From Carya illinoinensis (lineage: Eukaryota; Streptophyta; Magnoliopsida; Fagales; Juglandaceae): DNA of 64,000 nt. Made by a program: the position numbers and the translations under genes. The first letter of the stretch is position 1. Every line of letters starts with the position of its first letter. The stretch covers positions 31,786,967-31,850,966 of the forward strand of contig NC_056758.1 of NCBI RefSeq assembly GCF_018687715.1, given 5' to 3'. A model generated the notes under the pieces. That model saw nothing but the letters and a program-made list of their open reading frames with translations, made no database searches and had not been told where the DNA came from. Shown piece after piece: positions 1 through 64,000 of the stretch.

Positions 1-1296
1 TAGAAGTTAAGACAATACCCGTCATAAAGAAATTTGTGTGCGGAGAAGTCCCTCACAGATAAGTATTTTGGTTAATAATCTAAGTCTTTTCTTATATTTA
101 TCAGTTACAGATATAATTTCGGGTTTCACAAATTAAATTAATTTTATTTCTTATCAAAAAAGAAAATGTTAAATGTATTTAAGAAAAACTTGAAAAACTT
201 ACTTTTCCGTATGTCAATCATTGATATACTGAAAATGATTAAATTCGAAATTCAAAATTTAAAATTCAAAAAAAAGCTAATAAAATGAGTTTTGTAAGTA
301 AAAATGTAAGTATATATAATACTATAAAGAATTTAAGGTAGATGCAATACGCGACAGATCTAAGATTATTATGTGCCTGGACCATGGAGTTGTGGACACC
401 CTCAGTCGCGGACCTATTAAGGCCCGCCAAAAGTTTGAAAATAAATTTAATATATATTAATATTTTATGATTTAATAAAATAATATTAATTTTATCTTAT
501 GTTAGCTCCCTCTCTAAAAAATTAATTTAGCCTCTCTTTACAAAATTATTTTGATCATATAGGTTATTTACTTATATTTGTTTGTTATTTTGATGATATA
601 TTATTCTTGACACATGATATATTTTTTTAATATATAGATTGTATTAAACATATTTTATTTTTATTTTAAATCTTATCATCTAATAGTTCTATACCGTAAA
701 AAAAAATAAAAAATTGTATAGAAATAAAATAGAAACAATATTGTAATACTTTTAAGAATAATATATCTGTGGTACCGCCCACCAGACATCTCAAAGTGAT
801 GGTAAACGAGCGAAACTGGTCAATTGTAACTGGGCCGTCCACACGACACATAAAAACTCCAGCTGCAGAGTTGGTGGTTTTTACGGCTCAGATGCTACAT
901 TAATATCCGCGTCCGCGTTTTCCGCGTTCAACAGATGCGCGGATCGGAGCAAGTAGTCTAATTGGCGAGGCATCATTTGTGGGTATTGCATGATTGGTCT
1001 TTCTTGAAGAAGCAGTACCACAACTGTTCGAACCTGCATGCACATTGCACATTATTTCCTTGGAAATTTTGTTGAGGTGAATCTAATGATCTTAGTTGCA
1101 ACCTGTATCAACTCAACTCGATCGATCCGTGCAAGATAATCTTACCTTAATTGGTTAAATAAACATTGTTTGGACCACAATAGGAACCCATTCAGTTCCA
1201 ACCAACCTGATCATGGTTGAAGAAGCTAGCATCATCATCATCATCATTTGAACCACGCTCTTTATTTTCGTTTGGGTCAATCTAAGCATAATAATA

Positions 1297-1461
1297 CTAT
1301 ACATCATAATCTCATTCTACTTTAATTTTATTATATAAGATGTGATACATTTATTATAATTGAATTATTCATAAAAAATTATTAAATAACAAATCATATA
1401 ATGATAATAAATGTGTCATATTTTATATAATAAAAAAATAAAATAATAATATGATGTATAG
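1297..1461. mobile_element. Foldback MITE with long terminal inverted repeats
   Basis: The two ends are imperfect inverted copies of each other over roughly 55-60 bases. The left arm begins CTATACATCAT and the right arm ends ATGATGTATAG; both arms contain a TTATATAA..TGTGA/TCA..CATTTATTA core. Length (about 165 bp), AT-richness and absence of coding sequence fit a miniature inverted-repeat transposable element. No clear target duplication was assigned, so the superfamily is undetermined. Confidence 0.65.
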
Positions 1462-1901
1462 AATTTTCCTTTTAAACTTAATGGATGAAGCAATCTGACC
1501 TTAGTTAATAAAGTACCGTTTGGACAATATTCAACTCGAATCAATTTGACCTTAATTAATAAATTATTAATTTCATTAAAAAAATAATAGTTTTGCAAAA
1601 ATAAATAATAAAATAGATAAGTACAAAATAATTACATGCATTATTCATTGACTAAAAGAAAATATGAAATAAACGCGGAGAAAATATATAACTCGATCCC
1701 AAGTCCCAACGTAAACAACATGCGCTCATTCAAAAAAATAAAAAAACGTAAACAACATGCGCCACGCGTAGATCAAAGCACTCCAGATTGAGGTCGTCGA
1801 GAATTTTCGTCCCTAGGAAACATTTAAAACTTGCGGATAATCCCATCTATACCCCTCCATCAACACTAACAAAAGTCAACATGCCAGCTCATTCATGAAG
1901 G

Positions 1902-1907
1902 CACGTG
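1902..1907 (+). promoter_or_regulatory. G-box (CACGTG) upstream of PP2C
   Basis: A perfect CACGTG palindrome about 210 bases upstream of the presumed TATA box. In plants this core is bound by bZIP and bHLH factors and, with an ABRE context, mediates abscisic-acid responses. Function here is inference from position only. Confidence 0.4.
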
Positions 1908-2112
1908 AAGGGTTTTTATGTTATTTTAGAAGAATACCGCGAAGGCTCACGCGTCAACGTGAGACTTTAACGTGTCCGTCCCGCGAAGCCCTCATTGCGT
2001 GTGCGCTTCACAGTTCCCACGTATCGTACGTCCTATAAGCTCACACCTGTCCATCATCTAGACATCTTCACCGGTAGCCACCGGTCAATCAGTTTCCACC
2101 ACGCGACTCTTA

Positions 2113-2119
2113 CTATAAG
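2113..2119 (+). promoter_or_regulatory. Probable TATA box of the PP2C gene
   Basis: CTATAAG lies about 170 bases upstream of the chosen ATG in an otherwise GC-richer promoter stretch. Another candidate, CCTATAAG, lies near 2032. Placement would give a 5' leader of about 140 bases. Confidence 0.4.
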
Positions 2120-2283
2120 TACCACTTCAACCGCTACTTACAGACGATTTTGATCGCTTCAACATACGAGCCAAACAGAGAGTGCGAGAAAATTCTTAAG
2201 AAAGACCGAGAAAAATATCGAAATATCCTCTTCTTGTTGTTTTTATCTTTTGGGTTTTGTTTGTTCTGGTATGATATTGGAAA

Positions 2284-5018
2284 ATGGTTGCTGAAATCGA
2301 ATCTGTGTGCCAAACGAGCGTGCCTGTGTTGGAGGTGAGCTTTCTAATCAGCTTCAATTTTTGTTTCTTTGGTGTTGTACTTGGTAATTTGCTAATGGGT
2401 TTTGCTAATTTTTAATCTGCTGTTAGGAGTTTTTTTTTTTTTTTTTCCTTTTGTTTTAGGACCTCTTTCGCATGATGCTTAGATGTTGAATTTGCATGGG
2501 TTTTTAGATTGGTGTTGTTCTTAATTCTCAGCTCGATTGGTCTTACTTTGGTGTCTTTGTTCATATACTTGGTATAAATGGGATCTGGATTGTGGGTTTG
2601 TGCTTCTTTTCAATATGAAGCTAATGTTTTGAATCTTTTGGACTTTAGGGCGTGTTTTGTGTTGGGTCTTAAAGATTGAATTAGCTGAATATTTTTAGGA
2701 TCTCGTGAAAACATGTATTGGTTTTATGATTGATATTGTGCTTTTATGTTTCCGTTGGATAGGTGAAAGGATTTTGATCTAGGGCCTTCTGAAAGTATAT
2801 CTTTTTTCAAGGATTAAAGGAAGTTCTATAAAGTTGTAAAAGTATGGTTGTGTCATATACTTGGGATTCTAAATCTAGGGGTTTGCGTGATATCTTAATT
2901 TTGTTTAATTATAAGCCAGCTTTTCTTTATAATTATGAATAACAAGGCCTAATCAATGTAAATATGCATAATAATTTGGAAAGCGAACCTCTATGTACAC
3001 TAGCAAACCATATAACACAGACGTACAGAACACAATATAGAGATGTGTGCCGAAAGTTGACATATTTATCAACCTAATAGTTCATAATTGTCAATAACCG
3101 CCTCTCAAATCACTCAGTTTACTTTCAGTTCATTGACGAGAGTCTTCAAAATATAGTAATCTATACTTGCCCATACGTATATAACAACAGGGCATATGAG
3201 GTATATGGTTTTGTCTTTGTTATCTGTTATGTTTTGATGGTTTTTCAACATTTAAGGTTAGCAATGCTAGGGAATCCTCTCGTTTTTCCAGTAAATTGAA
3301 GCTATAAAATTGATGCTCCGACATTGAAGATTATGTGTGTTCTATTCGTGCACAAAAGCTATCAGCATTAGTGTTAATACTTAGTATTAGTAATATGATT
3401 AATTGTTGGTTTCAATGTTTAGCCTTCAAGGGGGAAAATTGATGATCAAGTTCTCTGTATTTATAGGATATCAAGCCTGTGGACAAAATCCCAGATGCAG
3501 TCCTTGAATCTTCCATCCTACAATTTATGCCCAGTGTCCGCTCTGGTAGCTTCGCTGACATTGGTCCTCGAAGATACATGGAAGATGAGCATATACATAT
3601 AGATGATTTATCCTCACTCTTGGGATCAGTTTTTGAGTTTCCTAAACCAAGTGCTTTTTATGGGGTAATGAGCTCTTGAGTCTATCACTGCTATGACATT
3701 AGTACTGATAATTGTATTGCTTCATAACTGGCTGATCGTGTATATATTACACAGGTATTTGATGGTCATGGAGGACCTGAAGCAGCAGCTTATATAAGAA
3801 AAAATGTTCTTAGACTCTTTTTTGAAGATGCCGACTTCCCCCAAACATCAGAAGTGGATGATGCCTTCTTAGAGGAGGTTGAGAACTCACTTCGGAAAGC
3901 ATATCTTCTGGCTGACCTAGCCTTAGCAGATGAATTTGGTGTGAGCAGTTCCTCTGGGACAACAGCTCTTACTGCTTTGATATTTGGAAGGTATATATAC
4001 ATGCTTTAGAATTTCGTTTCTCCATGGAAAACCATTGTTTCAATTGCATGATATTGGCTCTACGCAATCATTTTATTCCATTTTAGCGTTTAGTGCAGTT
4101 GCTTTTATCAAGTCCAGTTTCTATGTATGATTAGTGGAATAATCACCGTCGATTTAAAATACGCCTAGTGAGGAATATTAGTGTTGGTTTGTTCGCCTGT
4201 CTTGTTTTATGTTTACTTGAAACAGTTAACATTTGCCCATTCCTGATTTCCTTGGCATACCTTTTTGCTATATTGGCTAGACGGGCTGATGTTGGCTATA
4301 TACTTGTCTTGTTTTCCCTTTTTTTTAAGTAAAAAAATGTGTATTAGCTCAAGAAGAATGCCAATTGCTCTGTATGTGCTTTGGTTTAATTGTTCTGCTT
4401 AGTTATTTTCAGTATAACTTCCTGCTGACAGAACTCTTCTTTTTCAGGCTTCTCTTGGTTGCCAATACTGGTGATTGCAGAGCAGTTCTTTCTCGGAAAG
4501 GAAAGGCAATCGACATGTCTCAAGACCACAAACCCATTTATCCATCAGAGAGGAGGCGAGTTGAAGAGTTAGGTGGGTTCATCGATGACGGGTATCTCAA
4601 TGGTGTTTTATCAGTTAGTCGAGCCTTGGGGGACTGGGATCTGAAGTTCCCTCGTGGTTCTTCTTCACCACTTATTGCAGATCCAGAATTTCAGCAGGTG
4701 GTTCTAACTGAGGATGATGAGTTCCTCGTCATGGGGTGTGATGGAATTTGGGATGTGATGTCTAGTCAGCAAGCAGTTAGCCTTGTTCGTCGTGGGCTGC
4801 GGCGGCATGGTGACCCAGAACAGTGTGCTAGGGACCTTGTCATGGAAGCCTTGCGTCTCAACACATTTGACAATCTCACTGTGATTGTTGTCTGCTTCTC
4901 TTCTCTGGATAACTGGGAGCCATCACCACCACGGCAACCGAAGATGAGGTGCTGTAGCCTCTCTGCAGAAGCCCTTTGTAGCCTGAGGAGCTTGTTGGAT
5001 GGCAGTGCCAGCAGTTGA
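2284..5018 (+). CDS. Protein phosphatase 2C (PP2C/PPM family), 4 exons
   Basis: Exons 2284-2334, 3467-3664, 3755-3990 and 4448-5018 join in frame (phases 0, 0, 2) to give 351 residues. The product should be a Mg/Mn-dependent serine/threonine phosphatase. Signature motifs are intact: RRYMEDEH (52-59), FDGHGG (85-90), ANTGDCRAV (167-175), [10 protein letters not shown] (219-228), CDGIWD (259-264) and FDNLT (302-306). Metal-binding aspartates D57, D86, D260 and D303 are present. The N-terminus and the RSGSFADIG segment resemble the Arabidopsis PP2C-49/PP2C-13 group, which is a single catalytic domain without a receptor or kinase part. The ATG starts MVAEIESVC and ends its exon at a clean GTGAGC donor. 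The substrate cannot be inferred. The gene is convergent with the START-domain gene downstream. Confidence 0.93.
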
Positions 5019-5300
5019 ATGTAAATACATTTTTTAATAAACTAAACTGTTTTTGGCTGCTTCAGTGAGATGGGAGAAAAAGTAGCTAGCAGTTTTGTTG
5101 GTGCTGATTATTCAGCTATTCGTGGTGAGCTCTGGGCTGATGTACATAACCAGCTTAGGTGGATGATGGGGTAGAGATGTTCCATATGGATGCATCCTGT
5201 TAACAGAGTCATTATGATTATTTTGTTGACAGTCCAGAGTGACCTGCCCTTCTGATGATCCATTTTTGATTCATCGTGTGTACCTAATGTAAATTTTCTT

Positions 5301-5306
5301 AATAAA
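5301..5306 (+). terminator. Polyadenylation signal AATAAA of the PP2C gene
   Basis: AATAAA lies 283 bases after the stop codon in a T-rich 3' region. An earlier AATAAA at 5036-5041, 18 bases after the stop, could be an alternative. Both are consensus near-upstream elements; which one is used cannot be seen. Confidence 0.45.
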
Positions 5307-5490
5307 AGGTCTCTGTTTCTTCTTTATTTGATTATGGCAAGTGGGAACTACACTTTTTAAGATAGCATCCATGATGATTCGCCATGCCTATACCGCCAGG
5401 GACACTCGCAAGTGTCACATGGTAACTCGCCCTCAGACTTCAAAACAAAAAGCGGATTATTTGACCATGAGATGAACAGTTAAGAGAAAT

Positions 5491-5494
<4 letters not shown>

Positions 5495-5533
<39 letters not shown>
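5495..5533. repeat. (CT)n microsatellite
   Basis: An uninterrupted run of about 19 CT dinucleotides between the two convergent genes. It is likely to be length-polymorphic. Confidence 0.95.
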
Positions 5534-5535
<2 letters not shown>

Positions 5536-6651
5536 ATGATCTTGCAACCTATCCCAGATCCGATAAACCATATTCATAATCAAATCAAGCAAATCAACAG
5601 GTGTCTTGGCGTAGTAGTAGTAGCTTAAGAATATTTTATAAAGAGGGTTGCCATATATAATTTTACAGATCCATTATCGTTACAGACCTAAAGACTGACA
5701 TCCCGACAGGGAGGTATGACCGTGACAATTGTCATCCACCTGCCTCATACAGCCTTTCCCGAATACGAAGCTCTGAACAGCTCATGAACTGCGAAGTTTC
5801 TTCTACTCACGACACGATCCAGCACGTTGGACTGTTCCAACCGTTACATGAGTGTGTTTGTTGGGTCCTGTTCCCTGTTTTCAGATCTTTAACCTTATTA
5901 ATACTTGATTTGTTTCTATATAAAATAAAATCCAGCACACTGGTCTGTTTCAAACATTAGAAAGGGAGGCATATCTGTATTGCACATTTCCAGTTGGGAA
6001 GATCGATCTTCTCTGACTTGCTTATAACTGTTCTCTCTCCACAAAGAGGGAGCAAAATATGCTAGTATATGGGTGAATGCAAGTGCTCAAAGAGTTTGCT
6101 TGGAAAACTTTAATTTGAGTTATACGAGCTTGTTTGTTATTTCAGTTTGCGTTTGCTTCGGGGTTGTGATTGTATTTATAAACCAGATGGGGTTGAATAA
6201 GTTTCAGAAAATAATTGTTCAACAACATGGCTTGTTGGAGGCTAAGGTACCTCTGATATATCAATATTTTCTTTTCCATCAACTCCAAAAATACTCCAAA
6301 AATAGGAAACTCACGTCAAACCGATCCTGCAAGTTTTCCAGTCCATAGACCTGTTGATTACAAGGAAAAAAAAAAAAAAGTCCTCAGACCTGTTTCTCGA
6401 TCAATCTCAAAGGCTCATAACAGGGTCCAGGCTGGTTTGGATCAGTCACCTAAACTTCACCCCTGGGAGCTTATTCTAGGAGCTATCATCAATAATGGAG
6501 AGCTGACTCCGATGATGAGCATATTGCATGATACATGTAATATTATTTCTTTACAAAGAAAGCATTACAATTGGATGTGGCCAACACGCATTCCACATCG
6601 AAAGAATCAGTGAAATCTACTGAACATGACGTTTAGTTGTCATTTGTACCG
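5534..6651. other. Convergent intergenic DNA / 3' UTR of the START-domain gene
   Basis: No conserved coding sequence is recognised. A + strand ORF at 6073-6348 (91 codons) has a hydrophobic start but no recognisable domain, splice context or promoter, and I treat it as chance. Part of this stretch must be the 3' UTR of the minus-strand gene that ends at 6652. Confidence 0.5.
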
Positions 6652-9600
6652 TCATCTAGTTGGGTCTGCTTGGTAGGATTTTACAAATGATGCAAATCGT
6701 TCCATATCACTTCGTAGTAAGCCTTCAAGAAATGGTTGCAGTGCCTGGATAAGTTTAACATCAGAAAAAGAAAATCGATGGATGACATCATCCATGATAC
6801 ATCTTTAAAGCAAAGAAACATCTAGCACGGATTGAAAGATGGAGAATAGAGGAAGGGAAGTTTGAGGCATATGCCTCCGTTTTATTTCTTAAATCCCTTT
6901 CCTTTACCAATCAAAACAACAGATACGTTTGCTCCAGCATGAAGCAATGCATAACATGCCAAAAACAAAAAAGAGTTAGAAGATTACCGATGCCACTGGA
7001 ACGAAGATCTGAGGAACTTCATATGACACTGTCAGCTGGAAAGAACAAATGCAAATAATTGTAAGGGCATATGAGGAACCTAAGCCATAAAAAGTGGAAA
7101 ACAATAGGAGAGACATTGTATCAAATTGATGGCATGTATATCCCCACAAGTTCATCAAACTGTGCCCTGCTAGGAAGAGAGCACGAGGCCCTTATGTTAT
7201 TTTTTTTTTTCCTCACAAATAAACCATTTGCTATGCGTTACTAAGAAATGGGTCACTCTGTTAGAATTTTTGTCTTATCAACGTTACAAAAAGCAAGTGA
7301 TAGTTCACGAGACTGCCACATGGAAAATTTGAGTTTTTTTTTAATATTATTAAAATTAAAAAAGCTAGCAAATAGACCTTTTTATGATTTGAAAAAGCTA
7401 TTAACTGTTACAGCAAATAGCTCTAGCCATCCCCATGGTGGCAGAACTCAGCTACCAAGGGGTAGCTGATGGTCACCCCATCAAGCTACCAAGGGGTAGC
7501 CTCTACTTTTTCTAATGATGAAAATTTGAACTTTATAATTTCAATATTTTTTTATATTTTTCTGAGTTTTTATTTTAAAAAGTACTAAAGTTTTCATGCG
7601 GACTGCCACATGTTTTCAGTTGACATTGATGGATGAAAAGGGTAATGGAAGGACCCATTTCTCAGTAACTCATGGGACAAAGGGTTATTTCTAAAAAAAA
7701 CACAGGAGTCAAATTTTAATTACACCAAATCACAGAAGGTGTTTGACCAAGATTTTCTAAAAAGTAAAATGGAAAAAACTAAATTAAATGTCGTAGGAAA
7801 AGCACCCTTACTTCAACTATGCATGATGAAGGACCTTTCGGATAAAATCGAACAGCACCTCTGCCATTTGAAAAATCAGTCTATCAGGATTATACTAATA
7901 ACTTAAATGAAAACAAAACATATAGATAAGGTTTATGAACTAAAAGTATAGCAAATAACTACAGCATTTAACGTTTAGTTCTATAAATGAAAGGGGACTT
8001 AAAGATGAGCAAGTACAGCAGTTGAGAAGATAGTTTGCCAGATCATGTCCACAAGAACTGTCAAAATTGAAGATAGTTTGCCAGTTCATGTTCACAAGAA
8101 CTGTCAAAATTGAATAGCTTAAATTGCTGAGAGTGCCTTCGTGATGAATCTAAGAAGTTGAGGCTTTTTAACTTTGTTGTTTTAATGTTCTTCAAAATAT
8201 AAGCAACACCCAAAAAATTTGAAGCAGTTTGGACTTTGGCATATGATGCAGGAAAGCCAACTTGTTAAATTATCCATCATTTTCAGATAATTGATTTCAT
8301 TGAGATATCAAACTGAACATTGTCATCTAAGAAACACTAAACACTACAAGGCAACTAGGGAAATGTCAATGTGCTAAGACATCACCCAGAAGATGACTGA
8401 CTACCTTCAAAACTCCATTTATACTCTTTTTCTTTGTTTACTTTTCAGATTCTGTATTAAGTGTGAGAGTTTAATCTTCCTTTTTCTTCCTTTGCCATCA
8501 TATGCTTCGCCTAATAAAGCCTCGGAAGACATTCACCACTGACATTGAACTGAAAAGGTAAATAACAGATAAAATACACTATACTGTATCACTGTTTCTA
8601 TAGTTACCTGTTAGGAACACCTTCCAGGGATCTCCAGTGGATCTTTTGATTTGGGATAGGCTGCAAAAAGTGTATCATATTATGATTCAAATTACAGGAA
8701 AAGGGGAGACAAAAACATCCTTACCTGAAAATTTCGTGTAAGCCAAGAGAAATCAACATCGCGGCCAAATGCTTTATACTTCATCGACCATCGAGATAGC
8801 TCGGGCTTGTCTTCCAATATCTGGTAGGAGAAACGAAGCATCAAGTTCTCAAAGAATCACAACTCTGAAACTGATCAACTACATGGGACTCAATACTCAA
8901 TAATATCATTACAGTGATGCACTCTTTAGGCATTAAATTGGCAGGGTTGAAAACTCAAAACTAACGCAAGTCTGCAATAACATGCTCGACAGTTATAACT
9001 GCTATGAAAAGCAGAACCATTTCCACCTTCTCAAGTTTGGCACAATAATATATGGACTGTTAGCCTGATTAAGCTGAGCATTAAAACTGAGTCAAGTGTC
9101 CAGTAGTATTAGATTAGCTATACAAGAAACTAAGCACCCCCTATGACCTTTACAAAGGAAAGGATACTTTGCTTTTGTTCACACAAGTAAAATAATTGGA
9201 ATTGGCAGTACTTTGGAAATTCAATCTTGCGGCACCTTTACTGAGGAAATAGAGGGCATCCAACGGGGAACGGCTTCACGATCAGAGTAACAGTTATAGG
9301 CAACTGAAACAGGCACGTCAGTTTCCACCTTGACCCTGCATATTGTCACATTTTGTAGTTAATGGTAGTAACCAGTAAGCAGATATCTTAGCTCAAATTG
9401 CCAGCCTTGGCACGCCAAGAACTGACTATATATATGTAAGGACTTGCATTATATTTAATCAAAAGGATCAACATGGGGGAGCATCTTGGCATCAAACTAT
9501 CAGATTCTGATATTAATATTAAGAACGAAGCTACAAAAGACTTACAAAATCAATCATTGTTCTACAAAAATGATATCACTGGAGTAGCATCAATTAATAG

Positions 9601-10175
9601 ATTCCACATGCCTACTTCAACTCTTATAAATCTAGGTAAATTATGCAGATCTTCAACGAAATGGAAATGATGCGCAACAGCGTTAAAGAAAATTATGCAC
9701 TATACCTGCCGGGTAAGAATCCAATCAATACACCAAATCATTCATGACCAAAATTACAGGAAGCCCATAAAAAGCCTAAAATTTTATGCATCAGGGCAAT
9801 AACATTCCAAGTTCCGTTATGGAACAAACAATATGGAGATAAAAAATAAAAAATAAAAAAAAATAAAAATAAAAATAAAAATAAAAAAAATAAAAAATAA
9901 AAAATTTCTTCAGAAAGATCGAGTTTTTACGTGCAATTCTGCCATTCCATGACAGGAGCAAAGGGCTTGGAGGCGGTGAAGACCGAGCTTCCCTTGGAGG
10001 ACCCATATGGGATTCTGAAGAACATAGACGGTGGTCCCAAAGAATGGTAGCTTCTCCAAGGGGGTACGATGGCTATGGAGCAGAAGAGGATACTACCATT
10101 TCTGGGTATTGTTTTTGTCATCAAACCCAAAAGGTTTGGGCTCGAAATCACAAGGGATGTTGCTGTTGCAGACAT
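6652..10175 (-). CDS. START/polyketide cyclase-like lipid-transport protein, plastid-targeted, 7 exons
   Basis: On the minus strand, exons 10175-9931, 9335-9236, 8820-8725, 8660-8608, 7860-7812, 7035-6988 and 6744-6652 join in frame to 227 residues and a TGA stop. The first ~75 residues are rich in Ser/Thr/Pro and basic residues with few acids, as expected of a chloroplast transit peptide. The rest is a coenzyme Q-binding/polyketide cyclase (SRPBCC fold) domain, recognisable from VPVSVAYNCYSD, SRWSMKYKAFGRD, IPNQKIHWRSLEG, AVRFYPKGPS, LTVSYEVPQ and a final ALQPFLEGLL helix. The closest relatives I recall are the plant polyketide cyclase/dehydrase and lipid transport family (Arabidopsis At4g01650 type). 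The ligand is unknown. Its 776-bp sixth intron holds a MITE, and the seventh exon ends close to the convergent PP2C gene. Confidence 0.88.
7214..7692. mobile_element. MITE-like insertion in an intron of the START-domain gene
   Basis: The ends of this ~480-bp intronic stretch are imperfect inverted repeats over about 40 bases. The left end reads CAAATAAACC..GTTACTAAGAAATGGGTC; the right end, reverse-complemented, reads GAAATAACCC..GTTACTGAGAAATGGGTC. Further inward both arms carry a GACTGCCACATG/CATGTGGCAGTC pair. It has no coding capacity. Splice sites on both sides (7811 and 7036) are unaffected. The class is not assigned. Confidence 0.6.
7445..7503. repeat. Short duplicated hairpin inside the intronic MITE
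   Basis: The block AGCTACCAAGGGGTAGC occurs twice about 33 bases apart. Each copy is itself a near-perfect hairpin, GCTACC..GGTAGC. It may be a small internal tandem duplication in the transposable element. Confidence 0.6.
8026..8112. repeat. 43-bp tandem duplication in an intron
   Basis: Two adjacent copies with period 43, starting AGATAGTTTGCCAG and ending ACTGTCAAAATTGA, differ at only two or three positions. This is a recent local duplication within the START-domain gene's intron between exons 4 and 5. Confidence 0.85.
9840..9903. repeat. A-rich (AAAAT)n-like tract
   Basis: A low-complexity run of A with regularly spaced T inside the first intron of the minus-strand START-domain gene, just 3' of its first exon. 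It is T-rich in the sense of transcription. Confidence 0.8.
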
Positions 10176-10912
10176 GACACACTGTTTTTAGCAGAAAACC
10201 AGGAAAGAGGGATACTGATTGACCTCCGAAGGCAACAAATCCACGACACAAGCCAGCTTTATCAGAGATTTCTCAGCTGTGGAGTATGAAGCTTTTCTAG
10301 CTGTTGCATTATAGATGCGAGAGACCCAACTGCGAATATTTTGAATATTTTGGTCAACGACTCAACCGCCCGTGTTATCTTTATAATATTTTTTAACTAA
10401 TTATTATCTAATCATTCCCTAAATGTAAGAATTAATATAATTATTATAAATTTTAAAAAAAAATTATATTTAAAAATTTTTATTTTTAAAATATTTATAT
10501 TTAATATTTTCTCTTTCCTTTATCAAATTCTAATAAAATATTTTCAACTATTTTACAAATATTCATTAAATTTTTAAAAAATTATATTTACAATCATAGA
10601 ATTTACAAAATTCAAATAAACCTCATTTATCCTTTTTGAAAAAAAGTAAATAAATCTAAAATTCCAATAAAAAATTCTTTTTTAATAATAAACTCTACTT
10701 TCCTTCCAAATAAATACTTAAAATTTACACACTCCAAAATTATATTTAAGATTAATCAATTATAAAAAAAATATATCCAACATTTAGCCGAGTAGAAATA
10801 TGTCTTTGTTAACTTTTTGTTGTCCATCATATCAATTGAATGCATATAGAATTCCAAGTTGTCATGTGTAAATTTTATTTTCTTTTAAAAATTAATAAAT
10901 AATGATACATAT

Positions 10913-11027
10913 AGTCATTTTTGTATACTCATATGAATTTTATTGATATGATTGACTGTATTAATTTTTTTTTAATATATAACCAATTATATCAATAAAC
11001 TATATAAAAAAATACATAAAAGTGATT
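10913..11027. mobile_element. Foldback MITE, same family as 48996-49130
   Basis: The imperfect inverted repeat has ends AGTCATTTTTGTAT / ATACATAAAAGTGATT and inner arms TTTATTGATATGATTG / AATTATATCAATAAA around a T-rich loop. The layout (GTCACTTTT outer end, ATATGATTGG inner arm, poly-T/A loop) matches the element near 49 kb, so I place both in one degenerate family. Confidence 0.55.
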
Positions 11028-11527
11028 GAACATAAATTTTTTAAAAAATAATATAAATAAAGGTTTTGGCCACCATGTGGGTGCCTAGGTCTAGCCACGG
11101 ATGGTTGGGTAGTCACCAATCACCACCACGGTGGTGACCTCCACTTATATATATATATAAATATATATATATTTATATTTATAGTTTTTTTAAAAGGTAA
11201 AATCAACTTTTAAAAAAATAAAATTAAACATGACAATATGTGATTTGGCCATACGATTCGATTAATATATTGATGGAGTTAAAAATTATTAAAGGGTCTT
11301 ATTTCTATCTTACATCCAAGGAGATTATTTCTATATTAAAAAAAAAAAAGTGCATAAGATGATCTTAAAACTAAGTAATCACCAAAATTAATATTAAATT
11401 AAATAAATGTAATCGCCAAAATTTACTAATATTCTCCGCCTACGAACAATCACTTAATTAATTAGGTCTGAACCGTCAAAATCAATAACATGAAACAAAA
11501 AAAAATATTTATTATTTTCAATTTAAA

Positions 11528-11665
11528 CTAATTGGAGCCTGTTTAGATATTAAAAATATTTCAAAATATCTATAAATAATAATAAAATAGTAATAATTAG
11601 TTGATAAATAATAGTAAAATAATTTTAAAATATTTTAAAACAGTTGTGTTTCCAAACAAACCATA
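11528..11665. mobile_element. MITE-like element with GTTTAGATATT / TTTCCAAAC ends
   Basis: The left end reads CCTGTTTAGATATTAAAAATATTTC. The right end, reverse-complemented, starts GGTTTGTTTGGAAACAC and continues into TTTTAAAATATTTTAAAAT. Such GTTTGG-type ends are common in plant hAT-like MITEs. Copies are diverged and the target duplication is not clear. Confidence 0.45.
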
Positions 11666-14409
11666 TAAATATAAGGAAAACAATACTATGTTGTCTGAGT
11701 TTATCTCTAAAATTTGATAATTCATATAAAACATTTTAAAAATGTAAATGCACTAGGGATACACATATCGCTAGGGCGCATATTAGCACCGTCTAAAGTC
11801 CAATTACCTAAATAAATAAAGAAATATATAGACTTTCTAACATATTATTTATATTGCCTTCTTTAAAATTATATAGTTACAAAGAATGGTGGGTCAGACA
11901 GTTGGAGGCCCCCCGTCAGGAGTTTTTTTTTTTTTTTTAATCATTGTTTAACACTTTTAAATATTTAAAAAAAAAAATTTATAATGTTATTAAATAATAT
12001 TTTTTTAATCACTAAAAAAATAAAAATAAAAATAAAAAACTGAAAAAAAAAAAAAAAAAAAAAAAAGGAGCGAGAGCCAGCGGATCGCTTGCTTTTTTCA
12101 AAGAAGAATAATAAAATCAGACTGGTTGGTGGCCACCCACCACGGCCGGCATCTCGTGGTGAGCAAAGACCAAACTTTCTCGGGGGCGGCGTGGACCGTC
12201 ATGCACCCTTCGTCTACCATGTTAAATATTATTATTTTTTAAATGCCATTTAAAATTGTTTTTAATCTTCTTTATAATCTCATGTTAAGTGTGTTTTAAG
12301 TGTTTTGTTTATGTAGTTATAGTATATAGTATGTGTACGTATTATATATAATTATTTTTAAAAAGAGTAATATTTATTATTAAAAAATTAAATTTTATTT
12401 TATATAAATCATATATTAATTTATTTTTTTTAAATAATTACATGTCGCTTCCACGTTTACCATTATAACTATTATTTTTTAATATTTTATTTGGTTTAGA
12501 TATTAAAATAATCTATCGGGTTTGACTTTTGGTTGAGTTAGTTCCCGTTGGGCACTGCATATCTCGAATATTCTTAAAAATAAGATATATTCTTTTAAAT
12601 ATTATACAAAAATTAAATATTTTTAATTTTAAATATTTTTATTTAATAATTACAACTCCTAAATAAACATAAAAAACAAAATAACGTTTTTAAATTTCAA
12701 TACAAAAAATTAGAGTGATTTACAAATTTTAACTTCTCTCACTAATTTAAGCAACGAAAACATCTGATAGGATCACATAAGGTTGTTCTCTTTTTCATTA
12801 GGTGGCCATTAAAAGCGTTGCATACACTGTTGAGAATTGTCCTAACACATGATATATATATATATATTTCAATTTTGATTAAATCAATCTTTTTATTAAT
12901 GTTCTAAATTTAAAAAAAAAATTAAAAATTGCATGACATGATATGCCACTCTTAAGAAAACTTAAAAGAAGAACTAAAAACCTTTTCAAAGTCCGAAAAA
13001 TCTTAAAAAATAAAACATAAAAAGTAAAAGTACGCAATAGTAATCAATTAAAGCAATCATTGGAGGGGTGGTAATATCTCGTTGCTAATGTGATAATTGT
13101 TTGATCCATGGGTTAGATTAAGGCCATGTTTGGATACTAAGAAAATTTTCAAAAATTCTCATAATTTAATGTTTAAACATAAATCAAATATAAAATATTT
13201 TTTTATTTTAAATTTTTTACCTTTTCCTTTAATTATTACTTAATAATTATTGAAATACAAAAATTAACATAATTTTTACAAACCTCAAAATAAAATACAA
13301 ACATCAATACAAATTTTACAAACTTTAAAATAAGATTATATTCAAACAATTTTTTAATTTTAAAATATTTTTATTCAACTTTTTATCTGATTTTTAAAAT
13401 TTTAATAAAATATTTTTAATCAAATAATCTCCTTACTATTCATAAAATTCTAAAATATTTCAAGTGTCGAATCATTCGTTCTTTAGGGATTGTGATGGAA
13501 TGATTAAAATATTGATCTATAAGAGTAAAAGTAAAAAAATGAAGTAAAAATAATAATAATCCATCCAAAAGATGTAAAGTATTTTATTATTTATTTACTT
13601 TATATAAGTTGGCCGGGGGTAAAATGAACTTACCACTAGGCCAATTACCCGACCCTACACCAACTTTGAGCCTCACCAAACACCAGTATGCATGGTAACC
13701 TAAGCCTAAATTGAGCTTTAGGACAAGAAGTAGCAGAATCGGGCACTAAGGTCACTTCATCGAGCACCGCAACCTATGTAACCTACGTATAATATTTATA
13801 TTATATAGTCTTAATTGATTGAATGAGTCTTGAGGATGCTTTATCTGATTAGCATTATTGGATCCATACGAGTTGGATATTATATAGATTGCAATTGGAG
13901 TTTAGTTTTCGGTTTATGGCTATTTAATTCTCTATTTTCTTTTTAATTGAAAATGAGTATATCATGAGGTAATAGGTAGGAAGGTTGGTTTTAGATGACT
14001 GAAAGTCTTGCGTATTAAGACGAGTTTAAATCATAATTTAGATTTTAATTCTATATAATTTAAGGAATCTATAGGCATCATATGCTGCTAATACTGATAG
14101 TTTAAGACGAATTTAAACCTAAGATCTAATATATGTCAAACTACGTGAGAGTAATCCAATGACTATTGAGACAGTACTCAACTTAGTAATATACTTCTCT
14201 TAAAATTAATCATTGTTGAATTAGATTAAAGAAATAGGTTAATCATGCCCTTTAGATCATTTTACGAGGATGAGATACTTACCATTATTTTTTTAAAAAC
14301 ATTTGATGTAATTAGAAGAGAGATGCACGAATATATAGATATTAAGATATTTAGTGATGAGATTTATTTAATTTATAGATGATATTAAGTAGGAAAATAC
14401 TTTAAACAT

Positions 14410-14545
14410 AAAACGGATTATACAAAAATAAATTTATAAACTGATGTAATACGTCAAATTATAAAATTATTTTTATTATAAAATAAATCTAACAGATCTT
14501 ATAAAATTATATCAATTTTTAAATTATATATATATATATACCAGT
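14410..14545. mobile_element. AT-rich MITE-like repeat, copy 1
   Basis: Contains AAATTTATAAACTGATG, TACGTCA and ATTATAAAATTATTTTTATTATAAA followed by AATAAATCTAACAGATC, with inverted similarity between the ends. A second diverged copy lies at 15055-15215, so this is a dispersed element rather than chance AT-rich DNA. Confidence 0.5.
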
Positions 14546-15054
14546 TCTCTATTAAATAATGTAAGATGATCTACCTGTCATGTTTATTTATCTTAAACTA
14601 AACAATTCATTGCTAGCTAGCTATCGCTATCAACTATTTTAACGCATGCGGCCCTAGATGCTAACATGGAATGGTTAAAAAATGGAAGGGCTTAAAAGAA
14701 TAAAAAAAAAAAAAAATAGAGCCAGTTGCAGTTTTTAGTATATAATAATTAAATTTTTCAAGAACGAAACACCATTGATGACCAGAGAATTAATAAATTA
14801 TACAAAATTTCGGCTGAATGCTTAAACTGTTACTCGAATGGTAGGAATACGATGAGTTTTGAAATTTCAATGAACAGTTGACTTGAAACAATAATTGATG
14901 GCATCATAAAGTTTATTTCCTAATCCTTATCAATTTGTTGTCCTGTCCTATAACCGACGAGATTAATTACATATAGGTTAAATGCATTATTAATAGTTTT
15001 TGCGTTTTACAACAATTTTTCTATTCTAGTTAATAATATTTTAGCCACAAAACA

Positions 15055-15215
15055 TTATATATAAGTAAATTTATAAATCGACAATATTTAATATGGTACG
15101 TTAGATTATAAAATTATTTTTATTATAAAGTAGATCTGCTTTATAAAGCAGATCGTCTAACATATAATATAAAACTTTGTTAATTTGTGAATTTATTTTT
15201 TTAGAATTTCTCTAT
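15055..15215. mobile_element. AT-rich MITE-like repeat, copy 2, with perfect 22-bp palindrome
   Basis: Shares with copy 1 the block ATAAGTAAATTTATAAATCGAC, TACGTTAGATTATAAAATTATT and AAAGTAGATCTG. Positions 15133-15154 form a perfect palindrome (GATCTGCTTTA and its complement) not present in copy 1. Confidence 0.5.
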
Positions 15216-15330
15216 GATTGTAGCACTTCTCTTGAATTAATATACATATCTATTCTATTGTAATAAATGACTATCTAACTGTGAATATTGACTTTTCTTT
15301 TTTTCCATTAACTTTTGTTATTTTTCCGTT

Positions 15331-15520
15331 AAGTTATGTTTTACCAAAAGATCCTTAAGACCATTGATCATTTGATGTGTAGCTTTCCTGTAGAATTTAA
15401 TGAAGGATCATGTTTTACCAAAAGGTCCTTAAGACCTTTAACCATTTGACATGTAGCTTATTTGTAGAATTCAATGAATGATAATATTTTACCAAAAGAC
15501 CCTTAATAGCCCTGTGGCGC
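15331..15520. repeat. 74-bp tandem repeat, about 2.5 units
   Basis: The phrase GTTTTACCAAAAG.TCCTTAAGACC recurs at 15338 and 15412, with a third degenerate start near 15486, giving a constant period of 74. Units also share CATTTGA.(A/G)TGTAGCTT and GTAGAATT.AATGAA. Confidence 0.8.
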
Positions 15521-16373
15521 ATTTGAATTGGCGTATCTTTTTTTATGTCATTTTTGTTCTGACAGTATACTCATTTTCCTTTCTTTTTTTTTTCAATTTT
15601 TTTAAATAAAAAATTTAAAATGATTTTACTCTTCATAATAGAAACGATTTAGAGCATTCTTATTGTAAAATTCAACTTTAAGTAAATTTAACTAATAAAA
15701 TACTTAAAACACTTAATATATAATATTAATTATTAATTTAATTAGAATATAATGATTATTAATATTAATATTTAATATTATTAATTTGATTAAAATATAA
15801 TTATTATTAATATTTTAATTAATGGAACTATAAATTTGTGATAAAAATTTAAAAAATTATTAAATTAATAATATTTTATTATTATATAAAAAGTAAATAG
15901 ATAATCTAATATGGATGCAAACCAATACTCATATTTTGTTGAAATTTAGATTTCTTTTATTTAGATTTTTTTACCTTTTTTTAACCTTGTATTTTCTTTT
16001 TTTTGAAAAATAAGTTACTAATTTTTTTACATTTTTTTTATATAAATAATTATATCAGGTTCATCTCAGGGCTAACACACCCGGGCATGTTCCCTAGTAT
16101 ACATACATATATATATATATATATATATGTATGTATCCATGCATCATGTATATATATTAGATGAATGGAATCACTATGTTGACTAAAAGTATGAAAAATC
16201 CAAGAATCGAAATCATTGGTACTTAATTACAACTCATGAGACATTTAAAAAATGAAAACAAAAATCATATAACCTTGAACAAATCACTCAATTTCCTAGG
16301 CCTTAAAAAAAAAGGTAATTAGTCTTTGATGCACACGTCATATGGAGGTCTGCTAGCTGCCTGCTAAATCTTA

Positions 16374-16402
16374 GATATATAAATATATATATATATATAT
16401 AT
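16374..16402 (+). promoter_or_regulatory. Probable TATA region of the SDR gene
   Basis: GATATATAAATATATAT(AT)n lies about 85-110 bases upstream of the ATG at 16487. It is low-complexity, so the exact TATA element cannot be fixed. Confidence 0.35.
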
Positions 16403-16486
16403 ATGATGACAAATGTAATATTTGCAGCAGATCCAAGAGCCTTACTGGAAGTTTGAGAAGAGAACAAGAAGCAGGACCGATCACCA

Positions 16487-17444
16487 ATGTCAACTAAGCC
16501 AAGGTAAGGTTTTGATCTTTCCCCGATCCCCTTAGATCTGCCTCTGCACCTGATCACCTGTAATAACCTTCTAATTTTATTCCATAGGACTAAAATATTT
16601 TCCTAGCGCCTAACTAATTTTTTTTTCTCGGATTACTAACACGGTTTATACTCGATGATCCTCCGTTAGGTTGGAGGGCAAGGTTGCCCTCATCACAGGT
16701 GCAGCAAGTGGAATTGGCGAGGAGGCTGTCAGATTATTCGCCGAGAATGGTGCTTTTGTCGTTGCTGCTGATGTTCAAGACGAACTGGGCAATCAAGTTG
16801 CAGCATCAATAGGTCAAGACAGAGTGAGTTACCGCCATTGCGATGTAAGAGACGAGAAGCAAGTTGAGGAAACAGTGAGTTACACATTGGAAAAATATGG
16901 CAGCCTGGATGTCTTGTTCAGCAACGCTGGAATTATAGGCCCTAAAACTGGCATCCTGGAGCTTGACATCAATGGCTTCGACGACACCATGGCCACAAAC
17001 GTTCGTGGAGTGGCTGCAACAATCAAGCACGCAGCTCGTGCCATGGTGGGCAAAAACACACGCGGATCCATCATATGCACCACGAGCGTGGCGGCCTCGC
17101 TCGGGGGTGCCGGCCCGCATGCATATACAGTATCGAAACATGCCCTCGTTGGTCTTGTCCGGGCGGCCTGCAGCGAGCTTGGGGCTTCAGGGATCAGAGT
17201 CAACTGCATTTCCCCGTTTGGAATTGCTACACCTCTTTCGTGTATGGCTTACAATCTGCAGCCAGATGAGGTAGAAGCCAACAGCTGTGCCGCAGCAAAC
17301 TTGAAGGGCATTGTTTTGAAGGCAAGGCACGTTGCTGAGGCTGCTTTGTTTCTTGCTTCTGATGAATCTACTTACATCAGTGGCCACAACTTGAGCGTGG
17401 ATGGAGGATTCACCGTGGTTAATCAACGTTTTTCAGCAATCTAA
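16487..17444 (+). CDS. Short-chain dehydrogenase/reductase (SDR110C-like), 2 exons
   Basis: Exon 1 is only 17 bases (16487-16503, MSTKP plus two bases of Arg6). It joins exon 2 (16670-17444) in frame to give 263 residues. The first exon is needed because the long ORF otherwise has no ATG in front of LEGKVALITG. The Rossmann motif TGAASGIG (15-22) and an acidic residue after beta-2 (D40) point to NAD(H). NAG is at 91-93, and the catalytic Ser145, Tyr158 and Lys162 (YTVSK) are all present. Length and motifs fit the plant SDR110C group, which includes xanthoxin dehydrogenase (ABA2), secoisolariciresinol dehydrogenase, tropinone-like and momilactone synthase-like enzymes acting on secondary alcohols. 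The exact substrate cannot be deduced. It is probably cytosolic: no signal peptide. Confidence 0.92.
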
Positions 17445-18439
17445 AAAAACCTGCAGGGTTTTTGCAGGTAGCCAGCATTTAATTATAAAATTGTATGATT
17501 GGCTCTGATTGTTTAATTTTTATTTTTTGTTTTTCATCTTCCTTGTAAAATTGAAATGATTTTACTTTTCGAAGTCAAACCTTGTTACCGGGATTTCCCA
17601 TGTGCATTTTCCTTGTAATCTGCAATTTTGTTATCATTTACTAGTGTTTCCAGTTCACATATATCCATCTGTCTTGTCTGCTTATGTGTACATGTAGTAC
17701 TTAAAGCTGCCAGCTCTCTCGTTCTCCTCAACAAAGCCCGGCCTTCTCCATCTCATGTTGATCTGTCTCATAACACGTATTTTTTTTAAAAGAATTATGA
17801 ATAAATTAAAATGATTTATTGGATATAAATCAATGAAAAAAGTCTCCTCTTTTTCTGTCCACAATTAAAACAATGGAGTGGAGAAGAAAAGACACAGATA
17901 TTTATTTGCATCTTCTACACTAATTTGGACGGCTCTTAATTTGCCGACAGTGACTTAACGAATGAAAAAATAGAAAAGGACAGAGTCTTTTATAAAAAAT
18001 AAAAATAAAAATGGGGGAATTATGAGAGACTGCCCTAGCTAGCTAGGTATGATGCGCATGATGAGCATTGAGCATGCGTGGTGAAAATATACGAAGGATT
18101 TCCTCCTTCCTGCATTCTCACACTCCGTCGAGACAGATGCTTATCACCAAATTAATTATCATAAAGACATCAACCCTAGAACTCGGGGAAGAAATACATA
18201 TATATAAAATGCAATTTGCAAGAATATGTGTACGTTCACCCTATAAAAGTTGAAGCTGCTGTGTCCCAATTCAATGTTTGCAGTCTGAAAGGAGACATGC
18301 ATGCTCATGTTGAGCAATTAATAATGTGCCACTTGGGCTCATAAGTCATGAAGCTTGTGATTAACAAATAAGAAAATATTTTAGACACAAAAAAAATTCA
18401 ACACAAAAAATCTCACACATTGGTCCCATATATTTTATT

Positions 18440-18442
<3 letters not shown>

Positions 18443-18479
<37 letters not shown>
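18443..18479. repeat. 37-nt poly-T run
   Basis: An uninterrupted T run. Read on the minus strand it is a poly-A tail directly following the GC-rich segment at 18480-19010, so it may mark the 3' end of a retroposed sequence. Confidence 0.7.
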
Positions 18480-18510
18480 CACCCTTCCCCTGTACCCTCT
18501 CCCTGTGCTC

Positions 18511-18760
18511 CCCCTTCTAGCATTGGCCATGGTGGTTGGAGACCACATCATGGTAGGCAGAAGACGCCGGCAGTCTAAGCGGCATCGTTGGCGTGGAACC
18601 CCGATGAGAAGGCTGCAACTTGATTTTGTTTTTTTTCTTCCCTTCCCTCGTGCCCCCTCCCAGCATTAGCCATGGTGGTTGATAGGCAAAAGATGCCGGT
18701 GATCCAAGTGGCACTGCCAGTATGGAACGCTGATAAGGAGGTTGTGGCTTGATTTCGGGT
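18511..18760. repeat. 143-bp imperfect direct repeat, GC-rich
   Basis: CCCCCTTCTAGCATTGGCCA (18511) recurs as GCCCCCTCCCAGCATTAGCCATGGTGG about 143 bases later. Both are followed by GTAGGCA/ATAGGCA, AGA.GCCGG, AAG.GGCA, TGGAAC and CTTGATTT. The two units differ by many substitutions and one has a polypyrimidine insertion. Confidence 0.7.
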
Positions 18761-19290
18761 GAAGGGACTTGCAACTAGATTTCAGAGAAAGAGAGGGGCT
18801 GCACTGCACTGTGGGGGGGCTGGGTTTGGTCGGGGGAATGGCTGGTGGTGGTGGTCATCAACGAATTGTGACGATGCTGCTGAGGGGCGGGGGCCCACGG
18901 GGAAGAGGGGCTGGGCGTTGCTAAGGGGAGGGGGTGCACAGGGGAAAGAGAAAAGAAAGGGAAAGTGAGGGAAATATGGACTAGAGAATATGGACATTTG
19001 GCACATTGATATTGTACCATATCAATGTTTGAGATTCCTTTGTGGAATCTCTTTGTATATCTAGCAACTTCTTAAAAAATAACACTATTACTAAATTGTT
19101 TTCCTGATCAAACAAATAATTAAAGTACGTCTAGTTCTCGTTCTAGTTTTTTTTTTTTTTTTTGGTTGTAGCACCAAATCTTCAACTATGATTTGAAGGA
19201 CCCAAGAGTTTGAAAATGAAATCAAAAAAATTATTTGCAAGCTTGGTTATAATTGAAAAATCATGAGATACGGTACTAGTGATGCGAAAA

Positions 19291-19405
19291 TTTGTCACAT
19301 GATCAACTAATATTAATATAAAATTTATTTGTAATTTTATTTTATTTTTATAATTAGAATATTAGATTCTACAATAAATATTTGTCACATGATCAACTAA
19401 TATTA
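19291..19405. repeat. Short direct repeat, period 89
   Basis: The phrase TTTGTCACATGATCAACTAA occurs at about 19291 and again at about 19380, followed each time by TATTAATA. It could be a relic of a small duplication. Confidence 0.6.
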
Positions 19406-20130
19406 ATACAACTATGATTTATTTGCAAAGAAGACGGTAAAACTTTCCTTGTAAATTTAATTTGTCGAAAATTATATAAGCTCGAGCATGCTTCTTTTTT
19501 TTCTTTCTGTTTTTTTCTTTCTGTTTTTTTATTTCTTTTTTTCTAAGCAAGTTGAATATCATAAATAATAATACAACAACGTCTAAGAGGGTCTTTCTTA
19601 CTATTAATATCTTTCTATTATAATAAGTATCTATACTACAACTACAATAATAAACAGTAAAACATTCCGTTTTCGTGTGTTTCATATCTTCACTTTTTCC
19701 TTCCATTTTTGTATATAATGTCCATGCAAAAGTTTTTAAATTGTGATTATAATAGAAATATTTTACTGATTGTGCAGTCTAAATTTGTATTTTTTTATTT
19801 GAATGGTAGATTGTGTCAGTGATTTATTTTATGTGATTTCCATCGGTTGCATTGGTACTAAAGTCTACTGTTGTTTCTCCTCTGTCAATTGGTCAGGATC
19901 AGTGCATGCGTACAAAAGTTACTTTTTTTTTTAGTTGCTCAGTGCATGCATATAGGTAATAACAATTTGTCAGACGCCATAAAAAAATATTAAAACTCTA
20001 CTATCTGGGAATCCGGATGCTACATTATTTTCTAACTTTTTTTTTCAATTTTACCCTTAGCTGTAATTCAAGATTTCGTTGGGTTTGCCTTTATTTTTCT
20101 TTTGCTGATGTCCATTTTAGTCTTTTTACA

Positions 20131-20175
20131 TTTATGATCTTTTTAGTTTTTCTTCAATGTTGACACTCCCACCCA

Positions 20176-20243
<68 letters not shown>

Positions 20244-21096
20244 TTATTCCTCTTCACCACCACACTCTCACCTCTAGCAAAGCAAAACCAAGACACCACT
20301 ACCTCCATCAGTGAAGCACAGTCTCTCGTGTCGAATCTCTGACCCATGGTTTCATCCTCCATCCTCCTTTCCAACCCCAACATCGCATGCCTCCGGTCTC
20401 AGCCTGACGAAGACGAAGAAGAAGACAAAGGCCGAGAAATCTCATCCTCCATCTCAATAAGAAACAGAGGTGGGTGAAGAAGAACACCGATGGATCTTCC
20501 CAAAGTTATTTTTTTTTTCAAACAACGAATGTTTGAATGATTACTTTACTGAAGCCATCAAAATCGGAAGATTTTGTTCAATGTTTTTGGGTTTTTTTTT
20601 TTTTTGGGTGTGATAGACATCCGTATGATTTAGGTTCCTTTTGTTAGGTTATTTTCTATGAGAAAATGATCTATTTGATCATGCACATATAAGCATATAT
20701 GGCTTTTATTCTGTTTGAGTTATTATTCCGTATGGTTTTTATTCACTGTTTGGTAATTTTTTTCCTGTTGCATATATGCATATGATGTATATGATTGAGC
20801 CGTTTGCTTTGTGTTCGCCGTGTGGTGGTTGGTCGTGCATGGAAGCTCTGGTTTAGCAGTAGAGGTACCCATGTCATGCCGTGTTTAATCTAGGGCTTCA
20901 AACATTAGGCTTGAGTTTCATTTTCTGAAAGTTTTTATTTTTGTTTGTTGAACTTCAATTTCGAATTCAATTCTCTTTGCGTTTGGTCTTTTTTACTCAT
21001 GTGTATGCATATCACAAATTTCATGACGGTGCAGAAATTAAAACATGTTGAACTGAGAGGACAAGAAGTAGAAATCATACCTACGAAATGCCCAAA

Positions 21097-21133
<37 letters not shown>

Positions 21134-21437
21134 CACCTTTTTTAATTTATGTATTATTTTTTTTATGGATTTGATGATATGTTCTGTGATTTTTGTTTGC
21201 AGAGGAAGGAGAATATTAGTCTGATTAGCTCAAAGATCGCGGTAATTTCAACTCTGTGCCTTGTTTTTTATGTATTTGTTTATCATAACTAGTGTTTTAT
21301 TTGTTTGCTTAGGAAAACCTAATGGGTTTTTTATTACTCTGCTTGATTGAGGTTTAGATTTTTGTGGATTTTTTTTGGGCTAATTAGGATTTGCAATATA
21401 ACTTATCATGATATTATTTTTCTAGACACACACTAAA
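20131..21437. other. Transcribed-looking stretch with (TC)n and no confident ORF
   Basis: A CT-rich leader-like sequence is followed by short ORFs and candidate splice signals (GCAG near 21200, GTAATT near 21240), but no recognisable domain. It lies directly upstream of the TPP2-like fragment and might be the 5' part of a degenerate or non-coding transcript. I do not claim a gene here. Confidence 0.3.
20179..20239. repeat. (TC)n microsatellite
   Basis: About 30 uninterrupted TC dinucleotides. A second shorter TC-rich tract lies at 21100-21134. Confidence 0.95.
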
Positions 21438-21720
21438 ATGGAAGATACAAACCTGAAAAGGGCCTGCGAAGGCCTCTAAAACAGAATTGATATTCTACGA
21501 AAGCAAGTAGAAGTAAGTCCTAAGTATCTTTTTGTCTTTATATTTGCTAAGTTTCTTTTGTTACTAAACTGTGATGTTTCTATGTTTGACGAGGGGTCTT
21601 TCATTGATGCCGTCGTGTGGCATGATGGAGAAGTATGGAGGGTTGCTATTGACACACACAGTCTTGAAGATGACCTGAATTCTGGGAAACTTTATAACTT
21701 TATCCCTTGACTAATCATAG
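21438..21720 (+). pseudogene. Tripeptidyl-peptidase II fragment (two degraded exons)
   Basis: Two exon-like blocks resemble the N-terminal part of plant tripeptidyl-peptidase II, a giant cytosolic subtilisin-like exopeptidase. Block 1 (21438-21512) reads EDTNLKRACEGL, then an in-frame TAA, then NRIDILRKQVE and a GTAAGT donor. Block 2 (21588-21720) reads SFIDAVVWHDGEVWRVAIDT and SLEDDLNSGKL. One base is missing just before the PLTNHR motif, which then appears in the next frame and is followed by a GTATGC donor. No Asp/His/Ser protease exons are visible on either side. The retained introns show that it is a fragment of genomic DNA, not a processed copy. The full family protein is about 1,300 residues, so this is a small relic. 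Confidence 0.8.
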
Positions 21721-24700
21721 GTATGCTTAGTTGCTTGTGACTCATGCATGTCTTCAAAAGATTAAAAAGGGCTTTTGTTAAGATAGAATTGGGATTATGT
21801 TGAAAGGAAAGAATAGAATTTACAAATATCCTTGAAAACAACAAGTTAAGTTTGATGGTATATTAGTATATGTATGTTGCAGTTCAGCATCACTAATTGC
21901 AACAATTATAAATTGACTGGTACTGGTCAGATAAAAGGGAAAACAACAAAATTTAAATTTTTTTAGTGTTTTTTGTTGCATTGGGATTTGGAAAATTTTA
22001 GAAACTAAAGAATCGGGGCCATTAGTATCACTTGAGTGGAGGTTTTGGCTTTTTATATCCCATTTGATGAAAACTCCTGCAGTCATACAAAAGGCTTTTA
22101 AAGTTTGTTAAATTGATTTCCTTTTACTTATAAAAAAATGTTTATTAAATTGTAGACTAGAGAATCCACGGGCCTATGATATCTTAAACGAACATTTACA
22201 CTTATTTCTATTTTGTGAGTTTTTTAGAAATTTTGTTATTTGTTATTGTCTTATTGATAAATAGCGAATACTTTGGTATAATTATAGAGAAGCCTAGCTC
22301 AGCCACCGTGGAATAATAGCTATGCTGGCTTAGTTCTTTTTTTTTTTTTCTCCCATTTTATCTGGGATTTCCTTTCTTAAGTGTTAATTTGTTTCAACAT
22401 CCTTTTATTAAACGAGTTGCGTAGGCTAGTGGGTTTCAGTATAAGAAGCTCTAGCATTGTAGTAGTTTTTTTTTTTTAATAAGTAGCGTTGAGGCTAATA
22501 TTACAGGTGGATCATTAAGTTCTCAGGCTCTCTGAAGTAGGAGGCATCCACTGTGTCGTCAAAAAGCACTACACTCAAAGCATGCATGCTATTTCTCCGC
22601 CCTCTTATGTAACTATTAATATATATGGATGCTTGATTATCTAGATGCTTGGTTACTATGCTATGAATGGTTGGGTCATAATTTATTTAGTATACACAAT
22701 TTATTGGTCCATCATGTAAAAGTTCCTAGTGATAAGAGTAAAATCTGTTAGTACATTACCTTCTAGAGTTTTTCCACTGCCTAATTCTGTAATTCTCCTC
22801 TAAGGTATTCTTTCTACATCCTATAAATTGCTACATTCATTAGCAATTATTTCTGGATGTTTTATAGCTATAATTCATTAAGAAATCAAGGAAAAATGGT
22901 TGAAAACTTGAAAAACTTGAGAGAGAAAAGAACTTGCTGCTGTCTGTTATAGTTTCTATTGCTATCTATTTCAAATTTTTGTGCTGTCTGTTTTGATTTT
23001 CATGTTTACATGATCCTTCTTTTAGTGTTGAGTTTTAATTTTAATGTAGAAGTATGTTCTTCCTCCATAGTTTAATTTTTTTTCCCTTCCACCCATTTCT
23101 CAAACATCAATTGCAACCTCGTCTTTATTTATTTATAAAATTTGGGATTAAATTAAAGGAGGTCTTGAATGCGCTTTTAATATTGCATCACTCACTAGGG
23201 CTTTTCGATTTACGTCAATTCTCCAATGGATATTGATTGATTAAACAAGGTATGTAAAACTTTTTGGGGTTTTAGTCATTTGGAATTTCAAATCTCAAAG
23301 TGTGAATTTTCTCTTAAAAAAGTTGTAGGGTATTGTTTTCGGGCATAAGGGTATTCTTATATAGATGTTTCTTATTAAGGTGTTCCTATTCTCAAGAACT
23401 TACGAAAATTCTAATATAAAGAGTTGGGATTATTCTTTATTTATTTATTTTTTTTGTGGGGTGACAATTTTGTGCCACTAAGAATTACGGTAGTAATGAT
23501 AATTTGTTGAGTATGACATGGATAGGTGGCGTTTGGTTTGAATAATGCACTTTGTTATTGATTTTGAACCTATTCTTCGCCTAGCTTTCTTTTCTAAACA
23601 AACTATTCATTTTTTTTTTCTTCTGTTGACTGATTAGAATTCCAATATGGGTGTGCAAGAAAACATTCTGTCATTCCCTACCACCAGCCCTATGTGTTTG
23701 TACTTTTGTTTCTTCGGACTTGAACCTTGAGGAGTTGGTTAATGAAAATTGACTAACTTTCTTGCTTCTAACCCCTACAATTTTAGTTATTGAGCTATGT
23801 CAGTTTGAAGCGTGCTTATCTTGCAGAGTTTAGAAGTAGCTTCCTTAAAAGATATTGATGGTCACATGGATCTGAGCTTCTAATGATAGCATACATAGGC
23901 CAGCCCATTTTTCAAAAACAAGGTCATGGGAGAGGGAATTCTGGATACTACTCCTAATATGCTGGGGGGATTGTTAATATAAATATTTTTTATATATTAA
24001 GAAACTATTGTTGAGTGGACATGCAGAAACTCTTTATTTTTTAATGAATATGCAATGGAAAACATTTTTATGAATGCGTGTTTGCTGTGCTTGAAACGCT
24101 TGTTCTGCATATATTTTTCTTCATGCTTTTGATTGTTACTTTTTTTTCAACTTTTGTCTTAATCGCTTTGTAGTTTTGTTATTCTCAGGTTTCAGTATTT
24201 TCGGGTTTTCCAGCTTCCCCAAATGATGATTTTTAGATGTTCCCAATCATGTACCCTGCACCTATATCAGGCTTAAATACTTTGCAAAATCAGGAATAGA
24301 TAAATTGTGGGGCCGACATTTATGCTGTTCCTGTTTTTCCATATAAGATGATTAATTGTTTTAATTTAAAGTACATAAATTTTTATTAAATGTAAAATTC
24401 TGGTTAGACTTTCTTATCTGTTATTGGTTGAAAATGATTTTCCTTTCCTGAATCGAATTATGTATCACATGTAGAGAATTATACTGTGTTTACTATATGA
24501 TGAACACATAATAAGTATTTTATAGTATTATTGATCTAGTATATTGTTGCTAAACAATATATGCGATATATTTTATAGTATTTTCTTCAGGTATTTTATT
24601 ACGATATATGCGAATTTTCTTTTATTTTGAAATTGATTTTTTTTTTGTACGTTCTTTTATTTTGAGATTCATATAATTATTTTGTTTTATTTTTCCATCT

Positions 24701-26741
24701 ATATTACTATGATTGATGCGTATATTAACTTATTTTGAGATGCATATAATTACTATAAAATTTTGCCTAAACTAGGCTAACATCCAAAGGACGTTTATTC
24801 TACTAGTATATAATATAACTATGAATAATATCTAAAAAAATGCTACCAAATATAAAATTTATAGCAGCCCATTGCAAATTCTAATCTATATGAGATTTCA
24901 AAAGATTTACAATATCTTCTTAAATTAGAATATTTGCCAAACTTCTTCGTCTCCTTAAGTAGAAGAGGTAACCTGCATGAGTCTCCAATTTCTTTTTGAA
25001 GCTCGAGCTTGCTTCTGCTTACAAGAATTGAACATGATGAGGTTGGGGTGATATGAAAGTTATCGATCTCACGTGGGAGCAAATTAAGTCAGGATTAAAT
25101 TAATCTAAGAAGAAATAAAATATGTGAAATTATCATTTATCTAAAAAGTTTAAGTTAATAAAAAAATATAGATTTTAATTATATATTTTATATCTTAATA
25201 CTCATCTTTACTTGTAAGTCAAATTCTTCCTCAATAGATAACTTAATACGTGATATATTTAATTAAATAAGATTGAATATAGAGTTATCAAGTAGAGTAT
25301 AATGGAATATTATTTATTTTCTTTTTTCTTTTGAAAGGGCACCAATGACAGATATATAGAGGGTAGCACTACACTTACGGCTAGTTGTATGATGTGTTTA
25401 TTTTTTTTACATATTTTTTTAACATTTTAAAATATTTTTAAAAAAAATTCATAATATTATTGAAAAACACTTATAATCATTAAGTTAAAAACAATAATTA
25501 AAAAAAAAAAAAAATCCACCCTACCTGTCTGCAGATCTGTACGATAATGATGAGCTTACATAGACTGGGAGAACTTCTAGTTGTTTTATTTTATTTATTT
25601 ATTTATTTTTTTAAATTTATAATTTTAGAAATAATGTGATTGGAAAATATATATAAAAAAATATTCTCTCAACTTTAAAAAAAAAAAAAAATGGAGAAAG
25701 GTAGACACGGTATGTAGAAATTAGAATCTATAATATTTAACCAACATTTAAAAACATATGCAACCAAACGGATGATTTAATATAACCTAGCAGTACAATG
25801 TAGATACGAGAAATTTCTATAGAATTCAACACCGGAAAAAAATTTTAAAAAAGGAAAATTCTACGAAGAAAATTTGCTTTTGTTTGTTCATTTCTTTCAT
25901 AATTCCCTTAATTTCAGATTATACAGTTATTAATTGCAGGATATGTAGTTAGAGAAATTAGGTATTGGGTAAAAGGGAAGAAAGTGAGTGACGTTGAGAT
26001 CAACTGAGGAAAGAGTCGTTCCTTAATAAATGCAAATCAATTCTTATCGAATTGAATTACAAGCAGCTTTGACTCCTTGTTAGGCCTGTGGACAACGAAA
26101 ATCTTCTTTTTGGGGAAGAAAAAAACGATGGAAAGAATGTTTTACCAACTATCAGTCTTCTCAGCCTACCTACATTTTTTTGGAATCAATGTGAGCATAC
26201 CCGCTGTCATCTGAGGTGTATATATATATATATATAGATATGTCATCCAATTCTCTCAGATAATTGGAGATTATCACAATGGAGAGGAATTAGGAGGCCT
26301 GAACACAAATAGAGACCATAGCTTTCAAAAGAAGTACACAATAGAAGCTGCTGTCACAGTTGACGGCCCAACTGAGTACGACCCAACGATTTACGCCAGC
26401 CTAAACAAATTAGATAACCCACGTTTGGAATTTACCCTCCCTTTATCAAACTTTGCAGCCGACCAAAGTGTCATCATACCCTCTCCTTCAATAATAATAA
26501 ACATTTTCTATTAAGCATAATTCAAAATCCCAAACCAGACAGTCAAAACTAACAGTCTTGCATCGAACTATCAACTAAAGCTTCTCCAGCTAAACAGGTT
26601 CTAGACCTAATGCACAGGCTTGCTACCAGTACTTCCATGACAATCCATCTCGGGCCTTCATATCTGATATAGGAAATCCTTCCTTCGGGTTTTCATCTGT
26701 GAGGGCCTAAAAATTGGCCAAATATCCTATAGGTGGTGGCC
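21721..26741. other. Gene-poor intergenic DNA between TPP2 relic and membrane-protein gene A
   Basis: I see no conserved coding sequence. It is mainly T-rich unique-looking sequence up to about 24 kb and AT-rich DNA beyond. A minus ORF at 24843-25082 (79 codons) and a plus ORF at 23054-23236 have no recognisable motif. A (TA)n tract lies near 26218-26236. The last few hundred bases should include the promoter and 5' UTR of gene A. Confidence 0.5.
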
Positions 26742-29700
26742 ATGGCACTAGAAGTATACTGGTATGATTTTGTTTGTTTTGGCATTGTTGGAGTTGCCTT
26801 CTGTGGCGCCTTGTGGGTGCTATGGAGGAAGGAAGGTGGCTCAAAAAACGATGATAACACCGTATATGAGAGCCTTCTGCTTGCTAGACCTGGCACTGAT
26901 GTCTATGTGAGTGCTCTGCCAAAGGGTCATGTGAGCACCTCCCAGCTATGGACCAGTTGCTGGCGAGGGATGCACCCCAGATGGCTCTTGGCGACGCGAT
27001 TCCTATCCTTTCTGATCATGGCTGGGTTTCTGGCATGGGATGTTGTGGAATGGGATGCAACCATCTTTGTTTACTATACTGAGTAAGATCTTCTTTTTGC
27101 TTGCGCTTGAAGTATGCTAATTTTATTTAGGAAAGCTTTTGACCAATGGTTTGATAACTTGGTATTGCAGTTTCTCAGAATTTTCTAATTATATCAGTAC
27201 TGCACTAAAGATTTTTAATTGTCTTTAGTGCGTGCCTAATTTGGAAAAATTAATATCTAATTCTGTCATAAGTTTAATGATGCCACATTGGGAAATGTAT
27301 TTGTAGTCAAATTCCAATTAGAAGGAAAGGCCATTCTTAACAAATGTGGGAGTGGAGTGAGAGAGTTCTGAACCTTCTGATGGACGGCTACTAGTCTACT
27401 AACATCGTATAAGTTGGCATAAATTGCAATCGAGATTTCTAATGTGATTCTCTATGTAAGTATTAACATGGCATTCACCGTTATGATACTCTTCTAAGCT
27501 ATCAAGGGTACAGCTTCCATGCTATTCTAGATTTTCAATGTGGAACTGAAACGGACATTAGGCAAACATTTATATGTTGTTGGATTGTGAGCTGCCAATC
27601 CATCCAAGTTTTTATGGCATCTGATATCACACCCGAAAGGCATATTTTAGAGTAGTCAGAGCTCTATGCACTGAATACACAAGGAGATTCCAGACAAGTG
27701 AATTTTTTAGGGGACATCGATCCAAGTGCAGCCTGCGTATGAAAATGTGGCCAAAAAAATAAAAAGTTAAGAAGGGTGAAAGACCAGTGTAGAAAATAAA
27801 ATAGAATAGAAAAGGATGTGGAGAAGAGAGAATGAGGGAGAGAGGCCTGGGGACTACATCTTTACTATTGTCAATTGTTCTTAAATACATAACACATGTC
27901 TTTATTTATAGGTGAATGAGGCTAGAGAAAGAATGGATATACAATAAATAAACGATACTGATTGATTTATACAATAAACTAAATAAGGTAGAAAATAAGA
28001 CATGTAAGACTGAGAAAGCCACTGATGGGTGAGAAAAGCATGCATCACTAATAGAGGGTCCGGAGGGAACATTATATATAACATACCTAAAGGCATTGGA
28101 GTTGCCCTTTCTGGACTTAAAAGGGTACCTTCACCTGCCTGCTTGCCTTTCACGATTCCTAAGGCGTAACGTGTGGCTTTCTCTATTACTTCAAACCTAT
28201 GCCTTTATTTTATGTTCTAATTGGAATTCATCACTCCACTTCAAGCACTCCTAAAGCCTTCAAATATCTATTTCCTTCTTCAAAATCCCTGCCCTCTGCA
28301 TACGTATTAAGCCTCAAAGTAAAAGCATGGGCATTACATAGTCATGATTAGTGAATTTGACGCTCAAGAAACCCCAATCCTCTTTTTCTTCTCGTTTTTC
28401 AGATCTTGTGCTTTTCTTTGCTTGGCTTGGATACCATATGCCATTGACTCCTTACATTAGCTTTTGCATTCTATTTCTACGCACCAAGGTTCATCCTCAT
28501 TTTTGAGATTTTAACTCATTTTGCTGTTTACAAACACTAAAACAAAAACTGAGTGATGCTTTAGATTATCACAAGTTAAAAAAGATTTGACCACAGCATC
28601 TGTCTTGGCATTGTATCATTTTACTCACATGGAAAGCTGTCTAATCTCCTATAATTTGTTGGAATTTCTCTACAGGTGGACATTTGCATTAGTTATGGTC
28701 TACTTTGCAGTAAGTATAGCACCATACCCCTATTAATTTTCCATGTTCTTTAGTGCAAGAATTTCTGTTGCTTCCCTCTTGCTCCTAAATGCTCTAGGCA
28801 ATAATTAGTTTTGGAATTATGTTAAACAAATAGATGGAATATACTTACACAGAGCAATATAAATCTATCTTTATTATTGTTTTTTTTTTTTTAAATCTAA
28901 AATCAGTCCAAATTATATTCATTTTAAAGCAGTTGCTGATTTACTCGCCCTAAAATTTCTTGTGTAGCTTGGTACCATTATATCTGCATATGGATGTTGG
29001 CTATCCTCACAACCACCTCCTTCCGAAAATGGGGCGAGCGCTGACTTTTTGAGAAGGGATTTGGAAGAGAGTAGAACAACAAACTCTAATATTTACAGGG
29101 AAAGAGAGATTAAGGCTACCATCAAGCTGCAAAGCCACTATACTGAAGAGGAGATTCAGCAAAGAGCAGGATGTTGGGGATATTTAATGCAAACAGCATA
29201 TCAGGTTAGTCCGAACATAACTCAACTTTCTGCCCTTTTCCGAAACAATAGTCCATATTACTCTTGTTAGTTTGTTAATGAATAACATCTAAGTTCTTAG
29301 GCTCTAAATTCTGGCTGGATCTAATAAATTGTTTGCAACAGACTTGTGGAGGTGCTGTTATACTTACAGACATTGTATTTTGGGGTGTAATTGTCCCCTT
29401 TTTATCAAATGCACATCTTGGCTTAAACCTGGTGAGATTCGATCTCTGGAAACCTTCATTCTTTTTATCCATACCAAGGAATGTTCTCAATGCCATTGAA
29501 GTGCTTTTGTTTGTTCTAATTCTCTCAGGCACCTCACTGATCTCCTGTTGTTCTATGTTTGGCAGTTGATGGGTTGCATGCATACTATGAATGCTGTTTT
29601 TCTTCTTGTGGATACCTCACTTAATAGCCTTGTAAGTATCAAAACCATTGAGAAGTGGGAACAGTAATATTAATCTAAGTGACACAATGAGGCTGAATCC

Positions 29701-30183
29701 AATCTTGTTGTTCAGCCATTTCCTTGGTTCCGGCTTTCATATTTTGTGATCTGGAGCTGCCTGTATGTGATTTTCCAATGGGTGATTCACGCCTGTGGTT
29801 TTACATGGTATGAACAATCTTATCATTGACTCCAATCATTCGAAATTGTTGACAAGGGAAACATTGTACTTTTTCTATCATCTGATATACACATCTCAGT
29901 GATTATAACTTACCTTTGAGTCTCTCCCAGGTGGCCATATCCTTTCCTCGAGCTGAGCACACCCTGGGCTCCTTTATGGTACATAATGTTTCCACCATGT
30001 TTCCTCCATATTGCTGTTTTTCACCTTAGATTACAAAGAAACTAATCAATGTATAACTTTTACAGGTATTTTTGCATGGCTGTTGTTCACATCCCCTGTT
30101 ATGGGATGTATGCACTGATCATCAAAGCCAAAAATTCAATCCTCCCCAGATTTTTCCCCCATGCTTTTATTAGGTCACGTTAG
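26742..30183 (+). CDS. Plant multi-pass membrane protein of unknown function, paralogue A, 8 exons
   Basis: Exons 26742-27082, 28676-28709, 28968-29204, 29342-29431, 29566-29631, 29716-29807, 29931-29978 and 30066-30183 join in frame to 341 residues. The protein belongs to a conserved plant family of hydrophobic proteins related to Arabidopsis At1g10660/At5g62960; I know of no established biochemical role. Visible are an N-terminal hydrophobic helix, a TSCWRGMHPRWLL motif before a second helix, WTFALVMVYF, LGTIISAYGCW, a charged loop, YLMQTAYQTCGGAVILTDIVFW, and a C-terminal core with HACGFTWWPYPFLEL, TPWAPLWYF and HIPCYG. The loop in exon 3 is about 26 residues longer than in paralogue B. 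The ATG at 26742 is the first in frame. Intron 1 (1.6 kb) appears to hold an old LTR remnant. Confidence 0.87.
27620..28170 (-). mobile_element. Possible old LTR remnant in intron 1 of gene A
   Basis: On the minus strand this reads like a Copia-type LTR. A CACCTATAAATAAAG TATA region is followed by CT-rich leader sequence and, at the far end near 27620-27640, TGTGATATCAGATGCCA, which resembles a diverged tRNA-Met primer-binding site. No second LTR or internal domain is present. The boundaries are approximate. Confidence 0.3.
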
Positions 30184-30560
30184 TTTCTTGTTTTCCACCA
30201 TAATTGAGAACTGTTATTGAAGGTGGTTTTCATGTTGATTTGATGCTTTGTGTATACAAAAGAGGGGATGGAGGGTCATACCCAGCCCTTCTATAAACTG
30301 GGATTCATATATTCTTCTGGACAAATTACAGTTGAACTATCGCAAGCTCTACATCCGGAATGAAGTTATCGCCTATGATTTTTTATTTTTTCACATTATT
30401 ATCTGTTTCTTTTAAAGAAATTACAATTGACATGTGGCAACATATAATTGTGTCATGTTTTTCGTTAACGTTGATGGACAGTAAAACTAACAGATCGCAA
30501 AAGAACTTAATCCTAGAGAAGCCATAGCACAAGGAGTGTGCGACTAAATTTAACTAAAAT

Positions 30561-31473
30561 TTAAGGGATGGTTTCTTACAAAACTGAATTTACAGAAGCA
30601 GGGTATTCTTTCTAATGCGGGTTGTTCTCGTTGTCACTTGGCTGTGGAGAAATGGTGTCATGTTTTTTGGGGTTGTCCAGATGTGCGAAATATATTGGCT
30701 TGATGCAATTTGACTAAACTTTAGTTTCTAATTTTATTATTATTTCGTGGGTTGTATGGAAGTTTAAGAATTTGAAGTTATTTCAGAGTTCTACTTACTT
30801 CAAGATGTTGTTGATAATTGCTTAGCATATGTTGAGGGTTACACTACTGTAAATAAAATAAATAATAAATACCAGCTGGTTGTGCATAAGGAAATTCTGT
30901 TCTCTTGGACACCTCCTACTTAAGGTATGGTCAAGCTTGATTTTGATGGTTCTTTGTTTTGATGTTTTGCATTTGAGGGTAATGGGGTTATTTTAAGGAA
31001 TGATAAATGTGATGTTTTATTTCCTTTGAGTCGAAAGGAATTTGGTTGTTTGAAGTAGATGACATAAAGGCTTTGGTTGCTTTGAAGGGTTTTCAAATGA
31101 TCTTGAATTTAGGTTTTTTCAATTTGTTATTGAAAGGGGATTCATTGACCATTATTGAAACTATTGATTCTAAGGAACTTAATTTTTCAAGGCAAATGAA
31201 TTTGCTTTATGAAATTCAAAGTCTTCTTTCTCATTTTACGGGATATGATATTTTTCATGTTGGTATATAAGGAAATGAAGCAACTCATTTATTTGCGAGG
31301 CACACTCATTTTATGAATATTACTATTCATAGGTGGCATCAACATCTAGATTTTATTCAATCTAGATGCTAATTTGTAACTGTAGGTCATTAACTTTATT
31401 ATTGGTTCTCTTAATATGAATACAAATCTGTTTTGAAAAAAAATAATAATAATAAAAATCTTAAGGGATGGTT
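30561..31473 (+). mobile_element. 5'-truncated LINE with 13-bp target-site duplication
   Basis: TTAAGGGATGGTT occurs at 30561-30573 and again at 31461-31473. Between them lies sequence related to the 3' end of plant non-LTR retrotransposons. First comes a zinc-binding reverse-transcriptase segment (CSRCHLAVEKWCHVFWGCP), then a degenerate RNase H (RVT_3) domain with VKLDFDGS, EVDDIKALVALKGF, LKGDSLTIIETID and HVG..GNEATHLFARH. Stops and frameshifts interrupt it. The insert ends in an A-rich AATAATAATAAAAATC tail. This is the classic product of target-primed reverse transcription with 5' truncation; it is inactive. Confidence 0.88.
31046..31270 (+). pseudogene. RNase H (RVT_3) fragment of the LINE
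   Basis: A 74-codon open stretch within the truncated LINE corresponds to the middle of the RNase H-like domain found at the C-terminus of plant LINE polyproteins. It lacks the N-terminal catalytic part in frame and has a stop before the GNEATHLFARH motif. Not a functional gene. Confidence 0.7.
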
Positions 31474-31960
31474 ACAGACTCCATCATTAATCGCTTTATA
31501 AAAAATTCTTTGAATTTTTATTTTTCACTTTTAAGATTTATTGATTTTGTAAAAATAAAAAATTATTAAAATAATGTTAAATATAGTCATGAGTATTTTT
31601 TTTTTTTAAAAGTAAGATTTACTATTAAAAATTAAATTTTTTATATAAATCTCATATTACTCATTTATTTTAAAAAGAATCCATGACGCTTGGCAAATAT
31701 CATTTTTCTTATAACCTTATATTGAAACAAGGCGATATCCATATACCAAAAGTATCTAAGCGCCCATCACTTGACTATTAATACACGTTCATGGTTATGG
31801 CAATGACACCCGAATTTAGCATTTGAACAGCCAATCCGGTTAATACACAGTATTTGAAATTAAAGACTGAAGGCTAACGAGTAACGGGATGGGACCAACA
31901 CGATTTGGAACGGCAAATACCAGAAGACATTTTAGGGGGCCTTTTTGGACTTGTTTACAA

Positions 31961-31963
<3 letters not shown>

Positions 31964-31997
<34 letters not shown>
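31964..31997. repeat. (TC)n in the leader of gene B
   Basis: About 17 TC dinucleotides ending some 56 bases before the ATG of gene B, so probably inside its 5' UTR or core promoter. Pyrimidine-rich leaders are common in plant housekeeping genes. Confidence 0.9.
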
Positions 31998-31999
<2 letters not shown>

Positions 32000-32053
32000 G
32001 TTCTTCATTGACATTTGCCATTTCTTTTCTCTGGCGTAGAATTCGTATGGGAA

Positions 32054-32643
32054 ATGTCTATCTCGGACGGCGACGAAGGTTTCAGTTACTGGGTTCGATG
32101 GCAAGTGCCAGTTTGTGCTCTGGTCATCGGGGGTCCAGCTTTCTTTGCGGTGAAGTTCGTCAGAAAGTTGAAAGCTGAGCCTCTTCACTACAATGACTTG
32201 TGGACTCCGTGCTGGAGAAACCTCAATCCTCTTTGGCTTCTTATCTTTAGAGCTTTCGCTTTCGTTTGCCTCGCTTGGGTACTATACGAAATCGTTTCGG
32301 TGGCCGGAGCTTTTGCCTTCTATTTCTACACCCAGTAAGATCATATCCCCATTTTCTGATTTTTCACCCTCCATTTTTCTTATGAAACTTACATGTCAAT
32401 TGGGTTTCAAGAAGTCAAAAATTTATTTCGTTTACGGTGGTTTTTTTTTTCCCCCGATTTATCTTCCTGAGCGTTTATGGTTGTTGAGATTATAGACTTT
32501 AATATTTTTAGATTTCCTGATCGTAACTATGTTTTTCTAACAATTAAATCCATTTAATGTTGTTTTCCTTTTGATGTATTGATTTGCAGGTGGACTTTGG
32601 CATTAGTTATGGTCTATTTCGTGGTATGTTAGTCACAATTTGC

Positions 32644-32674
<31 letters not shown>

Positions 32675-35423
32675 CTTCTTATTGTGCTGGCTGAATTATT
32701 TGTTCTGGTTTCCAATATAAACATAGAAATTCTGGGTTTTGTTGTGTTAAATTAAAAAAAAAAAAAAATCAAATAAAACCATACCCATATTAAAGCGACA
32801 ATAGTTTTGAACTTTTTTTGTGTGTAGCTGGGAACCGTTGTATCTGCATATGGATGCTGGTTTTCCTTCAAGAAACTTCCTTCCTCAAAAGTTAAGGGTA
32901 CAGCGAACTTGAAAAGTCGCTATGCTCAAGAGGAGATACAGGGGAAATTGAGATTTTGGGGTTATCTTATGCAAACTGTATATCAGGTTAGTCCATCTTT
33001 GTTGCCTTCTCTTGAGACTAATGATAAGATTGCTATAATCTGCTGATTTTCTCGTAGATCATACTGAATATTTTGTTAAAAGTGTTTTAAATCCTTGTGG
33101 TTCCATAAGGCTGATGACTCCACTCATGCTTGAATATTTCATCTCAAATTTCAATTGGTCGTATTTCCTTGTGATATTATGTTTTACATTAATCCTATGG
33201 CTAATATCTAGATAGACTGGTTTTTAAATTGCTCATTGGTCACTTAAGTCTCATGTGTCCCGAGTAGTGTCAGGTGGCAAAAATGGCTTGATTTTTGAAA
33301 GTTTTGTCAGTAAATTGTTCAAAGGGATGTTTTTTCAAGCTTCTTTTTGAAGCTAATATTCTATTTGTAAACAGACTTGTGCAGGTGCTGTTATTTTAAC
33401 AGATGTCGTATTTTGGTGTCTTCTTGTGCCATTTTTATTGGGTGAGCAGTTCAGCCTAACGCTGGTGAGTGTCCACTGGTACTAAATAGTCGAACTTTTT
33501 CTTTCCATTACTGAAGTTTTAATACCGTCACAAACTTCTTTTCCCTTCTCTTTATGTTTCCTCATTCATGCCAACTGATATCTAAAGGTGAGAAAATTTA
33601 AGAACTGTATGTTATTTTTGTCGTGGTGCTCAACTAAAAGTGCAAATACACCATCTTGGAATAATACAATTGGAGCAGTATTGACTGTTAATATTGGATG
33701 TTGGGTTTACTTTGGTCCCAATGGTACTTTTAGGTTGGTAGTGTGAAGTGAAAGAAATAAAAAGCAACAGTTTTACCAAATAATTTACCTCACTTTTACA
33801 AGAAATTACTCAAGTTCATAACTTATATAATTTCCGATACTACAAGGTTAGAAGTCATTGAAAGGAGTTAAGGTTTGACTTGAAATGGATTTCATTATGG
33901 CATCTGGTTTTTTAATTCTTCTAATAAATTGATAATTGTGCTGTGTTGAGTTCATCAATCTGCAGGTGCTCCCTAAATTACTGGAATATCTTCTCCATAT
34001 TCTTATGGGTGATGATCTTTTCTTGGCCATTTTGATGTTAGAGCCAAAATTCTACCATAGCTTTTTGTCGCTTGTCTATGCAATTTCTGGAGTGCTCTGA
34101 TATTGCTTCTTAATGATGTTCTCCTCGATTATCTTTGCTTGCCTGATGATGCAGATGCAGTGCTTGCACATACTCTGGATGTTTTCTTTCCCCTTCAGCC
34201 TTGTGTAGCATTAATTGTACTTGGTTCTGTAAATTGAGTTCCATCGGGCAGTTTATATGCTTAGTGTGTGTGCACGCAGGGGTGTACATGCTGGTGCCTA
34301 CATGGTGGGAACTGGTTGTTTATGTACATGGTGGTTATGACACATATCTTTGTTTGTTAAAAAATCATTCTTTTATTGCTGCTTGGAACCTGTGTTATTG
34401 TCTCTAGTTATGTTGTTTCTAAGAACCTCGGTACAAGTTGCTTGATTTCTTCTTACCATCATTTGCATTTACTAATGTTGGGAATTATGTTACCACCATC
34501 TTGTTTTAATTCTCTCAGGAATCATAACATGATTTAATTCCTAATATTCTCCTCACCGTTTATGTGTTTTTTCATTCTTGGCAGTTGATAGGTTGCTTGC
34601 ATAGTTTGAATGCCATTTTTCTTCTTCTGGATACAGCTCTCAATAACCTTGTAAGTATTAACCATTTATGCTCGCAAAGCCCATTCATAGGAGTGAACTG
34701 TGGAAGCTCTTATGCCTTGTAACAATGCCATTAAATTACCCCTATAGCTATCACAGTCTTTTGAATTGTGCAAACAGCTTTGTTTGGGTTTCCATATTTT
34801 GTTCTCTGGAACCTCAGAGCTTGACAATTAGGATTATAGTATAAAAGTACACTACATCTTAGTTAAAGGTGTCAGATTGGATGTTGCATGGCCCACTCCT
34901 TTTGGTAGAATAGAACATGTTTATCATACCTCCACTCTAATCTGAGTTTACGGAATCCATAATGCCATTTCAACAATGTTTGTTTTTTCAGCCATTTTCT
35001 TGGTTTGGGTTTGCATATTTTGTGATCTGGAGCTGCCTCTATGTTGCTTTCCAGTGGATCCTTCACGCTTGTGGTTTTACATGGTATGCATAATTATCTT
35101 ATCGGCTCTCTTCCGTGGCTGTGTGGAACCTCTAGTAACACATTTTGAATCTTGCTCAGGTGGCCATATCCTTTTCTTGAGCTTCGTACACCATGGGCTC
35201 CTTTATGGTACTTTATTATATATGTACACCGTTTTCATACCTATTGTTTCGCCTCTCATTGCACACTTGATGAACTCTACAAATATATTTGATTTACAGG
35301 TATTTTTCCTTGGCTCTGGTTCACATCCCTTGCTATGGGATATATGCACTGATTTTTAAAATGAAAAATTCAGTTCTCCCTGTACTGTTTCCTCGTGCTT
35401 TTATCGCAAGGTCACATAATTAG
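32054..35423 (+). CDS. Plant multi-pass membrane protein of unknown function, paralogue B, 8 exons
   Basis: Exons 32054-32334, 32590-32623, 32828-32986, 33375-33464, 34585-34650, 34992-35083, 35160-35207 and 35300-35423 join in frame to 297 residues. It is a tandem paralogue of gene A. Exons 2, 4, 5, 6 and 7 have identical lengths (34, 90, 66, 92, 48) and all splice phases match. Shared motifs include WTLALVMVYF, LGTVVSAYGCWFS, YLMQTVYQTCAGAVILTDVVFW, LHSLNAIFLLLDTALNNLP, HACGFTWWPYPFLEL, TPWAPLWYF and HIPCYG. Compared with A it has a shorter N-terminus and exon 3 loop. The ATG at 32054 is used because the upstream extension has no ATG in frame. The membrane compartment and function are unknown. 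Confidence 0.9.
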
Positions 35424-38400
35424 CTGCTTGTTCTGGGAAATTGAATTTTCTCAATATGCTTGTTACATGGAGGGAATGCTCAAATTCCCAGTGGAAATGG
35501 CGGTTCATTTACCCTGTTGTTGTTCTATTAAAGTAAAACCGATGCCAAGAAAGCATTGAAGTCCCACCGCTTTCTTCCCCTCTTTTTTCTTGACTAATCT
35601 TAGCTGGAAATGTTTTTTATCTATGCCTCTGAACTTAAGATATTGGCATTGGACCAGCATTTCCATGTTAATAGAATTTTCATCGCCTTTGCTGTGTATC
35701 GTTTGTAAGAAACTTGCATCATAATTCCAAGGAAGATGTATACCGAAATATTTGCTATCATATCTTCCACCAACATGCTTGGGTGAATTAAATTGCAGTA
35801 ATCGAATTTTCCCATGTTGGGGGATGCACGAAATTCCCAATTCTCGTCACTTGGGCTTGGAACAGTGGAAACCCAGAAACGAAGTCTATACCAGGAATTA
35901 TCTACACTGCACAAGAATTAATAAGCAAATATACCAAATTGGCAAGAACACAAAGAGGTTAAAAAACTGCCAAAACAAACATAGGTTCTGTTTATGAATT
36001 TGAAATGCTGTCTCGCGTCACAAGGTCCGAGTTACTGTAAGTGGGATCCACGATGAATATATATAGATGGTGTGGAAACTTGAAACTGGAAACTGATCCG
36101 TCTCCTCAATAGCCAGAGGCAACAGATCAAAACTTGCTATTTACTGGCCGGATTATTATGATCTCTATGATGCAGGATGAAGTCGGTATAGTTGACTGAA
36201 CATATATATATTTAATTCATTTTTAGATTATATTAATTCACTTCCCAATGATAGTTGATGATTGCACATGTTAGAATATGAACTTGGACATGCAATCTGT
36301 TCTGAGATAATGCATCCACGAATTATTATGTGCACGCCGTCATCTTATCGAGCTAGCTCCACTTTGGGATGTATTTATATGCCACTCGAAACTATTTCAT
36401 TTTCCGATTCCACAAACCGTAACAGCTCTACCATTTCCAGTGCTCTCTCATGGATCCCACCGGCTCCATAGTCTTAATCTCCACCATTGATACGGTTTGT
36501 TATGGCTTCAACCTCTCTCAAGATTGGCCCAACCTCCACAACTCTTCGCCCCAGTGTTGCCTCACCGATGGTGTTTCCATTAACTTCAATTTCCCGCGAT
36601 GATGAGAACGATGAGAAGCTTGTTTTCGTTTCTAAGAGAACTGAGACATCCCATATTTATCTGAATCGACCAGGAATCCAAAATTTGAAATTGTTGGATT
36701 CGAAGAATCCCAATGTGACAAGATCTCATGTCAAATTATTGTAGAAATTTATTAAAGAGAGCATACCTGTAGAATATGAAAGAAGAGTGCAGCAATTCGA
36801 TCTTCCAAGTCCAAGATTCATTATCTAGAAATATTCACAACCATAGGATGCCTAGAGTTAATAATGAATTCAGCATGAGGACTATAACCTATATATAATA
36901 TCCAAATTACTATTTTGCCCATTATAAAATAATAGAATTCCATGGATCTTTAATGAATTTCTATGCATGAATTGAGCCTGTACTATTTTAATGTTTATGA
37001 TGTGACCAAAATTATAGACTTTTAGAGATGTGCCAAAAGTTCAGTTGTATTATTTTATTGATCATACTTATTGGGCCTTATAGATACTATCCAAATCTTA
37101 TATTTAACAATTATACAATATTATATGATGATCCATGTAGGTTCATTAGTTTAAAATAATTCTAATAGAAACCACTTCTTTCAATATCTACAAGCCTCTT
37201 TAATGATCTTCCTGTCAACAAGAATGATTTATATAGAGAGAATAATATTATATATAATTATAAAATATTTAAGTGTTACACAAATTTTTTTTTAAAAAAA
37301 AGTAAGATTCACGATTTAAAAAATTAATTCTTTATTGTGTAGGTTCAATATTTACTTATTTTTTATAAAAAGATTGAGTACGATGCACATTCCATGATTT
37401 CATAATTACAAATATGTATATATATGTATATTGCTCATAAAGTTGGATAGTCGTACTGCAGGTTAAGCACGGCACGAACAATCCAAGGACTAATTAGGTC
37501 CTTTTTCGTTCTGCAACTTTTAGCACTGTATATTTGTTGGAGAGATGGCGCTATAGTACGTAGGAGATCAGGGGAAATTGTACAAATTAGTACAAGGTTT
37601 TGGGTTACAATAGCCAAGGACACGTACTCTCCCGAATTTTAGAGGTCAATCGCTAAGCATCACATCAATAGATCATGTGCACGTACGTCTTACGTTCATG
37701 ATCTTCATAAATTAAGTAAGTAAATCCAAAAGACACTTAATTCTTACAAATTAAATATCCAAAAATTTGACCAAATCCCAACCCAAACTCATCAATGAAT
37801 CTGATTAGTACTCCAAATTTATACAAGAAATATATATATATATATATATATTCTGAAATAGACTTCAATTCAATACATGAATGAAGAAAGTTATAGCTGT
37901 GACTAATAAGTCCGATAACAAGTCCTAATTACAAGTCAACTACTAATCGGTTATACGCCCCCTGCACATAACTTTCATTATGCCGGACACTATCTAAAAA
38001 ATTTCATAAAACTCTCCAATGACACAACCCTTCTGAGATGAGAGACTCTGTTAAAAACAGAAATATTCATTTTGACTTATTTATGAGAAAAAAATAACTC
38101 ATTCCACCCCAACCCTCCAAACAAGGAGGTATATTTTTCACCCTCATCCTTCAACAAAGGATAGAGACTCACTACTCTCCTCCTCCAAAAGAGGAAAGAG
38201 AATTGCCTACTTCAAATTTATTCTCATTTAATCATAACAGACATAACAAAATAAAACAAACTCAACTGAAAAATAAAAGAAAAATAAAACCCAGTGCTCC
38301 ACACCGCACGTCCATCCATTAACTGTACTTTCATGCCCACGCAGCTCCCCACTTTTGTCGCCCACTATCCCAGCTTACCATAACTTCCCTAGCCCTCCCT

Positions 38401-39564
38401 ACGTCCTGCCATAACCTGCAATCATCAAGCATGCAACAAGCATGACTGAGCGAATGGACGACTCCACAATGCAATTGATTTTCAAGCATGTAGCAAGCAT
38501 GACTGAAATCTCCTCATGACAGCCACTGGAAGCATACTGCCACCGAAAACCTTATTACAGACTGAAAAACAAACCCAAAGCACCCAGAAACCTACTAAAC
38601 GGAAGGCCTCAGCCACTGCAGTTCTTATTACATTTAACCAAACGGAAGAACCGAACATTAAATAAGAGCTAACCCACACTAAAAGGAAAACAAGATAAAC
38701 TAGATTGTAAGAAACTAGAAAGTCAAGAAAATAGAAAAAACAATTTGAAAAGGCAAACACTATCACCGCCCCCTTCTCCGACCACCATCCATGAAGCTTT
38801 CGGCTATGAGTTACGGCAGGGCTCCGCCCTAGAAGAATCCCTTATCCTCCTCATATACGTTGGCATGCATCCCAAAAAATTCTCTATTTTCCATGGATAA
38901 AACAGAGGCTTTAACCCCATGGAAATCACCCCAACCCAACATGCAATCCATCGCCTCCGAGAGTAAGCCGCCCTTCCCCCGCTCACGCCGTAAACCTCCA
39001 AAGCATCCCTTAGCAGACCATTTTTCTAGGCTACCCCCCATACATCTCTTAAAAACATACTAACTTCATCTTATACGTATGGAAGCTAACACTTCTCAGC
39101 CAAATAGTCAGGAACACCGGATTAGGCCATATGAAGCCGAGTTTCTCTACCTCCATTGTGTAAAATCTCCCCGCTCAATATCATGAAAATATGGTTGAGA
39201 AATCCCAGGAACCAAGCTTGGTGGAGGCCATGGAAGTATAGCAAAACTCGGCTTTTATTATCAACATAACCCATGAAAACACAGCGGAAGAGAAAACTAA
39301 AACCAAAACTGGAAAAGATAAAGGAGGGAGGGAGGAGCCGAGGCTCTCACTTCCCTCTAGCGGTTTTCGCCGGACTTGTTTCCTAGAGAGAATGGAGACT
39401 TTCTCTCACTAGAAACAATACAAGAGCGAATTTGAACGTGATTAGAAGAAATATTATTAGTTATGCGAATTAATTACATTCCAATTTATAATATGCTTTA
39501 CCAATATTGGACTTATAATTAATCATAAAACCAAAATACACTCACGCGTACGTACAGGCCAGCG
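35424..39564. other. Intergenic DNA with no recognised gene
   Basis: I find no gene I can support. Stretches near 36260-36745 have long open frames on both strands and a somewhat coding-like composition, but no domain I recognise. AT-rich repeat sequence lies at 37250-37380, and a (TA)n tract at 37830-37850. From about 38040 to 39430 the sequence is CT/CA-rich on + (GA-rich on -) with leader-like phrases and no ORF over 94 codons. It may be an old non-coding transposable element, but I cannot place its ends. Confidence 0.45.
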
Positions 39565-39569
39565 ACTAG

Positions 39570-42500
39570 TGTGACGCCCCCAAATTCCGTTTGGGATCGG
39601 ACGGACATTTGAAGCGTCGAGACATGCAACACAAGGTTACCTGCCCCCGTTCATGACATATAAGATGCAATGTTTCTAACATGTATCTAACATTATGCAA
39701 TATTCGCAGCGGATAATTTTTTTCTTTAGCAATATTATACACCAAATTGAAAATATCCTAAATGCTTAAAACATACTTCATACATAAAGACCGATTGAAT
39801 AGATCACAACACTAGTCCAAAATGGTTATGATCCAAAAAATACTAAAGATGCAACTCTATTGTATAAGTAGTAATTTACGTTAACTACTATATTAACATT
39901 GACGTCGCACCGTCGCTTAGTTAACTGTCTAGTTGATCAGCTCCTGATTCTCCTTCAGGTCCTGTAACAAGATCTACCATTCGGGGGGAATGGTAGTTGG
40001 GACTACCAAAGTGAGATTTGATTACAAATCTCAGTAAGTTAACAAAAAACTTCCACACAAGCTAATGATGCATGCATGACAGTAAAAGCATAAATGCATA
40101 ATCAAATTCATAAGTAATTAAAGCATAACTTGGTGTACAACATAGCATAATTGACATAACTTAAATTGAAACATGAACTGAACTTGACTTGACATGAACT
40201 TGATTTGAAACTTGACTTACCATGAAAAATACATACTCCACAGTTGTTGTGGCCCCATGTATTCTACACAAACTTGATTTAACATAAAAAATACATACTC
40301 CACAGTTGTTGTGGCCTCATGTATTCTACGTGTAAATACATACTCCACAGTTGTTGTGGCCCCATGTATTCTACGTGTAAATACATACTCCACAGTTGTT
40401 GTGGCCCCATGTATTCTACACAAACTTGACTTAACATGAAAAATACATACTCCACAGTTGTTGTGACCCCATGTATTCTACGTGTAAATACATACTCCAC
40501 AGTTGTTGTGGCTCCATGTATTCTACGTGTCACAATTGCTGTGTCTCACGTAGTGTATGCGTCACAATTGCTGTGACCCCATACATAAGTAATCAAGATG
40601 AAACGTGATTGGAATACGAAATGACTGAAGCCCCGACGTAACATAACGTGACTTGAATATAACTTGAAATACATGACCAACTTGAGATAGAAATATTTCG
40701 TAACATTGCATAACATATAATAGACAACATATTTAACATGACATACTTGCAACAGTGAATATTACATGACTTGACAGACATGTAATAGATGACGTACTTA
40801 GCATGACGTACTTGTATGATACAGTAATACATGACAGAATATATTATGTAACAGATAAAAATTGACGACAGAATAAATTCTGTATAATAGACAATTACGT
40901 GATAACTTGGCATGGCATGACATATATGATAACACACATACATACACTGTAGCTCCTTTACTTAGCACACATACACAGTAGACTGCTAGTAAGTTAAAAG
41001 CTAACTTACCTCGATCTCCGCGTTTCTTATAAAACTTCAAGTGCGACCACGAGGAACTGTAATTAGTGATTCTAAAAGTTAAAACTATATCACTAATAAT
41101 TTGAAATATGGAAAATACTAACTTAAAGAGTAAAATTTTTATTTTACTCTCTACATGTGGAAAAATGACCGTTTTACCCATAACTTAAGGATTTTGCATA
41201 CTAACTCCAAAAGTTTCCAAAATTTACATTCCTCATGTAAATTTTGTCCTAAACTTAAATATCAACTCAGAAAAATTTAAAACAAAACACAACTATGAAG
41301 AACACACTATGGCCGAAACATCAATAGGCCATTTCCCTTGATTTTTGTTGCAATTCCTTCCAACTTCAAAACTCATGCTTAAACCAAAATTTTGCAACAA
41401 ACATCTTCCAATTCTAAGTTCAAAACCATACTTAAAACATCCATTTAGAAAAAGCTAATAATTAACACCAAACTTTTTTGTAAAAAGATCCAAGCACTTG
41501 AATCACAAGTTTTGACCTTAAATCAAAACATCTCCAAGAATTTCAAAAATCAAATTTACTTCTAACATATTCATAATATCATCCTAACATCAACCATGCT
41601 TTAAATCATCAAACTAAAGTCACCAAAATCACAAAATAACATTTGGAGTTTTTGGTTTTACACTTAGTCCAAAAACAGAAACTTTTTCCTCAACTGGTTT
41701 TGATAAATCTCTTGATCTATGACTTATAAATATATGATCTTCAAACAAAACCATCACATGGTTTAAAAAGATGTCCTAAAACATATATAAGCTTCTAATT
41801 CAAGATCACATGGTTAGAAATTAACCAAAACATAAATTTAGCCAAGAATATCCACACTTTGGCTTATTTGAATATCTCTTTGCATAAAATTTCATATCTT
41901 TGAAACTAACATCAAATATCTTCAAAATAATAATATAACATGTATATAAGATGCTTAGGATCCTCCAATAAAATTATCAAAGTCATTGGAATAGGTTTAG
42001 ACTACCAAAGAGTTAAACTTTCTCAAAACAGAAACTGTTTTTCTTCTTCCAGTTTCTAAGTTTCTAAATCTAAGAAAATCTTTCATCAAAACCTTTAATC
42101 ATGCAAAAATCCTCAACCAATAGTCACATATACATGTTAACAATACTCCATAAAAATTTCGGACCAATATCTATCTATTAGCTTGGTCAAAAACTCCAAA
42201 CTATAACATATTCTCCAGTTTATCTGTCAGAATGACCTTTCTATAGTTTACACAATATTTGACTGACCAAATGATCTTCAAACGGGGCAAATAAGATATC
42301 CATGTAAACTAAACTAAAAAATGAACAACTTATATGAAGGAGACTTTATGATAAAACACTTACAAAAGCTTCGAAATGGGTGTGTAAAAGACCTCCTAAA
42401 AGCTGTCCGAGAGAGTGTTTGATATTTTTTCAATGGAAAGTGTAAATGAAGATAATTTCGTGGGGAGAGGTGGCTGGAGATACTTATGAATGAGATATAG

Positions 42501-43005
42501 AAGAGATGAGGCTGGAGTTGAGAGTTGAGTGTAGTTTTCTCCTACCCAAAATATCAATAAAAGATTATCTCATAATATTCTATCCAATAGTATCTACAAA
42601 AAATCAATTTAAGATATTTTTATCTAATAATATCTATAAAAATCAATTCAAAATGTTTTTACCCAATAATATTCATGAAAATTACCTCAAAATATTTCTT
42701 TTTATTCAATAATATCTACAATTTTGAACAGACATTTTGTCCGAAAATATGAAAAAATGTTATTGCGCCATAAGACTTTAAATAATCCTTCGAGTCTAAT
42801 GGCACAAACCATAATACATTTTGACACTTCTAACTATCTCCAATAATCAAAAACACACTTATGATACCATAGTAAATAATAACACTAACTATATAATTAG
42901 ACAAAAACCTATACGATTAATGGATTCGTGAAAACTTATGGGGTTTTCACGAGGTTCCTAAAGTTAATAGAAATTTCACAATTGAATTTCTAGTGGGCTG
43001 TTGCA
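39570..43005 (-). repeat. 3' LTR of the non-autonomous element
   Basis: Begins on the minus strand with TGCAACAGCCC (one change from the TGTAACAGCCC of the other copies) and ends GGGGGCGTCACA. It is 3,436 bp. By eye it differs from the 5' LTR by a few substitutions per hundred bases at most, plus two extra minisatellite units. Confidence 0.9.
40221..40530. repeat. LTR minisatellite, 6 units (copy 1)
   Basis: The phrase CATACTCCACAGTTGTTGTG, followed by GCCCCATGTATTCTA, is repeated six times, with two alternating spacers (a short CGTGTAAATA and a longer CACAAACTTGAC..AACATGAAAAATA). Each unit is an imperfect hairpin (AATACAT..CCACA against TGTGG..ATGTATT). The second LTR has four units and the solo LTR five, so the array changes by whole units. 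Confidence 0.9.
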
Positions 43006-43017
43006 ATCTCCCCTCCT
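43006..43017 (-). other. Polypurine tract of the non-autonomous element
   Basis: On the minus strand AGGAGGGGAGAT directly precedes the first bases of the 3' LTR, the standard position and composition for the plus-strand primer of an LTR retrotransposon. Confidence 0.8.
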
Positions 43018-43528
43018 AAAAAAAAGATTTCGTCATCGAAATCGAAGTAAGTAAGAAATAACAAGTTAAGGAATATGTGTTGCTTACCAACCTGGTGTCT
43101 ATCCCGTATATATTTGCCTTTGAAATTATGTCATTCCTTAACTTTCTTATTTTAATCAACAATTATATTATACTTATTTCCACAAGGTTGGCCAAGTTGT
43201 ATCGACACACTCTCCAAACCTAAAATTTTAAATAAATAATCTTCCGAAACTCTTCTTTAGAAAAACATAGGCGATATACTTTAAGTGTTCTTGTAAATAT
43301 CAAACTTAGTAGAGAATTCATCAAAATTAAGCCGTTATCCTCTCTCTCTCTCTCTCTGTTTTTTTTTTTTTTTTAAAATCGGTGGCCCTCTGTTTTAGAC
43401 CAGACAACTCTGATGCGCATGATTTTTATAGGTCTTCTGTAATTGTCAGGCACCGCAGCTATGATACTACATTGCTCTTGTCTTTTGTGGAGAAATGATT
43501 CACGAGAGATGATTTGTCATAATTTTCT

Positions 43529-43537
43529 CTATAAAAG
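43529..43537 (+). promoter_or_regulatory. TATA box for the antisense ORF inside the element
   Basis: CTATAAAAG lies about 100 bases before the ATG at 43638 and is followed by a CT-rich leader (TTCATCTTCTTTCTCATC) typical of plant transcription starts. It points against the direction of the retrotransposon. Confidence 0.6.
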
Positions 43538-43637
43538 AATTATTCAGTTCATCTTCTTTCTCATCTCATCTTCTTCACTTTTCTGAAATTAGTCTGCATT
43601 CTTACTCTGCAATCTCTTTCTGCTTACTCACTTTGCA

Positions 43638-44066
43638 ATGGCTCAGCAATCTTCTCATTACCAAAACATGAGGTATTCTGCACCTCGTTCACCAGTTGTT
43701 TATGCTTCTTCCGTAGGTGCTATAATGCAATCTAATAATGATTTGACTAATAAGTCAGATAATGAACTTATCTACGAGCTTGTGAGTCTCGGTACTCGAT
43801 ACTCATCAGCCATTGTCGCATATTCTCAGCGACTGCAATCCAGGACTGGTGGGGTTGACAAACTCCACGAGAAAATTTCTATCCTTCAGAGGCTTCTTAT
43901 GGAATCCAACATGAAGATAGAAGCAGTAAAGCGAGAGAACAGAGATTTAAAATCTTTGCTTAACTCTACTTTTCGAGTGGCTACTCCTTTAGATAGGAAA
44001 GACATGCAGATTTTTGAAGAGCAAGAGCGTTTAAAGATTGAGGCAAAGAGCCTCAAATTTTTGTAA
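43638..44066 (+). CDS. Antisense ORF of the non-autonomous retrotransposon, unknown function
   Basis: An intact 142-codon ORF lies between the LTRs, on the strand opposite to the element. I recognise no domain. The N-terminal ~40 residues are Ser/Tyr/Gln-rich. A segment NELIYELVSLGTRYSSAI follows, and residues ~73-110 (VDKLHEKISILQRLL...MKIEAVKRENRDLKSLL) have the heptad and charge pattern of a coiled coil. The tail is rich in charged residues. There is no signal peptide or membrane helix. A TATA box (43529), a pyrimidine-rich leader, and AATAAA at 44081 make it a self-contained transcription unit. Antisense ORFs near the 3' LTR are known from some plant Ty3/gypsy lineages, but their roles are unclear. 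It could be a captured host gene piece; codon-level selection is untested. Confidence 0.65.
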   Translation: MAQQSSHYQNMRYSAPRSPVVYASSVGAIMQSNNDLTNKSDNELIYELVSLGTRYSSAIVAYSQRLQSRTGGVDKLHEKISILQRLLMESNMKIEAVKRENRDLKSLLNSTFRVATPLDRKDMQIFEEQERLKIEAKSLKFL

Positions 44067-44080
44067 TTTTGCTTTATGAT

Positions 44081-44086
44081 AATAAA
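44081..44086 (+). terminator. AATAAA downstream of the antisense ORF
   Basis: A consensus polyadenylation signal 15 bases after the stop codon of the antisense ORF, within the internal region of the retrotransposon. Confidence 0.5.
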
Positions 44087-44099
44087 ATAATACTTCACA

Positions 44100-45215
44100 A
44101 ATATTCATATTTGTGTTTCTATCTTCTGGTAGATGTTTTATGTGCTCCATTTTATTTCTTTCAGGGATTTTCATATATATGACATGATCCAATGACTCAT
44201 ATAAATATGCATTTAATCATGCTTATCCAAACTCTCAGTAATCTTCAAGTTAATAAAAACCTCAAGGAGTTCTACTGGTCTAGGACTAACTTACTTCTTT
44301 ATAATCGCAACAATCAGTCATCTTCCTAGGTGGTACTTCGATAACTGACCAGTTAATAACTTAAACTTGAGACTTTCTCTCTTATGATTGTCATAACTCT
44401 TCTATCCATCATGAGTTATCAATTATTTTAACTCTAAATGATTTGTTCCTAATGTTCAAATAAATCCTCAAGACCAAGATTTTACTCCCCATATAATAGT
44501 CTTCAAAATAATATCGATCTATGTATCCATAAAGATAGTGCTTTGCCAGAAATCATTTATTGGCGGCGTGGTAATACTATTATCATAAACGAATCCTACT
44601 AAGGCTAAAGATTCTCCTAATCAAATTACTCTTCCAAACAGAATTTCTATCGTATTCTCAGAATCACAACAATCCTCTAAATATGTGAAATACCATTCAT
44701 CAATCCTACATATCCTTTCTCATATTACTAAAAGGTATTCTATATCTACATTGGTATGAACAATAATATTTCTAATGAAAATTGTTACTCTTACCACTAG
44801 GGTAACAATTCAGCTTCCAAGCTGAATTCTCAAGCACTACCACAATTAATAGAAACAATGACTCGTTTGAATCAAACAATGTACAATTTACCAATTCCAA
44901 AGACTTGACCTACTCCAAAATAACAATAATGCAATACTACCATCAATTGCAATCAGATCAAAGTTAACTATGTTTACCTCAACTAATCCTTCATCCATCG
45001 GAAATTCTGATCCTCTTGATTGTTATCTCCCTTAGGATTCCGAGGTATTCTATCACGAGTCATGTGTCCCTTCTTGAAACACACGAGTATATGTATAAAA
45101 ACCACATACTACCTTTCATACCTTAAGAAATTCAAGCCTATTGACGATTAAAATTTCAAGCCTAATGTTTGGTGCATTTCCTAAGGACATGTGGATTTAC
45201 TGCCCGGAGACGTAT
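44100..45215. other. Degenerate internal region of the element
   Basis: No ORF of note on either strand. Read on the minus strand this is where gag would lie, just after the primer-binding site, and only a short zinc-knuckle-like relic near 45002-45081 is legible. The remainder is AT-rich and broken. Confidence 0.5.
45002..45081 (-). pseudogene. Relic of a gag zinc knuckle
   Basis: On the minus strand the frame starting at 45081 reads CFKKGHMTRDRIPRNPKGDN. This matches the second half of a CCHC knuckle (C-x4-H-x4-C) with the last Cys replaced by Arg and the first Cys lost. It agrees with the orientation set by the primer-binding site. The match is short. Confidence 0.4.
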
Positions 45216-45217
45216 TT

Positions 45218-45229
45218 GCTCTGATACCA
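45218..45229 (-). other. Primer-binding site (initiator tRNA-Met)
   Basis: On the minus strand TGGTATCAGAGC lies three bases after the end of the 5' LTR. It is complementary to the 3' end of plant initiator tRNA-Met, the usual primer of plant LTR retrotransposons, and fixes the element's orientation. Confidence 0.9.
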
Positions 45230-45232
45230 CCC

Positions 45233-48200
45233 TGTGACGCTCCAAAATTCCGTTTGGGATTGGACGGACATTTGAAACGTTGAGACATGCAACACAAGGT
45301 TACATGCTCCCGTTCATGACATATAAGATGCAATGTTCCTAACATGCATCTAACATTATGCAATATTCGCAGCGGATAATTTTTTTCTTTAGCAATACTA
45401 TGCACCAAATTGAAAATATCCCAAATGCTTAAAACATACTTCATACATAAAGACTCATTGAATAGATCACAACACTAGTTCAAAATGGTTATGATCCAAA
45501 AAATACTAAAGATGCAACTCCATTGTACAAGTAGTAATTTACGTTAACTACTATATTAACATAGACGTCGCACCGTTGCTTAGTTAACTGTGTCTAGTTG
45601 ATCAGCTCCTAATTCTCCTTCAGGTCCTGTAACAAGATCTACCATTCGGGGGGAATGGTAGTTGGGACTACCAAAGTGAGATTTGATTACAAATCTCAGT
45701 AAGTTAACAAAAAACTTCCACACAAGCTAAATGATGCATGCATGACAGTAAAAGCATAAATGCATAATCAAATTCATAAGTAATTAAAACATAACTTGGC
45801 GTACAACATAGCATAATTGACATAACTTAAATTGAAATATGAACTGAACTTGACTTGACATGAACTTGATCTGAAACTTGACTTACCATGAAAAATACAT
45901 ACTCCACAGTTGTTGTGGCCCCATGTATTCTACACAAACTTGACTTAACATGAAAAATACATACTCCACAGTTGTTGTGGCCTCATGTATTCTACGTGTA
46001 AATACATACTCCACAGTTGTTGTGGCCCCATGTATTCTACACAAACTTGACTTAACATGAAAAATACATACTCCACAGTTGTTGTGGCCCCATGTATTCT
46101 ACGTGTCACAATTGCTGTGTCTCACGTAGTGTATGCGTCACAATTGCTGTGACCCCATACATAAGTAATCAAGATGAAACGTGACTGGAATACGAAATGA
46201 CTGAAGCCCCGACGTAACATAATGTGACTTGAATATAACTTGAAATACATGACCAACTTGAGATAGAAATATTTCGTAATATTGCATAACATATAATAGA
46301 CAACATATTTAACATGACATACTTGCAACAGTGAATATTACATGACTTGACAGACATGTAATAGATGACGTACTTAGCATGACGTACTTGTATGGTACAG
46401 TAATACATGACAGAATATATTATGTAACAGATAAAAATTGACGACAGAATAAATTCTGTATAATAGACAATTACGTGATAACTTGGCATGGCATGGCATA
46501 TATGATAACACACATACATACACTGTAGCTCCTTTACTTAGCACACATACACAGTAGACTGCTAGTAAGTTAAAAGCTAATTTACCTCGATCTCCGCGTT
46601 TCTTATAAAACTTCAAGTGCGACCACGAGGAACTGTAATTAGTGATTCTAAAAGTTAAAACTATATCACTAATAATTTGAAATATGGAAAATACTAACTT
46701 AAAGAGTAAAATTTTTATTTTACTCTCTACATGTGGGAAAATGACCGTTTTACCCATAACTTAAGGATTTTGCATACTAACTCCAAAAGTTTCCAAAATT
46801 TACATTCCTCATGTAAATTTTTTCCTAAACTTAAATATCAATTCAGAAAAATTTAAAACAAAACATAACTATGAAGAACACACTATGGCCGAAACATCCA
46901 TAGGCCATTTCCCTTGATTTTTGTTGCAATTCCTTCCAACTTCAAAATTCATGCTTAAACCAAAATTTTGCAACAAACATCTTCCAATCCTAAGTTCAAA
47001 ACCATACTTAAAACATCCATTTAGAAAAAGCTAATAATTAACACCAAACTTTTTTGTAAAAAGATCCAAGCACTTGAATCACAAGTTTTGACGTTAAATC
47101 AAAACATCTCCAAGAATTTCAAAAATCAAATCTTACTTCTAACATATTCATAATATCATCCTAATATCAACCATGCTTTAAATCATCAAACTAAAGTCAC
47201 CAAAATCACAAAATAACATTTGGAGTTTTTGGTTTTACACTTAGTTCAAAAACAGAAACTTTTTCCTCAACTAGTTTTGATAAATCTCTTGATCTATGAC
47301 TTATAAATATATGATCTTAAAAAAAAACCATCGCATGGTTTAAAAAGATGTCCTAAAACATATATAAGCTTCTAATTCAAGATCACATGGTTAGAAATTA
47401 ACCAAAACATAAATTTAGCCAAGAATATCCACACTTTAGCTTATTTGAATATCTCTTTGCATAAAATTTCATATCTTTGAAACTAACATCAAATATCTTC
47501 AAAATAATAATATAACATGTATATAAGATGCTTAGGATCCTCCAATAAAATTATCAAAGTCATTGGAATAGGTTTAGACCACCAAAGAGTTAAACTTTCT
47601 CAAAACAGAAACTGTTTTTCTTCTTCCAGTTTCTAAGTTTCTAAATCTAAGAAAATCTTTCATCAAAACCTTTAATCATGCAAAAATCCTCAACCAATAG
47701 TCACATATACATGTTAACAATACTCCATAAAAATTTCGGACCAATATCTATCTATTAACTTGGTCAAAAACTCCCAACTATAACATATTCTCCAGTTTAT
47801 CTCCCAGAATGACCTTTCTATAGTTTACACAATATTTGACTGACCAAATGATCTTCAAACGGGGCAAATAAGATATCCATGTAAACTAGACTAAAAAAGG
47901 AACAACTTATATGAAGGATACTTTATGATAAAACACTTACAAAAGCTTCGAAATGGGTGTGCAAAAGACCTCCTAAAAGCTGTCCGAGAGAGAGTGTTTG
48001 ATATTCTTTCAATGGAAAGTGTAAATGAAGATAATTTCGTAGGGAGAGGTGGTTGGAGATACTTATGAATGAGATATGGAAGAGATGAGGCTGGAGTTGA
48101 GAGTTGAGTGTAGTTTTCTCCTACCCAAAATATCTATAAAAGATTATCTCATAATATTCTATCCAATAGTATCTACAAAAAATCAACTTAAGATATTTTT

Positions 48201-48584
48201 ATCTAATAATATCTATAAAAATCAATTCAAAATATTTTTACCCAATAATATTCATGAAAATTACCTCAAGATATTTCTTTTTATCCAATAATATCTACAG
48301 TTTTGAACAGACCTTTTGTCCGAAAATATGAAAAAATGTTATTGCGCCATAAGACTTTAAATAACCCTCCGAGTCTAATGGCACAAACCGTAATACATTT
48401 TGACACTTCTAACTATCTCCAATAATCAAAAACACACTTCTGATACCATAGTAAATAATAACACTAACTATGTAATTAGACAAAAACCTATACGATTAAT
48501 GGATTCGTGAAAACTTATGGGGTTTTCACGAGGTTCCTAAAGTTAATAGAAATTTCACAATTGAATTTCTAGCGGGCTGTTACA
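45233..48584 (-). repeat. 5' LTR of the non-autonomous element
   Basis: The LTR is 3,352 bp. On the minus strand it begins TGTAACAGCCCGC and ends GCGTCACA. It is shorter than the 3' LTR by 84 bp, explained mainly by two fewer minisatellite units. A 127-codon open frame at 46374-46757 is also present in the other LTR, but simply reflects shared low-complexity sequence. Confidence 0.9.
45886..46105. repeat. LTR minisatellite, 4 units (copy 2)
   Basis: Same CATACTCCACAGTTGTTGTG-based units as in the 3' LTR, but only four. Because both LTRs of one element are identical at insertion, at least two units were gained or lost since then. Confidence 0.9.
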
Positions 48585-48769
48585 ACTAGGGCTAGCTGCT
48601 AGCTTGAAGTTGTAACACTGCTGATAATAGATGTAATATAGACTAGTAGAACATAGAAAAATAGCACTGCTTTCTTCAAGAGAAAGCGCCTCCAAGGCAT
48701 AGAGAGAAAAGAGATATGGTTTTTGATTACAAAAATTATATTTACAGTAATTTTAGCATATTTTTTTAT

Positions 48770-48835
48770 ACATTTTATTGATGTGATTAATTATATTAAT
48801 TTTTATTAATATAATTAATCACATCAATAAAATGT
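48770..48835. repeat. Perfect 31-bp inverted repeat with 4-nt loop
   Basis: ACATTTTATTGATGTGATTA..., 31 bases (48770-48800), is exactly complementary to 48805-48835, with TTTT between. It resembles the inner arms of the MITE family at 10913-11027 and may be a short foldback relative. It lies just past the 3' end of the MFS gene. Confidence 0.9.
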
Positions 48836-48911
48836 GCAATTTGTAATGTTTTCATATACTTTGATTCCAGGTACCAAAATCTAAAAGGGACTCTACTGGG
48901 CCACAGGGGCA

Positions 48912-51900
48912 TTACAACGGACTCAAGAAAACAAACTGATCCAGGTGCATGGCCCACTTACACGGACTCAAAGCCAGTAAATAACATAACAAAAATTCTA
49001 TGTGCAGTTCTTTTTGTGCACTCTTTTGTACACTCCAGTGATATGATTGGTTGGATATTAAAAAAAAATTAATCCAGCCAATCATATCAGTGGAGTGCAT
49101 AGAGAGTACGCAAAAGTGACTGTATGTAGCATTGCTCATAACATAATAGGCCCAAATGACTAAAGCCCACTTAAGAAGACAACACTTCTTCCTTCTGTCA
49201 GTCTTTTGCACGTGAGCTAGGGTTTGACTGTACTTCCTCAATGTCGAGCGCCGCTCCTCCACTTTTTCCCCCATCTGAGCCGGTGGATAGCCGGTGCCTG
49301 TTACAGAAGTCATATTCTGCAACTTTTGGGGATAAAGCTCTCGTGTTCGAGCATAGAGACAACATGCTAGGAATGTCCCGAGAGAACATAGAGAACCCCA
49401 GATAAAAAACGTAGTTCTGTAGCATTTCATTCCCATGCATATACTATTTCCATTTCCTTCCCTGCGGTAAAGGAAAGCTGCCAGGCAACCAAAAGTTAAG
49501 GATCCCACTGGAATATTGGCAATCACCACGTTATGATTCCGAGAAAATTCCTCCCTCCCGAACAAGTCTGCTGTGATGCATACACCGACAGATGAAATTG
49601 CTCCGGCACATACTCCTATAATGGCAGTGCTGATGTATAAGAGGATGTTGGTAATGGAGGGAACAATTAGTAAGAAGAAAGCTAATGCCATCAGAGCCAT
49701 TGATACTGCTGCCAAAGATGTTGGTCTTGAAATCACCTCATACCTAGTCCTGAAAGATTCAAAAGACAATTGAAAGACATATAGACTTGGTTAACTTTTT
49801 GTATATATGAAACTTGGTTGAGAACCGTACTGATATATGGACATGGAATGAAATTGATAATTACTAGCCACTTGGTCATGCAAGTGATCATTGGATAAAT
49901 ATATATATTAGAATTTAATTTGTTGTCAATCGCGACGTTCAATCCCAAAATGCATAGAATTTTTCGTCAAGTTCTTAAATATTATGTAACAGCCCGCTAG
50001 AAATTCAATTGTGAAATTTCTATTAACTTTAGGAATCTCGTGAAAAACCCATAAGTTTTCACGAATCCATTAATCGTATAGGTTTTTGTCTAACTACATA
50101 GTTAGTGTTATTATTTACTATGGTATCAGAAGTGTATTTTTGATTATTGGAGATAGTTAGAAGTGTCAAAATGTATTATGATTTGTGCCATTAGACTCGG
50201 AGGGTTATTTAAAGTCTTATGGCGCAATAACTTTTTTTCACATTTTCGGACAAAACGTCTGTTCAAAACTGTAGATATTATTGGATAAAAAGAAATATCT
50301 TGAGGTAATTTTCGTGAATATTATTGGGTAAAAATATTTTGAGTTGATTTTTATAGATATTATTAGATAAAAATATCTTAAGTTGATTTTTTGTAGATAT
50401 TATTGGATAGAATATTATGAGATAATCTTTTATAGATATTTTGGGTAGGAGAAAACCACACTCAACTCTCAACTCCAGCCTTATCACCTCCCTTATCTCG
50501 TCCATAAATGTGTCTAGCCAGCACCCATGAACTTATCTTCAATTACTCCTTCTAATAAAAGATTATCAAACACTCTCTCTCGGACAGATTTTAGGAGATC
50601 TTTTGCACGCCCATTTCGAAGCTGTTGTAAGTGTTTTATCATAAAGTCTCCTTCATATAAGTTGTTCCTTTTTGAGTCTAGTTTACATGGATATCTTATT
50701 TGACCCATTTGAAGATCATTTGGTCGGTCAAATATTGTGTAAACTATAGAAAGGTCATTCTGGGAGATAAACTGGAGAATATGTTATAGTTTGGAGTTTT
50801 TGACCAAGCTAATGGATAGATATTGATCCGAAATTTTTATGGAGTATTGTTAACATGTATATGTGACTATTGGTTGAGGATTTTTGCATGATTAAAGGTT
50901 TTGATGAAAGATGTTCTTAGATTTAGAAACTTAGAAACTGGAAGAGGAAAAACAGTTTCTGTTTTGAGAAAGTTTAACTCTTTGGTGGTCTAAACCTATT
51001 CTAATGACTTTGATAATTTTATTGGAGGATCCTAAACATCTTATATACATGTTATATTATTATTTTGAAGATATTTGATGTTAGTTTCAAAGATATGAAA
51101 TTTTATGTAAAGAGTTATTCAGATAAGCCAAAGTGTGGATATTCTTGGCTAAATTTATATTTTGGTTAATTTCTAAACCATGTGATCTTGAATTAGAAGC
51201 TCGTATATGTTTTAGGACATCTTTTTAAACCATGTAATGGTTTGGTTTGAAGATCATATATTTATAAGTCATAGATCAAGAGATTTATCAAAACTAGTTG
51301 AGGAAAAAGCTCATGTTTTTGGACTAAGTGTAAAACCAAAAACTCCAAATGTTATTTTGTGATTTTGGTGACTTTAGTTTGATGATTTAAAGCATGGTTG
51401 ATGTTAGGATGATATTATGAATATGTTAGAAGTAAGATTTGATTTTTGAAATTCTTGGAGATGTTTTGATTTAAGGTCAAAACTTGTGATTCAAATGCTT
51501 GGATCTTTTTACAAAAAAGTTTGGTGTTGATTATTAGATTTTTCTAAATGGATGTTTTAAGTATGGTTTTGAACTTAGGATTGGAAGATGTTTGTTGCAA
51601 AATTTTGGTTTAAGCATGAGTTTTGAAGTTGGAAGGAATTGCAACAAAAATAAAGGGAAATGGCCTATGGATGTTTCGACCATAGTGTGTTCTTCATGGT
51701 TGTGTTTTGTTTTAAATTTTTATGAGTTGATATTTAAGTTTAGGACAAAATTTACATGAGGAATGTAAATTTTGGAAACTTTTGAAGTTAGTATGCAAAA
51801 TCCTTAAGTTATGGGTAAAACGGTCAATTTCCCACATGTAGAGAGTAAAATGAAAATTTTACTCTTTAAGTTAATATTTTTCCATATTTCAAATTATTAG

Positions 51901-54666
51901 TGATTTAGTTCTAATTTTTAGAATCACTAATTACAGTTCCTCGTGATCGCACTTGAAGTTTTATAAGAAACGCGGAGATCGAGGTAAGTTAGCTTTTAAC
52001 TTACTAGCAGTCTACTGTGTATGTGTGCTAAGTAAAAGAACTACAGTGTATGTATGTATGTTATCATATGTGTCATGCCATGTCAAGTTATCATGTAATT
52101 GTCTATTATACAAAATTTATTCTGTCATCAATTTTTATCTGTTACATAATATATTCTGTTATGTATTACTGTACATTACAAGTACGTCATGCTAAGTATG
52201 TCATCTATTACATGTAAGTCAAGTCATGTAATATTCACTGTTGCAAGTATGTCATGTTAAATATGTTGTCTATTATATGTTATGCCGTGTTACGAAATGT
52301 TTCTATCTCAAGTTGGTCATGTATTCTAAGTTATGTTCAAGTCACGTTATGTTACGTCAGGACTTCAGTCCTTTCGTATTCCAGTCACATTTCATCTTGA
52401 GTACATTATGATGTGTAGAATACATGGGGCCACAACAACTGTGGAGTATGTATTTTTAAATGTTAAGTCAAGTTTGTGTAGAATACATGGGGCCACAACA
52501 ACTGTGGAGTATGTATTTTTCATGTTAAGTCAAGTTTGTGTAGAATACATGGGGCCACAACAACTGTGGAGTATGTATTTTTAATGTTAAGTCAAGTTTG
52601 TGTAGAATACATGGGGCCACAACAACTGTGGAGTATGTATTTACACGTAGAATACATGGGGCCACAACAACTGTGGAGTATGTATTTTTCATGTTAATTC
52701 AAGTTTCAGAGCAAGTTCATACTAAGTCAAGTTTCATATCAAGTTCATGTCAAGTCAAATTCAATTCATGATTCAATTTAAGCTATGTCAATTATGCTAT
52801 GTTGTACGCTAAGTTATGCTTTAGTTACTTATGAATTTGATTATGCATTTATGCTTTTACTGTCATACATGCATCATTAGTCTGTATGGAAGTTTTTTGT
52901 TAACTTGCTGAGATTTGTAATCAAATCTCACTGTGGTAGTCCCAACTACCATTCCCCCCGAATGGTAGATCTTGTTACAGGACCTGAAGGAGGATCAGGA
53001 GCTGACCAACTAGACACAGTCGACTGAACGACGGTGCGTCGTTAATGTTAATATAGTAGTTAAATTACTACTTGTACGATGGAGTTGCATCTCCAGTACT
53101 ATTGGATCATAACTATTTTGGAATAGTGCTGTGATCTTAGTTATTCAATGGATCTTTATGTATGAAGTATGTTTTCAGTATTGGGATATTTTCAATTTGG
53201 TGCATAGTATTGCTAAAGAAAAAAAAAAATTATCCGCTGCGAATATTGCATAATGTTAGATGCATGTTAGGATTATTGCATCTTATATGTCATGAACGGG
53301 GACAGGTAACCTTGTGTTGCATGTCTCGACGTTTCAAATGTCCGTTCGATCCCAAACGGAAATTTGGGGGCGTCACATATTATGTACTAATGGTCAAGTA
53401 CAGCCACTACAAGGAAAAATTTGCTATGAAAAAACTATATATGCAAAGTTTTAACTGATCATTAACAATTTTGATCCGATCCATATTATAACGGGCTGGC
53501 GGCCTACCTAATCTAAAAGAAATGATAATGGAGACCGAAAGTAGAGTTTAAGAGAGTCACCGTGAGAAGCAGTAGTCCATAAAGGATGGGATGAGCCGGC
53601 CGAAGAACCCGAACGAAGAAGACAAGGAGACTAAAGAGCTCGCAGAGTGGCCACGGGATTCAGCTATTTGAGCCAAGTTGTTAAAAAACACCAGTCCCAG
53701 CGTCGGCCCACAAAGGTACATGAAAAAATACAAATAGAAATCGCATCTTTGTACCATCTTCTTCACTCCCATCTCCTCAAATTTAGAAGTTGTACTTTGC
53801 TCTCCCTCTCTCACGGCCTCCTTCATTCTATTAACACCTCCACTCTCTTCTGAAGAACCATCAACCACTCTTGTGTCTGCATCATTATCATCCACATTTC
53901 CTGACAATTCTAAAATTGGAACTACTAAAGGGAGCAATAGGAAAACTCCCATGCCAACAATTTTACCCAGAGGTGAGATTGGAACTAAACTGCTGATCAA
54001 AGAATAGATTCCAGTCCCTAATGCTATGACAAATAGAACAGCGAACCCAATTCTCATGCTTGATCTTGGTTGTCCAAATTCAATTTCTGGAATCAGAATT
54101 GGTGCAGCTATGACACCAAAGATTATAGCTGAGATAGAGTTGAGAAGTAGAAACGCTTCAGCTATTTTATCGGGCGCAGGGGAAAAAATAGCATGAACAA
54201 AGTCCGTATAGATCTTTGCGCTTAATCCTTGGTAGCTAGTTGCTATCCCCGCCACAACTTGTTGATGATGAGAAGGAAATTTCCTTACGATAACCACGTT
54301 GCAGACTGTGTTAATCCAAGAGATACCGAGGCTTGCAAATAAAATGAATAGGAAGAAAACCCAATTCATATAAATATGGAGTTTTAAGAGGAGGAACGAC
54401 AATCCATAGAAAACAAACCCGAGAAAAGAACCAATCAGGAGCATTAACCAGAGGGATAGACGATCAGCCAATAACCCGGGTAAGAAACCGAAGATCTTTC
54501 CGGCATCAAAGGCAAAGGCGAGCAGGATGACTTGCATCTGGGATATAGAGAGTTGGTTCTTGAGTTGGATAGAATAAGCAGGGAAATTGAAATTTGTTCC
54601 ATTTACAACTTGAAGCCACACGATCGCCACAAGGCTTAGCCATGGAAGAACTGATCTGGAAGACAT
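48912..54666 (-). CDS. Nodulin-like/NFD4 major facilitator transporter, 2 exons, intron split by a solo LTR
   Basis: Exon 1 (54666-53561) and exon 2 (49749-48912) join in frame (phase 2, Arg codon) to 647 residues. Exon 1 carries the plant nodulin-like MFS signature: WLQVVNGTNFNFPAYS, LKNQLSISQMQV, AFDAGKIFGFLPG, LGISWINTVCNVVIVRKFP, then a charged loop and CDFYLYFFMYLCGPTLGLVFFNNL. Exon 2 continues with RPTSLAAVSMALMALAF, GVCAGAISSVGVCITADLFGRE and NIPVGSLTFG. About twelve hydrophobic segments fit a membrane transporter; its substrate is unknown. The start is the first ATG in frame (MSSRSVLPW), with TATATAAA about 115 bases upstream. The 3.8-kb intron is mostly a solo LTR. The C-terminal ~75 residues look non-native and run through a foldback MITE at 48996-49130. 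Confidence 0.85.
48996..49130. mobile_element. Foldback MITE overlapping the 3' end of the MFS ORF
   Basis: Near-palindromic element. The left arm is CTATGTGCAGTTCTTTTTG..CACTCCAGTGATATGATTGG; the right arm is its imperfect complement (CCAATCATATCAGTGGAGTG..CAAAAGTGACTGTATGTAG), with an A-rich centre. It lies within the last exon of the MFS gene, so about 45 codons near the C-terminus come from the element. It is related to the foldback at 10913-11027. Confidence 0.8.
49985..53377 (+). mobile_element. Solo LTR of the same family, plus orientation, in the MFS intron
   Basis: Begins TGTAACAGCCCGC, ends GGGGGCGTCACA (3,393 bp) and is flanked by the 5-bp duplication TATTA (49980-49984 and 53378-53382). 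It is the inverted equivalent of the two LTRs at 39570-48584. With no internal region and perfect flanking duplications, it is the product of recombination between the LTRs of a complete element inserted in the intron, antisense to the host gene. Removing it and one duplication leaves an intron of about 410 bp. Confidence 0.92.
52415..52695. repeat. LTR minisatellite, 5 units (solo LTR)
   Basis: Five units of the CATGGGGCCACAACAACTGT.. type (complement of the units in the other LTRs), again with two alternating spacer types. Confidence 0.9.
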
Positions 54667-54780
54667 ATATATGGTAAGGTGGGAAGGATTAAGCAAGCCA
54701 ACCTCTTAAGAGCCCAAAAGAATTAAAGCCGACTGTAGTAGGGTTCGTGATTATCAAGCTGCTTGCTTTAGGTATTGCGT

Positions 54781-54788
54781 TTATATAG
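54781..54788 (-). promoter_or_regulatory. TATA box of the MFS transporter gene
   Basis: On the minus strand CTATATAAA precedes the ATG by about 115 bases and follows a GA/CT-rich stretch. It is a strong TATA consensus at a plausible distance. Confidence 0.6.
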
Positions 54789-55235
54789 AGAGAAAGTGAG
54801 GAGAGAAGTGTTTTTTTTCCTCGATACATTAGCCAACTAGGATTGTGGCCGGGGAGGTGAGTAAATGAATTAAGCTGTAAGCTGCCGACTTCATGTTGCA
54901 TTATATATAATGGAAGAAAGGAAGTAACTAATTTCATGATTTTGGTTAGGTTAGGGTCGACTAGGCATGTGTACAGACGGTAACGCTTTGTCCCCGTTGA
55001 TTAGCATTCAAAGATTCGACAAAAGAGAGCTGCATTCTTAAAAGTAGTAGAGGCTGGAAAATGAAAATTAAAAGGCATTAATTTCTTCATGCCCATGTTG
55101 ACCAGAATGGTAGTTTACCTCGGGAATGAGGACACATTCTGTTATAATTTGCCTTAATTTTTCTCCTTTTTAAAGCTTGGCGAAAGCATTATTTTAGAAG
55201 AAAAAAATGGCATATAATGACTAAATGTGAATTCA

Positions 55236-55839
55236 TGTTGGGAATGGACCGAACAAACAAAGGTTAAGTTGAAGCAAATAATAGCGGAAGCAACAAAAGA
55301 AATGACAATCACATAAAGAATACCAAGATTTAAGTGGTTCAGCTCAATGTGAGCCTACGTCCACTGTCGGGGTCGGTTTCAAACGATTTCACTATGAACA
55401 AAAGATGGAGTACAAGAGTATTGATCACACAAAATCCTTAATCCTAAAGCCCCAATACACTCAATGGACTCTTAGGATTGTATACAAAAGGATTCTCAAA
55501 ACTCTCTCAAGCTGGCTGCTGAAGGGCTCTTCAAAATGAAGAGAAAATGATGTATTTATAGCACAAGGCGCTAGTCAGAACATTCGCTCGAGCGGATGTC
55601 GAGCGGAGTGTCGAGCGCACGTTAGGGTTGCATTCTCGCTCGAGCGGACAGTCGAGCGGAGGTCGAGCGAAACTCTCTGGAAGATTTCGCTCGAGCGGAC
55701 TGTCGAGCGGAGGTCGAGCGGAACTCTCTGGATGAGTTCGCTCGAGCGTCGCTCGAGCGGAGGTCGAGCGGCACTGTAGCGGCACTGTAGCAAATCCCAA
55801 AAAACACATTTTCAGCAGGAAATCAAGCCAAACTCAACA
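55236..55839 (-). repeat. 3' LTR of the Copia element with CGCTCGAGCG palindromes
   Basis: Contains several units based on CGCTCGAGCGGAC.GTCGAGCGGAGGTCGAGCG, spaced about 57 bases apart and linked by AACTCTCTGGA. It also has an extra 11-base GGCACTGTAGC copy absent in the other LTR. The block is far more GC-rich than its surroundings. Confidence 0.88.
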
Positions 55840-56880
55840 AATCTCCACCTTGGCTTGAATTCCGTCAAGCCTAAACAAAAAAACCATCAACCAAGAAATC
55901 GATTCCCACCAACAAATCACCAAAGGGAATCACAAAACCCTGAACACAACGTCTATCCTTGAAGAACTCAATTTCCACCCAAAAGTCTTCAACACCATAG
56001 ACAATCTTGACCAAATCATAAGCTTGGTTCTAATGAAGAATCAACATCTTCACACAAAAGGCAACGCACCACTGAAACAGACTGCTTACTTGAACAACGG
56101 CTTCTGAATACACACGGAGGCTAACAACAAATATTCTCTGCCAAAGTAAGAACACCTCAAAGTCTGCACGAGCATATCCCAAAGGTGACTAAACTGTCTC
56201 CTCTATCTACCAGATGAAACTGTAGACTTGCTCTCACTGTACGCCAATGCCAAAATCAAAATCATACTTAATTCCAATAGCATGATCTAGAGTACCACCT
56301 GCACTCTGTTGTGAAGCTCTCCCAGCAACTCCACCTTCTTGCTATAACCATGCTCTCCTTTCCTGTGGAAACAACAACTGAAAAAACAAGTTGTAAAGAA
56401 GAGAAGGTTCACCCAATAGCAAGTTGTGTTGACCGCTTCACCCAAATCTGTAGACAAGCCTGGCAAACCCAAAAGCATACTACGGGCTCTCACACTAGAG
56501 TCCGTCTCATTTCATTCAGCTACTCCATTTCTGTGGAGTGGACCCAACTGTATGGTATGAACAACGCTCTACCTTCTTGTCTGTAGATCACTAGCCTTCA
56601 CAAATGCTTGAACACATCAAACACATCACAAAACAAAGATGAACAAATCCAGACTCTTCTTCAAATGGTCATCAACAAATATGAGTACAAACAGGGCACC
56701 ACATCACACCAGATGTATACCCAAAAAATCACAAAGACATAAACTCTAGAAAAACTGATTCAGCACTGCTTTACAAGAATACAATGCAAACAAACAAATC
56801 AAGTTTTTCTGTCTTCTGATTACACAAAGCAAAAATTGCATACTCATAAATGACCATACTCATTCATCCACATGGCACAA
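55840..56880 (-). other. Non-coding 3' interior of the Copia element
   Basis: About 1 kb between the purine tract and the end of the gag-protease ORF. No integrase, RT or RNase H motif is readable on the minus strand; short ORFs on either strand match nothing. It is probably the residue of a large deletion of the pol region, joined to 3' untranslated sequence. Confidence 0.55.
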
Positions 56881-58134
56881 TCACATGCGCCATAAATGAG
56901 TAATACCTGAATCTGGAACATCTGAAGGTGCTCCACCAATCACTGTACTGCCCTGAAGAAAATAAAGACCATCTGTCTTCTTCCCTGTCATTACCACCGA
57001 AGAGCCCTTGTAGACTCGAATGACTCCACCTCCAGCTGAATACTGGTAACCAAAGGAGTCAAGAATGCCCAAAGATATAAGATTTTTCTTCAAAGATGGA
57101 ATATGCCGAACGTTACACAAGGTTCTAACGAGTCCATCATACATCTTAATTTCAACTGAACCAATCCCAACAATATCACAAGCCATATCATTTCCAACCA
57201 AAACGGAATCACCGTTGATTGATTCATAGGTAGTGAACCAATCTATCCTGGAATACATATGGAATGTACAAGCTGAATCCATGACCCACTTGTTACTAAA
57301 GTGACCACTAGAGCCACTGACTGCTAGGACAACACCAGAGTTGTTAGACTCAACGCTAACAACATTGGAGGAACCTTTACTTTCCTCCTTCAATCTGGAA
57401 CACTCATTCTTGTAATGACCAAACCTATGACAGTAGTGACATTTAACATTTTTCTTGTTAAATTTAGAGCTACCACTGGAACTACTCCCACCATAATCCG
57501 AACCTCTTCCATTAGATCTACCACCAGAGGAATATTTCACAAACAAACCATTGGCTTGATTGTCCGTGCCTTGTACACACAATTTTGTTCTCAACTCCTT
57601 AGAATTCAAAGCAGATTTTACATCTACCAAGGAGATGGTATCTCTACCATACAACATTGAGCTCACAAAACTTTCAAATGATATCGGCAACGAACACAAC
57701 AAAATTAACGCTTGATCCTCATCATCAAGCTTAATATCAATATTCCTTAGATCCATAATAGTTTTATTAAATTCATCTAGATGATCGGAAATAGGAGTAC
57801 CTTCCCTCATCTTGAGAGTGTATAGTCGCTGCTTCAAATACAAACGGTTGGTGAGCGACTTTTTCATATACAAGCTCTCAAGCTTGGACCAAAGACCGAA
57901 AGCGGTCTCCTCATCAGCAACCTCCCTCAAAACTCCATCTGATAGTGATAACAAAATGGCACTATGTGCCTTCTCATCTTCTTCTCTTGACGATGCAGGA
58001 GAATCTTCGGATACCTTCCCCTCCAAAGCTTTCGACAAGCCTTGTTGTCGTAACAACGCCTTCATCTTGATGCGCCATAAGCTAAAGCTGTTTTGACCGT
58101 CGAATTTCTCCACTTCAAACTTTGCCATAGCCAT
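56881..58134 (-). CDS. Copia gag-protease polyprotein, truncated before integrase
   Basis: An open frame of 417 codons. The N-terminal ~190 residues are the Ty1/copia gag (UBN2) region: KFDGQNSFSLWRIKMKALL, LWSKLESLYM, LYTLKMREG and LDEFNKTIMDL. A Gly/Ser-rich linker leads to a CCHC zinc knuckle (CHYCHRFGHYKNEC, 232-245). The aspartic protease follows with WVMDSACTFHM; the usual DSG triad is DSA here (286-288). The frame stops at ITHLWRM, where the pre-integrase (LWH..LGH) domain should begin. The protein could still bind RNA and assemble, but protease activity is doubtful and no polymerase is encoded. Confidence 0.88.
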   Translation of the reverse strand: MAMAKFEVEKFDGQNSFSLWRIKMKALLRQQGLSKALEGKVSEDSPASSREEDEKAHSAILLSLSDGVLREVADEETAFGLWSKLESLYMKKSLTNRLYLKQRLYTLKMREGTPISDHLDEFNKTIMDLRNIDIKLDDEDQALILLCSLPISFESFVSSMLYGRDTISLVDVKSALNSKELRTKLCVQGTDNQANGLFVKYSSGGRSNGRGSDYGGSSSSGSSKFNKKNVKCHYCHRFGHYKNECSRLKEESKGSSNVVSVESNNSGVVLAVSGSSGHFSNKWVMDSACTFHMYSRIDWFTTYESINGDSVLVGNDMACDIVGIGSVEIKMYDGLVRTLCNVRHIPSLKKNLISLGILDSFGYQYSAGGGVIRVYKGSSVVMTGKKTDGLYFLQGSTVIGGAPSDVPDSGITHLWRM

Positions 58135-58161
58135 TCCTCAAGATTTTGCAAAGAGCTTGAC

Positions 58162-58173
58162 GCTCTGATACCA
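58162..58173 (-). other. Primer-binding site (tRNA-Met) of the Copia element
   Basis: TGGTATCAGAGC on the minus strand, three bases inside the right-hand LTR, complementary to initiator tRNA-Met. Confidence 0.88.
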
Positions 58174-58176
58174 GTT

Positions 58177-58769
58177 TGCTGGGAATGGACCGAACAAACA
58201 AAGGCTAAGTTGAAGCAAACAATAGCGGAAGCAACAAAAGAAATGACAATCACACAAAGAACACCAAGATTTAAGTGGTTCAGCTCAATGTGAGCCTACG
58301 TCCACTGTCGGGGTCGGTTTCAAACGATTTCACTATGAACAAAAGATGGAGTACAAGAGTATTGATCACACAAAATCCTTAATCCTAAAGCCCCAATACA
58401 CTCAATGGACTCTTAGGATTGTATACAAAAGGATTCTCAAAACTCTCTCAAGCTGGCTGCTGAAGGGCTCTTCAAAATGAAGAGAAAATGATGTATTTAT
58501 AGCACAAGGCGCTAGTCAGAACATTCGCTCGAGCGGACGTCGAGCGGAGTGTCGAGCGCACGTTAGGGTTGCATTCTCGCTCGAGCGGACAGTCGAGCGG
58601 AGGTCGAGCGAAACTCTCTGGAAGATTTCGCTCGAGCGGACTGTCGAGCGGAGGTCGAGCGGAACTCTCTGGATGAGTTCGCTCGAGCGTCGCTCGAGCG
58701 GAGGTCGAGCGGCACTGTAGCAAATCCCAAAAAACACATTTTCAGCAGGAAATCAAGCCAAACTCAACA
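58177..58769 (-). repeat. 5' LTR of the Copia element
   Basis: The LTR is 593 bp. It begins TGTTGAGTTTGG on the minus strand and ends CCATTCCCAGCA (last bases changed from AACA). It has the same CGCTCGAGCG-rich block as the 3' LTR. It would hold the element's promoter. Confidence 0.9.
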
Positions 58770-58774
58770 ATTCA

Positions 58775-59012
58775 TAGAAGCTTTTTGAAAGATCATTAGT
58801 TCAGAAAGAGAGAGAGAGAGAAACGTAGAAGATGAGAAAGTGAACTTGAACTCTTGTTTGTATTGAATCTGAATTCTTTCTTACAACTGTTATGAAATAC
58901 ATATAAAGTATTTATATGAAAAACAGATCAGTACAGAGTTAACTGAACTAACTAAACTGAACGTGACGTTACAACCAATAGAATGTCACTAATGTATTTC
59001 TAATATATCACA
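58775..59012 (-). mobile_element. Probable older Copia LTR remnant beside the nested element
   Basis: On the minus strand it starts TGTTGTGATATATTAG and continues with CATTCTATTGGTTG, a TATAAATACTTTATATG TATA region and a CT-rich leader, a layout typical of Copia LTR 5' halves in plants. It runs up to the ATTCA target of the younger element, suggesting nesting. The other end is not identified. Confidence 0.45.
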
Positions 59013-59149
59013 ACACTCGCGTCGCCTCCAAAAGTTCCAATATCATTATTCATATCATAATTAGTCTCTTCGATTTTAATTGCGTATTAATTTCTTTAGC
59101 ATATTTTGAACAGCACAGCACTTGAAGGATATTGATTAAATGAATTAAG

Positions 59150-59860
59150 AAAAAAAAAATACCTGCCAGTCTCTGCAACTGATCTCAAACCGATCCACCC
59201 AGAGCCGAGGCTGATTAATTCCTTGGGTTTGTCCCTGGATGATCATTGTCCGGGCGGATTTCCAGGAAATTTAACCAATTTCTTTGCGGCTTGGATTGAT
59301 CCATTGCTTGACTGATCCGGATCCGGCAGCCACAGTGTCGAGATCTTCCACATCGGTTCGGGTGCAAGTCAACCAAGCAAGTCAACTCCGAGTGGTTGGA
59401 AATTTTGTTCATTTTCTCCCGACGGCATTTGTATCGCGTTTGGTCACGACTTGGCTGGAAGCTCCGGCCCAGTGATAATCACAGTGAATGATGTTGATAA
59501 CATCCTGATCCGGTTGACGCGACGGGAAGACATGATCAACGACAGGGGAAACCGGGAACAAAGACCCCGCGTCGTGCATACTTGACTGATGTCAAGTCCG
59601 CGCGCTGTCTTTTGGTCTGGGCACTAGAGTTTGCATATATCGAATCCATTAACGCCTACTTGGACAGCGCGATTGTCGTCGATTGCCTGACGGACCATGG
59701 ATTTGCATCGTGCCCAGCTGCTCATGACCTAACGAAGACCTCATTGCGCCTTATCATCCGACGGACAAAACAGGATAATGCTGAAGATAAGCTGATATCT
59801 TACGTAGTCATAGATGGTGAATAGTTTAGAGGCTTCACGTGGCAGAATCCGACTGGTCAT
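59150..59860. other. GC-richer stretch of unclear origin
   Basis: Clearly less AT-rich than its flanks. A plus ORF at 59582-59824 has a phrase (LLVWALEFAYIESINAYLDS..VVDCLTDHG) faintly like the RNase H domain of plant LINEs, and minus frames upstream are broken by stops. I cannot assign a gene; a decayed transposon or captured fragment is possible. Confidence 0.35.
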
Positions 59861-60674
59861 GATCTGGCTTGAATATCATACAAGTCAACCAATTTTTCAT
59901 GGAAAACAATAGGAATCCAGCTGGAGGCCAGATCCGTTTGGAGCTCCCGCTTCAATTTTTTTTATTAAAAAAAATTATTTAATAATATCATTACTTTTTT
60001 TCTTTTCTTAGAAATATTTAAAAGTATTAAAAAAATAATATAAAAAATATAATGAAAAAAATACGCTAACAGGACTGGGCAATGGGATCCCCAGCGGGAT
60101 CCCTAACATTGCCCATTTTTTATATTGTTCTTGATTTCAATAAAAAAAAAAAAAAAAAACACCAACAATACCCAAATTTATTTGTATAAATATTATTACT
60201 TATCCTTAAGATCAAATAATTAATTACAACTTACTACACATATCCAATTGGTCATAGTACTGCAGCATACTGCATGAATGAAAAATGCTGACAAAGGCTA
60301 AGAATTTAGATTAAGAAATTGTAATATTAAAAATTAAGCACAATATAGATAGTACTGCACGTACGTACGTACGGGATTTCATATTTTTGTAGAAGATCGA
60401 ATAAATTATTGGGATTTATAAGAATTTCAAATCACTCTAACTGTAACTAATAATTTAATTAGTGTTTTCGAAGTTATATATAAAATCCAAACGTGAAGTT
60501 TTATTTGATTTGTTACGAATTAATAATATCATATATAATCGCGCGGACCTAATTAAGGTACGTAGGATTGTGTTGAATTTATAGAGTTCTCTTTGAAATC
60601 AATTAGATCAACCGGTGATAAAGATAATTGCATATAAAATTTTTGATATGTGATATATTTCTTGTTCATAGACT

Positions 60675-61364
60675 CATAAATGAGGATGTTTTACGAAAAA
60701 GTACTGACACAAATCAAACTCTCATCTCACTTTTATTTTACTATTTAAAATGTGACATTTTTATCTTCCTTAAATCATGATCTTTTACTTTTTTAAAGAA
60801 AAATTCAAAAGTTGATGAACGGTATCATTTGGCGTGCATATAGAATTTTTTTTTAATAAAATTAGAGTATGGTCCATTCAAGAAGGAATTAGTGTTATAA
60901 TATTGTATGACTTAATTATAATTATAATTGTGAAATTAGGCCGGCATGAATTCAAGTACTGACCGGCCAGAGTACTACGTGCTAGGACTGATCAGGGCAT
61001 ATTATTAATATTATATATTGCAATTTGCATGCACGGGCTAACCACCCCCACCACTCATTCTATGTTTCTTGACAAATGTTACATGGTCAAGCCCGACTGC
61101 CCTGACCTGTTTTCAAGATTGATCGAGTCCCTCCACGGCTACTTCTTTCCATCGCTAGCTTACTTGACACCACATGCAATATTAATCCACGCCTCGCCTG
61201 ATCGAGTAGTCCCATACATCCATGAGGATTAGGGTCTAGAAAATTCATATTCTAATTCATTGATCAATGTGTATATATATATAAGTGATCGACCTTTAAT
61301 TTCAAAGATTGGAAGTGCAAAAAGAAATGCTAGATTAATGTAAAAATATATATAAGAATTGACC
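60675..61364. repeat. Duplicated segment, copy 1
   Basis: Shares long blocks with 62938-63594: TTGCAATTTGCATGCACG, TTCTATGTTTCTTGAC, TTACATGGTCAAGCCCGAC, CCCTCCACGGCTACTTCTTT, GCAATATTAATCCACGCCTC, AGGATTAGGGTCTAGAAAA and AAGAAATGCTAGATTAATG. Open frames in both copies share a C-terminal phrase (AYLTPHAILIHASPDR.VP), but frames diverge upstream, so coding is not convincing. Confidence 0.8.
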
Positions 61365-62937
61365 CATTTTATTATAAAGGATCGCGCCCGTCCGAGACCA
61401 AGAAGCCTCCTGGGTCCCGCTTGCATGTGTGGTTTGAACGTTTGAGAGAAACCAACGAAAAACCTGCTGCTTGGTGCGTCGTTGAGAGGAGAACCTAAAG
61501 CTGCGGCGTCAGAAATTGCTGCATGTTGCAGTCCTTTTTTCACTTACATTGATGTACATTTCTTAGCCTGAAAAAATAAAAATAAAAACCAGAAAAAGAA
61601 TAAGAAGTAAGAATAGAATCAAAGATGTATCGTGGAAATATTATCTAATTAAATTATAAGTTATAAAATTAAATATAAATGTTTATGCTATTAATCAATT
61701 TAAGTCACATTTCGGATTTCTGCTTCTTAATTATTTTCTATCTAAAAAGTAAAATCAATAATAATGTCATGAAATAATTATAATATATTAATTTTAAATG
61801 TATAAAATATACAATAATTCAATTCAGTCAGTTCCCACTTACTAGACGAGGATCCATATAGGCCTAGTAGTTACAATTGTGAAATTGATACAGATCCCAT
61901 TGTGAGCAAAGAATATAACACTATCATTTAGAATAGCTTCCATTTGGAACAAACTGAAGCAATATTGTTTGGGTATATATTTAATAGAAGGCGACTATAA
62001 TATGTTCTATGCACACTATATATGTCATGTGGCAGACAACATTTGAGTCATTTCTGTGATGGAAGCATGCGGTGGGAAGACTTGCCCCAGAACCAAGCTC
62101 GACCACATCTCTACATTAGTCACCCATCAGCTTTCATGTTATATACATTTTTCTGCATCGATCTAGTTATTCTTACAGTTAAATAAAGTAAGTAATATTA
62201 AATGACTCCAATTAAAGACCAGGGCGCAACATCAAAGAAGTTGTTCAGCTAATAAAATGTATACAACATGAGCAGCATAATCAAGAATCTCGATCAGGTT
62301 GTTAAATAAGCTACCAATGGCTCATTTAATTCTATGTATATGTTAAAACCTAGCTTATACCTTGTTAATGTACGTAAGTGTAATGGACATATGCCTCTTT
62401 GAAGGAACATACAAGGGTGACGCAGACTGTACGTCATTGATGGAAATCAATTTCTTTCATAAAATTTAACCCTCAAGGATCCTTATCGTATACATGAAAT
62501 CGATATGTTTTCATCACTGACTCCCAGATACTAACTTATAAATTCCATCAATCTGAGAAACACAAAAATTATACCCAGAAACTAAAGTACCATCACACCA
62601 GCATCAATTACCTAAGCCATTATAAATTAAATCACTAGCATTAATATAAAAGTGCTATAACAAGTACTCGCCCCAAGTATAAATTGATGATTCTTGAGCA
62701 TGTATGATCAAGTACGTACCCAGCTAGCGGCTAGCACACGTATAGTTACCATATATATATAGGTACTACATAGCACGAACAAATTAAGTAAAGCACAGCC
62801 ATATATAATTACCAGCTGGGTTAATTAAATGAAGTACTAAAACGAACTACATATGTCCTGATTTCTAATAATGTAATTCAAGTCATGATCGAAATCATGT
62901 ACTAATGTAGACCCTAATTAATTATGATTTTCCTCAC
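61365..62937. other. Intervening DNA between the duplicated segments
   Basis: No gene is supported. A GC-rich patch at 61380-61545 gives a minus ORF with no recognisable domain (residues like LLGLGRARS). The rest is AT-rich with many short TA-type runs. Confidence 0.45.
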
Positions 62938-63076
62938 CCATAAATGAAGGCATTTTAATAAAAAGTAAAATAACACTAGTCTTATCTTATTTTTATTTCA
63001 CTATTTAAAATGTGAAGTAAAAAATTAGTAGACAATAATGTTATCTCATCCTAATATGAGTGCCGGGATAAAAATA

Positions 63077-63080
<4 letters not shown>

Positions 63081-63115
<35 letters not shown>
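63081..63115. repeat. (AG)n microsatellite
   Basis: About 17 AG dinucleotides inside copy 2 of the duplicated segment. Confidence 0.95.
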
Positions 63116-63117
<2 letters not shown>

Positions 63118-63484
63118 AGAGCGTGTTTTCTTTTAATAAAATTGGGATATTGTCTATTCTACAAGCTGGAATAATCTAGATGTCCGGCCGGACCGAGTAC
63201 TACTAGCTAGTACTGATCAGGGCATATTATTATTATATATTGCAATTTGCATGCACGTACGGGCGATCGAACCACCGTCACCACACGTTCTATGTTTCTT
63301 GACCAATATTGTTACATGGTCAAGCCCGACGGCCCTGACCTGTTTTCAATATTTCGCCCCTCCACGGCTACTTCTTTTCATCGCTTACTTGACACCACAC
63401 GCAATATTAATCCACGCCTCGCCTGATCGAGGGGTCCCATGCATGCATGAGGATTAGGGTCTAGAAAATCCATACTCTAATCAA

Positions 63485-63520
<36 letters not shown>
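63485..63520. repeat. (TG)n(TA)n microsatellite
   Basis: A compound dinucleotide tract; copy 1 has only a short TA run at the matching place (61271-61281). Confidence 0.9.
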
Positions 63521-63594
63521 AGTGATCGACCTTCAAAGATTGAAAGTGGAGAAAGAAATGCTAGATTAATGTAAAAATATATATAAGAATTGAC

Positions 63595-64000
63595 TAATAA
63601 TTTGTTCATTTTTTTAATTTTTAGAAAAGCTAATGATCACAGGAATTAAGTATGGAAAGGAATATGTAGTTTTTTTTTTTTTTTCTCGTGTTTTGTGTGC
63701 GTCGTTCTAATAGACTAAGTTAAGGTCGCATGCACTATAATAAGAATGATTCTTTCTAACGAGTTATTTGTAATGATAATTAATTTATTTTGATAAAAAT
63801 AATCATTTTTAATGTAAATAATTTATCATAAATTTTTTAATTATTATAATGACAAAACAAACCATATAATATCCCTCAAGCTAGGGATCAAACCATTATA
63901 TAGAAAATTTAAATAATTAATAGCGCCTAACCTACATGATCATGATCCATCAAAATAATTACTAGAAACAATCAGCCACATTGTCCTGTGGGCTGTGGGC
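63595..64000. other. AT-rich DNA to the end of the window
   Basis: No ORF or known element seen; contains a T run near 63670-63683. Confidence 0.5.

Follow-up and report, generated by a model that had tools for sequence, protein, structure and literature searches.

Background

Grande of maize and RIRE2 of rice are LTR retrotransposons of the gypsy type. Together with Retand (ORF4) and the pvRetro13-type elements (ORF2), they carry accessory reading frames in antisense orientation between pol and the 3' LTR, termed aORF-3R or eORF-3'R, gene23 of Grande being one of them (PMC7264820, PMC11963269, PMC4093653). As far as the relevant parts of these reports go, gene23 has its own promoter, is transcribed and encodes a nuclear protein, some ORF2 proteins of the common bean pvRetro elements have an SMC-type domain, and the Retand antisense protein often has Transposase_28; Silene Retand and 15 bean families are gypsy-type, with bean antisense ORFs of 211-939 aa (PMC7264820, PMC11963269, PMC4093653). 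Extra genes are also found in sense orientation: Ty1/copia elements of the SIRE type have an env-like gene (eORF-3'F) between pol and the 3' LTR (PMC6317226), and Retrosat2, RIRE3 and RIRE8, with LTRs longer than 3 kb, have an extra ORF0 whose constraint differs from that of gag-pol (PMC3485330).

The antisense gene analyzed here, ORF-B, resembles the aORF-3R class in its orientation, its location near the 3' LTR and its presence in most copies. It differs from the named examples, as the cited parts present them, in its size (142-148 aa), in the lack of Transposase_28 and in its carriers, which are a Ty1/copia element and a gag-pol-less, gypsy-derived family. The SIRE-type extra ORFs occupy the same position between pol and 3' LTR as the ORFs of our copia carrier; however, they are sense, whereas ORF-B and its neighbor ORF-A are antisense. 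The SIRE survey would have missed both, because it set 250 codons as the minimum length of a scored eORF (PMC6317226). Retrosat2, RIRE3 and RIRE8 resemble our element in the length of their LTRs and in having an additional ORF whose function is unclear, but ORF0, unlike ORF-B, lies upstream of gag-pol, and the term 'antisense' is absent from the text of that report (PMC3485330). Position is the only likeness to an antisense gene of HTLV-1, HBZ, and ORF-B, by eye, has no basic region. The HBZ protein is a helical bZIP. Its gene has its promoter in the 3' LTR, according to the pertinent parts of two reports (PMC11963269, PMC10186651).

A gag-pol-less family with Ty3/gypsy ends

The window, that is, the whole stretch of 64,000 nucleotides analyzed from the pecan Carya illinoinensis, contains a complete LTR retrotransposon at 39570-48584, whose sense strand is the minus strand. 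It is delimited by an LTR pair and by two unstranded copies of the TSD ACTAG (39565..39569 and 48585..48589). The 3' LTR measures 3436 bp (39570..43005, minus) and the 5' LTR 3352 bp (45233..48584, minus), and a pairwise comparison of the two gives a K2P distance of 0.0228. A PBS, TGGTATCAGAGC, which we take to be of the tRNA-Met type, was located by eye at 45218..45229 and was also found as a junction pattern; a polypurine tract, AGGAGGGGAGAT, also located by eye, adjoins the 3' LTR (43006..43017). Both read on the minus strand, so ORF-B, on the plus strand, is antisense to the element, as a preliminary description of the locus had held.

Eight loci were fetched by the exact PBS junction, and four of them (L082, L083, L084 and L089) contain Ty3/gypsy gag/protease. 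On the gag side, a Pfam scan of L084 and part of L082 detected Retrotrans_gag, RVP_2, Ty3_capsid and zf-CCHC, the latter at residues 318-334 of a 660-aa frame. On the 3' side, fetched for two of the four loci, an integrase frame is followed by the PPT stretch and the LTR, which is 95% identical to the window LTR over 2.2 kb and 1.8 kb, respectively. One of these two loci gave a Pfam match to SH3_Tf2-1, with rve just below the cut-off. A Tekay-type chromovirus would be recognized by RT phylogeny and by a chromodomain at the integrase end, where the partner matches Chromo at E 0.022, under the Pfam cut-off.

The window element has in common with this partner the LTR end, PBS and leader (44979..45243, minus, 84-85% identity) and a 59-bp stretch that includes the polypurine tract (43006..43064, minus). 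Within the leader, a relic at 44983..45108 (minus) corresponds to the beginning of the partner's gag ORF, as judged from the DNA match and a comparison of the proteins by eye; ORF-B runs antisense to this relic as well. The preliminary description had read it as a zinc-knuckle relic, a reading that we reject given the position of zf-CCHC in the partner. Apart from ORF-B, no ATG-ORF of at least 50 aa lies wholly within 43006-45232, and a minus-strand 87-aa ORF (45181-45444) overlaps the right edge of this region by 52 bp. The 1.9-kb segment that replaces gag-pol (43065..44978, unstranded) has no blastn match to three gypsy pieces (L082, L084 and L090).

We compared the internal region of the window element with those of its closest copies, 40 of 1768 candidates being scored. 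The 39 copies retained (L054 was left out) were chosen by DNA similarity and not by reading frame, and in 37 of them more than 2000 of the 2227 internal base pairs are covered. No second ATG-ORF of at least 100 aa is present in any of the 39, six flagged rows being the antisense ORF itself, which argues for a gag-pol-less family and not for a single decayed element. The window copy is thus a member of a large non-autonomous LTR family that has kept Ty3/gypsy LTRs, PBS leader and PPT and in which gag-pol has been replaced; the earlier picture of an intact ORF surviving amid decay is better replaced by that of a family that multiplied without gag-pol.

LARDs are defined by having no coding capacity. 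The window element resembles them in its long LTRs, in keeping PBS and PPT without gag-pol, in its many copies and in having an LTR-matched helper, but differs in its intact antisense protein gene. Neither ORF-B nor ORF-A has a match in the fetched parts of the gypsy partner, about 1.6 kb of pol lying outside the fetch at both loci. From the shared leader and LTR sequences, this partner is likely to be the helper of the window family.

The antisense gene and its conservation among copies

ORF-B comprises 142 codons (43638-44066, plus) and, in an element without pol, occupies part of the 3' half of the sequence between the LTRs. As previously described, it is accompanied by a TATA box (TATAAAA at 43530..43536, 108 bp upstream of the ATG), a CT-rich leader (74% C+T) and a polyadenylation-like AATAAA (44081..44086, plus). 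When the sequence between the LTRs was shuffled 1000 times by dinucleotides, four shuffles contained an ORF of at least 142 codons, and of 30 shuffles of the whole 64-kb window, one did. The length of the frame is therefore weak evidence by itself, and the reality of ORF-B rests on homology: three successive searches retrieved 7, 22 and then 26 database proteins, 48-93% identical, where the preliminary description had recognized no match. Full-length homologues begin with MA-, apart from a few that are slightly extended, and terminate in LKF-L/M.

ORF-B is intact in 28 of the 39 full-length copies closest to the window's own, a retention in most copies that is typical of aORF-3R genes; breakage in most copies, which had been proposed as a reason to dismiss the gene, is thus not seen among the copies examined. 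It is broken in the remaining 11, five of which share a stop at codon 129, showing that a truncating change has been passed on. On the genome scale, we scored at least 450 places over three queries, namely the best 150 of 4587 candidates for the window ORF, of 4625 for the homologue P0009 and of 4559 for P0003. By hand count, stops were found in 24, 8 and 59 of these rows, respectively, in rankings that favor intact copies. Twenty fetched window-ORF copies free of stops were dropped as evidence, the sample having come from rows already stop-free. A diverged single-copy host gene could escape the scoring of the best 150 rows.

The protein is predicted to be helical and coiled-coil-like. A structure model, proposed earlier as a check, has a pLDDT of 78 and a pTM of 0.38; Foldseek found no match in PDB at E up to 10 and, in BFVD, a best E of 5.6 with probability 0.06, so that the model shows only a helical protein. 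A profile search of PDB sequences gave weak matches alone (best E 0.029), and no known Pfam domain scored above cut-off in 22 homologues. Membership in the Retand-type, Transposase_28 group was rejected: PF04195 is absent from the matches of the window ORF at E up to 1 and from the first 25 of the 53 Pfam families listed for the 22 homologues. Scans of viral-contig and genome-contig collections yielded no relatives.

ORF-B in other LTR elements

A locus with P0009 (L058) belongs to a Ty1/copia element, its single pol frame containing gag_pre-integrs, rve, SH3_retrovirus and RVT_2 in that order; Retrotran_gag_2 was also detected beside gag_pre-integrs, rve and RVT_2. Here ORF-B is antisense to the gag and pol frames, between pol and the 3' LTR, and its segment is the sole sequence shared with the window element. 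It adjoins a second antisense gene, ORF-A, which is homologous to it (profile E 3.4e-13, whereas none of 1000 heptad-preserving shuffles did better than 0.0087); ORF-A has no tblastn match in the window. The third carrier, the P0003 family, has ORF-B antisense, a broken copia-like gag (Pfam E 0.08, sub-threshold) and little pol, and is presumably of the copia class. At one locus (L061), ORF-B precedes what looks by eye like the relic of an RNase H tail.

The window and third elements have about 1 kb in common, a colinear antisense cassette of promoter, ORF and 3' flank (43287..44265, plus, in three blocks: 43287-43337, 43499-44162 and 44148-44265). The TATA box precedes the ATG by 108 bp in the window and in a P0003-family copy and by 111 bp in a copia copy. 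We detected no common LTR, nor other common coding sequence, among the window, copia and third carriers. The ENA contigs behind P0001-P0003 were rejected as transcript evidence; the P0006 protein is translated, by eye, through the TATA region, and at least its contig is thus not a clean mRNA.

Selection on ORF-B

A protein-only neutral simulation gave a mixed picture overall: the conservativeness of replacements is as expected without selection for both P0003 (reached in 93-102 of 300 simulations) and P0012 (169-180 of 300). Codon models, run afterwards on real DNA, gave omega values of 0.20-0.26 for copia copies against the other two families (six pairs, 2dlnL 27-36; 0.20-0.24 for the window family against copia) and of 0.43-0.54 for the window against the P0003 family (2dlnL 4.0-7.8, P about 0.005-0.045, in six of six pairs that share sequences and are not independent). 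Shifted-frame controls ranged from 0.97 to 2.77, the values for the window against P0003 being 0.97 and 1.80. Within the window family, mean dN/dS is 0.70, singletons (59 nonsynonymous, 21 synonymous and 7 stop) fit a neutral expectation of about 0.68 : 0.28 : 0.04, and a frequency test shows no significant difference between shared (49:29) and singleton (66:27) nonsynonymous and synonymous changes (Fisher P = 0.33). These sequence comparisons support ORF-B as a genuine coding gene on which purifying selection acts between element families. Of the earlier suggestion that the intact frame reflects selection or recent capture, selection is supported between families and weak within the window family, where dN/dS goes part of the way to the value near 1 that would speak against the gene.

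Origin and spread of ORF-B

We consider it probable that LTR elements, a gypsy-derived, gag-pol-less family among them, have exchanged ORF-B as an accessory gene. The range of its carriers suggests that such a gene can be handed from one LTR element to another. ORF-B would have moved as a cassette of promoter, ORF and 3' flank, most likely by template switching between co-packaged RNAs of different elements. An internal Pol II promoter would drive an antisense mRNA, and the short helical protein translated from it, probably oligomeric, may act in trans as an accessory factor. Because the carriers have no detected common LTR or other coding sequence, a general host factor (in silencing, RNA handling or nuclear transport) or the cassette itself appears a more likely target than a family-specific LTR site.

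One may also hypothesize, with rather less confidence, that ORF-B recombined into a gag-pol-deleted gypsy derivative and amplifies there only as cargo, intactness reflecting recent copies and constraint being imposed mainly in the copia lineage. The within-family dN/dS of 0.70, the near-neutral singletons and the 11 broken copies, five with a shared stop, would all fit, as does the 3' flank, which between the window and P0003 families is about 90% identical over 44056-44155 and so conserved as strongly as the ORF. However, the omega of 0.43-0.54 was obtained between two families that are both poorly coding, while the shifted frames reached 0.97 and 1.80. Constraint on the protein in the real frame, and a protein conserved end to end across elements with different flanks, make it improbable that the antisense RNA is what matters, through dsRNA from convergent transcripts or interference with the sense transcript, with an incidental or secondary ORF; the conserved, promoter-like TATA and leader would suit such a role, and a role through dsRNA is discussed for antisense units of this kind (PMC7264820).

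Capture of a host exon or gene that afterwards spread among elements is suggested by the compactness of ORF-B and its own promoter-like and polyadenylation-like signals. We hold it to be quite improbable, as the 22 homologues have no known domain above cut-off and none of the best 150 rows per search, not all of which were assigned, was identified as a non-transposon gene. Finally, an ORF of this length did turn up in one of the 30 shuffled windows, but homologues, selection and recurrence in three element families make it hardly credible that ORF-B is a mere chance frame.

LTR families are usually classed by gag-pol. As ORF-B is common to Ty1/copia and Ty3/gypsy-derived carriers whose LTRs are unrelated, accessory genes may have a separate history. 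Within a family, a transposon gene should come under selection only where its product favors its own copy, according to one report (PMC9073684); a non-autonomous element that receives gag/pol in trans and has a single gene, apparently constrained between families, makes this question of cis benefit testable. A gag-pol-less element retaining ORF-B alone would be its minimal carrier.

Among the pecan proteins annotated as 'hypothetical', P0004, P0015 and P0018 may be explained by ORF-B. Two other homologues, P0012 and P0010, were rejected as further families of this genome, their best places being only 67% and 64% identical and several of their search rows coinciding with window- or P0003-family places; by sequence, they probably come from other plants. 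A solo LTR of the same family as the window element lies nearby in the opposite orientation (49985..53377, plus), with a TSD of approximately TATTA.

An antisense ORF as the gene of an LTR element

The window element, a minus-strand LTR retrotransposon, spans 39570-48584 (TSD ACTAG), with LTRs of 3436 and 3352 bp and an internal region bounded by a PPT at 43006-43017 and a PBS at 45218-45229. Its single substantial internal ORF, the 142-codon ORF-B (43638-44066), is on the plus strand and thus antisense to the element, as first described. When the internal region was shuffled, an ORF of this length arose in 4 of 1000 trials, and when the entire window was shuffled, in 1 of 30; by itself, this length is weakly significant. 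Over 3346 sites, 59 transitions and 16 transversions separate the two LTRs (K2P 0.0228). With substitution rates between 1.3e-8 and 2e-9 per site and year, this divergence gives a very rough age of 1-6 million years for the element.

The best 40 of 1768 DNA candidates for 43500-44100 in the same genome are 98-100% identical. ORF-B is intact in 28 of 39 full-length copies (L038, matching 423 of 429 bases, was excluded); the preliminary description's concern that the ORF might be broken in most family copies is not borne out by the copies examined. Five of the 11 broken copies share a stop at codon 129. A second ATG-initiated ORF of 100 aa is absent from all 39 internal regions scanned. Protein searches scored the best 150 of 4587 (window), 4625 (P0009) and 4559 (P0003) candidates; by hand count 24, 8 and 59 rows, respectively, contain stops, in lists whose ordering by protein score favors intact copies. 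Many rows lie in tandem arrays spaced by 5.3-6.1 kb (window family) or ~7.84 kb (P0009 family), approximately one LTR plus one internal region. L081, a copy from a tandem array on C7, belongs to a subfamily to which many equal-scoring rows are assigned, and its internal region is as coding-poor as that of the window element. Arrays of LTR-internal units from both families are found, for example, at C1:15282936-15306896, C3:45111345-45134401 and C11:10623660-10648313, with up to five units among the matches listed. At L054 (C1:462000-468500), two antisense ORF copies are separated by just 2793 bp, a shorter distance than an LTR and an internal region together would span.

Carriers of different types

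ORF-B is a conserved gene, found in distinct carriers and constrained between their families. The P0009-family carrier is a Ty1/copia element by Pfam. In its representative L058, LTRs at 977-2323 and 7634-8980 flank minus-strand gag and pol frames, and two antisense genes lie between pol and the 3' LTR: ORF-B, within 3343-3924, and its homolog ORF-A, 150 aa, at 2794-3243 (plus). L058 matches the window element only in the ORF-B segment. Of five P0009-family stretches, one has an uninterrupted frame for gag (546 aa) and another for pol (1031 aa); pol is broken or shortened in the other four. Of the best 150 of 4264 candidates for ORF-A in the genome, 148 lack stops and 101 of these are 100% identical (hand count).

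The third carrier, the P0003 family, is represented by L061, which also holds ORF-B in antisense. It has short LTR-like repeats with units of 52-bp period, a gag in fragments whose zinc-knuckle match falls just under the cut-off (E 4.8e-4), and an RNase-H-tail-like relic seen by eye, without Pfam match; TGGTATCAGAGC is absent. Colinear stretches shared with the window are limited to 43287-43337 (84%), 43499-44162 (85%) and 44148-44265 (87%). Another copy of this family, L092, aligns colinearly to L061 (91% over 2448 bp). In ORF-B carriers a TATA box occurs at -108, -108 and -111.

The window family itself has a gypsy partner, its likely helper. The LTR-PBS junction pattern has 12 exact occurrences in the genome; eight sites were fetched, the other four being the one in the window and sites next to already scored rows. 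In four (L082, L083, L084 and L089) the first 265 bp are 84-85% identical to the window element, and a Ty3/gypsy gag and protease follow. L085 and L087 are window-type copies, L086 matches the window over ~400 bp only, and L088 has hardly more than the leader in common with it. By eye, the supposed knuckle relic of the window pairs with the N-terminal end of the partner's gag frame, and so does not stand as a knuckle. On the 3' side, fetched for two of the four elements (L090 and L091), an integrase frame is followed by a 59-bp stretch the same as window 43006-43064, and this by the LTR. Pfam gives rve just below cut-off, SH3_Tf2-1 (E 6e-25) and a weak Chromo (E 0.022) in L090. The partner and window LTRs are 95% identical, along 2.2 kb in L090 and 1.8 kb in L091, and the repeat-bearing rest of the L090 LTR is 83-85% identical. 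Neither ORF-B nor ORF-A matched these 3' pieces, which in both elements lie ~1.6 kb of pol away from the 5' pieces. From the common leader, 59-bp stretch and LTR, the window family derives from a gypsy element, its gag-pol replaced by 43065-44978.

Selection on ORF-B

Codon-model omega is 0.483 for window/P0003 (2dlnL 5.8), 0.231 for window/P0009 (29.6) and 0.257 for P0003/P0009 (27.4). With other copies of the window family and second copies of the other two families, comparisons against P0003 copies give 0.433, 0.516, 0.541, 0.455 and 0.509 (2dlnL 4.0-7.8), and pairs with P0009 copies 0.237, 0.209, 0.202 and 0.245 (28.7-36.1); the pairs have sequences in common and so lack independence, and P0009 values are approximate owing to saturation (dS 1.3-1.5). 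Two P0003 copies give 0.450, not significant (2dlnL 2.0). Shifted-frame controls are 0.97 and 1.80 for window/P0003, and 2.77 (2dlnL 11.9) and 1.78 for window family/P0009; the value of 2.77 is expected, because free third positions are shifted into replacement positions.

A dN/dS near 1, which the preliminary description would have counted against the gene, is partly seen within the window family (mean 0.70, with singletons that look neutral), but not between families, where omega is 0.202-0.541. Possibly, ORF-B is cargo in the window family, an antisense passenger amplified with its element. Shared and singleton variants do not differ significantly among 57 window-family copies (P = 0.33); 18 of these came from 20 extra window-protein rows, all pre-marked stop-free, two being dropped with 423 bases matched. 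A protein-only comparison with neutral simulation was mixed. The numbers of 300 simulations reaching the observed conservative-change fraction and mean score, respectively, were 31 and 19 for P0001, 93 and 102 for P0003, 0 and 0 for P0008, P0009 and P0014, 6 and 3 for P0010, 3 and 21 for P0005, 169 and 180 for P0012, and 9 and 4 for P0017.

The protein and its possible role

Three successive searches yielded 7, 22 and 26 homologs, 48-93% identical to the window ORF and including three pecan 'hypothetical proteins'; full-length members start with MA- and end in LKFL/LKFM. One relative, P0025, comes from a 673-bp contig labeled Streptomyces clavifer, probably a contamination. A Pfam scan of the protein and its homologs gave sub-threshold matches and none above. 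The AlphaFold2 model (pLDDT 78, pTM 0.38) has helices at 23-38, 41-111 and 120-140 and a low-confidence N-terminus; fold comparison returned no match. In a 19-row protein tree, the window protein groups with P0001 and P0003 (support 92/89), P0009 with its kin (98/100) and P0008/P0010-type proteins together (99/97), with ORF-A on a long branch. P0010 and P0012 were not seen as families of this genome among the best 150 rows scored; therefore, ORF-B probably predates pecan and occurs in other plants too.

We may hypothesize that the cassette moved between carriers by recombination between co-packaged RNAs, that ORF-B's own promoter yields an antisense mRNA, and that the product acts in trans as an oligomeric protein. 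As the carriers have no LTR in common, its target would be a general one. Accessory ORFs of unknown function, antisense and close to the 3' LTR, have been described before (PMC7264820, PMC11963269, PMC4093653 and PMC6317226). In literature mostly without subscription papers, we found no report of such an ORF common to copia and gypsy elements, or as the sole gene of a gag-pol-less family.

Other features of the window

Both LTRs of the element contain tandem repeats (unit ~107 bp, with sub-repeats), at 45831-46106 and at the corresponding place in the other LTR, and these apparently differ between the two. A solo LTR of the same family, oppositely oriented, occupies 49985-53377. It would separate two minus-strand ORFs, 48912-49700 and 53557-54666, that by eye resemble exons of a single gene for a nodulin-like/MFS transporter; the full element would sit ~330 bp past the second ORF. 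A 417-aa ORF at 56881-58134 (minus) resembles, by eye, a copia gag.
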